Below, piece by piece: positions 1 through 64,000 of a stretch of 64,000 nucleotides of DNA (the stretch's first letter is position 1; each line of letters starts with the position of its first letter). Position numbers and translations under genes: made by a program. Where the stretch lies: the NCBI GenBank assembly GCA_963969395.1, contig OZ017803.1:8928001-8992000 (forward strand), in the 5' to 3' direction. The DNA comes from Pseudoscleropodium purum (lineage: Eukaryota > Streptophyta > Bryopsida > Hypnales > Brachytheciaceae). The notes under the pieces are model-generated. The model made no database searches. It saw nothing but the letters and a program-made list of their open reading frames with translations, and had not been told where the DNA came from.

Positions 1-3000
1 GCTAATAAATATAAATTTTCTTATAAAGAGAATTATTCAAAGAAGATAGGAGAAAGTTCTATAGTCAATTTAGAGGAGCAGTTGGAACCACTAAAAAAAA
101 AAGTAAATTATAGCAATCAAATATCTATTGAAGCTAATAAGACTCAAATGGAAGATGAAGTTGTAAAGTTCAATTAAAGAATGAGGAGCAATGAATTTTG
201 GAGAGTGAAAAGAGAATCAAATTAGAGATTATAGAATGACATTGACAATTGATTGATAAGTTTCTCCATGTTGGTTTTAAACACAATAAATAGAAATTCT
301 TATCTCTTGATTAAATTGGGCATGGTTGTATATTCCCTAATCCTTAATTGTGCACAACTTTGGATTAATTGATTTCCTAGGAATTATCATAGTGCATCCA
401 TACCTCCCTGAAAACAAATTTAAACTATAGGTATTTATTAATATTCATCTATTATAGAAACTAAACCTATATGAGAAACGTGCGTTAGTGTAACCAAAGG
501 AAATACACCAATTAGTCCAAATCTCTCAACATCCCATACTAAAGGCTTCCTAAAGTAGCATTGCCAAGGTATGGAGGGGGATGACTTTAGGGTTAGTACA
601 AAACATTAACACCTCCAAACTTGAACAAGGACTGAAAAAACTTGCCCAAAACATCAATAAGTTAGTACAAATTTCAATATGACACCAAATTTAAATTAGT
701 AAGGTTTAAGGGGACTACAAAATCCTTCAAAGCTTAACAAAATGGAGCAAAATGGAGCTTGAAATGCTCTAAAAACACACATTTACAACTTTGGTCCGAA
801 ATGGCCAAAAAGTTCAATTAAATGGACCAACGGGTTACAAAGTATTAAAATGGCTAGAAGGGAGGACAAAGGGTGAAATGAAAGGAGAATGAGTGCCATT
901 TATATATTTCCAAGGGTGTTCATCCCTTCCTACAAGGTAATCTTATCGTTTTAGATTTTCATTCTAATCTTCAATTTTTGGCTTTCTACATTGGTTCAAA
1001 ACTCTAAATTTTGGAGAAAGACTCCAAATCACAAATAGATTGTGCCATTGGCTTTTGAAGGGCACTTTTCATTTTCAAAATTTCCTCCTTTTTACACTAA
1101 AAACTCATCAAAAACTAGTACCAACTTAAAATCAAAAGGATTAAAAAACTAACTTTTGGGTGTTGACTTTTGTGAAAAGTAATTAGATTAGGTTCTTGAG
1201 TAGGTGTGAGGAAGTAAAAAAAGACCTACATCATGCCTCATTCTGACTTTCTACGCTCCTTGAATGCTGGTCAACTCCATCGTAATCTTCAAATTTGCAG
1301 ATCTTGGAAGGATCTTGCTAGTTTGGGAATTTTGGCTATCAAAATATCTTGATAGTGTTGAAGCATGTTATTGGTTTAAAAGAAGATAGTTTAATTTTAG
1401 TGAGATTTTACCACTCCCCAGATAATTTTCATGAATTTCTCATTGTAATTTTTTGTGATTCAACCATCCGGAAGAATATCTTTTGACTAACAAAAAATTC
1501 TAGAACTTTTCATGAAATTCTACAAAACATGTGTGATTTCATATTCAAACTTTGCACATTCAAAGAAGGAGAATCAAATCCTGCTACCTCCTTTAACTTT
1601 TGGTAAAGAAAAAATCTTTTACAGGTAGAGGAATCTTGGCAAACTAATTTTGTTGTTGGACTCTTAGCATGATTTTCACCTAGATCCATTGTACTTATAT
1701 TGTAGATGCCCTCCTCTTGTTCATCTTAAGTTTTCTTCACTTGTAAGCTAACAATTGAAATTTCTACTATTTTGTCAATATATTGAGAAAATTGAAACTC
1801 CCTTCTATGAATTGACTTAGGTTCTCACATAGGTTTTTATGGACCAATTTAGCTATGTTCTATTATATGAAAAGCAAGTTTAGGCAATTTGGGCAACTTT
1901 TACTAATAGTACTAAATGACCATAATATGTACAATTTTCAAGTTTCTATCCTATTTACATGCGGGATTTGGATTTAGTTTAGGGAAAACACTCTATTTTG
2001 AACCAAATATTGTATTGGTAGGTGACGTACCTATTTTCATCTTATACTCTTTGTTGGGGCTTTTGGATATAAACTACATTCAAAATAGTAAAAATAAATT
2101 AATAGTGAGTCCCAGATGACAAAATGGGAGCATACACACCTTTATGGCTTTATCCATAGTGAGAGAAGAAACAAACATTCAAATTGAGAATTTTTTCAAT
2201 TTTCATCCCACCTTAATAAAAAAAACTTGGTCAATAGTTATCAAAGTCACTATACGATTTTAAGCAAGACAAGCTGCTATGACTAAGCTTGGATATCAAT
2301 TTCAGCAATCCTGAATGCACCTAAAGATTATCAAGTCTATTTGAAGAACCAGATGCATTGACGAGCACAAGTGAGCAAGAATAACCTTGAATTGTTGTAG
2401 AAAAGGCAAATTTAGAGGCAAAGAGGTTTGTATACAAATGAACAAAGCTAAAAATATGAACAATTGCAACTAGAAAACAAAACGATGTAGTACTTAATGC
2501 ATTAGAAGAAAAAAATGTTTTTTAGGATGTTTTAAAGAGACAAGCATATTTTCCAAAATACGAGCTTCAAAATTCGGTGGCTGCCTAGGGAGTGAGAATT
2601 TTTGAGGATGTTTTGACAAATGTGCAGATGGGTCAAACCACACTCAAAGGTGCCATTGGGATTACTTTTGTAGGACAAGATTTGAGTCCTTTTCTAAACT
2701 TTTGAAGCTCTCAATTACTTTAATTTTGTTATTATTTAAAAAAATTTATGGATGAATAATATAGAAATGCATCCTTTTAAAGAGATGAAGACGAAATTTC
2801 ATAAAAAAAATCTTTCAAAAGATGTAAATTACCAATTTTAAGGATAAATTTAATGTCTTTACTAGAATATGGTACTTTAAATAGATTTTTTTATCCAAAT
2901 TTTTTAATCTTCTAAAATATAAAACTATAAAAAAGAATTTCTAGTGATAAAAATTTTGGACTAAAAATAGTATAATTTTTTAATCAATTTATTGATTTTT

Positions 3001-3227
3001 GACAAACTCTTGATTTAGTCTTTTTTTAAATTAAACATTCAATTACAAAAATAAATTCCATAGAGACCTTGATGTGAATAATATAATCACATTTTGTTTT
3101 ATCACAATCATCATTTAGATTAGTTTTAATATTGAAAAGGACGTTCACATATTTTTACTTCTGAATATTATAGAAAATGAAAAAATATTCAAATTGTAGC
3201 ACATGAGTCCTTTTCTACTCTATCATA

Positions 3228-3229
<2 letters not shown>

Positions 3230-3280
<51 letters not shown>
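3230..3280. repeat. (AT)n microsatellite
   Basis: An uninterrupted run of alternating A and T of about 50 bp. It is a simple sequence repeat with no coding context. Confidence 0.95.
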
Positions 3281-3285
<5 letters not shown>

Positions 3286-4496
3286 TGATTTTTTTTTAAT
3301 TCAATCATATTATTATTCATTAAAAATTAGACCCCTTTTCTACCATTGAAAAACCTGATAGGTTGACATCTAAACTTCAATTTGAACTTTAGTAGAGAAG
3401 TTCAGATTTTTCTGTGAATAAAAAAATATTCGTCTTAACATGACTTGGACTACTAGAAGGAAAGGACTAAAATGACTAAATTTAATAGATTAGCCTTAAA
3501 AAATAGCTACAAAGAAGATACATTGTAGATTTCAATGCATCTGACTCCTTTTGTAGTCCATTTGAGTGTGATTTGACCGAGATGTCAAATATAAAATAGG
3601 TGAATGTTTGATTTAATAGGAGTGTTAAATGAAACATTGTAAAAAACATCAATGCATTCTTGAAAACATCCTCAAAAACAAAGAACTACCACATCAACAT
3701 AGAGAGTCCTTTTCACAACCTATTTACTTGGGGAAGTTCTTGTGGGGGTCAGGTTGGATGTTGACCAACTATGGTAACTAAGGAAGATGGACAACTATTG
3801 ATCAATTTGTTTTTGAGGTGTAGATAGATGCAATTTGGATTCATTGATTTTTCAAATTAGGCTTTTAGAGTTTGGATTTGGGGGTTGTTATTTTTTGTAG
3901 CCCAACAAGCAAGGTGGCCCGTATATATGCTTGTTATGGGCAAGCATTCTCCATTTCAGGCAGTGAAATGTGGTATTAGATCAAGCTTGAGTGGGTTTAG
4001 ACGACGGGTTGGGCATTATTTTCATACAATGTCAATTTCTTAGAATGAAATCAATATATGATTTTGTTAATCATTATATAATTTTGTCATGACTAATTCA
4101 AATAGAATGACTCAAAGCTTTACATATACACAAAAATATAATATTTCAGAAAAAAATTCAAAAACTTTTATTTTGACTTTTTTTAATTTTGTAGAGGCTA
4201 CTGACAAGTTCAGTTCTAGGTTTTTTGTGGTATAACTTTTTCTCCCATGCACCAATAAAAATTATATTTCTATAAAGCTAATTGGTTTTTGTATCTTATG
4301 ATAAATTTTTTTTAAAATTCACCAAAAATTGAGGTCATAGGAACTTGACCATATTTTCACTCAAAGGAACAATGGGATGTCAAGGGTTAATTTTGGTGAA
4401 TTTGACAATTTCTCTTATTCATTTTATTTTATTTTTGGATTTTAGAAAACTAACTTTTTTGCCAACCCTATCAAACCGGTATGGTATACAAGCAAC

Positions 4497-4740
4497 TTTT
4501 CAAATTATAAAAGAAGCTTTTAACATTATAAAAGCAACCTTTTGCATATATAAAACAACCTTTTGTATTATGAAAGTCATATTTTATATATAGAAAAAAT
4601 TTATAGCTTGAATGCTCTAATTCAAGATGGGAGAATAATAAATACAAGTGAGTGCAAAAAAACAAGAAGAAATGAGTGGAGAAAAGCAAGAACAAATGAG
4701 ACAAAAAAAGCAAGAACAATTGAGTGGAGAAAAACAAGAG
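4497..4740. repeat. Short imperfect tandem repeats
   Basis: Two adjacent low-complexity blocks. The first (about 4497-4580) repeats a unit of roughly 25 bp around TTATAAAAGCAACCTTTTG. The second (about 4640-4740) repeats an A/G-rich unit of roughly 30 bp around GAGTGGAGAAAAGCAAGAAC. The open frames over the block on both strands are most likely artefacts of the repeats. Confidence 0.6.
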
Positions 4741-7039
4741 AAAACTTTGTATAGAAGTAAATTTTTTGGAGGTCTTTTTAGTAAGTAGAATGAGAAATCT
4801 ATTTAGAATTTTCAAGTAAGGATTCCTCAAAATTCAAAATTTTAATGAATGAAATATTATTGATTGATGTTTGACTCTAAGTTTTTATATTTCTTATAAT
4901 TCAATTAAGAAATTTCCAAAAAATAATTCAAAACAATATATAAACATTTTAGAAATTCTTAGAAATTTTTACATTGGGAGGAGATTTTTGGAGTGAAGTT
5001 TAAGATTTGTAAAAATTTGGAGTCATAATTTAGTTAGTAATTTGTCACTCAATAAAATTTAAAATTTAGTGTAATTCTTAAGGAATAACTTTAAAAGGAA
5101 TTCTCATTCCATTTACTAAAAAATCTTGGAAAAAACTTACTTGTGTTCATATTTTTTTTCAATAATAAGTTAAATTAAATAATAAAAAAATCAAAAAGTA
5201 CTTTAAATTTACTTAAATTTATTCAAACAATCTTTGCTTTCCAACTTTGAATGTTGATATCTTTTAACTTGTATAGTCATGAAATTATGACCACATGATT
5301 TGAGACAAGTGAACTAGTGAAGTGCAAGATCTTATGGTTTGATTTTTAAAAACTTTTCTTTTTCTTTTCTTGGATGAATGTAGTTGAACTTTCAATATTG
5401 AGCTATTTTTGACAAAAAATTGGCTTTGGAACTTTAGGGGTAAATTCAATATTTTTTAATCCAGGACATGCAAATGATTCAAAATATTGGCCTTGGGATT
5501 TTCATAGAAGTTGTTTTACATTATAGTCCATAATTCATAGAGTGAAAGATATATATTCTTGAAATTGTAATAACTACTATTTAGAATACATATATTTGCA
5601 TTATGGGAAGTATTAGTTTTTCTTGCTTTAAGCATTACGACTTTGGGATTGAAGGACAATTACAAGTAACACTTACTATTCTTGATTGAAAATGGGATTA
5701 GTATTGGAATGCAATGACTTTTAGAATTTTTTATTTTTATTTTTTAATATTTTTACTATAAATCATTTAGAAGATAGAGTACATGTGTGAAAATGCAAGT
5801 TTAGAATAATCCAATTGTAAAATTTATATACAATAGAATAGTGATGGAAAATGCAAAGAAATAATATACTAAATATTGCTTTCAAAAAAAAAGTTTTAAA
5901 ACTTATAACTTTAAAAAAAAAAAAACCTTTGTTCCACATTCAAAGATGCTCATTTTGAACCATTTGCATGTTTGATAAATAAAAATTGTGCTCTTCACAC
6001 ATACACCAAGGTGCAACAATTTGATAATATGAAAAAGTTGGAAGCTGAGCTATTTTCTAAGAATTTTTTTGGACATTTTTTTAGTGTAATTATTGTTTAT
6101 ATCTTCTTCCAAACAACAAAAAAAATTGGAAACAAAACAATGATTCTCCACTCACTTCTATTGTATGTTGCACTTATTTCATTTTCCATTGAAGGCTTTA
6201 AAATAATTGAATTGCAAATAGAGTAGAAGACATTGCACTTTTCATATCATAACTATGTTCAATATTTCTAGCGCAAATTCTTCTTTGCATGTTTAGAAAC
6301 AATTTTGTTTTCATCTTGAAATTCTATGAGGCAACTCTTCTTCTATAAATTAAAATTCTATCCAAGATGTATAATACATTTAAAGAAATTGAAGAATTCT
6401 TAGAGCTTACAGTTTTTGTTGGGATCACCATTTTGGATTTGACCTGGAACAAGAGGAATGATAGAAAGACTACAAATGACTTGCACACATTAGTAAGGGC
6501 TTAAGATTTGATTGCATGTAAATTTCTAGAAATTCTAGGGGACTAAGGTAAAACAATGACCACATGTGAAAAAATAGGTGAAAGTAAACTTCATAGCATT
6601 TTTTTCCAAAAAAGGTCACTTGCATTGGCATTTGAGTAATATGGCACCCCCAAAGGATGAAGTGGCATGCCACGTTAGCATGCTTTAATGCCATTTTAGA
6701 ATTCTAACATTGTCATACTAGACGTCAACTAAGATGTCTTGTGTCACATGTAGATCTTTTTTGTGATGTCAATAGAGATGTTCTCTATGACGTTGACATG
6801 TTTTTAGCAATGTCAACTAAGACATCCTCTATAACTTCCAAATGTTTTTTGTAAGACACCATCATGTTCATCATATCATTTAGATCTGAAATTTTTATTT
6901 TTAATAAGAAAAAATTACGTTTTAGATGTCCCATATATAACTTGTCTTCCTTCCTACCATTCTTTTTGCCCAAATAACTTGCCTTCTCTTGTCAAAATAC
7001 TTACAATAAGGCTTTTCAAATCATTCAATATTATTGTCA

Positions 7040-7210
7040 ATATGGTGTATTGTATACAATGTATGGTGTATTTTATATAATATATTGTGTATATTGTATA
7101 ATGTATGGTGTATTGTTTACAATGTATGGTGTATTGTGTATGATGTATACTATATTGTATACAGTATATAATATATTGTGTACAATATATAATGTATTGT
7201 ATATGACATA
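7040..7210. repeat. TG/TA-rich minisatellite
   Basis: Degenerate tandem copies of a 14-20 bp unit related to ATGTATGGTGTATTGT. The repeat produces overlapping open frames on both strands, which I do not treat as genes. It lies within the GATGTC-rich tract left of the first 3.3-kb element. Confidence 0.7.
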
Positions 7211-8605
7211 CGTTGAAGCTAACATCAAAATTGATGTCTCAAGAAACGTCTCAAAAAATGTTTGGAGGTCAAAATTGATATTGCTAAAAACAATATTTAA
7301 ATTCTTATGGATGTCTAAGTTGATGTCACTAAAAACAATATGAAAATTTTCAAAAAAGATGACGTCAACTATGTCGCAGCACAGGGCAGGTAAATTCCCC
7401 ATTATACTCACAAAAATTGCTTTAGAGTATAACTAAGTGACTCTAAAGATCGAACCCACGAGATCCTGTGAAGTATCTAGCTCTATTAAGCAGTTAAGCT
7501 CAGTCAGTATCCCAATCTTACTTTCCGGTCCTAGATCTAGAACCAGAAATACCACCATACCGGATAACTATAGACCGGATTACTCCTTCTTCCGATCCTA
7601 CTAACTATCCGGTCTGTGCAAATATCCAAATCCCAGGATCTTACAACTTCCGGTCCTGGAAATCCATCCTGACCAATCCGGTCCGGATAGTCATCATGTA
7701 TCCGTAATCCTATCTGGTTTGGTTTTGCCTCTGTTTCACCATCAGAGGGGTCGCCGCTTACATTTGAGAGTGGTAGGCCCACCACTCCTTCCGTGACTTA
7801 TAGTGGCTGAAGACCCACTGTCCTACTTCCTAAACTCCTAAGCTAATCCGGATCCGGTTTGGTTCTTCACAACAACCCAGATAGCAATCCGGGTTGTAGG
7901 TCACACAAAGACCCCACACTCGGCCCTCTCACACTACAATGACCTTGATGCTACTTCCGATCCGTGCGAAGATAGGTGGTTACAAGTGTACCCGTTCGTT
8001 CTAACATCAACTAAAGTTCTTCCGTTTACCCACACGGGTGGTGAGACCTCACAGGAGATCGGACACTCGACCGGATTTCCCACCCGAGAGTTCTAGCGCA
8101 GCTAAGGAATCCCTCCCTACCCGCCTAGCCTAACAACGGCTTTCTCACCCGGAACCTGGAACTCTAGAAGTGCTGAGGAACTAAGTTCACTCCCAACTCT
8201 TAGATACCTACTCACATGCATATAGAATCGGAAAAGAAAACACCAAGGGGAGAAATCACTCACAAATTGGCTCACACCATCCTAACTCCACATCATACAA
8301 CCATGTCGCGCTGGAGAGAGACACACAATGAGGAGAAGAGGAAGGCACCAGAGATTTGCAAAATGAAGACTCTCTGTTCCCATCGCAGGAATCGATTTAT
8401 ATACCAAATGTAAAAACTCTAAAAGTACAAAGCGGAGCGGAAAACCCGTGGGGGTCCGCCGCCACCCTAATTCAACTTCCGGTCCAACCTAATACTGTTG
8501 AGCTGGATCCCTATCCGGATCTGCTCCTACTCCTAACTTAAATCAAAATCCTATCTACTCTACAACCTTAGATCCTACTGTCGGGCTTCTGCTCTACGGA
8601 TCCAA

Positions 8606-10217
8606 CTACTCAAAGACTTCATTCAAGTTCCGGTTCCGTTCCCCCTCCACAGGGTTAGGAACCGGGGTGCCTGGGTTGGATCCGGGTGAAGACTCCAAGT
8701 CGATTACCCTACCCGGTTTCGTGCCCGGAGTCTTAGTCCGTGCAGACTTCTTGGACTCGGGAGTCCAATCCTTCCCACCCTTCGGAACGGACGCATCCGG
8801 AAAGGAATCCGGTAGCGAGAGGTCCGAGAGGTGTATCCCCTTGGAGCACGTTGCTCCAGTCAGCTTCCGGCTGCTTTCCTCAATCCGGTCCGCAGCCTTC
8901 CGCCCCTTTATCATCACCGTCTCCACCTGCTCAGCAAAGTCGGTGAGAATCCGGACCATCCGAGAACCGGATAGTTTCTTCTCCTCGTGCATCTTCTCGT
9001 CGAAGAGCTTCGCTTTGGTGGTGGCCGTTCCGGTCGCTCCCAGGGTGGCCTTGATTTGCTCGGCTATCTTCCGAGTCTCCTCCGCCATCTCCCGGGTGGC
9101 CGTCACGTCTTCTTGATAGGCAAAGAGGGTTGCCTTCAGGGTGTCCACTTCCTCCTGCAGCCGGCGGATCTCCGCTTCCTATTTTCGGGTCTTTTCCGGA
9201 TTCGTGATGCAATTCGCCACCCGTTCCGCCAACTGACTGTTCGGTGGCGCATCTACCAACTTCCCGATCGCCGAAAGCGTTCTGTGCTTGACCTCCCAAT
9301 CCGCCCTGATGTTGCAGAGGAGGTTGATGAGGCCGTTGAACGAATCTTGCACTTCCGTGTCTTCCCCGGAAACGGTCTTCTCGACTTCCGGTCTTTCTTC
9401 CGGGGCCGGTTTGTTGTGACCGGGAGGTGTTCCGCGCTTGTGGGGAGGCGTCATCTTCTGTCGCTTGGTGGGCGGCATCGACAGCTCCTCCTCTTCCTCG
9501 CTTGACTCCCGGTCTGACCCGGAATCGGACTCGACCTCGTCATCCGTTTTCGACTCCCCATACTTCAGGAGGACTTCTTGAGTCCTCCACACCTTCTCCT
9601 CCGCGTCGGTGAGGAGTTGGTGTTCCCGATAGAGGTGGAAGAGATAAGGGCACACTGGACTGGCCCTCTTCTTCCCAACTCTACTAATGAGTTAGGCCAC
9701 GAGATCGGAAATGATCCGTGCCCAGTCCACTTTCCGATTACCACTTAGGGCACCGAAAATGGTGTTGCCAAGGGTGATCGTCACCCTTGTAGGCTTTTCC
9801 GGGTGAAGGACCGGAACCAAGAACTACAGAAACCGACGGTGTCGATCATCCACGCAATCCTCGACCGCGTACCCGTCCTTCGGATTGACGACCCCCTGGA
9901 ATTTGCCCCGGACGAACTCATCCTTCCGGTTTGCCATTCCTAACCCTCCTGCCCGGAAACCATAAACACCTCTCCACATTTCCTCATTCCAGCGGCTAGG
10001 GGATCCTCTCATGGTGTTATCAAACTGGTTGGACAATTTGCCGAGGAGTTCCTTGACCATTCTCTCCTCCCTAAAACCCTAGGCAACCCATAGAGGTGAG
10101 ATCCTCCATGAGTTGAGATTTCTCCGGCTCTGTGGAGGGAATAACCGGAATGACTTTCCGGAGCTTCACCTCGCCTCCAGAGGGACTCGCTGGTCTCACC
10201 CTACGTAGCGGCGGCAT
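8606..10217 (-). pseudogene. Decayed copy of the element's coiled-coil gene
   Basis: This is the homologue of the intact gene in copy 2, starting at an ATG at 10217. The frame is split into pieces at roughly 10060-9824, 9655-9179, 9299-8931 and 9148-8606, so it carries several stops and frame changes. Recognisable shared parts include the N-terminal KLSNQFDNT region, the CPYLFHLYRE motif, an acidic serine-rich tract, a KRQKMTPP basic patch and the C-terminal coiled coil. Codon composition is GC-rich, unlike the flanks. Function is unknown. Confidence 0.75.
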
Positions 10218-10383
10218 TCCCACTCCAATCTATCTCACTCTCTCCTAGCCGCACATCCCGTTCCTCACGTTCTCTCTCCGATCTCAACCGGAATCAAAGC
10301 CTGCAGCACACAAACGTAAAAACTCTACAACGCGCGCTCAAGGTCGAGTTTGTAAAAAGGGGTGCAATTGCGAAGGCTCCTCC

Positions 10384-10390
10384 TTATATA
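10384..10390 (-). promoter_or_regulatory. TATA box of element copy 1
   Basis: On the minus strand TATATAAGGAGGAG lies about 170 bp upstream of the pseudogene ATG. The same box is at the matching place in copy 2, so it is a conserved part of the element. Confidence 0.5.
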
Positions 10391-10649
10391 GTCTCTGGAC
10401 CCTTTCCGGTTTGGTCGTCTTGAATCCGGTTCACCCATAATCCGGTCCTAGACCTAATCCGTGTTGCATTCCGTTTCCGTCGATAGTTACTCCTAATCGG
10501 ATTAGATCTAAGAGGCCCACTACTTCATGTTCTGTGCTAGTTTTGAGTTTTCCTTCTTCACCTAATCGGATCCGGTTCCCTAATGGCTAGTTTCCGTTCC
10601 TATTTTGGTGCATGCTAAGAAAATCAAAATTTTAAGCTGCGACAAACTA

Positions 10650-13600
10650 CCAACTCAACTTTCGGTTAGGTGAAAAAAATCCTATATGTCATTACCTACT
10701 TGCATGGCGCTTATGTGACTGCCACATGGCACATTTTAGCCACCTTCTTAAATTGTGTTTGTTGTAATGTTTATCTAAAAACATGGCTTGTTTTTTTAGA
10801 TTTCCTCATGTTTTTATCATGTTAATCTTGATGGACTTTTCTAGACATCTATAGTAAAGATGCTTCATGTTTTAGAAAACATGTGAATACATTTTAGCAC
10901 TTGTTAAAAAAAACATGATTTTCTTATAGTGATGTCATCCTTGATCTCATAATGAATTTGCTATGTTGATGATTCTTGTGAATATGAATTGAAAAAAAAT
11001 CAAGAATTGATCACTAAATCTAGAGCGAGAAAAAGACACCATGTTGTTGAAGTTTTCAACATGAATCTCAAAACCATCCTTGAACACATCTATGGGTTGT
11101 GCTCCTATGGAGCCCAAGACCAAAAACTCTTGAAAATTTTTTATGACTTGAAAAGTTTTCCCATCATTTGCCTTCACAGTATGTTACTCCATATGAAGTT
11201 TTCTAACTCAAAAGCAATAACAATCATGTTCATGGAGATCAATGAGAAGGCACTACAACTTTCATTTGTTAGATTGTCACTGGGTTTTTTTGTTTGGGTC
11301 ACAATTGGAATGTAGCTTATGAATTGTAGGCAATTTCATAAATAGAACCCTAGAATATTCAAGTTTTTCATGCTTATTTATAATAAGAAAATCTACAAAA
11401 CATTTATTTTATTCTAGGGCACTTTTGTATCTAGAAGTTCATTCACCTTTGATTGTGAAAATCTCTATTACATGAAAATGGACAATTTTCTACTTTAGAA
11501 TTTGTCAAACTTGACTTGAAAATTAGGGTTTTTATAATGTTGAAGAATTGGCACATTCATGGCTAGCACAAGTGGGTTGGTTTCTTCAAGTGAAAACATG
11601 GCAAATTCATATATCAAATTGTGTTACTTTCTTTATTTTTTTAAGATAAAGGTACATTACCATGCAATTATTTTGTGCTTTTTGTACACTTCATTTGTGT
11701 TAGAGTAATAATGTATATCAACACACACATCCCTACTACATCTATATACTATAAAATAGATTGAAATCAAGGCAACAATCTTTTGCTACCACTACAACTT
11801 CAAATTGATGTCAACATGGTTATCTAGGATATTAAGCATTATAGTATGGTGCAACTTTGAAATTGATGTCAACATGCTAGGTTTCATTGGTAGAATCTAT
11901 TTTTAGGAGTGCTCAAGAATTCTACTGAAAAAGTCCCTATTGACATGGATGGTAGAATGGATTACCATTATGAGCCTTGCAAGGCTTCAAAAGGAAGCTA
12001 TAGAATAAGTTTAACTTTGCAAACTGAAGAAATGCAAGGAATAGCTAATTGTATTGTCAAGAAATACAACATATCTCTAAGTATGTTGACATCAATCAAA
12101 TAGAAAAGATTTGTGCAAGTCTAAGACAACTTATTCCATCGATACTACATTCAAATAACCGTCATAGTTCTTTGCAAGAAGGAAGAAACAATCACTCATT
12201 TTCATTACATAGTAGGCCCGTTCTTCTAAATTTGATATCTTGAAGGTAAAAGAATTGTAAGAGGAAAATCCTTCTTGAACAACTCACAAATGTTTTATTA
12301 AACAAATAAGGAAAATGTTCAATATAAAGTCAATTTTGTTTAGTTGGCAATATTCACACAACCAAAATTCTGACGTATGTTTTCAAAAAGGGTCTAATTT
12401 CAGGCCACAAACAAGGACATGTATAGGTTTTAGATTCATGCCACCCATCTTAAACTGCACCAAAGTATTGGCTTTTGCACATTGCTCTTGAATGATATGA
12501 GAGCACCCAATTCCTTGATTTCTACATCACCTTCAATTGAGACTTGCCTAAAGATTCCTCATTCCAAATCCATGTTAGAAATGGAGTAAAGTATTTGAAA
12601 TTGACTTCAAAGTCAATTATTATCTCAAAATTTGTAGTAATTATTTATTCTATTAAAAGTCAACTTTTAGAGTATAAATAATTGAGGGGAATAGTGTTAG
12701 AAAAAAAAGGAAGGACTGAGTAGAAAAGAAAAGAGTGGAAGAAGATATTTGGAAGTCCAAACTTCCAAAACTTGTAATAATTTCATACTTTCAAACAGTG
12801 AGCACAAATACAAGACAAAACCAACACTATAAGAATTTTTTTTTTTTAATATGAGAATTCTAAGTATTGATGTCTTGAGTGATGTCAGATTTCATCATTT
12901 TAGACATCCAAATTTTTGCGTTGCTAGAGACATGCCAAAAACATAAAAAATCTTGGCGGACATCTACATGTCTAATGCCTAATGTCCAAAAAAACATTGG
13001 TCAATGGGATTCTAAAAATTTGCTATGTAGCTACCACCTAAGTACCACACATACATGGACAACCATATAATATTTTTTTCATCTATCCTCATTAATGACA
13101 TGGCATCTGACGTATATGAAAAAAAAGATGATGCGGCATTCAATAAAGTTGACGTGGCTTGCCATGTCAACATAGTGTCCTATTGTATGAATCTTTTTAT
13201 ACTATTTTTTAAGATGTCAACATAAACATGTAATCATCTTTCTAAATGTCTTTTCAAATATCAATATAGATATCCAAATATTGTCTAGGATGTCCTTTGA
13301 GATGTCAACTTCAACCAATAGATGTTTTTTTTAGATGTTAACTTTAAAATTTACAAATTTTGCAACATCATATCAGATGTCTATATATTGCCATGCACAT
13401 CTCTTTGAATGTCTAAAACAATATAGCTGATGTACAAAATGATGTTACATTTGACATCCATGTATTAAGAAAAGTAAACCACTATTCAACATGACGTTTA
13501 TGAAAACAATCACATGTCTTACATAATGTATATGTCCATATCATGATGTTGTGAACCCCCAATTCATCACTTGGGACTCATAGATTTTCTTTTGATTTAA

Positions 13601-14804
13601 ATCGCAATTTAGAATAGATAAAAGTATACAGAAAGCCATAAATAGAGTGTAGAACCAAAATAGGATTGTAACATACCCATTATAGTATTTGGTCTAGATT
13701 TGATTGTACACGTAGAACTCCCCCAAAACTAGCCTGAGAATAGTGAGAGAATCACAAGATAGCTGGTTTTGTAGGTTTGAGTCATACAACCCCTTAAGGA
13801 ATGAATTCCCCTATGAATGTGGCAATTCATGGCTAAGTCGGTTCGAGGGATCCACAACAAGGCCAATAGGTTAGGACCGTTAGGTCCTAGAGTTAGGTTT
13901 CGGATTCCCCATTAGACTAATGAGTTCTCCAAAATCCCCAATTGTTAGTATGTAGGTGCCACAACTAAAGAATGGAGTTGTGGAGGAATGTACTATCCAA
14001 GGATGGTATTGTAGAGTAAATCCCATGTTAGGAGTCCAACAACAAAATCAGCTTCCTAAGATTCCTTCATTTGTAAGAGATTCCCGCACCATTGACAACG
14101 TGAGGAGATGCCATTTTGGATCTCCATTGACCAAGTATACTAGGGACAAAGTGGACTTGCATGCCTCTCATGAGACTCCCTAAGAGGTCTCATGGAAATT
14201 CCCAACATCTTTTGACTTATAGAAGGCTCTCTTCTGGACAATTAACCATTCTAACCTCCAATAGAAATTTCATAGAAATTATCCAGGTTGCAGTAAAATC
14301 TCACTAAAAATTAAAATAGTTTTCTTTATGCTAATAATGTGCTCCTCCAAATTTTGCAACATTTTGATAGCGGCAAGATTCCAATAGAGGCCAGATTCAT
14401 CGGAAATCAAAGTTGTCCTGGACGTTCATTTTTTGGAAAATCACGTCCAAAAAACGGATGTCCGGATGTCCCGGTTCCCTAGACATTGTGGATGCTATCT
14501 AGTCGCCATCCATTGGTCACACAGATGGGTGGATGGGCGGAGGGTCATGTACTTTTGTTTACTAGATTTATTGGTTTAACAATTAACATTCATAAATTTA
14601 TGTATGAAGAGATGTATGTGAGTTGACCGATAGTGTCTAGATTTCTAGCATTCATGTATGGCATTTGATAAGGAAAAAGCAAGAAATTCTAAAATAAATG
14701 GATATGAAATTTGAGGTGTCTATCGAGGTTCTTTATTAAATTGGTACTTACTATTTCTAAAAGTTATAGTTGGTTGTTTACCTATAGAAAAGAAGAAGAA
14801 ATCA
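10650..14804. other. Intergenic DNA between the two 3.3-kb elements
   Basis: No gene is supported. The separate target duplications on each side show that this is not the internal region of one retrotransposon flanked by two LTRs. About 12.86-13.55 kb is rich in degenerate GATGTC/GACATC words, like the tract at 6.65-7.37 kb. The rest is AT-rich DNA with only short open frames. Confidence 0.55.
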
Positions 14805-15991
14805 AAGTGTGTCGCAGCACAGGGCAGGTCAATTCCCCATTATACTCACAAAAATCGCTCTAGAGTATAACTAAGTGACTCTAAAGATCGAACCCACGAG
14901 ATCCTGTGAAGTATCTAGCTCTATTAAGTAGTTAAGCTCAGTCAGTATGCCAATCTTACTTTCCGGTCCTAGATCTAGAACCAGAAATACCAACACAACG
15001 GATAACTACAGACCGGATTACTCCTTCTTCCGGTCCTACTAACTATCCGGTCCGTACAAATACCCAAATCCCAGGATCTCACAACTTCCGATCCTGGAAA
15101 TCCGTCCTGACCAATCCGGTCCGGATGGTCATCCTATACCCGTAATCCTATCCGGTTTAGTTTTGCCTCTGTTTCACCATCAGAGGGGTCGCCGCTTAGT
15201 TTTGAGAGTGGTAGGCCCACCACTTCTTCCGTGACTTATAGTGGCTGAAGACCCACTGTCCTACCTTCTAAACTCCTAAGCTAATCCGGATCCGGTTTGG
15301 TCCTTCACAACAACCCAAATAGCAATCCGGATTGTAGGTCACACAAAGACCCCACACTCGACCCTCTCGTACTACAACGACCTTGATGCTACTTCCGATC
15401 TGTGCGAAGACAGGTGGTTACAAGTGCACCCGTCCGTTCCAACATCAACTAAAGTTCTTCCGTTACCCATACGGGTGGTGAGACCTCACAGGAGATCGGA
15501 CACTCAACCGGATTTCCCACCCGGGAGTTCTAGCGCAGCTAAGGAATCCCTCCCTACCCGCCTAGCCTAACAACGGCTTTCTCACCCGGAATCTCGAACT
15601 CTAGACGTGCTGAGGAACTAAATTCACTCCCAACTCTTCGATACCTACTCACATGCACCTAGGATCGGAAAATAACCACCAAGGGGAGAAATCACTCACA
15701 AACCGACTCGTACTATCCTAACTCCACATCATACAATCCTGTCGCGCTGGAGAGAGACACACAATGAAGAGAATAGAAAAGTACAAGAAGTTTGCAAAAT
15801 GAACAACTCCCAGTTCCCATCTCAGGAACCGATTTATATACAAAGGGTAAAAACCCTAAAAGCACAAAAAGGAGCGGAAAACCCGTGGGGGTCCGCCGCC
15901 ACCTTAATCTAACTTCCGGTCTAACCTAATACTATTGAGCCGGATCCGGATCCGGATCCGCTCCTACTCCTAACTGAAATTAAAATCCTAT

Positions 15992-17650
15992 CTACCCTAC
16001 AACTCTAGATCCTATCGTCGGGCTTCCGGTCTCCGGGACTAGCTCCTCAAAAACCTCACTCAAATTCCGGACCCGTTCCCCCTCCTCAGGATTCGGTCCG
16101 GGTGGAGATTCCAGGTCGATGGTAATATCCGGTCTCGTGCCCGAAGTCCCAGTCCGTGCAGACTTCTTGGACTCAGGAGTCCAATCCTTCCTATCCTTCG
16201 CCATAGTTGCATCCGGAAAGAGGTCCGGTAGAGAGATATCTGAAAGGTGAATACCTTTGTCGCACGTCGCTCCGGTCAGCTTCCGGCTGCTCTCCTCGAT
16301 CCGGTCCGCAGCCTTCCGCCCCTCCACCATTGCCGTCTCCACCTGCTCGGCGAAGTCCGCGAGAATCCGGACCATCCGGGAACCGGATAGTTTCTTCTCT
16401 TCGTGGATCTTCTCGTCGAAGAGCTTCGCCTTGGCCGCTGCCGTTCCGGTCTCTCCCAGGACCGCCTTGATCTGCTCGGCCACCTTCCGAGTCTCCTCCG
16501 CCATCTCCCGAGCGGCCGTCACGTCTTCCTGATAGGCAAAAAGTGTTGCCTTCAGTTTATCTACCTCCTCCTGCAACCGGCGGATCTCGGCTTCCTGCTT
16601 CCGGGTCTCTTCCGGATTGGTGATGCACTCCGCCACTTGTTCCGCCAATTTGCTGTCCGGTGCCGCACCCACCAACTTGCTGATTGCCGCAAGCGTCCTG
16701 TGCTTGACCTCCCAATCCGCCCTGATGTTGCAGAGGACGTTGATCAGACCGTTGAACGGATCTTGCATATCCGGATCTCCCCCGGAATTGGTTTTCTCGG
16801 CTTCCGGTTTCTCTTCCGGGGCCGGTTTGTCTTGACCAGGAGGCGTCCCGCGCTTGTATGGAGGCGTCAGCTTCTGTCGCTTGATCGGCGGCATCGGCTC
16901 CTCCTCTTCCTCGCTGGACTCCCGGTCTGACCCGGAATCGGATTCCGCCTCTTCATCCATCTCCGACTCCCCATACTTCAAGAGCACTTCCTGCGTCTTC
17001 CACGCCCTCTCCTCCGTATCGGTGAGGACTTGGTTCTCTCGATAGAGGTGGAAGAGGTAAGGGCACACTGGAGTGGCCCTTTTCTTCCCAACCCTACTAA
17101 CAAGCTGGGCCACGAGATCGGAAATGATCCGTGCCCAATCCACTTTCCGGGTACCACTGAGGGCACCGAAAATGGTGTTGCCGAGGGTGATCGTTACCCT
17201 GGTCGGCTTTTCCGGGTGAAGAACCGGAACCAGGAATTGCAGGAGCCGACGGTGTCGGTCATCCAAACAATCCTCGACCGCGTATCCATCCTTCGGGTTG
17301 ACGGCTCCCTTGAACTTCCCTCGGACAAACTCATCCTTCCGGCTCGCCATTCCCAAACCTCCTGCCCGGAAACCGTAAACCGCTCTCCACATCTCCTCGT
17401 TCCAGCTGACGGGAGCTCCCCTCACGGTGTTGTCAAACTGGTTGGACAACTTTCCGAGGAGCTCCTTGACCATTCTCTCCTCCCTAAAACCCCAAGGTTT
17501 CTCGGCAAACCCTACGCAACCCATGGATTTGAGATCCTCCATGAGTTCAGCCTTTTCCGGCTCTGTGGAGGGAATAACCGGAATGACTTTCCGGAGCTTC
17601 ACCTCGCCTCCAGAGGGACTCGCTTGTCTCGACCTACGTAGCTGAGGCAT
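15992..17650 (-). CDS. Element-encoded coiled-coil protein of unknown function
   Basis: An uninterrupted 552-codon frame starts at the first ATG (17650) and ends in TAG. The N-terminal third is globular and contains KLSNQFDNT, a tryptophan-rich patch (SWNEEMWRAVYGFRAGG) and RVTITLGNTIFGALSG, followed by CPYLFHLYRENQ around residues 195-207. I recall the N-terminal stretch as similar to proteins annotated as putative plant transposon proteins, but cannot check this. A serine/acidic tract (SDSGSDRESSEEEEE) and a basic KRQK patch follow, possibly a nuclear signal. The C-terminal half is a long predicted coiled coil. It could be a Gag-like or DNA-binding factor. No catalytic motif is visible. Confidence 0.8.
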   Translation of the reverse strand: MPQLRRSRQASPSGGEVKLRKVIPVIPSTEPEKAELMEDLKSMGCVGFAEKPWGFREERMVKELLGKLSNQFDNTVRGAPVSWNEEMWRAVYGFRAGGLGMASRKDEFVRGKFKGAVNPKDGYAVEDCLDDRHRRLLQFLVPVLHPEKPTRVTITLGNTIFGALSGTRKVDWARIISDLVAQLVSRVGKKRATPVCPYLFHLYRENQVLTDTEERAWKTQEVLLKYGESEMDEEAESDSGSDRESSEEEEEPMPPIKRQKLTPPYKRGTPPGQDKPAPEEKPEAEKTNSGGDPDMQDPFNGLINVLCNIRADWEVKHRTLAAISKLVGAAPDSKLAEQVAECITNPEETRKQEAEIRRLQEEVDKLKATLFAYQEDVTAAREMAEETRKVAEQIKAVLGETGTAAAKAKLFDEKIHEEKKLSGSRMVRILADFAEQVETAMVEGRKAADRIEESSRKLTGATCDKGIHLSDISLPDLFPDATMAKDRKDWTPESKKSARTGTSGTRPDITIDLESPPGPNPEEGERVRNLSEVFEELVPETGSPTIGSRVVG

Positions 17651-17837
17651 TCCCACTCACATCTACCTCACTCTCTTCTAGCCGCATGTCCCGTTCCTCA
17701 CTTCCTCTCTCCGATCTCAACCGGAATACAAACGTCCAGACAAAACACAAACGTACAGACGCACAAACGACAAAAACTCAACCGCGCGCTCTCAAGGTCG
17801 AGTTTCTAAAAGGGGGTGCAACAGTGAAAACTCCTCC

Positions 17838-17844
17838 TTATATA
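17838..17844 (-). promoter_or_regulatory. TATA box of element copy 2
   Basis: TATATAAGGAGGAG on the minus strand lies about 190 bp upstream of the ATG at 17650 and about 275 bp inside the element end. This is where an LTR U3 promoter would sit. It is conserved in copy 1. Confidence 0.55.
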
Positions 17845-18424
17845 GTCCCAGGACCCTTTCCGGTTTCTCATCATGAATCCGGTTTACCATCATAATCCGG
17901 TTCATCATCATAATCCGGCCCTAGACCTAATCCGTGTTACATTCCGTTTCCGTCGTTAGTTACTCCTGACCGGATTAGATCCAAGAAGCCCACTACTTCA
18001 CGTTCCGTGCTAATTCTGAGTTTTCCTTCCCCACCTAATCGGATCCGGTTAGCTAATGACTAGTTTCCGTTCCTATTTGGGTGTATACTAAGAAAATCAA
18101 AATTCTAAGCTGCGACAAAGTGCATAAAGGGAAAAATATCTGCATTGTGGCTCATTTCATTGTAATTTAGAATTTAGCCACATCTTGGTATAAAACCTTC
18201 TCAGGGTGGCTACATTTTCTCGGTTTTGCTTGATCTTTTGGTCCAATAGTTGTTGAAATTTCAATTATTGATACTTGTACCCAAACCTTGGCTAGTTTAT
18301 CCTTGGAAAAAAATTATGTAAAAATTTTATGAATCTAGTTTTGTTTTGCTCATTCAATTTTTTTAAGACTTACTTTATTTTTCACTAAAAATTGTAGTTA
18401 GAAAAAAAACTAACAAAGAAGAAG

Positions 18425-19744
18425 CTATTTTCTTTTGATAGGGACATACCTTTTGGAGATACTACTCTTGGACATAGAGTTGTTTAGACTTGACAATGCA
18501 ATTTCAACAACATTTTTCAAAGAATCTTGTCTCATATCATGAATGGTTTTATATGTGTCTATGTCAACTTCTTTATCATTTTGTTCTTCTTCAATTGCTA
18601 AATGATCTTCTTGAAATAATGGTGTCTTCATATTTTTATCCATGGCACTTATTTAAAATGTTGGTTGGATTGCTTTATATAATCCTCATTGTGACCATCC
18701 TACCTTAATCATTTGTGCGTTGTTCACATGTCTCCATGCTTTCAAAAGCCATTCACAAAATAAGGGCTTCAGAGTAAAAATCTTCAACGTTTTTGTTGTC
18801 AAGTTGTTTGTCAATGTTACTTGAAGTGTAATTGTCAAATTCTCACCTAAATCCATGTTTGAAAGGTTTGTAAAGAATAGCATCAACTAGTTGTAGAATA
18901 CTCATACAATTCACTAGTAAAAAGTGAAAAGGATTTGAGGGTGTTTGTCTTTTACTCATAAAATGAACTCCTTTGATTTGTGCACACCTCAACAATCTAT
19001 CAACGAAGTTAATTTTGATCATTTGTCTATATGCAACTATTCTAAAATTTGAAGTTTGTAAGGCTATAAAATCTTCTCCACAAATTCTTGAATAAATGTG
19101 AAATTGGACCAATGATTGTTTGAATAAGATAGATGCCAATTTTCTACCTCTCAATCTATTATTCCAAGATTTTTTGATAATAAACTTCTTTGTGTCAACC
19201 CTAGAAAGACAATTTGGAATGGTAAAAGTTTACCATCTACTAAAGAAGATACTGAAACAATAATTTGCCTTCTGTCTTCAATACTATGAACAAAAACATG
19301 TTTTGATCCCTTCATTACCCATATATAAGCCATATATGTTGGAACTACATGAATCTATGTTTGATCTATGTTGACAAAAACTTAGGGGGCATAGAATGGG
19401 TTTTTGCAAGATGAATTGTTCTTTGTGTCATTTTCAACCCCTATATTTCCCAATCATTTGGTAGCTTTTTAACAACTCTTATTACTTTTCTATAAGTCTA
19501 TTTCAAGTTGCAACCAAAAAATTCACGTATCTAAGCTATGCTCACTTTAAATGATGTTTTCTCCTCTTTTGTAGTAAATTAGTTCTCTTTTACAAATTAA
19601 AGTCCTATTTGTTGTCCTAATTATTATTGCAAATAAAGATTGTCTAGCTTTTTTACAAGGCTTAAGCATTTGAAAGGTCAAGTTTCCGGAATTTTGAAAG
19701 TACATAAGAATATTGTAAACCTTTAGTGAAAGAACTTGCCTCAA
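18425..19744 (-). pseudogene. DDE_1-type (pogo/Tigger-like) transposase relic
   Basis: The pieces, read on the minus strand, keep the order of a pogo-type transposase. A VMKGSKHVFVHSIEDRRQI segment (19333-19151) is followed by VDGKLLPFQIVF. A segment ending NCMSILQLVDAILYKPFKHG (19154-18843) matches the family pattern of ancient NCTS-x-QP-x-D-x-x-x-x-PFK. The part at 18886-18686 keeps WLLKAWRHVNNAQMIKVGW. Frame breaks near 19150 and 18850 and many stops show it is dead. Upstream fragments to 19744 may be its N-terminal part. I saw no terminal inverted repeats. The family call is from remembered motifs. Confidence 0.6.
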
Positions 19745-20836
19745 TGAAATTTTTTATTTCAATTCGTTCTCTTAACTCTCATGCAGTATTAAATCAATTC
19801 CAATAGAGAGCCTCTAGAAAGGTTGGTATAGATACTTCTAATCTCTCCTCATACTTTGTTTGCAAAAAAAACAATAGATGTGTAATTTTTATGTTGCTTC
19901 ATATAATAGCATAAATAGGTCCCCAAAGAAAAGGCAAAAGCTAATTTGTCTAGTATCATTTGACCTTACCCCCTAAAAGTTTTTGACTATGTTTTCATCC
20001 AAAACCAAGGTTGCTAGCAGGTGAGCTTGTGAGCATGAGCCTGTGAGTAAAAAACTTTTTTGGAGAAAAAATAGATGAGGGACCTATGACCGTGGATTTA
20101 GGAAATCATATATTTCAAGAAATGTGAGGTAATTTTCTTCAACCCACATGCTTTTAAAAAAAATTATTTGAAATGTTATTTGCAAGAACAAAATTTTGTT
20201 AATTTTGAATATAATCACCTTAAGGGATGTAGTTCTTCAAAATAAAGATATAAGTCCAAACATTCAGTAATTAATAAGAGACGTTATTTTTTTTATCATT
20301 TATTTTGCACTCTATCAATATATGTAATTTGATAATTTGGCTCATTAAAAAAGGAATATACATTAATTGTAATTCTTAATTATCATGAATATATCACATG
20401 CTATATTAGTTAAATTTTTTGCACTATTCATAATTATAGAATTTGGTGTAGGGTTTACTATTTAAGATTAATGGGGTCTTAAACCTTTAGTCGTCCAACA
20501 TGTACTATACAAATTCATATCTAAATCTACAAAGCTGTAAAAAATATGAAAGAATGTTGTTTACATTCCAATCCAAATTTTCTTTGAAGAACAAATTTTT
20601 AGAAAATATTTAAGAATTCCAAAGCATATATGAAGTAGAATTAAAACACAAACAAAACCTAACAATTCTAGGTAGGTTGAGTAAGTAGAAGCCATCTTTG
20701 ACAAAAATGCTATGTTTGAAACCTATTTTCTAGAGAGCAATAATGCTTGTGGAAACAACAAAAAAAAGGCTACAAATGCAAATCGTAGCTAAAACCTAAA
20801 GGGAGAAGATTTAAAGAATTTTTGAATTTCATAGCT
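19745..20836. other. AT-rich intergenic DNA
   Basis: Nothing recognisable lies between the transposase relic and the retrotransposon. The tetranucleotide TGGT (20837-20840) immediately left of the retrotransposon is repeated immediately right of it at 31193. Confidence 0.5.
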
Positions 20837-20840
20837 TGGT

Positions 20841-20957
20841 TGTCGTATTACTCCGTATCGCTAACAGTAAGTGTCGTAAACTACATGTACTATTACATAC
20901 ACACATGCCCACATGCAAATCCACACTACAACAAGGCATGAATGAACAACCATTCAA
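20841..20957. repeat. 117-bp direct repeat, outer copy
   Basis: It is nearly identical to 21335-21451, with four differences, all transitions. The pair brackets the 375-bp LTR segment. The similar divergence of this pair and of the two LTR segments suggests the duplication dates from about the time of insertion. Confidence 0.85.
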
Positions 20958-21332
20958 TAATAAGCTTCCCTAACACTCCAAGATAGCTTCCACTTTGTCT
21001 CAATTGGATTAGTCTTGCAAAACGAGATGAATCAAGGAATAACACTAGTAAAGATTGGTAGAACAACCAATCATCATTACATTCATGCTCCAATTCCTAT
21101 CAACTCATAAACTATACACACATGCAAGACTTGAAGAGAGTGAAGGAGCAAAGGGGCGGCCTAAGGTTACAACCACCCCAAAGGAGCCCCCAAATAGCTC
21201 CGTTCACACCTCCTTCAGTCTCAAAACTCTAGTATAGGCCTCCAGTGACCAATACATGGCCATTTGGACAATCTTAAGCCTACGACATGCTCTACAGAGC
21301 CTACCAACCACCCGCCATTGATTAACATGACA
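20841..21332 (-). repeat. 3' LTR region (492 bp)
   Basis: It consists of the 375-bp segment shared with the other end of the element (20958-21332) plus a 117-bp segment (20841-20957). Its ends TGTCGT and ATGACA form a short inversion. The 5' LTR appears much longer and lacks the 117-bp segment. The two ends are therefore not simple copies of each other, and this end is probably rearranged. Confidence 0.65.
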
Positions 21333-21334
21333 GT

Positions 21335-21451
21335 TGTCGTATCACTCCGTATCGCTAACAGTAAGTGTCGTAAACTACATGTATTACTACATACACACAT
21401 GCCTACATGCAAATCCACACTACAACAAGGCATGAATGAACAACCATTCAA
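21335..21451. repeat. 117-bp direct repeat, inner copy
   Basis: The second copy lies just inside the 375-bp LTR segment and is separated from it by the dinucleotide GT. Next to it, at 21454-21462, the minus strand reads AGGGGGGCA, a possible polypurine tract. If so, the true LTR start may lie here and not at 21332. Confidence 0.8.
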
Positions 21452-21800
21452 TTGCCCCCCTAGCTGAGTAAAGCGCCCTCGCAACTCAGCTAGCAACAGA
21501 AGTCCAATGAAATAAACTTCCCTACACTCATTATGTAATCAATATGTTGAAGAAGATAGACGAAAGGCCCCCATCCATTGCTGAGCTTGAATCAATCATA
21601 AGTGAAGGGGTAAGCTGGGTACAATTGAACCCCATCCTCAATCGCTTCCAATATTGTAGTTGGACTCCACGAAATCTCCATCCAAGTTTCAATATCAAGA
21701 ACCACCGCTCATACTCTAACATTAAATGTTACAAAATGAGTACATCTTCCGTTAATGAGAAAAGTAATCAGCAACCACTTGAAAAAGTAGTACTAGCTAA

Positions 21801-23957
21801 TCACTTTCTACAACAAGGACAAGTCCAACGTCTAACAGGAAGAGCAATCAATGGCGGTCGAAGACATGCCATGTGCCAACCTCGTTGACATGAATCACAC
21901 AATAACATGGTTGCAGCACCCTTGCTCTCACCACATACAAAACATTTAAATCCAAGTGGAACCACTGCCAACTCTGGATCCATAGTCCCTTCAATTGGCA
22001 AATGACAAGGAGCGCAGTTTTTTGTGTTGTCTCTACACTCTTGTCCATCCCTCCCCTCCAAAAGAAGAACTCCACTAGGCAAAATTGCCTTGACCCTCAA
22101 AATGGTCCGTCCGACCCGTACATCCAAGGTTGTTGGTGCCTCACATTGTAAATACACGTAATCTCCAACCTTGAACCGTCGAAGTTGAGGCCTATAAGTC
22201 CCACTTCTAATGTGCGCATATCTGAGAGTATTTCTGTGTTGCGCTATTGCCAAATTTTCCATAGCCATTGGCATGGCCCTTTGAAAATACTCAGCTCGAT
22301 CATGTAGTACTTGTGTCCAAATTCTTGGGTCATCTAAGTCTACAACTGGATCTAATTTTTCCCTCAAAGTCAACGGTAACATTGGCTCTCTGCCATACAA
22401 TAGCTGATAAGGGCTATAAGATGCAAGAGATGCCTGTCGACTGAAACGATAACCCATTGCTATCCATGGCAACTTCAAATCCCAATCTCGGTGATTGCCT
22501 GCCAACAACCCGTACTTGCGCAAACTGCGCTTCACCGTCTGAACCACCCTCTTTGCTAATCCATTAGCCTCTGGGTGGTTTCTTGATGTTGTACGGTGAT
22601 CAATTAGAGCTTTAGTGCAAAGCTTTTCAAATGCCCCAAGAAACTCTCTTCCTTGGTCAGTTAACACCTCAGCTGGAGCTCCAAATCTAGCCAACACACG
22701 GTCAAGGAAGGCCGCTGCTGCTAACTCCGTGGAATTTTGTGGTAGTGCCACCAACTCAATCCACTTGTTGAAATGCTCTACCATCACAAGTACATACTTA
22801 GTACCTCGTGATGTAGTCATCAATGGCCCGGCAAAATCAAGACTCCACCTATAGCCCAAACCTATGATTGGCAAAGGCTGTAATTGGGGAGTTAGAGTGT
22901 TGAAGCTTGATCTAACTCGATCGCAAACTTCACACCTCCCTACATAGGTTGCTACTTCTTGTCGCATGCCCATCCACCAATACAAACCACGTAACATGGA
23001 ATACGTACGAAGCACTCCAAAATGACCCAATTCTTCATGAACCTGACGTATCAGTTGAAGACGTTGGTTAGGCCTAGGAACAACCCTCCTTGTTCCATCC
23101 GGCCATCGATGAAATATAAGGCCACCCTCCCAATGAAACCTAGCCAAACGATGGACTATCCGGTCCCTTTCTTGAGATATAGTATTAGGCAAAAACTCCC
23201 CATGTTGAAGACGATGTAGAACCCCTTGGTCTTTCCACACATCAGTGGTAACTTGAGGTCTTCTTTCATCCAAGTCCTCATCAACAACATTCAATCGAGT
23301 CTTTTCTAAATCTTGGCTGGATTTTCCCTCCATCCAAGCCAAATAAGATGAAGCATGCCACCCTGGCATTGCCTCTTGATCACATGAGCCATGCCACCGA
23401 GCACCAGTCAAATCTTCCTCCAAGGGACTTGGATTGCGGCTCAAGCCATCAGCATCCAAGTTTTGCAACCCTGCTTTGTGGATTACTTCAAAATCATACT
23501 CTTGCAACAATAAGGCCCACCTAGCAAGCTTCCCTGTGAGTTTATCAGACTCCATCAACCATTTTAGAGGTTGATGATCAATCACAAGTGTAAAGCTTTG
23601 GCCATAGAGGTATGGACGGAAATGTGCAACTGCCCACACCACAACTAGGCACTCCCCCTCATAAGATGAATATTTGGCCTCCGCATCATTGTTGCTTCGT
23701 GAAGCATACGCAATAACATATTCTTTGCCATCATCATCCTTCTGCGTCAATACAGCTCCAATCCCCAACATACTCCAATCTGTATGGAGTTGAAAAGGTC
23801 GTCGAGCATCAAGCCGCCTCAACACTGGTGTTGAACCAAGTGCTCCTTTCAAAGCCTCAAATGCCTTTTCTTGATCAGGTCCCCACATCCACTCTTGATC
23901 AACCCGAGTCAATCGAGTCAAAGGTTTTGCCAAGAGACTGAACCCACGAACAAATCG
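21801..23957 (-). pseudogene. pol: RNase H, integrase and C-terminal PHD finger
   Basis: From 23933 the frame is open to the TGA at 21801 (about 710 codons). RNase H comes first, with acidic residues in HTDWSMLGIGA, EGECLVVVWA and IDHQPLKWL. The integrase has an HHCC zinc module (H299, H304, C334, C337) and core aspartates in SLDFAGP (D366) and VLTDQGREF (D426). The expected third acid, in HPEANGLAKRVV, is lysine (codon 22551-22553). This would abolish strand transfer. After a region ending NCAPCHLP comes a C4HC3 PHD finger (about 21810-21944: CFVCG, LLCDSC, GWHMAC, WTCPCC), a possible chromatin reader that steers integration. Confidence 0.88.
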
Positions 23958-24929
23958 TCAATAATAGTTTGCTAGTCCCATAAAGGCTCTCAACCTTGAT
24001 ACATCTCTAGGAATTGGGATCCTCTTCAAGGCTTCCACCGTCGCCTCTTGTACTCCCAAGCCTCCTGGTGTAATCATATGTCCCAAGTAAGGCAACTGAT
24101 CATGGAAGAATTTACACTTCCCATGATGTAAGCGAAGACCCCAAGCTTGCAGCCTCTCAAAAACTTGCTGCAAGTGTTGTACATGCTCCTCCGGTGTATC
24201 ACTAAAGATAATCACATCATCTATGTAACACCGAGCAAATGGCAACCCCTTCAAGACTTGATCCATAACACGTTGGAACTCTGCTGGGGCATTCTTCAAG
24301 CCAAAAGGTAAGAACTTCCAATAGAAAAGCATATCTCTTCCATCCTCATCTACTCCCCAAAATGCCGTCTTCACCCTATCTTCAAGTCTCAATGGCAATT
24401 GATGGTATCCAGACCTCAAGTCCAAAGTGCTAAAGACTTTTGCCTTTCCAACTACATCAAATGACTCAAGTGTTGGCATGGGATAGCGATCGGATTTTGT
24501 TTTCTTGTTAACAGGACGGTAATCTCCACACATTCTCTTCTCCGTCCAATTTTCAAGAACATCTTTTTTTGCTGGTATCACTGTAGCACATGCATACTCT
24601 CCATCTGAAAGTTTTATCAATCCGGCGTCCAAAAGTTCTTTGCACCTCAATTTCACCCTGTCTCTTTCTGAAAGGTTAAGCCTATATGGGCGTTTAAACA
24701 CTGGATGATCATCTTCCAGTTGAATTCTCACAGGCTTGCCTTTATAACCCTCCAAGTCAGTGAGTTTAAAAGTAAAGCAAGCCCTGTACGAGCGTATGAA
24801 TGCTCGAACCTTCCGTGCCTCTGCACCAGTGAGTCCCATGCCTATGTCCATCTCCCAATCTTTGTAAATTGGCAAGATTACTTCCTCCTTCAGGGACCCT
24901 TTTAATGGTGCTGACACCACCTTTGGTTG
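23958..24929 (-). pseudogene. pol: reverse transcriptase
   Basis: The segment holds a full Ty3/gypsy-type reverse transcriptase. It has PVFKRPYRLNLSE near the N-terminus, MCGDYRPVN, DLRSGYHQL, LPFGLKNAPAEFQRVM and the catalytic YIDDVIIFS, followed by the thumb motif YLGHMITPGG. It ends within the conserved LANYY segment at a TGA (23958-23960) directly before CGA. Related elements have a second arginine there, so CGA to TGA is the simplest origin. The frame continues unchanged into RNase H. Confidence 0.92.
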
Positions 24930-25379
24930 TTAGTTGGAAGAGCTTACACCATTGCCCTTTTGCAGGACAATAGATGCATCATCACTCTCAATCATTCCAA
25001 CCGAATCACCTCCATTAATGCCAACATTAGCACCAACTACAAAGTGAGGTGATGTGACAAGAAATGGATTTTCTTTTGTAAGAAAAACCCTCTTGAACTT
25101 CTCTTTGGCATCTTCCATTCCCAAATCTTGAGCCAATGCTGCCAATACACGTTGTCCTTGCAATTCATCTTCTACAAGCCACTCCACAACATCTTGGTCT
25201 CTCTTCTTTTCAAGTATTTGACTGCAAGCCTGCTCACTATCATGCCATGCCTTGGCATTTAGAGTAGCCATCTTCTCCACTACTAGAGGCACAACACCCT
25301 TTGCCCCCTGGCCTGAAACATTTGCCCCCAGATGGCTTTCAAGGCCAAGTTTCTTTTGCCGTTGAGCTGCTAGGCATAT
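24930..25379 (-). pseudogene. pol: linker between methyltransferase and reverse transcriptase
   Basis: About 150 residues in frame between motif X of the methyltransferase and the reverse transcriptase, ending at TAA (24930-24932). It is rich in charged residues and predicted helical in the middle (VEWLVEDELQGQRVLAALA). I recognise no domain. It may be a spacer that positions the methyltransferase or holds a processing site. Confidence 0.5.
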
Positions 25380-26453
25380 CCCAAGAAACCAAACTATGGA
25401 TGTCAAGTCCATGGCTTGTCCAAGACAATGACGCCGTTGAGACTCTGTCAATCCAAGCCCAGAAGTGGTGCCGGTATGGAAACCCATAGCACGTTCCCGC
25501 TCAATAGCACTCGGCTCCTCCAATCTCATAGAAGTGTTGTCAAATACCAAGCCCGGTCCGCCATTGCAAAAAGCAAAAGACCGAGGATAACTCATCAAAG
25601 TAGGAAATGCCAATCGAGGCATTCCTACACGGTTGATTATAGCTAACGGCGGTTGATCGTCTTGCACCACTATTTGGGCCGATCGCCCCTCCTCCAAGAT
25701 GTCATCAAGATGTTTGCCCTCGGGACGACTAATGCGATATATTGCCGTAGAAATCCCTCACATATGAGCCAAATTGGTCCACTTCCACCAGAAACGATGG
25801 GCGTAAGAACCAAGGGTTGCAGCATTCATTGCCACTGGCTGACCAAGGTGCTGACATACCAATCGTGCATCCTCATGAACTTGAGCTCTAACATCTCCCA
25901 ATGGAGGTACATTCTCAAGAACATAAGCCACACTTGTAGCTTGTCTACATTGCCACCAATGCAACAGCCGTAAGAGCTCCCAAAATAAACTTGATCGTGG
26001 GTCTTGGAGTCCTTGGCGAGAACCAGCCCGGGAATGCCCTTGGCAAGGCCATCCAGCCATCACAAGGTCCACTTGGCCCAACCTCAAAAGATCTTCTTCT
26101 CCAATCAAGGCAATGTCTGAAGGAACTCGAGACATACAACCTTGAATAGCCCTTGCAGATAGTTGCTTTGGATATTTCATTCTTAACTGGTCCAAATGAT
26201 GTTTTGCAGCTCTGCTCACCACTATGTTGTTGTCCACATAAGTATAACTTTGTATAGACAATCCTGCCTCCAAAACTGCAGCCAAACCAGTACCAAGTCC
26301 AGCAAATAGTTCCACAAGAACTATGCCTTTAGGATCATCAGAAAGATCTACCAGTTGTTGTAGAGGTGGTAGTGTGTGTTGTGGTTGCCATAGCTGCTGG
26401 TTTACTTTCTCCACTAATTCATGGCATTTCTCAGCCAAAGCTTTTGGTGAAAT
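25380..26453 (-). pseudogene. pol: C5-cytosine DNA methyltransferase domain
   Basis: Motif I is VELFAGLGTG (about 26315-26286). Motif IV is AGWPCQGHSRAG with the catalytic cysteine in PCQ (26048-26040). Motif VI is YVLENVPP (ENV at 25916-25908). A motif VIII-like SYAHRFWWKWTNL follows. After a TGA at 25758-25760 the same frame continues with ERERAMGF and CLGQAMDLTSIVWFL (motifs IX and X, about 25526-25380). These are all motifs needed for 5-methylcytosine formation. The motif VIII region and the short target-recognition part resemble DNMT3-type enzymes more than bacterial ones, but this is by eye. It lies in frame between protease and reverse transcriptase and was presumably made as part of the polyprotein. 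One stop breaks it. Confidence 0.9.
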
Positions 26454-27401
26454 TCATGGTGGTATGGGATCCTTGGGATGTCTTACAAATGAGTTGATTT
26501 TGCCTTGTGTTGGTGTATCTAACTCTAGAGGCGAGTCTATAGTAGATATGTTGCCCTCCAGTAGAAAATCTCCAGTTGCCAACCACTCTACAACACACCC
26601 ATACACTGCCACCAATCCCTCAACTACGCCAGCAAAAGCTCTAAAGATGACGGGAATCACCTCCTTCCGTCCATCTCCTTGTGACCACCCTGGTCGAAAC
26701 CATGCCTCCTCAGTCCAAGAATCATGACCAAAACCAATGGGGTACAAAACTTGCTGCCCCAAAAGAATGTCATAGCTCGTAGCACTTGTTACAACACACC
26801 TCACAGAGATGTGAGTGTACGCATCAGTACCCACCTTGAACCGAAGTCGTAGGGGCTCTTTTGTCATCCCCGTAGGCTGCTCTGTGCCCCCTAGTGATGT
26901 TGCTATGGTGAAAGGACATGGCTCCAAGTCACTAGCAAGAAGTCCCAAACTCTGAGCTAGCAACTTGCCTAGCATGACTGGTTGGGCTCCCGTATCAAGC
27001 AATACTTTTTGTGGAAACACTTGAGGTGCTTCACCTCGAGCCACAGAAAAGACATGGCTAGAATTGGCCAAACGCATCACTCCAGGCTTGACTTGCAAGC
27101 GTTCACGAGTTGCACGAACTGGTACCGTTGCCAAATAGCTTGTGGCAACTTCAACAGCTTTTCCACTTGAATTCAAGTGGCTATCAAACTCTGCTTGCGA
27201 AGGAGGTTCTTTTAGCCACCCCTTCCAACATCGCAAGGCATTCGCTGCTTCTTTAGCAATATCCTTCCTTGTGCACACATCACCCTTAGCCAAAGAAGAC
27301 TCTTCCATCTCCCTCATGGCCACATTGGCAGGCATCTGGACTGTTCCTTGCATTATTTTCCCTGCCATATGATATACGGTAGCTGCATCAAAGTTGTCGC
27401 T
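26454..27401 (-). pseudogene. pol: aspartic protease
   Basis: The segment carries VLLDTGAQPVML with the catalytic aspartate at about 26994-26996, and the later flap-to-dimer motif YDILLGQQVLYPIGF. This is the order of retroviral-type aspartic proteases that process Gag-Pol. The N-terminal about 110 residues link it to the nucleocapsid. It ends at TGA (26454-26456), after which the methyltransferase follows in frame. Confidence 0.88.
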
Positions 27402-29231
27402 CTACAACTGAACCCCTGAAAACAATGGAACTTCCAAGAGTTTAACAACCAAACTCTTCACCATCATGTCTTTTTCTACGGGGAAATTTCTTCCATCAAG
27501 GCTAGCTCCAAGTGATGGACTAGTCACCACATCTGCCAAGCCAAATGTCATTGGCAATCTTGATTGCCCAATACTATTAGGAGGCCCTTGGTAACGCACA
27601 TAAGGCCCACCTGGAGTAGTTGAGTTTCCTTCCACCATGGGTGCAACTGACAAAGAATTGGCTTGTGATCTCGTAGCCACCGCTGCAACCACCTCACCAA
27701 GTGCTCCATATTCAAACCTATCTGGTCCAGGCTTTGAATTAGAAGTAACTGGTGTGATCTTTGTTGTCGTTGCAACGAGCAATGCTAGGGTATTTTGCAA
27801 CTCTCCCATGCGTGCCTCAAGATTGTTGCCCCCAGAATTTGATCCACCCCCTTGAGCACCTTGTGGGGTGAAAGATTGAGGCCTCAACTGCGGGTTCTTC
27901 ACCCAACATTTGTCCTCCGTATGACCAACCCGACTACAAGGTGCATAAGTGCACTTTGGAGGTGTTCCTCCACCTTGTATTTTCTTTTGTGGGCTTCTAT
28001 TTGTTGTGGTTGCATTGCCCTTGTTGGTAACTGATTGCCCACCATTCTTACCCTCAGATGATGTATCTGTAGGACAATCTCTCTTTCCGTGGCCTAGCAA
28101 TCTACAATTCCAACATTGCATACGAGAATTGGTTGTCACTTCCACTTCAGCTGCCATAGTAATTTGCTTGGAGGCCTTGGGGTTCCCTTGGCTCTTGCTA
28201 GAACTACCAACAACAATCTTAGTCTGGCTGGGTATTGAAGTCATAATAGATGACAATCTTCCAACCTCCTCTACACATAGCCCTCAATCCAATTGCTCCA
28301 CAATAGCAAAAGCTTGAGCTAAAGTAGCTCGACCTCCATATGCCAACAACATGTGAGGGTGTGCCATATCACGAATCTTCTTGTCTTGCTTCCCCATATA
28401 AAGCTCCACCAACTGGCGTTCTGTAAATGCATCTCCGCTTTCACGAGCAAACTTGGAGAGTCTTGCATACATAATGCGGGGAGTGTCTCCAGTCTCATTC
28501 TTGAAATCCTGGATGTGGCGCATGAGATCGCGGCGAATGCCTCCAAACTCCATCTCCAAATGCTCAAAAAACAATCGGAGTGGATCAAACTGAGGAGGAG
28601 GGCCCATCGTGGCTATTGCCTCATTTGAAGCTCGAGCCAACCGAGAGATGAATGTAGTTGCAGTCCCACTAGCGCCACTCGTAGTAGCTTTAGAAAGCAA
28701 CCGCGCAGCTCGTGCTGCATCAGGGCCTGAGGTAGCTTCCTCGCCCTTCTCTTCATCTCCATCACTAGTCTTTGAAGCTTGAGTTGTTGGAAATGCAGCT
28801 CCCTCTTTCAACGCCGTGACTAACTCCACCCTTCGAGCCCAATAGTCTTCCACCTCCTCAAGCTCAACCCTATGATCCTCAAACCAAGAATCATAGGCTT
28901 GCAACACCTCAAACTCAAGATGGGTGGGTAGCTGCTTAAAAGCCCACCATTCATTGAAAAGAGCATTGCGTTGTCTTTGTATGTGTTGCTAGGATCGAAA
29001 CCTGGTCTTCCAATCATTGAAGGCCACGCCCTCAGCTCTTCCGGAGTAGCGGACACGAACCATGGATCCACCATTATGGTCTTTCATGTCGTCAAAAACG
29101 CTAATTCTCCAACTCTTAAGGGGATCAACTCTCACAGAGGGTAGAACTGACTCCTCTCTGTCCTCCTCAACGTGAACTGCGACCTCCTGGTCTTCCTCTG
29201 CAATGTAGTCACGCGTCCGTATTTGAACCAT
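27402..29231 (-). pseudogene. gag: capsid and nucleocapsid with two zinc knuckles
   Basis: It starts at an ATG (29231) 11 bp downstream of the putative primer-binding site. A capsid-like helical domain (about 28907-28287) includes FFEHLEMEFGGIRRDL and YARLSKFARESGDAF. The nucleocapsid has a CX2CX4HX4C knuckle (CWNCRLLGHGKRDC, about 28115-28074) and a second, CX4CX4HX4C (CTYAPCSRVGHTEDKC, about 27953-27906). In-frame stops occur at 28989 (TAG), 28284 (TGA) and 27402 (TAG). No frameshift is needed, so Gag and Pol share one frame. Confidence 0.85.
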
Positions 29232-29241
29232 AAACGACCTT

Positions 29242-29264
29242 CGAATGTCGAATCTTCTATACCA
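29242..29264 (-). other. Putative primer-binding site
   Basis: Directly after the putative LTR end (GACA plus one G), the minus strand reads TGGTATAGAAG. This resembles the plant initiator-Met tRNA site TGGTATCAGAGC with one base missing. Its position just before the gag ATG supports the call. Confidence 0.5.
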
Positions 29265-29265
29265 C

Positions 29266-31192
29266 TGTCAAACTACTCCCCGTTGGCCTATCCTGTTGAG
29301 GCTCTAGATTGGTTCAAGTATCCAAGTAGGGATAAGAAAACCACGAGATATGGGACGGGTGGAACCGACGGCATTCCACGAGATACCGTTGTTGAAAATG
29401 GATCCTAAACTTCAAAATCACGGTCTGTTGGTTATAACTCCAGCCTTACCATGAGAACAAGCAAGTCTCGACCATGTGGGTCACAATTCCCACTTCGTCA
29501 CCACAACAAAAAATGGAGCTAAGCAATGGTGTAACCCACGCTGTCCGCAACAACAATGATGCACAAAGCATAAAAGAAAGCCTCCAAAATAGGCTAGGGC
29601 ATCACAATTACAAACAATAAATTTGTAACCCACTAATAGCCCTCCAAACCCCTCTAAATGGCCTCCTTCTACACCTCCAAACTAAAATCAGCCCCTAGTA
29701 TAATAGGGAATTACCACTATTTTTTTTTTTTTTTTTAATAATAATTTGTGGTAATTTTCAAAAACTACTCAAAAGTTATCCAAGAAATTACCTTGGTAAC
29801 TTTCAAAATTACCCCAGTACAGGGTTGACGAATTTCAACGTCCGCCCCAAAATAGCGTCCGTTTTCCGGACGTCCGGATGCACAGACGCTAGCGGACGCA
29901 GCGTCCCGACCGTCGTCAGAAAGCGGACAGGCGGGGCGGGGCGGACGAATGGGGCGGACGGCCCGAGGCGGACGCCCAGATCGTGCGGACCAGATCAGTC
30001 CGCGCGTCAATCGGACGGCCGTAATCAGGCGGACGGACGGGGCGGACGAGGCGGACAGGGCGAACGGGCGAACAGGCGGATGCTGCGTCCGCCGGGACGC
30101 GAATGTCAGCAAACGCTGCGGACACAGCGTCCGCGTCCTAACGTCCTGTCAACCCTGCCCCAGTAACTATCCTAGTAACTTCCAAAAGTTACCCCGATAA
30201 TTGATCCAGTAATATTCAAAATTACTCTAGTAAATGGTCCGGTAACTATCAAAAGTCAACCGGTCTTCGTCTCTCTCGTTCTTCGAAGCTATCAAAGCTT
30301 GAACAACATCAACAAACCTCACAAAACACCTCTCAAAACAAGGCTTCAACTCCAAAACTTCAAACTGCCATAACTTCTTCAAAAATTGATGGATTTCGAC
30401 AATTTTACAGTTTTGGAATACTACAACAACTTCTAGTGTTTATAACACTAAAAAGTCACCCTAATGGCCCTCAAACCCCAAATCAGCACTTTTGCATGTT
30501 TGGTCCAGCACACATGAGGGTTTTCACCACTCTATTCAAACTCACACAACTTTTGCAAAAAGTGTCGGAATTGCTTGAAACTTGTTTCTATGGAATTCTT
30601 ACATCAAAGAGTTTCTTCTTAGATCTTCTTGTCACCCTTGGAAGCTCTCCAACACCCTCCACTTCAACATTAGCACCTCCAACACCAAAGCTCCAAGATT
30701 TGATTTTGCTAGTGCTTCCGCACGTTACCACCAATGCCAGCAACCCTAATACAGCAATTCAAACCTCTCTAACAACTCTAGTGCTCTCACATCAGCACCT
30801 CCTTCACTCTCTTCAAGTAATAAGCTTCCCTAACACTCCAAGATAATTTCTACTTTATCTCAATTGGATTAGTCTTGCAAAACGAGATGAATCAAGGAAT
30901 AACACTAGTAAAGATTGGTAGAACAACCAATCATCATTACATCCATGCTCCAATTCCTATCAACTCATAAAGTACACACATATGCAAGACTTGAAGAGAG
31001 TGAAGGAGCAAAGGGGCGGCCTAGGGTTACAACCACCCCAAAGGAGCCCCCAAATAGCTCCGTTCACACCTCCTTCAGTCTCAAAACTCTAGTATAGGCC
31101 CCCAGTGACCAATACATGGCCATTTGGACAATCTTAAACCTACGACATGCTCTACAGAGCCTACCAACCACCCGCCATTGATTAACATGACA
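29266..31192 (-). repeat. Putative 5' LTR with hAT MITE inside
   Basis: On the plus strand it starts TGTCAAACTACTCC and ends AACATGACA. Its outer 375 bp (30818-31192) match the other terminus at about 97%. Without the inserted hAT MITE and its duplication it would be about 1.58 kb. The inner border rests on the primer-binding site and on similarity of the last 14 or so bases to the outer end of the 3' LTR region. Only the outer 375 bp are proven to be repeated. Confidence 0.5.
29820..30157. mobile_element. CpG-rich hAT-type MITE, copy 1
   Basis: A 338-bp element with terminal inverted repeats CAGGGTTGAC / GTCAACCCTG. An exact 8-bp duplication CCCCAGTA lies at 29812-29819 and 30158-30165. CAGGG ends and 8-bp duplications define hAT elements. 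The interior is very GC-rich and built of GGACG/CGTCC words. It has no transposase. It inserted into the retrotransposon LTR and is therefore younger than it. Confidence 0.93.
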
Positions 31193-32759
31193 TGGTTATT
31201 GTGTTGCCAACCCACCAAAAAGCATTTACAATTCTATGTTGAGATACCAATTGAAGCCCAATTTGTAAAGAAATGAGCATGTAAAGTAGCAAGTACAAAC
31301 AATGTAGGTTCTTAACGCACTTAAGCTAGTTTAGCATACCATCATCGAATCAGCTTTATATGAGAATTAGGTTAATTATATAGAAACTAGCACTAATACC
31401 TCAAAGTGCCCTCTTGACATGTAATGGCTACAAGAAGAATCCAAATTAATTTAAAGGTTTAGGGATCATGAATGTAAGCCTCATCAAAAACTAAATATAG
31501 ACTAAACTAAATGCTCAATAAGATAGTTCACCAATATATAGTTTATGTTTAATGGGGTTTATATTCAGTTGTGCTTAATAAAGTCAAGGCTAACTATAGC
31601 AAAGGCTTCATGAAAATACATCTCTACTTAACTAAAATTTGAACTAAATAAAAAATACAGTACATGCAATAGACTAATGACCCTCTTTCAATTCTCACAC
31701 TACAATTCGTCCACAAAATAGATCATAAGAGTTTTATGAATCTACAATAAGAAGACAATATAGTGTGAATGTGGAATTCAATACCTACCCTTCATCCATA
31801 ATTAAGACACATCTTCTATAAATTCATAAAGAACCAAATACTTAAAATTTACTTTTTCATTAATACATTCCATTTTTCCAAACACATTTGTATTTAGAAT
31901 ACACCCAATGACATTTTACATATTCTATATTAAAATAAATGAAATTATTATTTTAGGCTCAAATGTTTTTTGGAGCTATCTACATGTGTTTATTGGGTAG
32001 ATGCATGGTTGAGTGGCTCTTTTTTGGCTAAAGTTTAAGCCCAAATAGTCCTTTTTTGTGAGTAAAATGTTTAAGAGTGAAATGCTTGGGAGTGAATTAA
32101 AAAAAAATTTAATCAAAAAATACCTAGCTTTTTGGATGCCCTTGGACTCAAGAAATTATTATAGTTTAGTGAAATAATTTTTGGGAAAAAAATATTGGCC
32201 AAAAGAAAAGGAATTCATAAAATTTAGTATTTCAAAAGTCATTAAAAAGTCCTTAGTAAACACATAAAGAAGATCTACATTAAAGGGCATTGTTTCCTAG
32301 AAACATTAGTTCAAATTCTATTATAAATGTAGTACCTACAATTCATTTGGTTAAGAGAAAAAAGTTCTAAAAGTTCTTTTTAATCCATTTGATAATAAGT
32401 TTGTCACACCCACTTTTTTCTAAAAGTCCCTAGCACTCACATACTACATACAAAAAAATTAAAAAATCATAGAACTATTGGACATCAAGTTAATTTATCT
32501 GAATCAAATTGTCTCAAAGAAAAAAAAATGTAAGTGACCTATAGATCAATTTTACGGTTTAGTACTTTAGTTTTTTGGCACTTCTCAACAATGTCACAAG
32601 AAATTGAGCCACTTAACCATTCATTTGCCTTATTCCTATTTTTCAACTTCTATCACTTACTACATCTCCCTCAACAATTATGCATTGCTCAAATAGAAAG
32701 AGAAAGAAATATGCCCACAATATAGCCATAAAACACACAAATCCAATCATATTCAAAAT
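31193..32759. other. AT-rich intergenic DNA
   Basis: No gene, repeat family or RNA gene is recognised. It separates the retrotransposon from the 3' end of the ParB-like gene relic. Confidence 0.5.
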
Positions 32760-35574
32760 CAACACACAATACAATAACTCATGAGATATGTCAATCTCGT
32801 GAGTCTAAGTTGCAATAGACTCCATTGCTGAATTGTTTGTAGTAGACGACTCATAAGTTTCTCTACCCTCAGACGTTGATTGGTCTAAAAAATCTAAAAC
32901 ATTCAAAGCATACTTTTTTGGTGTGTTTTGGTTTCTGACAATAAAAATCTACAAATGCCAAAGCCATTTGTTGGGCGTACATCGAAAGATCAAAATTCTT
33001 CTTTGGACTCCAAAGATGCCCGCAACTCTAGCTCTAATAGATGAGTGAAAGTTCTGTTGCAATCCAAGTACCAACCTCCACCACTTAGATGAGTTGTCAA
33101 GAAAGTATGCATCTGACTTGGTGTATACATAACAACTCCTAAATTGCGGTCTAACCACGAGGACAAGAATGGAGGGGAGGTTGTTCTTGGAGACTATACC
33201 TTTGGCTTCAAGCTCTAGCTTGAAGTAATTGCAATAACAAAACAAGCCAATCAGAACAAAAAATTTGAAACATGGATATTGAAATCCTAAAACAATTTCT
33301 ATGTATATGTTAAAATAAGCCATTATATCAAACAACAATGGAAAGAATTATTCTCATAATTCACATAAATACTCTTACGAAACTGTCACAATATCCAAAA
33401 AAGCCATCTAAAAAAATGGGCAACAAGAAGAGAACCAAAAACAAAGGTACCTCTAGGTACCTCTAGGACCATCGTCAGAACCAACGGTGGTTTCAGAGGT
33501 ACTTAGAGGTAATGCTGTTTTTGGTTCTCTAAATTAATAAGAAAAAAAACAAAAAAAAGAACATCAAATTCTAAATGGCTTAATTATAAACTCACAGTAT
33601 GAAGAGAAATCCAACTTTAAAGAAATAGACTACTTCTCATTTTCCTTAACATACCGGAATAACACCCTTCACATGATAAGATTCTACCCTTCTTTTGTCA
33701 TGAAGGACTTTTCCTTCTTAAAAAACTTGGAGCCTCTCAAGTACGGTCCAAATGCTTGGTCCCAGAGCTTCCTCTACCATCCGTCCAAGTACTCTACTAA
33801 GAACTCTGGTTGCTTTGAGATTGCGTAGTTTATTGGAATGTTGTCTTGTATCATATCATCATCAAAATACTCCACCGTAGCATCTTGAATCTGTGAAAGC
33901 AATACACACATTAATCCCTACAATTCACCAAGTAGAATAAGCAGGCTTGTTTGAATTTCATAAAAATTTTAAATTTCACTAATAACAACAAAAAAATGAC
34001 TTACCCCAACATAAAAAACACATTTGTTCAAGAATAGTCCAAGATGTAGCTTGAAAACAAGCCTTAGGGGAAACTTCCGAGCTTCATGAGATGGAACAGA
34101 TGAGTTCCACCATTGCAAGAACTTCACCTTGTAAAACGATGTAGTGGCGCATGTCACCACCATCTGCAATTTCTCTAGTGTCATCTTTGGAACTTCATTT
34201 AAGCTCTAATGCTTTTCTACCTACAATAAATAACAAAATGTTTTTTACATGTGATACAATGGAAATTGAAATGAAGACATGTTATCATTTTGTTGGAAAT
34301 GCAACTTACCTCTTGGAGAAATCAAGCCCCATTACTTGGTTGTACAACCGACAAAAGTTTACCCATCTTGGAGTTCAACATTCAATTCTTCTCTCTTGCT
34401 CCAACCTGTGTAGCATGAGCTACCCCTTTTGGACTCTTCAGTTCAAATTATATTGTCTCGTTATATTTTCTCACTGCTGTGTCCACCGCATGTGCAATCT
34501 CTTGCTGCAAACATCGAGCATATTCTAAATGAAAGAATATAAAAAAATTGAAATGGTTGATTATAAAAGCAATATAGAAAGAAGAAAGATTACGACATGA
34601 TATGCTTACCCAAAAAAAAAAATGAAGTAAATACTTCTTGAGGCATAGAATACCATGTCTTGCTCAATTTAGCGTTACATCGTTTCACTTCCCAGACCCT
34701 CAATATCTACTTGAACTTTGCCAAGGAAGCTTACCGTACTTTTGCATGTAGTACAAATCGTGTACTAAATTTGTCTTTATGTGAGAGTCCTCTAGTGCCT
34801 TACATATCAAAATACATGCGGGTCAATTTTTTCAAACTAAATGCACCACATGAAGTTGAAAATGATTACAAAGAACTTTGAAGGACAAAATAGAATGAGA
34901 GCGCATACTTACTTGTTTATTTTGTACATGACTTACATGACTAACTCCTTCTTATCCTTGGTGTCCAAGACAATGCAGTCTACGAGATAGTGGAAATTTG
35001 GGTTTCCATATTTTACCCTTGAGATGTACTTCATCCACGCTTCGAGTCTATGATTGCCGTCACAGACAAAGAACTTTAAATTCTTCAAGAATCACAATGT
35101 TGGCTTGGATTCACAATACTCATTGAACTCATCGTTCTTCTCATTCCATATCAAATTCCAACAATTCATTTCAAAGCTTGTGAACTCAAATGTTTCCTTG
35201 ACCTCATTTGTGGTTGACACGTAAAAAACTATTGTTCCCTCACGATATCCAAAAACAAATTCTGTCTTTAGTTTTGTGATGTTGCATGACAGTGTTGGAC
35301 AGACCATTAGCATTGCAATAAGCCAGTAGAGTGGAATCTAAAGCCGAAACAGCTTCTCCGTCTTCATTCTTAACATATTGATAGTAGCAACTACATCCAC
35401 CTTTTGAAGTCTATGGAGCTTGTCTTCCAACAACTCTTCCTTGTCGTACTCCACCTCCGCTTCCACAAGTGGGACCGCTTCATCACCTACTATATCTAGC
35501 TGAGTTTCTTCACCAGTATCGGGAGTTTCTAATATTTTCTCTTCTTGAGTTCCATTGAAAGGCGACATGTCCAT
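32760..35574 (-). pseudogene. Multi-exon gene with ParB-like motif, decayed
   Basis: The first exon starts at an ATG (35574) and runs to a GTAAGT donor at 34936. Its frame includes FVCDGNHRLEAWMKYI, close to the DGNHR-type box of ParB/sulfiredoxin-fold proteins. Further exons have canonical borders: about 34836-34610, 34504-34310, 34220-34005, 33890-33655, and a last one from about 33218 toward 32760. Each keeps a protein-like frame. The frame is broken by TAG, TGA and TAA codons, e.g. TAG at 35338 and TGA at 35092, all one C-to-T step from Gln or Arg codons. No full-length product can be made. Family assignment rests on one short motif. It could be a host gene or a transposon cargo. Confidence 0.45.
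33429..33530. repeat. GGTACC hairpin 1
   Basis: About 102 bp folds on itself. AGAGAACCAAAAACA on the left pairs with TGTTTTTGGTTCTCT on the right, with internal GGTACCTCT-type arms. It sits in an intron of the ParB-like gene relic. Confidence 0.8.
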
Positions 35575-35796
35575 TTAGAAAAGAATACAAATCAAAGTGT
35601 GTTATAAGTGAATTTGTGAACCATTAACAAAAAACAAGTTCATGAATCAAATGGTATTGTCAAACTTTCAATATCAAAGTATACCAAAATGAAAATAGTG
35701 TAGTGAATACATAGAGAAGAAGCCAACTAATATCATGGCTATATTGTACACATTTTCATATGAAATGGTAAGCAACCAGGTAAATCCTTTCTAAAA

Positions 35797-36261
35797 TCAC
35801 TCTATATCTATTGATTCATTTGAATCAAAGCTCAAATAAATGATGCCAATCTCATGCCTTGGTTTAATACCACAGCAAGCATTGTTGTAGTATTCCTCTT
35901 GAAGAGGGCTACAAACAAACTTTGACACACATGGTGAGGAACTATATTCATTCTCAGAGCTTTTTGGTGAAAAAATAGGTTGCCTTTCCATTGAATTTCT
36001 TTGCCAAACATAAAAATTTCCACATGGCCATTTCTTAAAGTCCTTAGGTTGACCTAAAAGATCCACAATTACCCTTGTGCTTACCAAGTCATCATCTTCA
36101 CCTTCCTCTCTCTCAGATTTACTTGAGACATCCATACTCGTTGAAGCAATAGTATTGGGCTCTAATTGCTCTCCAAACTTAAGAACTGAGACCATTTGAA
36201 TAGGGACAACTCCTCTTGCAACCATGGAAGATGATGCTTGACCAAGATGGGCACCCACTAC
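35797..36261 (-). pseudogene. Possible upstream exon of unknown gene
   Basis: The frame opens after a plausible acceptor (CACATACAG) and runs 154 codons to TGA at 35797. It encodes an acidic/serine segment (SSKSEREEGEDDDL) followed by a cysteine- and tyrosine-containing part (NNACCGIKPRHEIG). I recognise no domain. It lies just upstream of the ParB-like relic on the same strand and may belong to it. Confidence 0.3.
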
Positions 36262-36476
36262 CTGTATGTGCAAATTGAATTGAATATGTTAAATTTACAA
36301 CTTGTAACCTTCAATGTCGTATAAAATGAAAGGATTAAAACAAAAATACACAACAAGAAATTGAGCATGTTGTCCTTTGAAATGTGTTTTGTAGATGACA
36401 AAAAGGAAATTATTAATAAACTAACTAAGATATAGATGGGTCAATCTTGACCTCAAAAGTGTTAACTTTTGACAAA

Positions 36477-36596
36477 AGTTAATGAAGGGTACCAAAATCA
36501 ATGGTACCACATGGTTCCCATGAAAGGACCATTGGATCCGATGGCACTTTTATGGGTACCATATAGTACCCTTGATTTTGGTATCCTTCACTAACT
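36477..36596. repeat. GGTACC hairpin 2
   Basis: A 120-bp near-palindrome. The left arm has GAAGGGTACCAAAATCAA and the right arm TTGATTTTGGTATCCTTC. The inner arms and the centre (GGACCATTGGATCCGATGG) also pair. It belongs to the same family as hairpins at 33.4, 37.2, 38.5 and 63.7 kb. Confidence 0.85.
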
Positions 36597-37150
36597 TTAT
36601 AAATTAAGGGACACTTATTTAAAACTTGAGCAACAATCTTGCACAATCTAATCTTCTCTATATAAGAACTCCAATATAGATTCCAAACAAGAATTCACAT
36701 ATTGTTACTATAACAAAGTCAAAATTATTTAAAATTATATAAAACACTGAATTTTAGAAACAAATTGAAATTGAAACAATAGTCTTCATCTTAAATTTTG
36801 AAAATAATATAACAAAAAATAGTTATGATTTCTCAATAAATGAATGATTAAAGAGAAAGTTCATAAAATATTCTATCTTTAAATTATTATTAAGAACTAA
36901 ATGACATATGAATCAATTAAACTGAAATTGAAAAAAAATTGAAAAAAATATAATAAAATGAATACTTAAATTTAAAGTGGCGAATTTAAAAAGCCCAAAA
37001 AATAAATTATGAAGTTCTAACCCCACTTATACCCAAACGCATAAAATATAATTGCATACTCGTACAAGTTCATACCTACACTTCTAAAACATACATAAAT
37101 CATCATCCCTAAAAGATATTAATACACTCAAACCTGCTTTGATACCATGC

Positions 37151-37250
37151 GGGTACCAGAATGAAGGGTATCCATAGGTATCTTTGGAAGTACCGTCAGT
37201 TCTAATAGTATTTCTAGTGAAACAAGAGGATACCCCTCATTTTGGTACCC
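37151..37250. repeat. GGTACC hairpin 3
   Basis: About 100 bp bounded by GGGTACCAGAATGAAGGG and CCCCTCATTTTGGTACCC, which pair at 21 of 23 outer positions. The centre contains TACCGTCAG, shared with hairpin 5. Confidence 0.8.
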
Positions 37251-37959
37251 CTACGATACCAGACAAAGCAATTTGGCTTTGCAAAGCTTAATTGGATCAA
37301 CTAAAAGCAATTTTAGAGTATTTCTAAGGATCATTGCATATTTTTGACAAATTCTAGCATATTGGAGCAAGTCCAAGCATTTCCAATGAATGACGACCAT
37401 AAAGAATTTGAAAAATCTTATAGAATCACTATTGAGGGTTGACAATTATGGAGAGAAAGAAATATCAAATAGCAACATCTGATAGCATGTAGTTCATGGG
37501 GCTGCATCTAAAAACATCTAATGTATGGTGATTACATTGGTCATGGGGCCATGTCTTGCAAGGGTTAATTTTCTTCTTGACCTAATCCAAGACCAAAATT
37601 TTTTTAACACCATATGAAAGACTAATGACTAATCATCATCATGACTATAAACCACTGCAGAAGCAAACTAGCTAACTCGGTAGATTGTATATATTACCAA
37701 CTGCACTTTGAGTACCATGCATCATCACACCAAAATAACAAAGCATGTGAACTACTAATTCAATAAGGAAAAATTAACATGGCACAACATACTGTCAATG
37801 AGTGGCTCCTTTCTATGTGCATTAAAGTAGCTAGCTAAGTATCATACTACTGACTAATGGAGGTCAAAGTGAGCCAGTGGTTATTGCACAAGAATTTATC
37901 CCTAGACACTACAACAACGGAAATGGATGGAAAATTGAAGAGCTTGGAAGCTAGGCAAC

Positions 37960-38060
37960 CTAAGGAACCCCGAACTAAAAAATCCCAAACTGAGTAGACT
38001 CCAAATTGAGCAATGCCAAACTAAGAAACCCCAACCTGAGCAAACCTCAAACTCAGCAAC
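37960..38060. repeat. Degenerate 16-17 bp tandem repeat
   Basis: Repeated units related to CCCCAAACTGAGCAA line up about six times with substitutions. No coding role is apparent. Confidence 0.5.
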
Positions 38061-38198
38061 CACAAACATTGGAGCTACAAAATTGATGTAAATCCAAGCT
38101 CAACTAATGTGATTTCCCACTGTCATATTCATCGCATATCGCCCAAACTGAGCTTCCAACCGTGATATCCATTGAATTGCTTTCGTCTCACCGTGATA

Positions 38199-38402
38199 TC
38201 ACAACACACAAGGGTGTCGAGTCATTGTTAAACATCTCGAATTTTCATTGTGCGATAGTCCCACATTCAGATTCTTTGCAGTCTCTTCATGCAAGAACGT
38301 ATTGACCTCAATCTCGAGCCTCTTTGGCGTCCCTACTCTCGACCAAATGTGCTTCACCAAGTTCGCATTATACATCTCTAGGTTCGCCACTAAAGCCTCC
38401 AC
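38199..38402 (-). other. Possible exon or small open frame, unknown
   Basis: A 67-codon frame from near an ATG, containing RVGTPKRLEIEVNTFLHEE, has protein-like composition. No domain or splice support is clear. The longer plus-strand frame over the same DNA (38248-38754) looks less protein-like and crosses a hairpin, so I prefer the minus strand. Confidence 0.2.
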
Positions 38403-38461
38403 TTCTCATAGAAAGTGTACTCGTGATTTAATTGATGTTAATGCTCATACGCGGAACTTGT

Positions 38462-38511
38462 GGAGTACCGGATTGGGGGGTAGTTTGAGCTACCCCCCAA
38501 TTTGGTACTCC
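38462..38511. repeat. GGTACC-type hairpin 4
   Basis: A 50-bp hairpin with 22-bp arms (38462-38483 and 38490-38511) pairing at 20 positions around a 6-base loop TTTGAG. The arms hold GATTGGGGGGTAG and CTACCCCCCAAT. Confidence 0.85.
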
Positions 38512-38709
38512 CTAAACCGAAGTCTAAACGTGGAGCATTTTTGTTGGAGTTTCAACGATCAAGCAAATACTAAAGCGAAGTCAAACAATTGCAAGCTCCG
38601 GGCTCTATCACCCTTTGATCTCAATCCCGCCCTGGACAGCGCAATAAAACAACAGTCCAATCTCAACAACCTCTACTATGAATGCCAATGCCAAATCGAA
38701 ATCCTTGAC

Positions 38710-38931
38710 TCAATTGCGAGCTTTGTTACCTTTCAAAATAGGCCATTGATATGAAACTCCAACATACATGTGTGACAAGTTGAACTGACCCAACTGGTAC
38801 AGCAACAACAACAACAACTTTTCCACGTCTACCTTCGGAACAAATCCATTTCCCAGAGTGGACGCTGCCACCAACTTAGCTTTTCTGTGCCCCATTTTGT
38901 GCAATGCAACCCAACAATAGCTAAAGTGCAC
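38710..38931 (-). other. Possible small open frame, unknown
   Basis: A 73-codon frame with an internal MGHRKAKLVAASTLGNG segment. It may be part of a decayed gene that includes 38199-38402. There is no homology I can name. Confidence 0.15.
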
Positions 38932-39068
38932 ACTTCAATCAAAACAAAGAGACTCTGTTTCACTACAATAAACTTTGTTCCCACGAAGTGTGGCGATTGA
39001 AGTGGACATTGCAAGATGATTGAGTCAATCTTTATATGTGGCCTGCTTGGGTGGTTGATGCTTTTTTT

Positions 39069-39320
39069 TCAAGCTGCAAGCGGTCGACTTAGATTGTGCG
39101 GCAAGGCACTACGGGAGTCAAAACAAAGGATTCCGTATAGAAAAAATGAAATCAAAATGAGGGCCACGAAACAAATTGCTGCATGAACTTGAAGATGGTG
39201 ACCAATTCGTTCAACTTCCATTTCCACCTCCTGCGTTGTTGAGACTTCTGCACGAGTTGGACTCCTGGTGGTCCTCTCATTGTTCATATCGTGCTCTTGC
39301 TCTTGCTCCTGGTTCGACAT
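39069..39320 (-). CDS. Hypothetical small single-span membrane protein
   Basis: An 83-codon frame begins with ATG at 39320. The N-terminal 55 residues are polar and acidic (MSNQEQEQEHD). A hydrophobic span of about 22 residues (AAICFVALILISFFLYGILC) is followed by a short tail. The topology of a tail-anchored or single-pass protein is plausible, but with no homologue in view the frame could also be chance or one exon. Confidence 0.3.
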   Translation of the reverse strand: MSNQEQEQEHDMNNERTTRSPTRAEVSTTQEVEMEVERIGHHLQVHAAICFVALILISFFLYGILCFDSRSALPHNLSRPLAA

Positions 39321-39938
39321 TGAGATAAGTGGTTACTCTCAAGAAGACAAGCAAGTTTGCATTCAGATGTTTATGCCAAGTGAGCAATTTTGTGAGATAA
39401 GAATCCATTGAATTCCTTGAATTTCGGAAGAAAAGGCTTGGCAAGCGCAATGGCAGGCACCGTTGTTGATCCGCAAAATGAGGACTTTGAGTGGCGGGCA
39501 CCATGGCAATGAAATCCAGGGATCTCTACTGACTCTTACTTTATGCAACAATAGCAAAGTCACATTCTAATTTGAGCGATATGCAAGATCATGGCAAGTT
39601 TTACTTCCGATTTGTGCGTTGACTTATTTTTCTTGAAAATGCAGCACTGTTGCCCCGAGATTCATGCATATTAATTACAGATTCAAGGCGCTACGAAGGC
39701 TTTGTGAAGAGGACCCCCCTGTTGCCCAAAGTAACTCCTATCCTATAATTCACTTGATTGGTCTTTAGTTAGCAAGTGTTGTAAGCATGAATGAATTTGC
39801 TACATGTCTCAAGATTGAATGGAACTGAATGTGTTTGTTTATTGTATTTTGAATTGCGATCTACACCTTCCCTCTACTTTGAAATTTGTTTAAGAATTTA
39901 ATACACATTGATTGGTGGGTTTATCTCAGCAAATTTAG

Positions 39939-40429
39939 ATGACGTTGGACTTGTCACCTACATCACTTGGAAAATTCAATGCACCAAATAGCAATGTGAT
40001 AACAGGTCCGGATTTAGGGTTTAGTGAGCCTAATTTTGGCGCACAATTTCCATCTGCTAACGCAACTGACATTATAGAGTCCGTAGGAACAAGACCAGAT
40101 GTTTTACCAAGTGCGGGGAAATCCGCTGGGAATTCTGTAGAATTGACTGCCCTCCAATGGTATGAAGCACTAACTAATCGTGCAAAGAAACCTATAGGTA
40201 TTTTTGCCGAGGTATGTTCCTCTGGTTCAATGTACTTTTTCCTTATCAATCGAAATTGTCCATGTGTTTCAAGAAAAAAACAAAAAAACCTATAGGTGTA
40301 GATGAGGACAGTACCTCATCCACCTTTCCCACTTCAATTACGGATGCTCAGGAGTCGGTAACAAAGTCTATTACGGACATCCAAGAGTTAGTAACAAAGA
40401 CTTTTATAGGTATTCAAGAGATGAAATGA
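39939..40429 (+). other. Putative two-exon gene fragment
   Basis: A frame from ATG 39939 runs 91 codons to a plausible donor (GCCGAG then GTATGT near 40212). A second open segment after TGTTTCAAG (about 40271) contains repeats SITDAQESV / SITDIQELV typical of a helical region. The peptide KKPIG occurs both just before the donor and just after the acceptor, suggesting a duplicated splice-site region. Beyond 40429 the frame is lost. Function is unknown. Confidence 0.25.
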
Positions 40430-41422
40430 CTCAATTGGATCTGTTGGTAAAGTTGGATGTATACAATAATATCAATGGATCGATTAAGGGTTCAGTAAAT
40501 TCGGTGACTAGCTTGTACAATAAGACTCTAGACGAAGTTCAAATCTTAGTTGGCAGTAGTGTATCAAAAGCAAGAGGGGGGTTGGAGACCTAACAAGTAT
40601 TTTGCGTACAAGCATGCCTCTTAATAATCAACTTAAGGAAGTAAGTTAGTAGTGGTTGTGAAGGGCACAAGAGGCACAACTTTATAGGGTGCTAGAAAAG
40701 TATTGACCAATGTTTATGGCTCAACTAGAATCAACCTTCCTCCTGAGGTCCAATCATTTCTAAGTGTTGCAGAGCAAAAAATGCTCAATTTGTCGATATT
40801 TGTATGAAAGCTACCTACTTACTACTTTGTAACAGATAATTTGGAAGATGATTCTATCCATTATTTGTTTATTTCCTTGCATACATTCCAAGGTACAAGT
40901 TACTCTACCAACGAAAAAAGATTGTCTATTTGCACCCAAATATCTCAGTCCTACATATGTAAAGATTTTTGAAGTGATGCAAATTGTATTAGCAAGTTTC
41001 TATCCTAAGCAGCAATAGCCATGAAACATTATAGGGAAAATGTAGTATTTACTCTAATATTCAATCGAGCTTTGAAATAATAATTTTCTAATTTTTTTAA
41101 TTTCTAAGAACTTCAAAATTCAATTTGGGTTTCTTTCTTTGACCTCAAGGATCCACAATAGCAAAGCACACGTGTAGGAAATTAATGGCCAATAGATGTT
41201 TGATCTCTCTAGTATCACAACTAAATACTGTTTATTTTTTAGACTTTATACTTTAGAGGATGGATATGGGACTATAATCATCATTCCACTTTAAACATTT
41301 GATGAGCCTAATGCCATCACCCTCACTGATTATCACATTCACGTTTGAATACAATGGTAAAATAACATGAATGAGGCAATGCAATGTAAAGAAATGAGTT
41401 ATAAATGGAAGATGCTTACGTT

Positions 41423-41680
41423 CTAGACGTTGCCAATGGCACCCACTTTGTCTACAAAAATCATATCTTTAGTCTCCTCTTGTAGTGCTTCTATGTTGTG
41501 GACTGTAACAGTGTCCTCTTCGGTACTACCTTGTCCCTCAAAGGGAAGAGATCTTTGGAGATCTCTTGTTGCCACTTGACTTGTTCTAGACACTATTTTC
41601 TTCCCTCGATTCATCTTTAATCTTCTCAATGCCTTAGAAGATGAAAAATACAAGGAACTACACTTCTTCCTGGTCTTCAT
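41423..41680 (-). other. Possible exon, unknown protein
   Basis: An 85-codon frame from ATG 41680 has a basic N-terminus (SSKALRRLKMNRGKK) and ends at TAG. A GTAAGC donor follows one codon after the TAG. No domain is recognised. Confidence 0.25.
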
Positions 41681-41993
41681 GTGCTTCGGAACTAAAGAGA
41701 TTGAGTTCTAAAATTCTAAAAGCATGTGGAGACAACAATATGTATAAGCTCTCCTATAAATGAAACTATTGCTTCCTTTCCACGACTAGATTGAAATGAC
41801 TCTTTCACTGAGAAGGGTCCGATATTTAGTTCTTTCGAAATAATATTCAACATGATGAATCAATGCCATCCCCTAATAAATGTGTAATAGATGCCTACCC
41901 TGTAATTGACAACTATATTGCCAAACATTATGTTCAAAGCATCATGAATCCCCTAGAATTTGGTAGGTGGTAGTAAACGGTAACTCTGACAGT

Positions 41994-42273
41994 CAGGGTT
42001 GACGAATCTCTACGTCCGCCCGAAAAAAGCGTCCGTAATCCAGACGTTCGAACGTCCGGACGCACGGACGCTAGCGGATGCAGCGTCCCTCCCGTCGTCG
42101 GAAGGCGGACTGGCGGGGCAGACGGATGGGGCGGATGCCCAGATCGTGTGGACCACATTAGTCCGCGTGTCGATCGGACAACCGTAACCGGGCGGACAGG
42201 GTGGACAGGCGAACGCGAATGTCAGCGGACGCTACGGACACAATGTCCACGTCCGGACGTCGTGTCAACCCTG
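41994..42273. mobile_element. CpG-rich hAT-type MITE, copy 2
   Basis: A 280-bp element with the same CAGGGTTGAC / GTCAACCCTG ends as copy 1. An exact 8-bp duplication CTGACAGT lies at 41986-41993 and 42274-42281. The interior is again GGACG/CGTCC-rich and about 60 bp shorter than copy 1. It has no coding capacity. Confidence 0.93.
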
Positions 42274-42808
42274 CTGACAGTGTCTAATTCCTTAATGACG
42301 AAGTGCAAGTGGAGAATTTATTAGGACAATGGCCGGAGTAGTACAACATTAAATGCATGCATAGTAAAGATAACTGACATAGCCACCTAATATGATTTAG
42401 TGCTTATATAGAATTTTGGAAACAAATTTGAAAGTCCGCACTCATTAAAGTATTTGACATGGCCCCCTATTGTGATTTAGTGTTTTTCTAAAATTTTGGA
42501 AACTAATTTGAAAGTCCACATTCATTAAAGTATCCGACGTAGTGGCCTAGTTTTATTTAATTTATATTCTTCTAAAAGGTGGTTGCCATGAAGGTGAAGG
42601 ATGATGGTGTGAAATTAGCTATGTCCCATTCAAAGACAAATTTGAAAATAACCTCCTATATCCTATTGGTATCCCTCTATCATCAACTGTCTTGGACATT
42701 TGGATACTTGAGTATCATATTAGATTTAAGATCTTCTTGTAGCACGGCAAGTACCCATCCATTTCATTTTTGCTTTTCACCCCCCCTCCTCCCCTGTGTA
42801 TTGTAATC

Positions 42809-43138
42809 ATGGCTTCAATTTGTGTAGATGGTCATGAAGTTCCACTCATATTTCTGATAGACAAAAGAGGGCGTGTTAGAGTTCCAAGCCACTTCTTTTA
42901 CGTAAGCTTTAGATTTTTGGAGTCCTTAATCTATGTCGAAAGAGAGAAGAAGTCAGAGTTCGGTGAATTACAACAATGTATTCCAATTGTCAAGTATGTT
43001 GAAGAAGGTCACTACTGGTATTTGCATTTAGGGAATTATAGAGCTTATGGAATTCCATTGTCTACGCTAGCTGTGTCTATAGAGATAGTAAGTTGCCAGT
43101 TAGATAACACCACAATGGACATGCCTTACATATCTTAG
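42809..43138 (+). CDS. Hypothetical protein, unknown family
   Basis: A 109-codon frame from ATG 42809 to TAG encodes a hydrophobic and aromatic-rich protein (FYVSFRFLESLIYVE, YVEEGHYWYLHLGNYRAYG). The composition is protein-like, but I recognise no domain. It lies 0.5 kb upstream of the transposase-like relic and could be an unrelated exon. Confidence 0.3.
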   Translation: MASICVDGHEVPLIFLIDKRGRVRVPSHFFYVSFRFLESLIYVEREKKSEFGELQQCIPIVKYVEEGHYWYLHLGNYRAYGIPLSTLAVSIEIVSCQLDNTTMDMPYIS

Positions 43139-43612
43139 ACCATTTTGCGTAATTCACCTCATGAAGTGCTCTCGGTCCTTTGAAGCAATGCTATTCTCCG
43201 AGTTGTAAAGGTTGAGAAATTGGATACAATCATAGAGTTGTCTAGCAAATCGGAAGGAGAGTCCCTTGAATTGATAAATCAAAAGTAGTCTTGTAAAATT
43301 CCACTCGTATTGAGAGAGAATGCATTTGAAAACTATTTATTAGAGACTTTGTCAAATAGTCCTGCATAGTCTTGTTTCTCATGTCCTCTATTGCATCCAA
43401 CTCTAATTGACCGAGTGAGTATAATAGAATGTTTAAAGAGACTAGCCAATATGCATCACTCGCGAAATGAACTGTCAACAATGAATCTCAACAACATGAA
43501 GCATCATTGTATCTAGTTTTTCCCACCAGTACTCAACAAAGATGTCATCTTTGAATTGCCTCCATGTCGATCATTAGCGACTTCATTAGCAGCCAAAAAC
43601 TTAGAAGGAATG

Positions 43613-44859
43613 GACTAACGATACAATGGGCATCCTTGGTGCAAGTTGGTGACCACCAACATTAACAACTCCAACAATCTTAAGTTCTATAAGCCATACT
43701 GCGCTAGTCATCTTGCTTGTAAAAATTCAAAGTGTGATTATTTGAAGAGAGCATCCAAGAAGAATGAAATAGAGTGGACTGGTTATACTATGTTTCCTTT
43801 TGCAGTAGGAGAGAGTCCTCCCAAAGATTCTTCTCTAGTTTGCAAGCTTTGCAAGAAATCACCAACATGCTTGAGCTCCTGCAATGCTAGGATGTACTAC
43901 AGCTGTAGTGATAACTCTAAAATGAGTAGGGTTGCTATTCACTTTGAAAATCATAGTTACCCTGTTGCAAAAGGCATGTATAGAGATTCTACGAAAGAAA
44001 TTTGTGGACTAACTGTAGAGTAGGTGGCCAAAACACTAATAGCCACCAACTTTGCAATTGCTCTTTCTACTTATAAGGAATTTCTAACAAACTACTTATT
44101 TCATAACGGAGAGGGAGAGAAGGAAATGTTGAAAGGAGAGGAGGTGGAAGAGGTGATGGATCGTTTTCAATATTTGAGTAGTACAAACATATGGAATGTG
44201 ATATTTTCATTTCGCTTAAACAACCAAGGAAGTGTCAATGATAGCATCATGACTATGAATGAGTATAGGTTTGAGTACATCCATGTTAGTATTTTCCTTG
44301 GCCAAGGGAAGGAGAAGGTGTACATTTTTAAGATGCTCACCAAAGGACCAAGGAGTAGAGTGGACTTGGTTAGGCACATGCAACTTGGAGGGAATCTCCA
44401 AAATGCGTGGATGATGTTTGACGATGTGAAATGTGTGAAGGAGTGGACTACAATGGCTTTCCATGTATACGATCCAAAATACAAGAAGGTCATGACTATT
44501 TCAACATGCGACATGCAATTTGAAGATATCGAGATTCAGGTGCAATTCTAGAGGTGTTTGAATATAGTAATGTCACGATATGGAATAGATCATCCAAACT
44601 TCAAGGGATTCTAGCAAATAGTGCTATAGCCAATTGGAATGCTATCTGTATTGTTTGTGGATCTAGATCAGCCAATGAAAAAATGGAGAATCATGAGAGG
44701 ACATGCTTATTGAAAACGTACGCAAAAGCACATCAAGGAAGCCTTCCAGCAATAAACATTATATTCACTATTTTGGGAGTTTTCCAAGGAAATGAGAGTC
44801 TTTATTCCAGAACCTTGCAACTTTTGACGCGCACAAGTGACAAACAAAGAGGCCTCTAG
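43613..44859 (+). pseudogene. Transposase-like gene relic with zinc-binding N-terminus
   Basis: The frame carries cysteine clusters (YCASHLACKNSKCDYL, CKLCKKSPTC), a CDMQFEDIEIQ segment, HPNFKGF, then after a frame change ANSAIANWNAI and ENHERTCLL. This series matches a repetitive protein family I recall from early land-plant genomes, probably MULE-like, with conserved PNFKGF, ADSA-x-ANWNA and ERTC blocks. Stops are TAG at 44021 and TAG at 44549, and a single-base frame change lies near 44607. The gene is dead. The superfamily is uncertain. Confidence 0.5.
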
Positions 44860-44982
44860 GCCTTCAATCACCTAGGAATTCAATGCCATGACATTCAAAA
44901 CAAGTGCGCACATAAAGATTTCAGAAATACCATGCATTTATGAGGCACGTATTACTATTAATAGAATTACTTCAATACTTAC

Positions 44983-45675
44983 AAATGTAACTCTAGGATG
45001 AATCCATCCAAAATGTTTTTTTACATCTAGAATCAAGACCTAACAACTACGAGATGAATTCTTCATCTTCTCCAAGGCCTTCAGAATTTCCGGTCCGCGA
45101 CTATACCCTCCCTTATTGATTGTCCCACACTGTCGAATGAATTCCCAACTCTGTGCTCTTAACGACCTCTCCTCCCACGCGTCCCAAGTACGAGTCGACG
45201 AATGACTACCCGATGGCGTAAGGACTTTCCTCTTTAGTCTTCCTACTTGAGTTTGAGCACGGCAACGTGGGAGTGCGAGCACAACAACAGGAAGAGCATC
45301 ATTTCTTGGATGTTGTCCAACAGGCATAGATTTCTTTACTTCTGGTGTGGATACCAAGTAATTAGCATCTTCATACAGCTTTCTTTGCGTCCCTTTCTCC
45401 GAAACAGTTGGCGACATTGACTTCTCCCGAACCTCCCTAGAACGCAATGGAGACGGTGAGCACGACACGAGCAGGCGCACCTTTTTGTTGGGAGGACTAT
45501 TTACCACTCCGTCCTCAATGTTCTTGACGGAGAAGTCCATGGACGAATTCAGCGTAGGCGCCGAGCAAAGGAAATTTCCCGTATTGAAAATAACGTACTG
45601 TCCATAGTCAAGGATGGAGTCCTCCGACGCTTGACAAGGCATGTCCGCATTGAGCCTAGTTTCGCTCGGGATATT
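44983..45675 (-). pseudogene. Exon F of palindrome-unit minus-strand gene
   Basis: It opens after the acceptor TTAGATGTAG and ends at a strong GTAAGT donor (44982). It encodes a Ser/Arg-rich protein segment (LVSCSPSPLRSREVREKS, WDAWEERSLRAQSWEF). A TAG at 45040 interrupts the frame shortly before the donor. No domain is recognised. Confidence 0.4.
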
Positions 45676-45930
45676 CTACATCTAACAGAAATGGAAACCA
45701 AATTAGCATGAGCAACACTCCACAGTTGCATCACCCAAAATCACTACAGACTTTTAAGAGCATGCCGCTTCTAGTAACACACGAACAAAGGGACTCCGGA
45801 CTACCGAAACGAAGATTATAACATGCTACACATTAGCGCGACCCGTGCTGAAGTGCAACTCCCGCATACATATGACCTGATAACTGTTGCACATGCAGCA
45901 TAATCGCTGAAATAAAAATGATCTGCATAC
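45676..45930 (-). repeat. Intron E-F containing one palindrome
   Basis: A GTATGC..TAG intron. It holds the palindrome at about 45826-45857 (TTAGCGCGACCCGTGCTGAA core), one of the 18 copies of the family in this region. Confidence 0.5.
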
Positions 45931-46746
45931 CTCGGGAAGCAACACTAAATAAGAACACTAGGTGACCCCCGGACCACTGCCATCAGTTTGTCGTACTCTC
46001 GACGACCCCTCTCCTCGCACAGCATTCTTTTTCCAATCTTCCGTTTTACATTTTGGCGGAAGGACTGGAGCCCAATGTCCCGGCTGCCGTGCAATTGTCG
46101 GAACCAAGGAAGTAGGACCCCTAGAAGAAACGTGTCCCTGTCACCATTCCCTCGATTGCTCCAAGGATCCACTAATATAACATTCTCTGGGTTATTCATG
46201 ACATGCTTGCGAGGACTGTCGTCGACTATGACAGTATTATCCAGCGAGAAGGATCCCTGGAAGCCAGTAATGAGGAATTCAACATTTTTGAGGAACAAGT
46301 CCTTATTGGATCCAGGTTCCTTATAAGTGGTCGTCCTTCCGAACTTATCCTTGCACTTGACCGTCTTACATGAGTCCTGCCCAAGAACTAGGAAGGGGAG
46401 GCTTCCTTCTCGGAAAAGGTATGCACAAATTTCCTCTGTGGTAGACTTTTTCATGGAGCTCCACACGGAGATGATTGCTATTTTTTCTAACTCCTTCAAG
46501 AAGTGAGCGCAATCTGGACGGACGTAGACAGCTTTGGGCCCAACTACTGTAGCCACTACGGATGAGTGAGGCTCTGAGTCCCGGTTAAATTGCAACCTTG
46601 ACCCCTATGACTTCCAATCCTCGTAGAGGCACAGAACGCCATTGAGGTCTAGGACGACGTTAATCCACTTGTCTGCCACCCCCGACCTCAATGATCGGCG
46701 CACTCCCTTGGATTCCTCCTCACGAGCTAGTGCAGGATCGAATTCC
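45931..46746 (-). pseudogene. Exon E: FCP1/NIF-type HAD phosphatase domain
   Basis: It opens after TTTCTTGTCAG and ends at CCCGAG before a GTATGC donor. In order it has the HAD motif I VVLDLNGVLC (near 46650), YVRPDCAHFLKELEKIAIISVWSS (a motif II region), and TVIVDDSPRKHVMNNPENVI with the acidic DD pair of motif IV. This is the pattern of NLI-interacting-factor/FCP1-like phosphatases, with DLNG replacing DLDE as in plant relatives. Such enzymes dephosphorylate Ser/Thr, for example on the RNA polymerase II tail. TAG codons at 46605 and 45945 interrupt the frame. Confidence 0.65.
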
Positions 46747-46903
46747 TGACAAGAAACGTAGGAGTTTGAGGCCAATTACGATCGTGAAACTGGCCAAGAT
46801 GGGGAACCCCGTAAAATCAACCAGGAAAGTATGCCACAGGACGGGCAAAACCATGACTGGCTGTGTCTAATGAAGTCATGAGAAGATGAGAGAACCGTCA
46901 TAC

Positions 46904-47112
46904 CTTCGGTACTTGAGAATGTGAAAGCTTCTAATGTCCTTCACGACGCGTTAGCGAATGATCCCGCAATGCAATGTCATCACCGCTTTCCAAAGACAAG
47001 GGATGATTCAAAGGTTCAGCGTCCTCAATCGGGAGGGATGATTCCGCTGGCAACTGATAGTGATTGATAGGATACTCAGACTCTGGAAGCGATTCTTTAA
47101 GATTTGGAAGGC
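46904..47112 (-). pseudogene. Exon D of palindrome-unit minus-strand gene
   Basis: A short acidic exon (SLPESEYPINHYQLP) between a weak acceptor (AATCGCAG) and a GTATGA donor. A TAG at 46931 interrupts it ten codons before the donor. No domain is recognised. Confidence 0.35.
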
Positions 47113-47286
47113 CTGCGATTTCAAGTGGAGGCAATAATACATGTAAGTGATATATTACACTGTCGCAAACAACAGATTTATAATTTGGAAAATGCGTCCA
47201 CTTTGGTTGACACTGTTCAAACTAGAAGTACATCAAAAATGAGCACTGTATCTGAAATGAAAACTACAGGTACTCTTCTACAATAC

Positions 47287-47310
47287 AAATTAGCGCGATC
47301 CGCGCTAAAA
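47287..47310. repeat. Palindrome in intron C-D
   Basis: TTAGCGCGATCCGCGCTAA is an uninterrupted 8-bp-arm palindrome with a 3-base centre. It lies just downstream of the last codons of exon C. Confidence 0.85.
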
Positions 47311-47333
47311 CTACAACATAAAACACTAAGTTT

Positions 47334-48407
47334 TCATTGGGCAGAACCTGCTAGTGGATCCTCGGTGGGCAGGGCATCACTTCCAAGCGCCACCTCGGAA
47401 GTATCCATGGGCAGGTTCTGCGCAAGGCCTATCAATGACGTCTCCCCATGCGCTTCTGCTCTGGATTCGAGGTGCTTCTCCTCTGTTCCGACTGCCTCAG
47501 GATTCGTTGAAGAAGACGGGTAGGCTACATCACCCTCGCATGGGGGAGGGGGTGTCGGCGTGGGCGCTTCCGCAAGAAGAGGCGCAGCATCCTTGAGTGG
47601 ATTGGAAGGACTGGAGGCATTGCTGATATTGGAACCAGATGGCTGTCCTTGCAACTGCAAAATTGGCTCTCCAAAGGCAGGCGGCAATGTTGCAACGGGC
47701 TCGATACCGATCTTCTTGATCAGTATTTGGAGCATGTCCCTGTTCTGTTGGGAGAGCTCCATGTTTGCCTTCGACTCCTCTCGCATCCATGCCTGAGTAC
47801 TCTTGTGGATTTCTATGTTCGCCAGCCTTTCCTTTGCATTGTCCGCCCTCATCTGCGCCAGAGCCAGCTCAGTCTGTTGCTGCACTAACTCGGTCTGTCT
47901 CTGCATGTTGGCTAGGGAGATGGCATTCTGCTGCTGGATCTCCACCAGTTGCTTAGCAATACTGGTGATCGTATCCCGCTTCCTCTTCTTGTCCGGCCGT
48001 CCCGATGCAATTTGAGTCCGCGGCGTTTGAGAGAGAGGAGGCAACACAGAGCTTGTAGACGATCCCGGAATATCTGTGGACGGACGACTGGTTGGTGTAG
48101 TCATCTCATCCAGTCCCTCAATCAAGTCCTCTTCAAGCTCTTCTTCTTCTTCTTCTTCCTCCTCCTCCTCGGAATCATACAGGACTTCATCAGAGACATG
48201 AGTCTGCCTATTCCTTTGCTGATTCAATGGAGAATTCTGAGCGGACCTCAGTTTCCTCCTAGAGGAGGAAGGGACTTCGGTAGAGTGGGTGGAGTAGCTG
48301 CTGTCCAAGAAGTCCGCAATGTCCAACGTCATTGCCTTGGTACAGATATCCTCCCACCACTGCGACAACTCCGATGTACCCATTACATAGACGTCCACCC
48401 CACTCAT
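47334..48407 (-). CDS. Exon C: acidic and coiled-coil segment
   Basis: It opens exactly after a TTTGACAG acceptor with ATGAGTGGG and stays open about 357 codons to TGA at 47334. It encodes VMGTSELSQWWEDICTKA, a run of about a dozen glutamates, a KKRKRD basic patch (possible nuclear signal), a Gln/Met-rich coiled coil, and a Pro/Ser-rich tail. The true 3' border is unclear. A weak donor may precede the TGA. It is probably part of a multi-exon nuclear protein. Confidence 0.45.
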   Translation of the reverse strand: MSGVDVYVMGTSELSQWWEDICTKAMTLDIADFLDSSYSTHSTEVPSSSRRKLRSAQNSPLNQQRNRQTHVSDEVLYDSEEEEEEEEEEELEEDLIEGLDEMTTPTSRPSTDIPGSSTSSVLPPLSQTPRTQIASGRPDKKRKRDTITSIAKQLVEIQQQNAISLANMQRQTELVQQQTELALAQMRADNAKERLANIEIHKSTQAWMREESKANMELSQQNRDMLQILIKKIGIEPVATLPPAFGEPILQLQGQPSGSNISNASSPSNPLKDAAPLLAEAPTPTPPPPCEGDVAYPSSSTNPEAVGTEEKHLESRAEAHGETSLIGLAQNLPMDTSEVALGSDALPTEDPLAGSAQ

Positions 48408-48408
48408 C

Positions 48409-48587
48409 TGTCAAAGACAAACAAAGGAGTTATGATCGTCATATCTTGCAACATGCATTTCAGCACGACCCGCGCTGAACTGACATAGCACATACACACA
48501 GCAAATAAAGATACATATCACAGAATAAATGAAATCAGGAACTGCTATTCAAAGCGACTCGCGCTAAACTGAGGCCGCAGTGCTCAC
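48409..48587. repeat. Intron B-C with two palindromes
   Basis: A 180-bp intron, donor GTGAGC and acceptor TTTGACAG. Palindromes lie at about 48454-48485 (CAGCACGACCCGCGCTG) and 48548-48572 (AAGCGACTCGCGCT), about 94 bp apart. Confidence 0.6.
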
Positions 48588-49838
48588 CACCGAAGCGCAA
48601 GTCAACTTCCTCCCTATGAAGGCAGAGAAGACTACCGTGCCCGCCTTTGCGAATGCCTTCACCAGCCAGAGATAGAATTCCATACGCAGTTCCGTGTTAT
48701 AAATTCTATACTCTAGCTCACTATAAGCACGGGCCTTCATATAGCGAGCTGTTTCGGGACAGTTGAACTCTGATGGAATGGTGACTTGATTGGTGTTCTC
48801 AAGGTGCTGCAAGAATATAAGGAACACCTTCTTTGGTGTCTTCGTGGCCGCAAGATCACCAAGCCTATCATTTTTTCCTACGGAGTACAAGGAATAGCTA
48901 ACCAAGTATTTGTTCAAATCCTTGTTAGACTCCACGAAAATCGTTACTTGGGCCTCTTCTTTCTCGTCCCCACATATGAAGAGCCACGACTTGACTTCTT
49001 CGAGTGTTGGCTTCTTGCTCTTTTGAAGTAAAGACAGAACCTCAAAGAAAAAAGGATTCTCCATCGTAGAGCTCTCCTTCTTCTCCACCCCTGGCACCGA
49101 CCAGAAGTCTATAACCCCGAGAGATGGCCTTTCGAATTTGGCTTTGTGGTCAAGAAATGATTTAAAAAAATCGTATGCGTCTTGGGACAACTCAGTGCAC
49201 GTCTTATGCTTCGCGTGCGTGCTCTTCGCTTTGCCAAAGTAGGCTTCACCAGGTCTCTCAAGGAGGATGTCCATTGTTGCGCTAGAGAAGAGGCGCTCCT
49301 TCTTAAACGCCTTCCAATTCTCGTTGATCACCTCGTTCCCTAAGTTGAGAAAGCCAAAGCTGGGATCAATCATGTGAAGCTCCTTGATGACGAGATTCTT
49401 CCGCTTACGGCGCTCTACCCACTCCTTGGTGCTGTAACAATCATCTTGCACTATAGAGATTGCCTTTACTATCACCTTAGGATATGAATGCCTACGCTTT
49501 CCACCCGTTTGATTCAGAAGGTGTTTCGCAAGCTTGGATAGTTCCTCATAGCTGAGATTGCCCAAGTGCTTGAAGAACTCTCGATTGAGCAGACAATTCT
49601 CGGGGCTCCAACCCGCCTGTGCGTTAAACATCTTGTCGGTGTCGGGGTTAATCAGTTCCCCATGCGCGGCTGTAGAGATTACTTCACTCCATAGTTTATA
49701 GACGTCATCAGGTGCAGTAATCAGCCGCAACTCGTTCGTCAACTTCAGCTTCTCCTCCCTCCCCTTAGTCTTGGAAATTTTCAGGCTCTTCACAACCTCA
49801 ATCAGTGAAAATCTTACGTACATGGCCTTCTCAAACGC
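48588..49838 (-). CDS. Exon B: uncharacterised 417-residue segment
   Basis: A clean internal exon between TTATTTTGTAG and a GTGAGC donor, 1251 bp, with no stop. Segments include KLWSEVISTAAHG, GWSPENCLLNREFFKHLGNL, STKEWVERRKRKNLVIKELHM and GVIDFWSVPGVEKKE. The length and lack of any lesion contrast with neighbouring exons. I recognise no family. A nuclear or DNA-associated role would fit its neighbours, but that is a guess. Confidence 0.55.
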
Positions 49839-49929
49839 CTACAAAATAACATGAAAATCAGTTGTATTATGCACTCAATCTACATATTGAGAGATTGCAA
49901 TATACCATAATCAACTCAAGGAGGAACAC

Positions 49930-49950
49930 TTTAGCGCGACTCGCGCTAAA
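49930..49950. repeat. Palindrome at the exon A-B junction
   Basis: TTTAGCGCGACTCGCGCTAAA is a near-perfect palindrome with a single central base. It lies at the end of exon A or in the short intron before exon B. Confidence 0.9.
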
Positions 49951-51402
49951 CTGCATATTTGGAAAATTTCGCGGTTCTTCTTGTTCTCAACTGTCCGCCG
50001 ACTGATGGTAACAGCTCCCACAGATTTTGCTGGAGTGGGATTCTTCGATCTTCCCATTGCCTCCTGTACCGATCGAGCTCCTAAAATATTAGTCGCCCAC
50101 GACGGCTGCACTGCCACAAAGTGTTGGTTCGATTGTAGTAGGCAGAGATACATCTCAACGTCTCCGCATCCTTCGACCAAACAACGAAGCAGTTCCACCT
50201 ACAGAAGTGCTCTCTTTCTTCCTCGTTCACCTTGTTCCGCTTGTCCAGCATAAATTTGCTAGCTGCAACACTGTGCTATCCGTTAATAATATAGAATTTG
50301 CCATTCTCAATATCCTCCCAGTTCTTGGGCATTGTGTCGTGCCCAACAGGCATAACGCAAAGTGTCTGCTTCGTGCTTTTGTCGGGGATATTGAGCAGGT
50401 AATTGACCATATCTTCGACATTGTTGTCCTGCTTGGAGCGTATATTGAAAGTTGCCGGTGGATCTACCAATTGGGAGATGTCAATCACTTTCTTCTCCCC
50501 AACCTTGAAGATGTATGCGTCCTCGCAGGTCGTCCAAAATTTCTTATAGACCTAGCTCACTTGCTCGTAGTTAGGTTTCTTCTCTGTTGCCCGTGAGTGA
50601 GGAATATTGGACATGTCATTCGCATAGCTCCCTTTAGCGACCTCGGACACTTCAGAGTCCCGAGTGACCGGTTTCCGTTCTGATGGAGATGGAGCATTCT
50701 TCTTGCCTTTCTTCTGTGGAGTTTTCTGTACACTTTTCCTCTGCCCCCGGCTGGTACCTGACTGTTGACCCACGTTCAGTTTTGAACCTTGACTTACGCC
50801 TTGGTTCATTATCTCCTTTGACACAGTGCGTGGTTGATTCATTTCATTCTACTTTTCCATCTTCCCCTTCAGCATGTAGAAGTCGTTGAATAGGAGCCGA
50901 ACTTTGCTACACAACTTTTTCCAGGACAACAGTGTTCCGTTCGCGTTCTTCCACTCGTTATTGTCCAATTTCTTCTCTAGCTCTTTCACTTCGTCTCGGT
51001 ATGGAGTTGGCTCGAGGCTGCTCAGGAATGGACTTAAGTTGAAGGGAATTAATACCGAGTCAAGGCAGATAGCAAAGTGGTATTGGTCCCTTCTTGAATC
51101 GCCGGGTACCGTTGTCATGCACTTGATTTTGATCATTGGGTGGGCGTCAGCCTCGATGTCTTTGATCTTCTCGTGGAAAGAGAGTTGTAGGAAGCACTGT
51201 GATTTCTTGAATTTGTAGGAAAAGCAAAACTAGTTGATGAAAGGGATCGTGAATAAACTCCATGCTTCTACTTCTTCTGGATCTTTGAAGACCCAATACT
51301 CCCCTTCAATCAAGTGGTCTTCAGCAGCCTTGTCGTCATCTAAGAACTACACATCGGATCTCTTGAAGTACATCTCGAGCGCCTCCAATTGGTTTTCCAT
51401 TC
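49945..51402 (-). pseudogene. Exon A: long frame interrupted only by TAG codons
   Basis: It opens after a TGTTGCAG acceptor (ATG at 51400) and stays in one frame for about 480 codons, with TAG at 51347, 51230, 50849, 50552, 50276 and about 50090. I found no TGA, TAA or frame change. Protein-like segments include KIKCMTTVPGDSRRDQYHF, LEKKLDNNEWKNANGTLLSW, a basic Gln/Lys-rich linker (SVQKTPQKKGKKN), FWTTCEDAYIFKVGEKKV and HFCRWNCFVVWSKD. No family is recognised. The 3' border near the palindrome is uncertain. Confidence 0.45.
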
Positions 51403-51481
51403 TGCAACATGAAAAAATTCCGGACTTCAGTCAGTCCGGCAAAACACAAACCGAAGTCTCTGCAGTTCTTGAAAATAATGA

Positions 51482-52312
51482 TGCATTTCAGCGCGACTCG
51501 CGTTGAAATGACATTTATAGCGTTCCATTATGGTCTTACTGTTACACACTTTCTGTAAATATTATAGAAATTTTATAGTGGATGAATTTACGTACATATT
51601 TTTGAGTCTCTCATTCAACCACTGTTTTCTGTGGTGGCAACTATCAGATTCATATTTGTTTTTGGTGACATTGAGAGTAATTTCATCCGGTAGAATAACT
51701 TTTCATCATTTCCTCCAATTGCATATTAGCGCGACTCGTGCTGAACTGCTTTATACGTCGTTATCATTGTTTATTATTTGGTTTCTGAAACTTCTTTTGC
51801 TTTGCTTTTAAGATCATAGAATGTTGTTTCAGAGCGGCTCGCTCTGAATTGTATCTAATTTGTATGCGGATGGACTTCTATAGAAATGTATTTCTTGGAA
51901 TCATTTCTGTTCTTTAACCTGAGAAATGAATTGGTAATGTAATGCGTTTAGTGCACAATTAAGAATTCGTCATATTCTATTTCTAGAGAATTTGATCGGA
52001 AATGGAATGAGTTTTATGAATATATTATGTCGAAGGAATGGTGATGATTGACAATTTAGCGCGAGTCGCGCTAAACTGCTTTACTATTTAGTTTTTTACT
52101 ACTGTCTAAATCTCTGTTCTCTGGAATGCCCTGGTATCGATGATTGACAATTTAGCGCAACTCGCGCTGAACTGTCGTGCATCTTATATACAGCATATCA
52201 TATCTGTGCAACCGTTGTTCGTGAGTTCCAGTTAAGTTTATAAACTAACGTCTGTGACATAAGTTAATAGTGGAGCATGTGTCGTTTCAGCACGAGCTGC
52301 GCTGAAATGACA
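51482..52312. repeat. Left palindrome array (six copies)
   Basis: Palindromes begin at about 51482, 51721, 51827, 52054, 52146 and 52280. Each is an 18-33 bp inverted repeat around AGCGCGASTCGCGCT, often extended outward to CATTTC..GAAATG. The spacing is 92-239 bp. The array lies upstream of exon A of the minus-strand gene. Confidence 0.9.
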
Positions 52313-52617
52313 AATGCTAGGATTCAGAATGGATTCAGGTTTGGTAAATTCCTCTTTCATTGCTTTCATTTCAGGGTTTGCCCATATTCATCTGGAGGTT
52401 TAGGGCTAGGGTTACTACTTCTATCAGAATGCTTACTTCTCTATCTAAAAAGTCAACACCAACACTGTAACTACAGAGAAGCATTGCAGATCATACTACA
52501 AAAGGGGAAAAAAAAGGGATGACAGCAAGTACCTGGAATGGAAGTTCGGATGTGCACTGGAGATTTGCTCTACAGAACTGCACAGGTCATACACGAACGA
52601 GCAGTAAGAGCCAGCAA

Positions 52618-52643
52618 CCCTAAACCCTTAAACCCTAAACCCT
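52618..52643. repeat. Telomere-like motif, first block
   Basis: CCCTAAACCC, then TTAAACCCTAAACCCT: three to four units of the plant telomere repeat, one imperfect. Short blocks like this also act as telo-boxes in plant promoters. Confidence 0.85.
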
Positions 52644-52889
52644 GAATTCTGAACTGCTGTTGATCAAGCGCTGCTGACTTGATCAAGAAACTCTGAAAAC
52701 AGAAACAACATACAATAAACAAGATACAATAAACAGCATACAATAAAGTGATTGCTTACGAAGCAAGGACGGAAATGAAAGAAAAAATACGGAGCAAAAC
52801 AAGGTAAAAAAACAGGCATGAGGAGGACCAGCACGACCACAACGAATACTCAAATTCGAAGCAAAACCGAAGTACCTGAGAAAGAAACC

Positions 52890-53250
52890 AGGAGCGTCGA
52901 CGAGGAGCGCAACCAAGAGCAGCGACGAGGACCGCGACGACGAGCGCGACGAGGAGCAGCAACGAAGACCGCAACGAGGAGCGCGACGAGGAGCGCGACG
53001 AGAAGCAGCGATGCGAGGAGCGAGACGAGGAGCAGCGATGCGAGATGAGGAGCGGCGATGCGAGACGAGGAGCGGCGATGCGAGACGAGGAGCGGCGACG
53101 AGGAGCGAGAGGAGGAGCAGCGACGAGGTGCGAGAGGAGGAGCGGCGACGAGGAGCGAGAGGAGGAGTGGCGACGAGGTGCGAGAGGAGGAGTGGCGACG
53201 AGGTGCGAGAGGAGGAGTGGCGACGAGGAGCGAGAGGAGGAGCGAGAAAA
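52890..53250. repeat. GC-rich GAGGAGCGRCGA minisatellite
   Basis: Tandem units of about 20 bp (GAGGAGCGGCGATGCGAGAC and variants) run for about 360 bp. They give long low-complexity open frames on both strands (Arg/Glu-rich on plus, Ser/Leu/Arg-rich on minus), which I do not call as genes. Confidence 0.9.
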
Positions 53251-53264
53251 AACAATAATGCAAA

Positions 53265-53282
53265 CCCTAAACCCTAAACCCG
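53265..53282. repeat. Telomere-like motif, second block
   Basis: CCCTAAACCCTAAACCC, two and a half exact plant telomere units, placed between the two GC-rich minisatellites. Confidence 0.9.
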
Positions 53283-53377
53283 CCTTCCCGACTCGCCTTC
53301 CCTCACGTACCCGCCTTCCCAGACCCTCCCATACCCACCTTCCCATACCCGCCTTCCCATACCCGCCTTCCCATAAC
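53278..53377. repeat. 14-bp CCCGCCTTCCCATA minisatellite
   Basis: About six imperfect copies of CCCGCCTTCCCATA follow directly after the telomere-like block. Confidence 0.85.
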
Positions 53378-55861
53378 ATTGAATAATAATTATTCTTACT
53401 ACAAAGATATTAATAACTATGCCATAACAATTTTTAGTTATTGTTTTCACCCAAAAATACTTCAAATCTTTGGATTCATATTATAACCACTTATTGTAGT
53501 TTAGGATCTCATATTAATAGTAATTCTACCATTTAGGTTTCATAAATAACTTCTTAATAGATTTTGTTATGTATCCTTAATAACATTTTGAGGTTCACAC
53601 AACTCTTTCAAGTGCGTATCCTTATTATTCTTCATACACAAATTGTAGTATAATGTTTACACCGAATATAGAGAACTTTGTTGGCCCACATTTTTAATTT
53701 TGTCGATGTTTGACACTAAATTAGTGCTTTAGGTTACAATATGGAGGAATTTGTTCAATTTTTTAATTGTTCTAGCCACAATTTTTTGCTTTCAAAATTA
53801 GAAAGTATATTTATGTGTTAGGGATATACAATCAATATTAGTATTCTTTTAATATAAAATTCATAGTCCACAAATAACAATTGCATTTGGTTGAATTTCA
53901 TTTTGTGCAATTGTTTAGAAAGAACTTAACTACTTTCTGAATGGAATGCATGCTTGAAAGTAATACAATAGATTGAAGAATTTATTAATTTAATCACAAG
54001 TCATTTTAAGAATTATTTTTTATGAACTTGGAGTGTTCTTATCCTTTGCAAACACTATCCCATTGAAAAAAGAACTTTTTAATTAAATTATTTTCATAGA
54101 AAAGATTGACTTACTTTAATTATTTTTGTAAAAAGTATCAACATTTAAATAAGTAGGCACCATTAAATGCAGCAATCATTCAATTGTTACTTCAATATTC
54201 ATTCAATTGATTTAAATACTTGTGTAAATCAATTCAATGACAAATTTCAATTTTTAAAATTGTTTTTAATCTAAACTCTTTGCTATTTCATACAACTTCA
54301 TTGGGGGGTTTTCCATCTATTTTGCATGGCATTGTTTGATAATTTTATTCATTTCATTCTTTTAAATTCCTAAGATCTTTTTTAATTTGAATCTCAAATA
54401 ACAAGTTTAGAGTGAAAAACGATATGAATACAGTTTCCATAAATTGTAACAATTCTAATTATTTAGAATCCATTTGGTTATAAATTCTATGTTCATTGTG
54501 GTTTTAGAGTGAATAATTACAACCAAATCAAAGTGAATATTTCAATGTGGATAAAAGAATAAAATTTATTCATTATTTTGTAGGATGCCAATTCCTAAAA
54601 ATATCACAACTTTTTTGCAGGGTTTTTTTTGCATCTTCCATAGCATTGTAGGACAATACAAAATCAAGTTTAAGAAAAAAATATTTTGATTATGAATCAT
54701 TTGACTTCATTATCTAATTACAAGTGAATGAAAGAAATATGAATGAAGTTGCTATAAAATCATTCAATTTTGAGTAATTATTTCAAAGGTGTATGGTTAG
54801 TTTTTAAATGGCTTTACATTGAATTTCTAAAACATTGTGGTTTAATAAAAAAAAGTACAACAAAGTGAAAAAACAAGAATTCCATGTATGTAAAATTTAA
54901 GAAGACATAGTTTTATTTTGTTTCTTTCCTGCATGCCAACTCCCTAAATATTTAAATATTTTCAATTATAATTATAAGGCCTTTTACATACAAATTCTAT
55001 AACATTGTAGGTCACTTAGAATAATAAACTAAAGTACAATAAAATTTGAAGGCTTCACTTTGTAGAAACTAGAAAGTAGTCATGACTCCACACCATGACA
55101 TCTATAAAGTACTAATAATGATTCTATTTCATGAAATTCATTAAATAATAGGTATAGTCATTCTATTCATACAACCTTCATGATTTTTTTTAATTACATC
55201 CACTCCTTAGTGGTCATTGCAGAAATGAAATGAATGCTAAAATATTATTTCGAACTTGCATGTCTCCTTTTCATCATCAATAAAAATCTAGAAGGTGTTC
55301 ATTACATGTCATGACAATCATAAACTAAGTTTAGTCTCTAATTTCATAATTTTGAATATGATGAGTTCTTTAAACATCATGAACTTCCAAGTTTAGAATC
55401 CATAAAACAATTCTACGTGAAATTTTTTTTTTAACTTCCTTATCCACCATTTTAGACCAAAAATATAATAAAAATGCTCATTTCAATCATAACAACAATT
55501 CATTTATTATATGCTTGATGTTGTCAAGAATTCCAAAATATCAAGCATGGTTGTTTTTTAAATTAAAAACTCAGAGTGCCCAAAAATTATTTTGAAAAGC
55601 CATGTCTACTATTTCTGATTATTAATATTCCGCATGATTAATTTTCCAAATTCACTATACTTTACAAGACAAAACGCACCAAAGTCATGCAATTTCAACT
55701 CAAACATGTCCCGATTAATCATTGAAAAGTTCTAAAAAATCTTTTTTATCTACAATAAATTCTACATAGGCCCCATAAAAATACTTGCATGTTCTAGGGT
55801 GTGTCACAACAACAGTCTAAATTATCAAAAACAAGAAAGCTCTACAAAGTTGATGGTACTT

Positions 55862-56270
55862 ATATGCTTCTTCATGCATAGAAAAAGGTCTACAACTAGC
55901 AAAAATTTAGTTTTGTGATGAATTTCCAAGGTTTACCTCATTTGCAACTTCTACATATATTTTTTCTAGTTATTTATTTAATCATATGAAGTGTTTTTGG
56001 CTTTCCCATTTTTAAACTTCAGTACATGGATTATTGAAATACAAGTTTTCTTGCGTAGGAAAAGGCCTACAACTAGCAAAAATTTAGTTTTGTCATGAAT
56101 TCCCAAGGTTTAATTTATTTGCTAAGTCTTCTTTATTTTTTTTTCCCTCTTTTTTTTAGTTTTTGTCATGTCTTTTGGGCTTTCACCTTTATAAATTACA
56201 GCATATGGGTTGTTGAAATAAAAGTTGTCTTGATTAAACAAAAAACTGTCTACACCTATACCTACAATCC
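55862..56270. repeat. Tandem repeat, period about 178-183 bp (array 1)
   Basis: The landmark CTACAACTAGC recurs at 55890 and 56067 with about 65 bp of strongly similar downstream sequence (CAAAAATTTAGTTTTGT). A third, weaker copy starts near 56250. Two full and one partial unit of nucleosome-like length are visible. Confidence 0.7.
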
Positions 56271-56859
56271 ATCTTGCATAGCACTATAGGATTATGATTA
56301 ATTTCATTTCTTTAAATTACTACATCATTTTACTAATTTGAATCTCAAATATCAAGTAAAGGTTCAAAACGGTAACAATCTTATACAATGAAAGTACTTC
56401 ACGGAAAAGTTGGATCTTAGTTGACTTCATATCAAGGTAAATACATTCATATACTGAATGCTTAAAACATTGGATTATTCTATTGGCAGATATGGAGAGA
56501 AGCCACTTGACATGTCTTCTTAATTGGTTTTCTTTAATTGCTTTCAAGTGCAATGTCTATGTATATTGCAATTGCAAATGTAATATATGAGGATGTCAAT
56601 ATTTTCATATAAGAATTAGACATACATTTTTCATCTACATTCCGTTACATGCAAAATTGATGAAAGTAATGTACATATTGTGTAGCAAACCTAGCGCCAA
56701 CTACATTTGAGAAAATAAGAATGTGAAAATATAAAATTTCATGAATAAAACTAACCTAATAAACAGGGAAGGTAAATCATACAAATTTTTCATGTCTTCA
56801 ATTTCAATTTCATTTACATCATCCTAAACAGAAAATTGTACGGATCAACAGTATGTACA

Positions 56860-57320
56860 AATTTCCTCTTTTCCTGCATGTGGTAGTGCATTCCAATATT
56901 CTGAAACAAATGAACGTCTAAAGTAGAACAAACAAGAACTCTCCAATTTTTTTGGCACCCATATAATGTTGACCTTTTGAAAGATTGAAATGAAAATCTC
57001 ATAGATTGCAACAGAAAATGAATGTAGAACTTGATGAAAGAATTGTCTCTTGCATGTGGTAGTGAATTTTATTTTGTGGGGGCACGCAAACATCTAAAGT
57101 GCAACGAATCAGTGTTCTCCTATTCTATTACACCAATTCATTTTCAACCTTCCACAAAAATAGAATGAGGAATTCAAGAATTGTACTCACTTAATACAGA
57201 AATGTAGAACTTAATGCAATGTGGTGGTGCATGCAGTATCTTTTTTTTTGATATGTGAACATTTCAAGTATATGAAACAATTACTCCCTATTTTTTGGTA
57301 CCATTTGAAATTGACCTCAT
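56860..57320. repeat. Tandem repeat, period about 170-180 bp (array 2)
   Basis: The landmark GCATGTGGTAGTG recurs near 56876, 57054 and (degenerate) 57222, each followed by a diverged ACATCTAAAGT-type block. Three degenerate units are visible. Confidence 0.6.
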
Positions 57321-58753
57321 TCAACATTGTTATAGATATTATTACTAAGATCTATGAAACCCTAAATTGTAATGCACAATATGATCTTCAAGAAAACATA
57401 ACCTTAAAATCGATCTATTTTGAAAAAAATTCGAAGTCATATTCCTTACCGCAGAGTACTAATTTACTATAGGCTGAATGGGCACGGTTCTTTTTTCTGG
57501 CAATTTGGAGCAAAATTGCACCAAAATTATTTTCTCTACACCAAGCCTATCAAAAACAATTAGTAAAATTTTGGATGAAATCGTCAGAAAATTTCGAATT
57601 TAAAAGCTCCAGTACTACAAACTAATATCGCAACTTCTGCATTTCAGGAGAAATGAAACCAGAAGACTTGGAGAAGGGATCTCCGCAGTTGTACTCAATA
57701 TAAGAAAAAAACAGTAATTCCGACTTCGAAAAGAACTCCAAAATCTTTGCAACAAAGTTCCATTCCTCTATAAATAATGAAAAGTTTTTAGTATGTGTTT
57801 TTTAAGTAGTCCATGTAAGACAAAATACGGTAAGGGCATCGTACTTGGAGAATCAAATTGACAGTTATCTTGCTAATAACACCCTTTAGTCATTTTAGTT
57901 AGAGTGCTAAAAATCGAAAATAAAAAAACGCACTGTATGCATTGCAATTGCGCCTTCCGTTGTGGACAATGTCCCAATGACAAAAAGACACATCACTTGC
58001 TGGAAGTCAACGACCATTAATAATCAGAATCTTGGAAAGGCAGCTCACCCACTACCAATTGTGGGGACTGTGGTTTAATCTAGAATTAGAAGACGCTTTA
58101 CAATGTACAGTTGTCATAGGCATGAGGAATCTCGGGACATTTGAATTTAGAAGGAATGTGTTCAAAATCTTGGATACGGTTGGCGCCCTTTCGTTCCCGC
58201 CAGGATGTACAATGTGCGTCGCTAACCCAGCTGCAGACATCTCCTTCTACCTTTTCCCTCCACTGACAGGACTTCAGTGAGCGTTGCATAGTTCGTGTGC
58301 GTCTTTCCCTTGCGTTGTTTGGTTTAGTGGAGAAGTTTAGAAGTTCGGAATTGTCTCTATATTACTATTACGTTGTTCTCGTCGGCCGCCTTCAACGAGG
58401 AAGCACTGCATCGCACACCTTCGCCTGTAATGCACTCCACCTTCTTCGTCAGTATAGAAGTTTTCGTAACTTATTTAGCATAGACGAGGTTTATGTCATC
58501 TGTCACTCCTCTCCCTACAATTACAGTGCGCATGTCTTCACTTGTCATATACGCTTTCCATGTTCTGTCAATTGCATTGCAAAGAATTTTCAATTTCGAA
58601 GCTTGATCTGAGATTGCAAATGGTCAGAGAATGTTATTGTCCGATGGGAATTTTCCTTAAATTTCGGAATTACTAAAAATAGAAGGTTTACACGTTTGAA
58701 ATTTACGATGTCAAAGTGCCAAATTGGAAGTGATATATGAGTAATTCTCTTAC

Positions 58754-59914
58754 TTGCAGTTTAGCTCAGGCCGCGCTGAAATGCAGTCAAGCAGGGTCTT
58801 TTTCAATTTCATTTCTACACATTCCTATAAGTCTTCCTACTATGAAATTAGATTGCATAATACACTTCAGCGCGACTTGCGCTGAAGTGCAAGTCCTGAT
58901 TTTTAAATGAAGTAAATCGAGATTAGAGATGAAGTCAGGCTCGCCACTAATTTAGAATACAGCATATCAGTTTAGCGCGAGTCGCGCTGAAGTGTATTCA
59001 ACGAATTCTGTTTTGAAATGGATCAAGAATCCAGTCTTGATAAAACGCAATATATTTCATGATTTGGACTAGAAATGCACTTCAACGCGACTCGCGCTGA
59101 AATGCATTACCGTGTTCCAATTTTGTTGTCATGTTTGGGAAATCCAATATATGTCTTGATATTGAGTTTTATGGTAGTGGAATGAAATGCACATTAGTGC
59201 GACTCGCGCTGATGTGCATTTATGTATGTCTAAATTTATGTGCATTCTGAAGTTTCCGAAGATGACTAGGAATTCATATTCATATTTAGAAAATAATGTT
59301 ACTTAAGAGCTAATACAGTGAAAATGATGTTATTGATCTTCATTATGGAATATAATACGGCCTCCATTCTCATGCACGTTGTCGTCGGAAAAAGATCATT
59401 GAATTGCACTTCAGCGCGACTCGTGCTGAAATGCATTCTACTATACTCGTTTAATACAAAATTTCTGGATGCCTGTAGGTGTGATGTGTAAAGTCGTCAT
59501 GTGTTTTTACTTAATCAATACTATGTCATTGTTCCACTTCCGTGCATTCTCTCTAAATGCATATGGTTGTTCATTAATCCATTCAAAATTCTGGAGAGTT
59601 CATTCAAAATTTAAGTTCACTATGATGCACGGGAAATTGTTATTTCCTTGTTGTCCTCTACAGTTGTGGTGGACAAATGTTTTATAGATAAATGATTTTC
59701 ATTTCCCCCAAATTCAAAATGAAAATCGATAGAAATTTATGTGATTTTCTTTTTGGTTTGTATTCTACTAAATTCTAGTATATGGTAGTAGATATTACTT
59801 TTTAACCGAACTCTGTAAAAGTAATATGAAAATCAATGTTATTGGAATGTGTATGTATTATTTGTGTTGTTCTCTATGGAATTGTATTTTAGCGCGAACC
59901 GCACTGAAATGCAT
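58754..59914. repeat. Right palindrome array (seven copies)
   Basis: Copies start at about 58754, 58860, 58968, 59075, 59187, 59402 and 59884. Most are 30-35 bp, with CAGCGCGACTCGCGCTG-type cores extended to TGCA at both ends. Spacing is 106, 108, 107, 112, 215 and 482 bp. The array ends about 100 bp upstream of the plus-strand gene. Confidence 0.92.
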
Positions 59915-60020
59915 TTCTTTACTTCACTGAATGCACTCCTCCTGAAATTGTAAAATTCTTTCAAGTCACTTTTCCTTGTTCCGTTCTTCGTCTTACTCTG
60001 GTGATATATCTTCGACTGGC

Positions 60021-62848
60021 ATGCCAGTCGGGGAGATGGATGAATCAGATGAGGAGTTCCATGTTCATGAGGAAATGATGGAGGACTTACCAGACTGCGA
60101 AGGGCTTCTGCGTTCGTTATGGAACATGAAATGTGTCACCCTATTCAATGAAGACGAAGTACTTGTTGGTGAAGGTACTTGCCATAATGTAAATTCGGAC
60201 CTTGTCAACGGAACAGATGGTCCCCTTGGTGACACTCATGTAGCAGTGTTTATTTCCAAGTCACATTCCGATGTCGATATCTCAAAAGAGAAAATTTATT
60301 CACTCATAGCTTGGCCTATTAAACTCGTTCACTATCGAGGAGCAAGTTTTCATGACCACGAAGTCCGAGATAGGTACAACTCTCTCCGAGCGAGAGCCTT
60401 GAACTCAAACTCTTCTACATCGATACGACAATATTCAAGCACGTCAAGAAACCCGCCTCGTAAAACCTCTCTGAAGTCGAAGGTTCTGCTTACAGAACAA
60501 TCCATCAATGCAGTGTCTAGCAAAGTTTGTTGTAGTCGAAATTGTATTCAACCATTTCCTAGAGAGAAGATTCAGGCTTTCCGTGAGCGCATGTATCATA
60601 ATTCCACTTTCAAGCATAGATCCTTCATGAAGCTGGATGTCCACAGACAATATCATGACGATTCCCGTGGGAAAAGGATGGTCACAGTTGAAGAGGTCCT
60701 TGTCTGCATGCGAGCTTGGATGCATATTTCTAGGGTTCCACAATCCACATTCTTTCGCTACCAAACACACGTGAAAGATCATCGAGAAGCAATGGAACAT
60801 GGTAATACAGGAATGTCAAAACCGAGGAAACATACTCAACAAGCTGTTGTTTCATTGAAGTGCATCCTTGAGAAAGAAGCTGATCATATGCCACATCGTA
60901 CTCGAACTATGAAGTCTGGGGAAAAGGTTGTTTCCATGTGTCTTCCCTCTACCTTTCAGTGGAAGGGAAAGTTGCAAGAAATCAATGATGTTAATGCAGC
61001 TTTTGGATTGAAGGATATTTCAACTTCGAATTTAAATAAGATTAGGTCTTCAAAGTTTCCGGAGTATGAAGTCAAGAAGCCCGGGGACAATTTCGCGCGA
61101 TGTGCTACTTGTGACAAATACAAAGAGCTCAGGAAGGGTGCTCTTGTTGGTTCCAGTAGTGCTTTGATGTGGCAACGGAGGTTGGACAATCACCTCTCTA
61201 CTGCTCGTGCTCACCAGGACTTGTACTATATTAATTGTTTCTGGTCGCTAACTTCTCCGCACGAGTGCCTCACAATTATGCATGATAAGATGGATCATTC
61301 TAAAACTGCTTGTCCGGTTTTCTCACACAAGAGTAAAGACACTGATGGCTTGATGAAGTTGCCTGTATCAGTCACTGGAATGATTGCGCATGGCCATGGT
61401 GATGTGCGGTATGCGCATTATGGATTGGATCTCTTTCCCCATGATTCAAATTATACAATTGGCTCTGTGGCAAAGTTGTTGCGAGATCTTGAATTGCCAC
61501 CAAAGGCGTCGTCTCGAGAGTTGTTTATGAATTTGAAGTCTACGAATTTGTTTAAGGCGGTGCTCAAGGGAAGTGAGATTTGCAAAGGTTCGCTTCCTGA
61601 AGTCCCAACAACCTCAAGTCCGGCGACACCATTGCCACCTATTCTTATTATGCAGATGGATAACGCCACTGGAGACAACAAAAACAGATATGTATTTTGT
61701 TTTGGTCCCTACTTGTTGCAAACAAGATCTTTCGTGAAGTATATGTGAATTTCATGATTGTTGGTCATACGCACGATGACATTGATGCACTATTTGGAAG
61801 ATGGAGTATGTAGCTAAAGAAAGAGAACTTTCCTACAGTGCCAGCGTTGATGAAATCATTTATGGATGTGGATTCCACTCCGACTATTCCTCACCTTATA
61901 GAAGAGGTGCCTGATTTCAAGAATTTCATTGCTGGTGCATTTGTAGATGGTGCTGACATGCTCGTTGGACACACAAGACCACAACAAGTAAAGTTCTATT
62001 TAGATTCAACAGGGTGTCCTATTATGAAATACAAGTTGTTGTGCACTGATGGGGATTGGTTAGGGGAAGGTGGTAGAGGCATTAAGTTGTGGAAAGAAGA
62101 TGTTCAAGGACAAAGTTTGTGGCCACGTGGTGTACCATTACCAATTTCATTGAAGTCAATGAAGGGTGTTGAAGACATTGTGAAAGGTATATCTGGATTT
62201 ATAAAATACTGGGAGAACCTATGCAATGTGGACAGCAGTGGTGAATGTCGAAGGCGCTATGAACATGTGGTACACTATTGGCGTGATGTGAAGGTAGCGC
62301 TACAAGATCCAGTACCTGCATTTACTTCTTTGAAGGATGGTTTTTGGCCGACGACTCGAATTCGAGCAGCTCAAATAGATGAACTAAATGAAGAAGGTGA
62401 AGTTCGTGAAGAGTTTGGAGAAGATGAAGCATATGTCGGGCCTTTGAGTGGTCGCCCACAACCATCTTTCAGGGTGGGACGTGATCTCTTTGAAGGGTAC
62501 TTCGTAGCGGTTCGACCAGCAGATGGTGATAGTCATCCAATTTGGATTGCAAGGGCTTTGTCTAATCCCAATTGCAATCCTGAAAAACCAAATTGTGTGC
62601 TAATTCAATATTTTCGTCCAACTTCAAGAGATGAGAGTGTTCAAAACTTCTACATTGGATGGGATAGTGACAGAGGTTTGCGTTGGAAAATTGATGAAAG
62701 CGAACCGCCATTATGGCAACACACGGACGCTCTTATAACAGCATGGAAGTCTCTGATTAGGAAGGATACGCGACAATGTATGATCAAGATCCCTATTGCT
62801 CAAATCGAAGTCATCAACCAAAGTTTGGCTAGTTTTCCTCAGTCTTAA
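60021..62848 (+). pseudogene. DUF7869-type gene, two lesions
   Basis: It starts at ATG 60021 and ends at TAA 62846. An acidic N-terminus precedes a cysteine motif (VCCSRNCIQPF), KLDVHRQYH, then CATCDKYKELRKG, the block LIMQMDNATGDNKNRYVF and, in the next frame, MIVGHTHDDIDALFGRWS. The MDN..NKNR and GHTH-x-DID pair marks a widespread uncharacterised family (DUF7869 as I recall), often repetitive and possibly transposase-derived. The acidic residues in those blocks could be catalytic. The copy has one missing T-type frame change near 61700-61705 and a TAG at 61811. It is intronless, about 930 codons. The C-terminal third (61838-62848) is intact. Confidence 0.6.
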
Positions 62849-63732
62849 TTGCAATGGTAGTTTTATAAGTTTTTTCTTGCATTGTTAAATCTATCTCATA
62901 CAATGCTAGTTGATTTTAATAAATGAGCAATATGCCTTCAGATGATGGTGAGAGAAGTAGAATACTATGTTCTTTCATACTTATAAATGTAGACGTTTAT
63001 ATTTACAAATGTTCAAGTGCTGGTTTTTGTATGTAAGATTACATTATTTTATAGTTCTCTTATAAGAAATACAGGTTTTTATATTGTATTAGCAATTGAA
63101 ACCATTATACATATACCGTCCTTTTGTATCTCATGTTATATTTCTTGTTTATTTTGTTTTACTGTGAAAGAAGTTTTTGATTTGAAACAATTTTATATTT
63201 ATTAAAGGATATGTATTATTTGCAAGACTCTCATTTTAATGGAAATTGATAATTAACTAATAAAATATGAGATTATTGAGCTTCATTTGAGCCCATTTTG
63301 ATTCACTTATTTAGCCAAAGTTTATTTTGGGAGTGCCCTACCCTCCCATTTTATTGAATATGACGTTAATAACACAATAGCTTATACAAGCAATACAAAG
63401 ATGCAAAGACTATGAATGAAGCAGATATATTACCTTGCGATTAAATCATGGTGGTTATCATTTGGAGCTGCCACAAAAGATGCACTTCACCACTTGGAGC
63501 ATTAGCTTGCATTTTGGCATTTTAGGTATTGGTAGTGAGGAGGATTCATAAAATAGTAAGTGCACCCTCCATATTGATATAAAAAATTTGCATTTCATTT
63601 TGTTGTTTTGAATTGTTTCGTGCAAAATAGGTTTGTTTTTATTTGGTTTAGAGTATGCATGCGTGAATTCTTTGTAAAGATTTGTCAATGGCTAAGATTT
63701 TTTTTATTTTTTATTTTCTTGTACACAATGAA
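62849..63732. other. AT-rich DNA downstream of the plus-strand gene
   Basis: No gene is seen. The first 100 bp may be the 3' untranslated region. No palindrome of the 45-60 kb family occurs here. Confidence 0.5.
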
Positions 63733-63814
63733 AAATGGGGGTACCTTGAGGCCCTTTAAACACTACCGTCAGATTTGACGGTAGTATTTGGGGGGCCTCA
63801 AGGTACCCCCATTT
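63733..63814. repeat. GGTACC hairpin 5, near perfect
   Basis: An 82-bp inverted repeat with arms AAATGGGGGTACCTTGAGG and CCTCAAGGTACCCCCATTT. A second inner pair ACTACCGTCA / TGACGGTAGT surrounds a short loop. It is the best-preserved member of the hairpin family, so probably the most recent here. Confidence 0.92.
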
Positions 63815-64000
63815 CTAGTCCCATACAAAAAAAAAAAGTAGTGGATGACATTCAAAATTGGTTTGTAGTTCTTCAAGGAGTGAAGTTAGCTAGTGACTAC
63901 AATGTTCCTTTAAATAAGGAAAATAAAACCATATATAACAATTTCTAACATTCAAAGGCTTGTGGTAAGATTTCAAAGGTATCCACTTAGTTGCTTCAAT

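Follow-up and report, generated by a model that had tools for sequence, protein, structure and literature searches.

This locus raises the question of whether a cytosine DNA methyltransferase (MTase) lying among the genes of a moss retrotransposon is a lasting part of the element or an accident of one copy, and, if the former, where it came from, how it is expressed and what it might do. The window, meaning the whole 64,000 nt stretch analysed, is C47:8928001–8992000 of Pseudoscleropodium purum; the genome searched comprises 313 Mb in 52 contigs. The explanation that best covers the whole, and that is probably correct, is that the window holds a decayed copy of an old MTase-bearing gypsy lineage that would use a leaky stop, integrate from a circle, methylate its own DNA and be steered by a PHD finger.

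The element and its methyltransferase

The Ty3/gypsy element occupies positions 20841–31192 on the minus strand, the strand of all the features below, with ACCA as a 4 bp target duplication. One frame holds Gag with CCHC-like knuckles, protease, MTase, reverse transcriptase (RT), RNase H, an integrase with H2C2 and rve domains, and a PHD finger. The left (5') end is a repeat, A1 (30812–31192), starting with TGTCATG and flanked by ACCA at 31193–31196. A first part of Gag is assigned to 28287–29267 (open pieces 28992–29267 and 28287–28988, with stops TAG 28989–28991 and TGA 28284–28286) from its position and from homologous Gag-CCHC proteins; a Pfam scan of it gave no match. The C-terminal part of Gag (27405–28283, then TAG 27402–27404) has CCHC-like knuckles CWNCRLLGHGKRDC and CTYAPCSRVGHTEDKC and no Pfam match at E ≤ 0.01. 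The aspartic protease core LLDTGAQPVMLGK (26751–27011; PF13650, Asp_protease_2, E 1.7e-5) lies within an open piece at 26457–27401, and the MTase follows at 25380–26453. After an in-frame stop in a leaky-stop-like context (TAA CAA CCA, 24924–24932) come the RT (24072–24545; RVT_1, PF00078, E 1.1e-32; open piece 23961–24929, then TGA 23958–23960), RNase H (23496–23810; PF17917, E 2.8e-37), the integrase (22572–23072; H2C2 at 22908–23072, PF17921, E 6.3e-17; rve DDE core at 22572–22853, PF00665, E 1.3e-13) and, ending the integrase ORF, the PHD finger (21810–21944; PF00628, E 1.8e-8). A polypurine-tract-like sequence, CTAGGGGGGCA (21453–21463), resembling the tract at the same place in subfamilies A and C (defined below), directly precedes repeat B1 (21333–21452). 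Repeat A2 (20953–21332) is next, across a B1|A2 junction reading CGACA-AC-TGTCATG, and the right (3') end is repeat B2 (20841–20958), ending in CGACA beside ACCA at 20837–20840. The two A repeats are 96.9% identical and the two B repeats 96.7%. A1 and A2 have diverged by 3.8% (K2P), mostly through transitions, with 3.1–4.4% in five other copies. The window copy is dead, its in-frame stops including TAG 28989, TGA 28284, TAG 27402, TGA 26454, TGA 25758 and TGA 23958.

The protease-RT-RNase H-integrase order with a DDE integrase is that of Ty3/gypsy, as are TG...CA ends with a target duplication of 4–6 bp (here exactly 4 bp in 12 of 15 insertions). The LTR-int-LTR plan, in which the same long direct repeat forms each terminus, was not found, A-coding-B-A-B, permuted and short forms being present instead, so the element is filed as a Ty3/gypsy variant on its coding content. 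At E ≤ 0.01 there was no Pfam match to a tyrosine recombinase in the eight open pieces scanned, where the integrase is of the rve kind instead, nor to a chromodomain in the open pieces scanned.

An earlier note, made by reading the window, had claimed a set of MTase motifs in one frame between protease and RT. ELFAGLGTG (I), GWPCQG (IV), LENV (VI), AHRFWWKWTN (VIII), and ERERAMGF and CLGQAMD (IX/X) do all lie in one minus-strand frame, the PF00145 (DNA_methylase) profile matches 25761–26453 (E 1.5e-12; 48.1 bits, cut-off 22), and the Pfam matches to protease and RT on either side bear out the position. In this copy, however, the frame is broken by TGA 26454–26456 just before the domain (Trp in copy L006) and by TGA 25758–25760, which falls after motif VIII and before motif IX; neither stop is present in L006. 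The piece C-terminal of 25758 had no match of its own in a Pfam scan.

A profile from the MTases of seven relatives matched DNMT3A/B/C in the PDB at E values down to 2.4e-19, against 7.9e-8 for the best tRNA C38 methyltransferase row; DRM (permuted) and HhaI rank below DNMT3. The fold match to DNMT3B/3A spans 276 residues, the motif order (I-IV-VI-VIII-IX-X) is unpermuted, and DNMT3 is the best match among C5-MTases. The motif IV Cys and Gln and the motif VI Glu-Asn are invariant in seven diverse MTases; in P0031 and the Closterium rows, ECQG stands in place of PCQG in motif IV. Because its N-terminal neighbours are Gag and protease, where a DNMT3 would have ADD and PWWP, this is a DNMT3-type catalytic domain and not a DNMT3 gene. 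Positions 25380–26453 are thus confirmed to encode a DNMT3-type cytosine methyltransferase, its activity being predicted from sequence, and the capture of a DNMT3-like MTase by a gypsy element is supported by the domains, by the DNMT3A/B/C matches and by its presence throughout the family.

Several other features of the window may be mentioned. A 3.3 kb direct repeat pair (7352–10646 and 14788–18119, 86% identical), with a 554 aa ORF (15992–17656, minus strand) lacking a Pfam match, is likely another repeat family. GC-rich units resembling GCGTCCG/CGGACG occur at 29815–30160, in the element leader, at 41990–42119 and in the flanks of locus L045, apparently as a dispersed short repeat or insert. 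Overlapping tandem self-matches at 52884–53244 form a local minisatellite-like array, and ORFs of 590 and 336 aa follow one another at 59976–62848, the first matching DUF7869 (E 1.7e-16) and possibly a transposon-related gene.

Copies in the P. purum genome

A PF00145 search of the genome gave 72 places, some host genes among them. With L006 as family query (587 residues, from the protease end to the end of the MTase ORF), at least 79 matched stretches were found at E ≤ 1e-6, 74 of 197 candidates being scored. Among the matches listed, identities to L006 were grouped roughly by us into classes that overlap at their edges: A (89–100%, including the window copy), B (59–71%), C (about 41–53%) and older (36–45%). 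A search for further copies had been named in the earlier note as a check against chance insertion. Among the matches listed, all 42 long RT matches (identity ≥ 71% over ≥ 280 residues, a twin of the window copy counted) have the MTase within 1.2 kb upstream, so it is no chance insert in the window copy. The other RT matches fall short of this length or of 71% identity, and for several of them no MTase is among the matches listed. The RTs next in the ranking are 35–38% identical, and two loci at that level (L030 and L031) are plain gypsy elements with neither MTase nor PHD finger.

Within subfamilies, dN/dS is 0.89 (A) and 0.58 (C) for the MTase and 0.96 (A) and 0.42 (C) for the RT. These weak values could be explained by decay after insertion, and do not show selection on the MTase. 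For the MTase of KnitGypsy-Dnmt3, an earlier gypsy element with a DNMT3 from Klebsormidium nitens, the part of de Mendoza et al. (2018; PMC5890265) available here reports purifying selection, with Ka/Ks < 0.2.

The twin copy (C47:9084851–9098105; loci L017 and L018) lies about 138 kb away and has match scores equal to those of window 20839–31192; its 3' piece is 99.96% identical to the window element. Together these suggest a recent segmental duplication and not two insertions.

A conserved stop between the MTase and RT ORFs

The earlier note had placed the MTase within a gag-pol frame. It does share a frame with the RT, but it closes the Gag-protease ORF ahead of a conserved stop. An in-frame stop separates the MTase ORF from the RT ORF in all ten copies read (five A, five C), so the window stop at 24930–24932 is not decay, and the two are separate ORFs in one frame. 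Its context is TAG CAA CCA in four of five A copies, TAG CAA TCA in all five C copies and TAA CAA CCA in the window; UAG-CAA-YCA is found in nine of the ten, in two subfamilies about 45% identical in the MTase-closing ORF. CARYYA, the wider form of the leaky-stop context, followed any stop triplet in 70 of 23309 control cases over the DNA examined. In TMV and BNYVV, CAA UYA follows a leaky UAG, with readthrough of 32% and 11% in a plant assay (PMC2754532, in the part available). Going by this context, readthrough of the stop is likely; Gag-protease-MTase would be the main product and Pol a minor one, so that the MTase would be made at the level of Gag.

Not every member of the lineage has the stop: C-termini of the form SAT[KQE] or [SP]S[ST]N, as in C and A copies, are found in 13 of 20 external proteins (P0001–P0020), the other seven end differently, and P0165 has protease, MTase and RT in one frame with no stop. 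No earlier description of a leaky-stop context after a Gag-protease-MTase ORF was found in the literature searched.

Repeats, termini and integrated forms

Integrated copies take three forms. The commonest (i) is A-coding-B-A-B; a permuted form (ii), A-B-A-coding-B, is known from a single copy (C45:10.9); and (iii), A-coding-B with nothing after it, was read in four subfamily A copies. In subfamily C (40 of 140 candidates scored), 26 of 31 full A-B matches are 3' of the element with a B directly before them, and five are solo. In subfamily A (≥ 95% identity; 40 of 122 candidates scored; twin counted), six of eight full A-B matches belong to form (i), one to form (ii), and one is solo. Two of these six form (i) copies have no A1 in place, the nearest being about 40 kb off for C40:27.8, with none among the matches listed for C48:17.4.

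The element starts with TGTC and ends with GACA. Exact 4 bp duplications flank 12 of the 15 insertions read, across all forms: four of five in form (i) (ACCA in the window, AAGT, CTAT, ATGC), the one form (ii) copy (TTCC), all four in form (iii) (AGGG, ATCT, ACAA, AATT), the rearranged copy C40:42.9 (ATGT) and two of four solos (AATT, CGGA). The three misses are two with one mismatch and a solo lacking the B end. The B|A junctions form palindromes (CGACA-nn-TGTC), with a 2 nt spacer in 15 of 15. A G-tract ending in CA (TA in C47:4.3 and C40:27.8) precedes B1 in both subfamilies. In two of 15 copies the A|B junction is longer, by 3 bases in one and 8 in the other. In a check confined to TGG primers, the first 60 bases beyond the A1 border contained no TGG (the tRNA-CCA complement) in any of the nine copies looked at.

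Given the one permuted copy and the several short ones, a circular intermediate seems probable, with integration following a cut at one of its internal B|A palindromes. Plus-strand synthesis would start from the G-tract before B1, and conventional reverse transcription would then yield B-A-coding-B-A, whose ends are not TG/CA. Joining these ends would give a circle with two B|A palindromes (CGACA-nn-TGTC), and the DDE integrase would cut it at one of them, producing a TG...CA-ended insert and a 4 bp target duplication. Form (i) would result from opening at one palindrome and form (ii) from opening at the other; form (iii) would come from a circle with one repeat. A circle opened at its B|A palindromes would explain all three forms as well as the duplications and the unusual A|B junctions. 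For retroviruses, integration from a circle by a DDE integrase was debated for a long time and then abandoned as an idea; should the circle model hold, this element would be a natural case of it. No earlier description of DIRS-like ends with TG..CA termini, 4 bp duplications and permuted or short forms was found in the literature searched.

The leading alternative needs no circle: A-coding-B-A-B would be made directly as linear cDNA by an unusual strand transfer, and the short and permuted forms would be later rearrangements. This is a real possibility, if not a probable one. Recombination of B1 with B2 can also yield A-coding-B, and that of A1 with A2 a solo A-B, and the permuted form is a single copy; but that copy has its own TTCC duplication and TG/CA ends and no simple derivation from the common form, and subfamily A has four short-form copies with exact duplications against one solo A-B match. 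The circle accordingly remains our preferred reading.

The PHD finger and possible roles of the MTase

The best solved relatives of the PHD finger in the PDB include those of the chromatin proteins KMT2D and PHF12. It is present in nine of ten copies, being missing from the rearranged C40:42.9, and absent from both MTase-less gypsy loci (L030, L031). It also occurs in P0154 of Marchantia (53% over 51 residues), P0045 and P0153; reading Closterium P0035 and P0040 by eye turned up none, their ORFs stopping after the integrase. That it targets integration to chromatin is, on this likeness, about an even guess. No earlier description of a PHD finger ending an integrase ORF was found in the literature searched.

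In the life cycle proposed, an old, repeatedly active streptophyte Ty3/gypsy lineage would once have captured a DNMT3-type MTase and then kept it. Translation would mostly yield Gag-protease-MTase, with readthrough of the leaky UAG adding RT, RNase H, integrase and PHD finger, and the MTase would be a particle protein at Gag level. In the particle or the nucleus it would methylate new cDNA ahead of its entry into the genome, and the PHD finger would steer the integrase to a histone state. Such an enzyme might also let the element evade or exploit host silencing, as the earlier note proposed. Self-methylation of cDNA, argued by analogy, is plausible but somewhat short of probable. It has been proposed for new DNA of Symbiodinium DIRS elements, and a trial of catalysis by the KnitGypsy DNMT in yeast was inconclusive (PMC5890265, in the part available). 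A fuller version, in which a gypsy element with its integration site inside its repeats would use a DDE integrase on circular cDNA at two palindromic B|A sites, and a DNMT3-type writer on Gag with a PHD reader on the integrase would bring pre-methylated circles to chosen chromatin, following one capture shared by Klebsormidium, Closterium, moss and liverwort elements, is tentative as a whole.

The observed/expected ratio of CpG is 0.44 for the MTase element (window 21801–29000) and 0.645 for the whole window, so that depletion is not specific to the element. In L030 and L031 it is 0.98, these being too few families for a conclusion.

The MTase might instead act on the host and not on element DNA, methylating host loci or RNA, or putting a brake on transposition and its harm; this seems unlikely. 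Gag binds RNA, and an RNA substrate is conceivable because the MTase is fused to it, but DNMT3A/B/C are the nearest solved enzymes, far ahead of the tRNA C38 methyltransferase (2.4e-19 against 7.9e-8). Host-directed options have been suggested for other DNMT retrotransposons in the available part of PMC5890265. It is improbable that the MTase is a passenger, structural or DNA/RNA-binding, with no catalytic role: such a passenger would fit the ECQG of the Closterium rows and P0031 and the dN/dS near 0.9 in subfamily A, but not the invariant motif IV Cys/Gln and motif VI Glu-Asn of seven diverse sequences, the fold match to DNMT3B/3A over 276 residues, or retention in all 42 long copies among the matches listed. 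A catalytic MTase acting on the element's own DNA is thus preferred.

Relatives in other species and origin of the MTase

Three protein searches gave 47, 200 (120 listed) and 12 relatives. Hosts among the matches listed are Marchantia polymorpha, M. paleacea, Riccia sorocarpa, Calypogeia fissa, three species of Sphagnum and Closterium NIES-53/54; the Klebsormidium nitens relatives are KFL_013780020 (P0156) and KFL_003910030 (P0166). P0156 consists of Gag-CCHC, a protease-like stretch and an MTase, stopping right after the latter. Its MTase is 34% identical to that of the P. purum family (E 5e-51), and alignment of its protease region to the family protease is insignificant (E 1.4).

When 40 element MTases were placed in a tree, rooted at its midpoint and with several long branches, Klebsormidium-type rows were split from all others; the A and C lineages of P. 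purum came out together as a clade, next to one of liverworts plus Sphagnum. In this midpoint-rooted tree Sphagnum groups with Marchantia and Calypogeia falls outside the pair (97/87); horizontal transfer of the element may be the cause. With an outgroup of four rows (host DNMT3 exons, a DNMT3A stretch and two host DRMs; two rows partial), 22 element MTases including P0156 form one clade (99/98). This tree unites the element MTases, but a root placing the Klebsormidium elements outside the others is not rejected (p-AU 0.466).

The earlier note had also suggested a separate capture in this lineage, which these comparisons do not support: P0156 has the same Gag-CCHC/protease/MTase order and falls in the one clade (99/98 against the four DNMT3/DRM rows), the protease alignment (E 1.4) being to the contrary. 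Since the MTases of K. nitens, Marchantia, Calypogeia, Sphagnum and Closterium elements are in one clade, a single capture is favoured, and from a comparison with few host DNMT3s the data are read as one capture common to KnitGypsy-Dnmt3 and the P. purum lineage. Independent captures by the Klebsormidium and P. purum lineages are very unlikely. The unrejected Klebsormidium-outside tree, the small and partly incomplete outgroup, which lacks the K. nitens host DNMT3, and the insignificant protease alignment leave them some room; but the MTase is at the same place in the same Gag-protease-MTase ORF, matches that of P0156 at E 5e-51, and groups with it against DNMT3 and DRM rows (99/98). A chance insertion or chimera in the window copy alone can safely be dismissed, given dozens of copies in the genome and relatives in other species.

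P0049, P0063, P0075 and P0154 (Marchantia and Sphagnum), labelled as DNA (cytosine-5-)-methyltransferase or PHD-type domain proteins, appear to be pieces of the element lineage. In both genera, therefore, a share of the genes carrying the DNA (cytosine-5-)-methyltransferase annotation may be fragments of the element.

Comparison with known systems

As a rule, transposons are on the receiving end of DNA methylation; the P. purum lineage carries a DNMT3-type enzyme of its own, probably at Gag level. The question left in 2018, why a retrotransposon would keep such an enzyme, becomes testable in Marchantia, a genetic model with many copies.

KnitGypsy-Dnmt3 is the nearest known system, with gypsy domains, a homologous DNMT3-type MTase in the polyprotein, located in the Gag-protease ORF (P0156), and a DIRS-like repeat arrangement (Fig. 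4 legend, PMC5890265, in the part available), to which the A-coding-B-A-B of P. purum corresponds. Compared with KnitGypsy by proteins P0156 and P0166 only, the P. purum element has features that may set it apart: the integrase PHD finger, the leaky-stop context, permuted and short forms with 4 bp duplications, and dozens of copies. SymbioDIRS-Dnmt3 and SymbioLINE-Dnmt of Symbiodinium, as far as that part of PMC5890265 describes them, also encode a DNMT, the DIRS form having split repeats, but use a tyrosine recombinase or LINE machinery, not that of a DDE-integrase gypsy; they are described there as separate acquisitions. The A-coding-B-A-B repeats are likewise those of DIRS, PAT and Ngaro elements, which are retrotransposons with a tyrosine recombinase (Fig. 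1e legend, same source).

The P. purum element differs from DIRS, PAT and Ngaro elements in its rve/H2C2 integrase, TG..CA ends and 4 bp target duplications. The circle proposed here can be likened to that of DIRS elements, with a different enzyme, and to IS circles, with abutted ends. A circle has been proposed for DIRS, PAT and Ngaro elements, and we know of no DIRS elements with an rve/H2C2 integrase, TG..CA ends and 4 bp target duplications.

Chromoviruses, gypsy elements with an integrase chromodomain, are similar, in the descriptions available, in having a histone-reader-like domain at the integrase C-terminus; here a PHD finger takes the chromodomain's place. An orchid Ty3/Gypsy element with an m6A RNA demethylase domain (PMC9289625, in the part available) is another case of a gypsy gaining a nucleic-acid-modifying enzyme, though an RNA demethylase and not a DNA methyltransferase. 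An MTase-bearing gypsy is thus already known as a kind, and what appears to be new in P. purum, going by the literature searched, is the leaky-stop context, the PHD finger and the combination of DIRS-like ends with TG..CA termini, 4 bp duplications and permuted or short forms.
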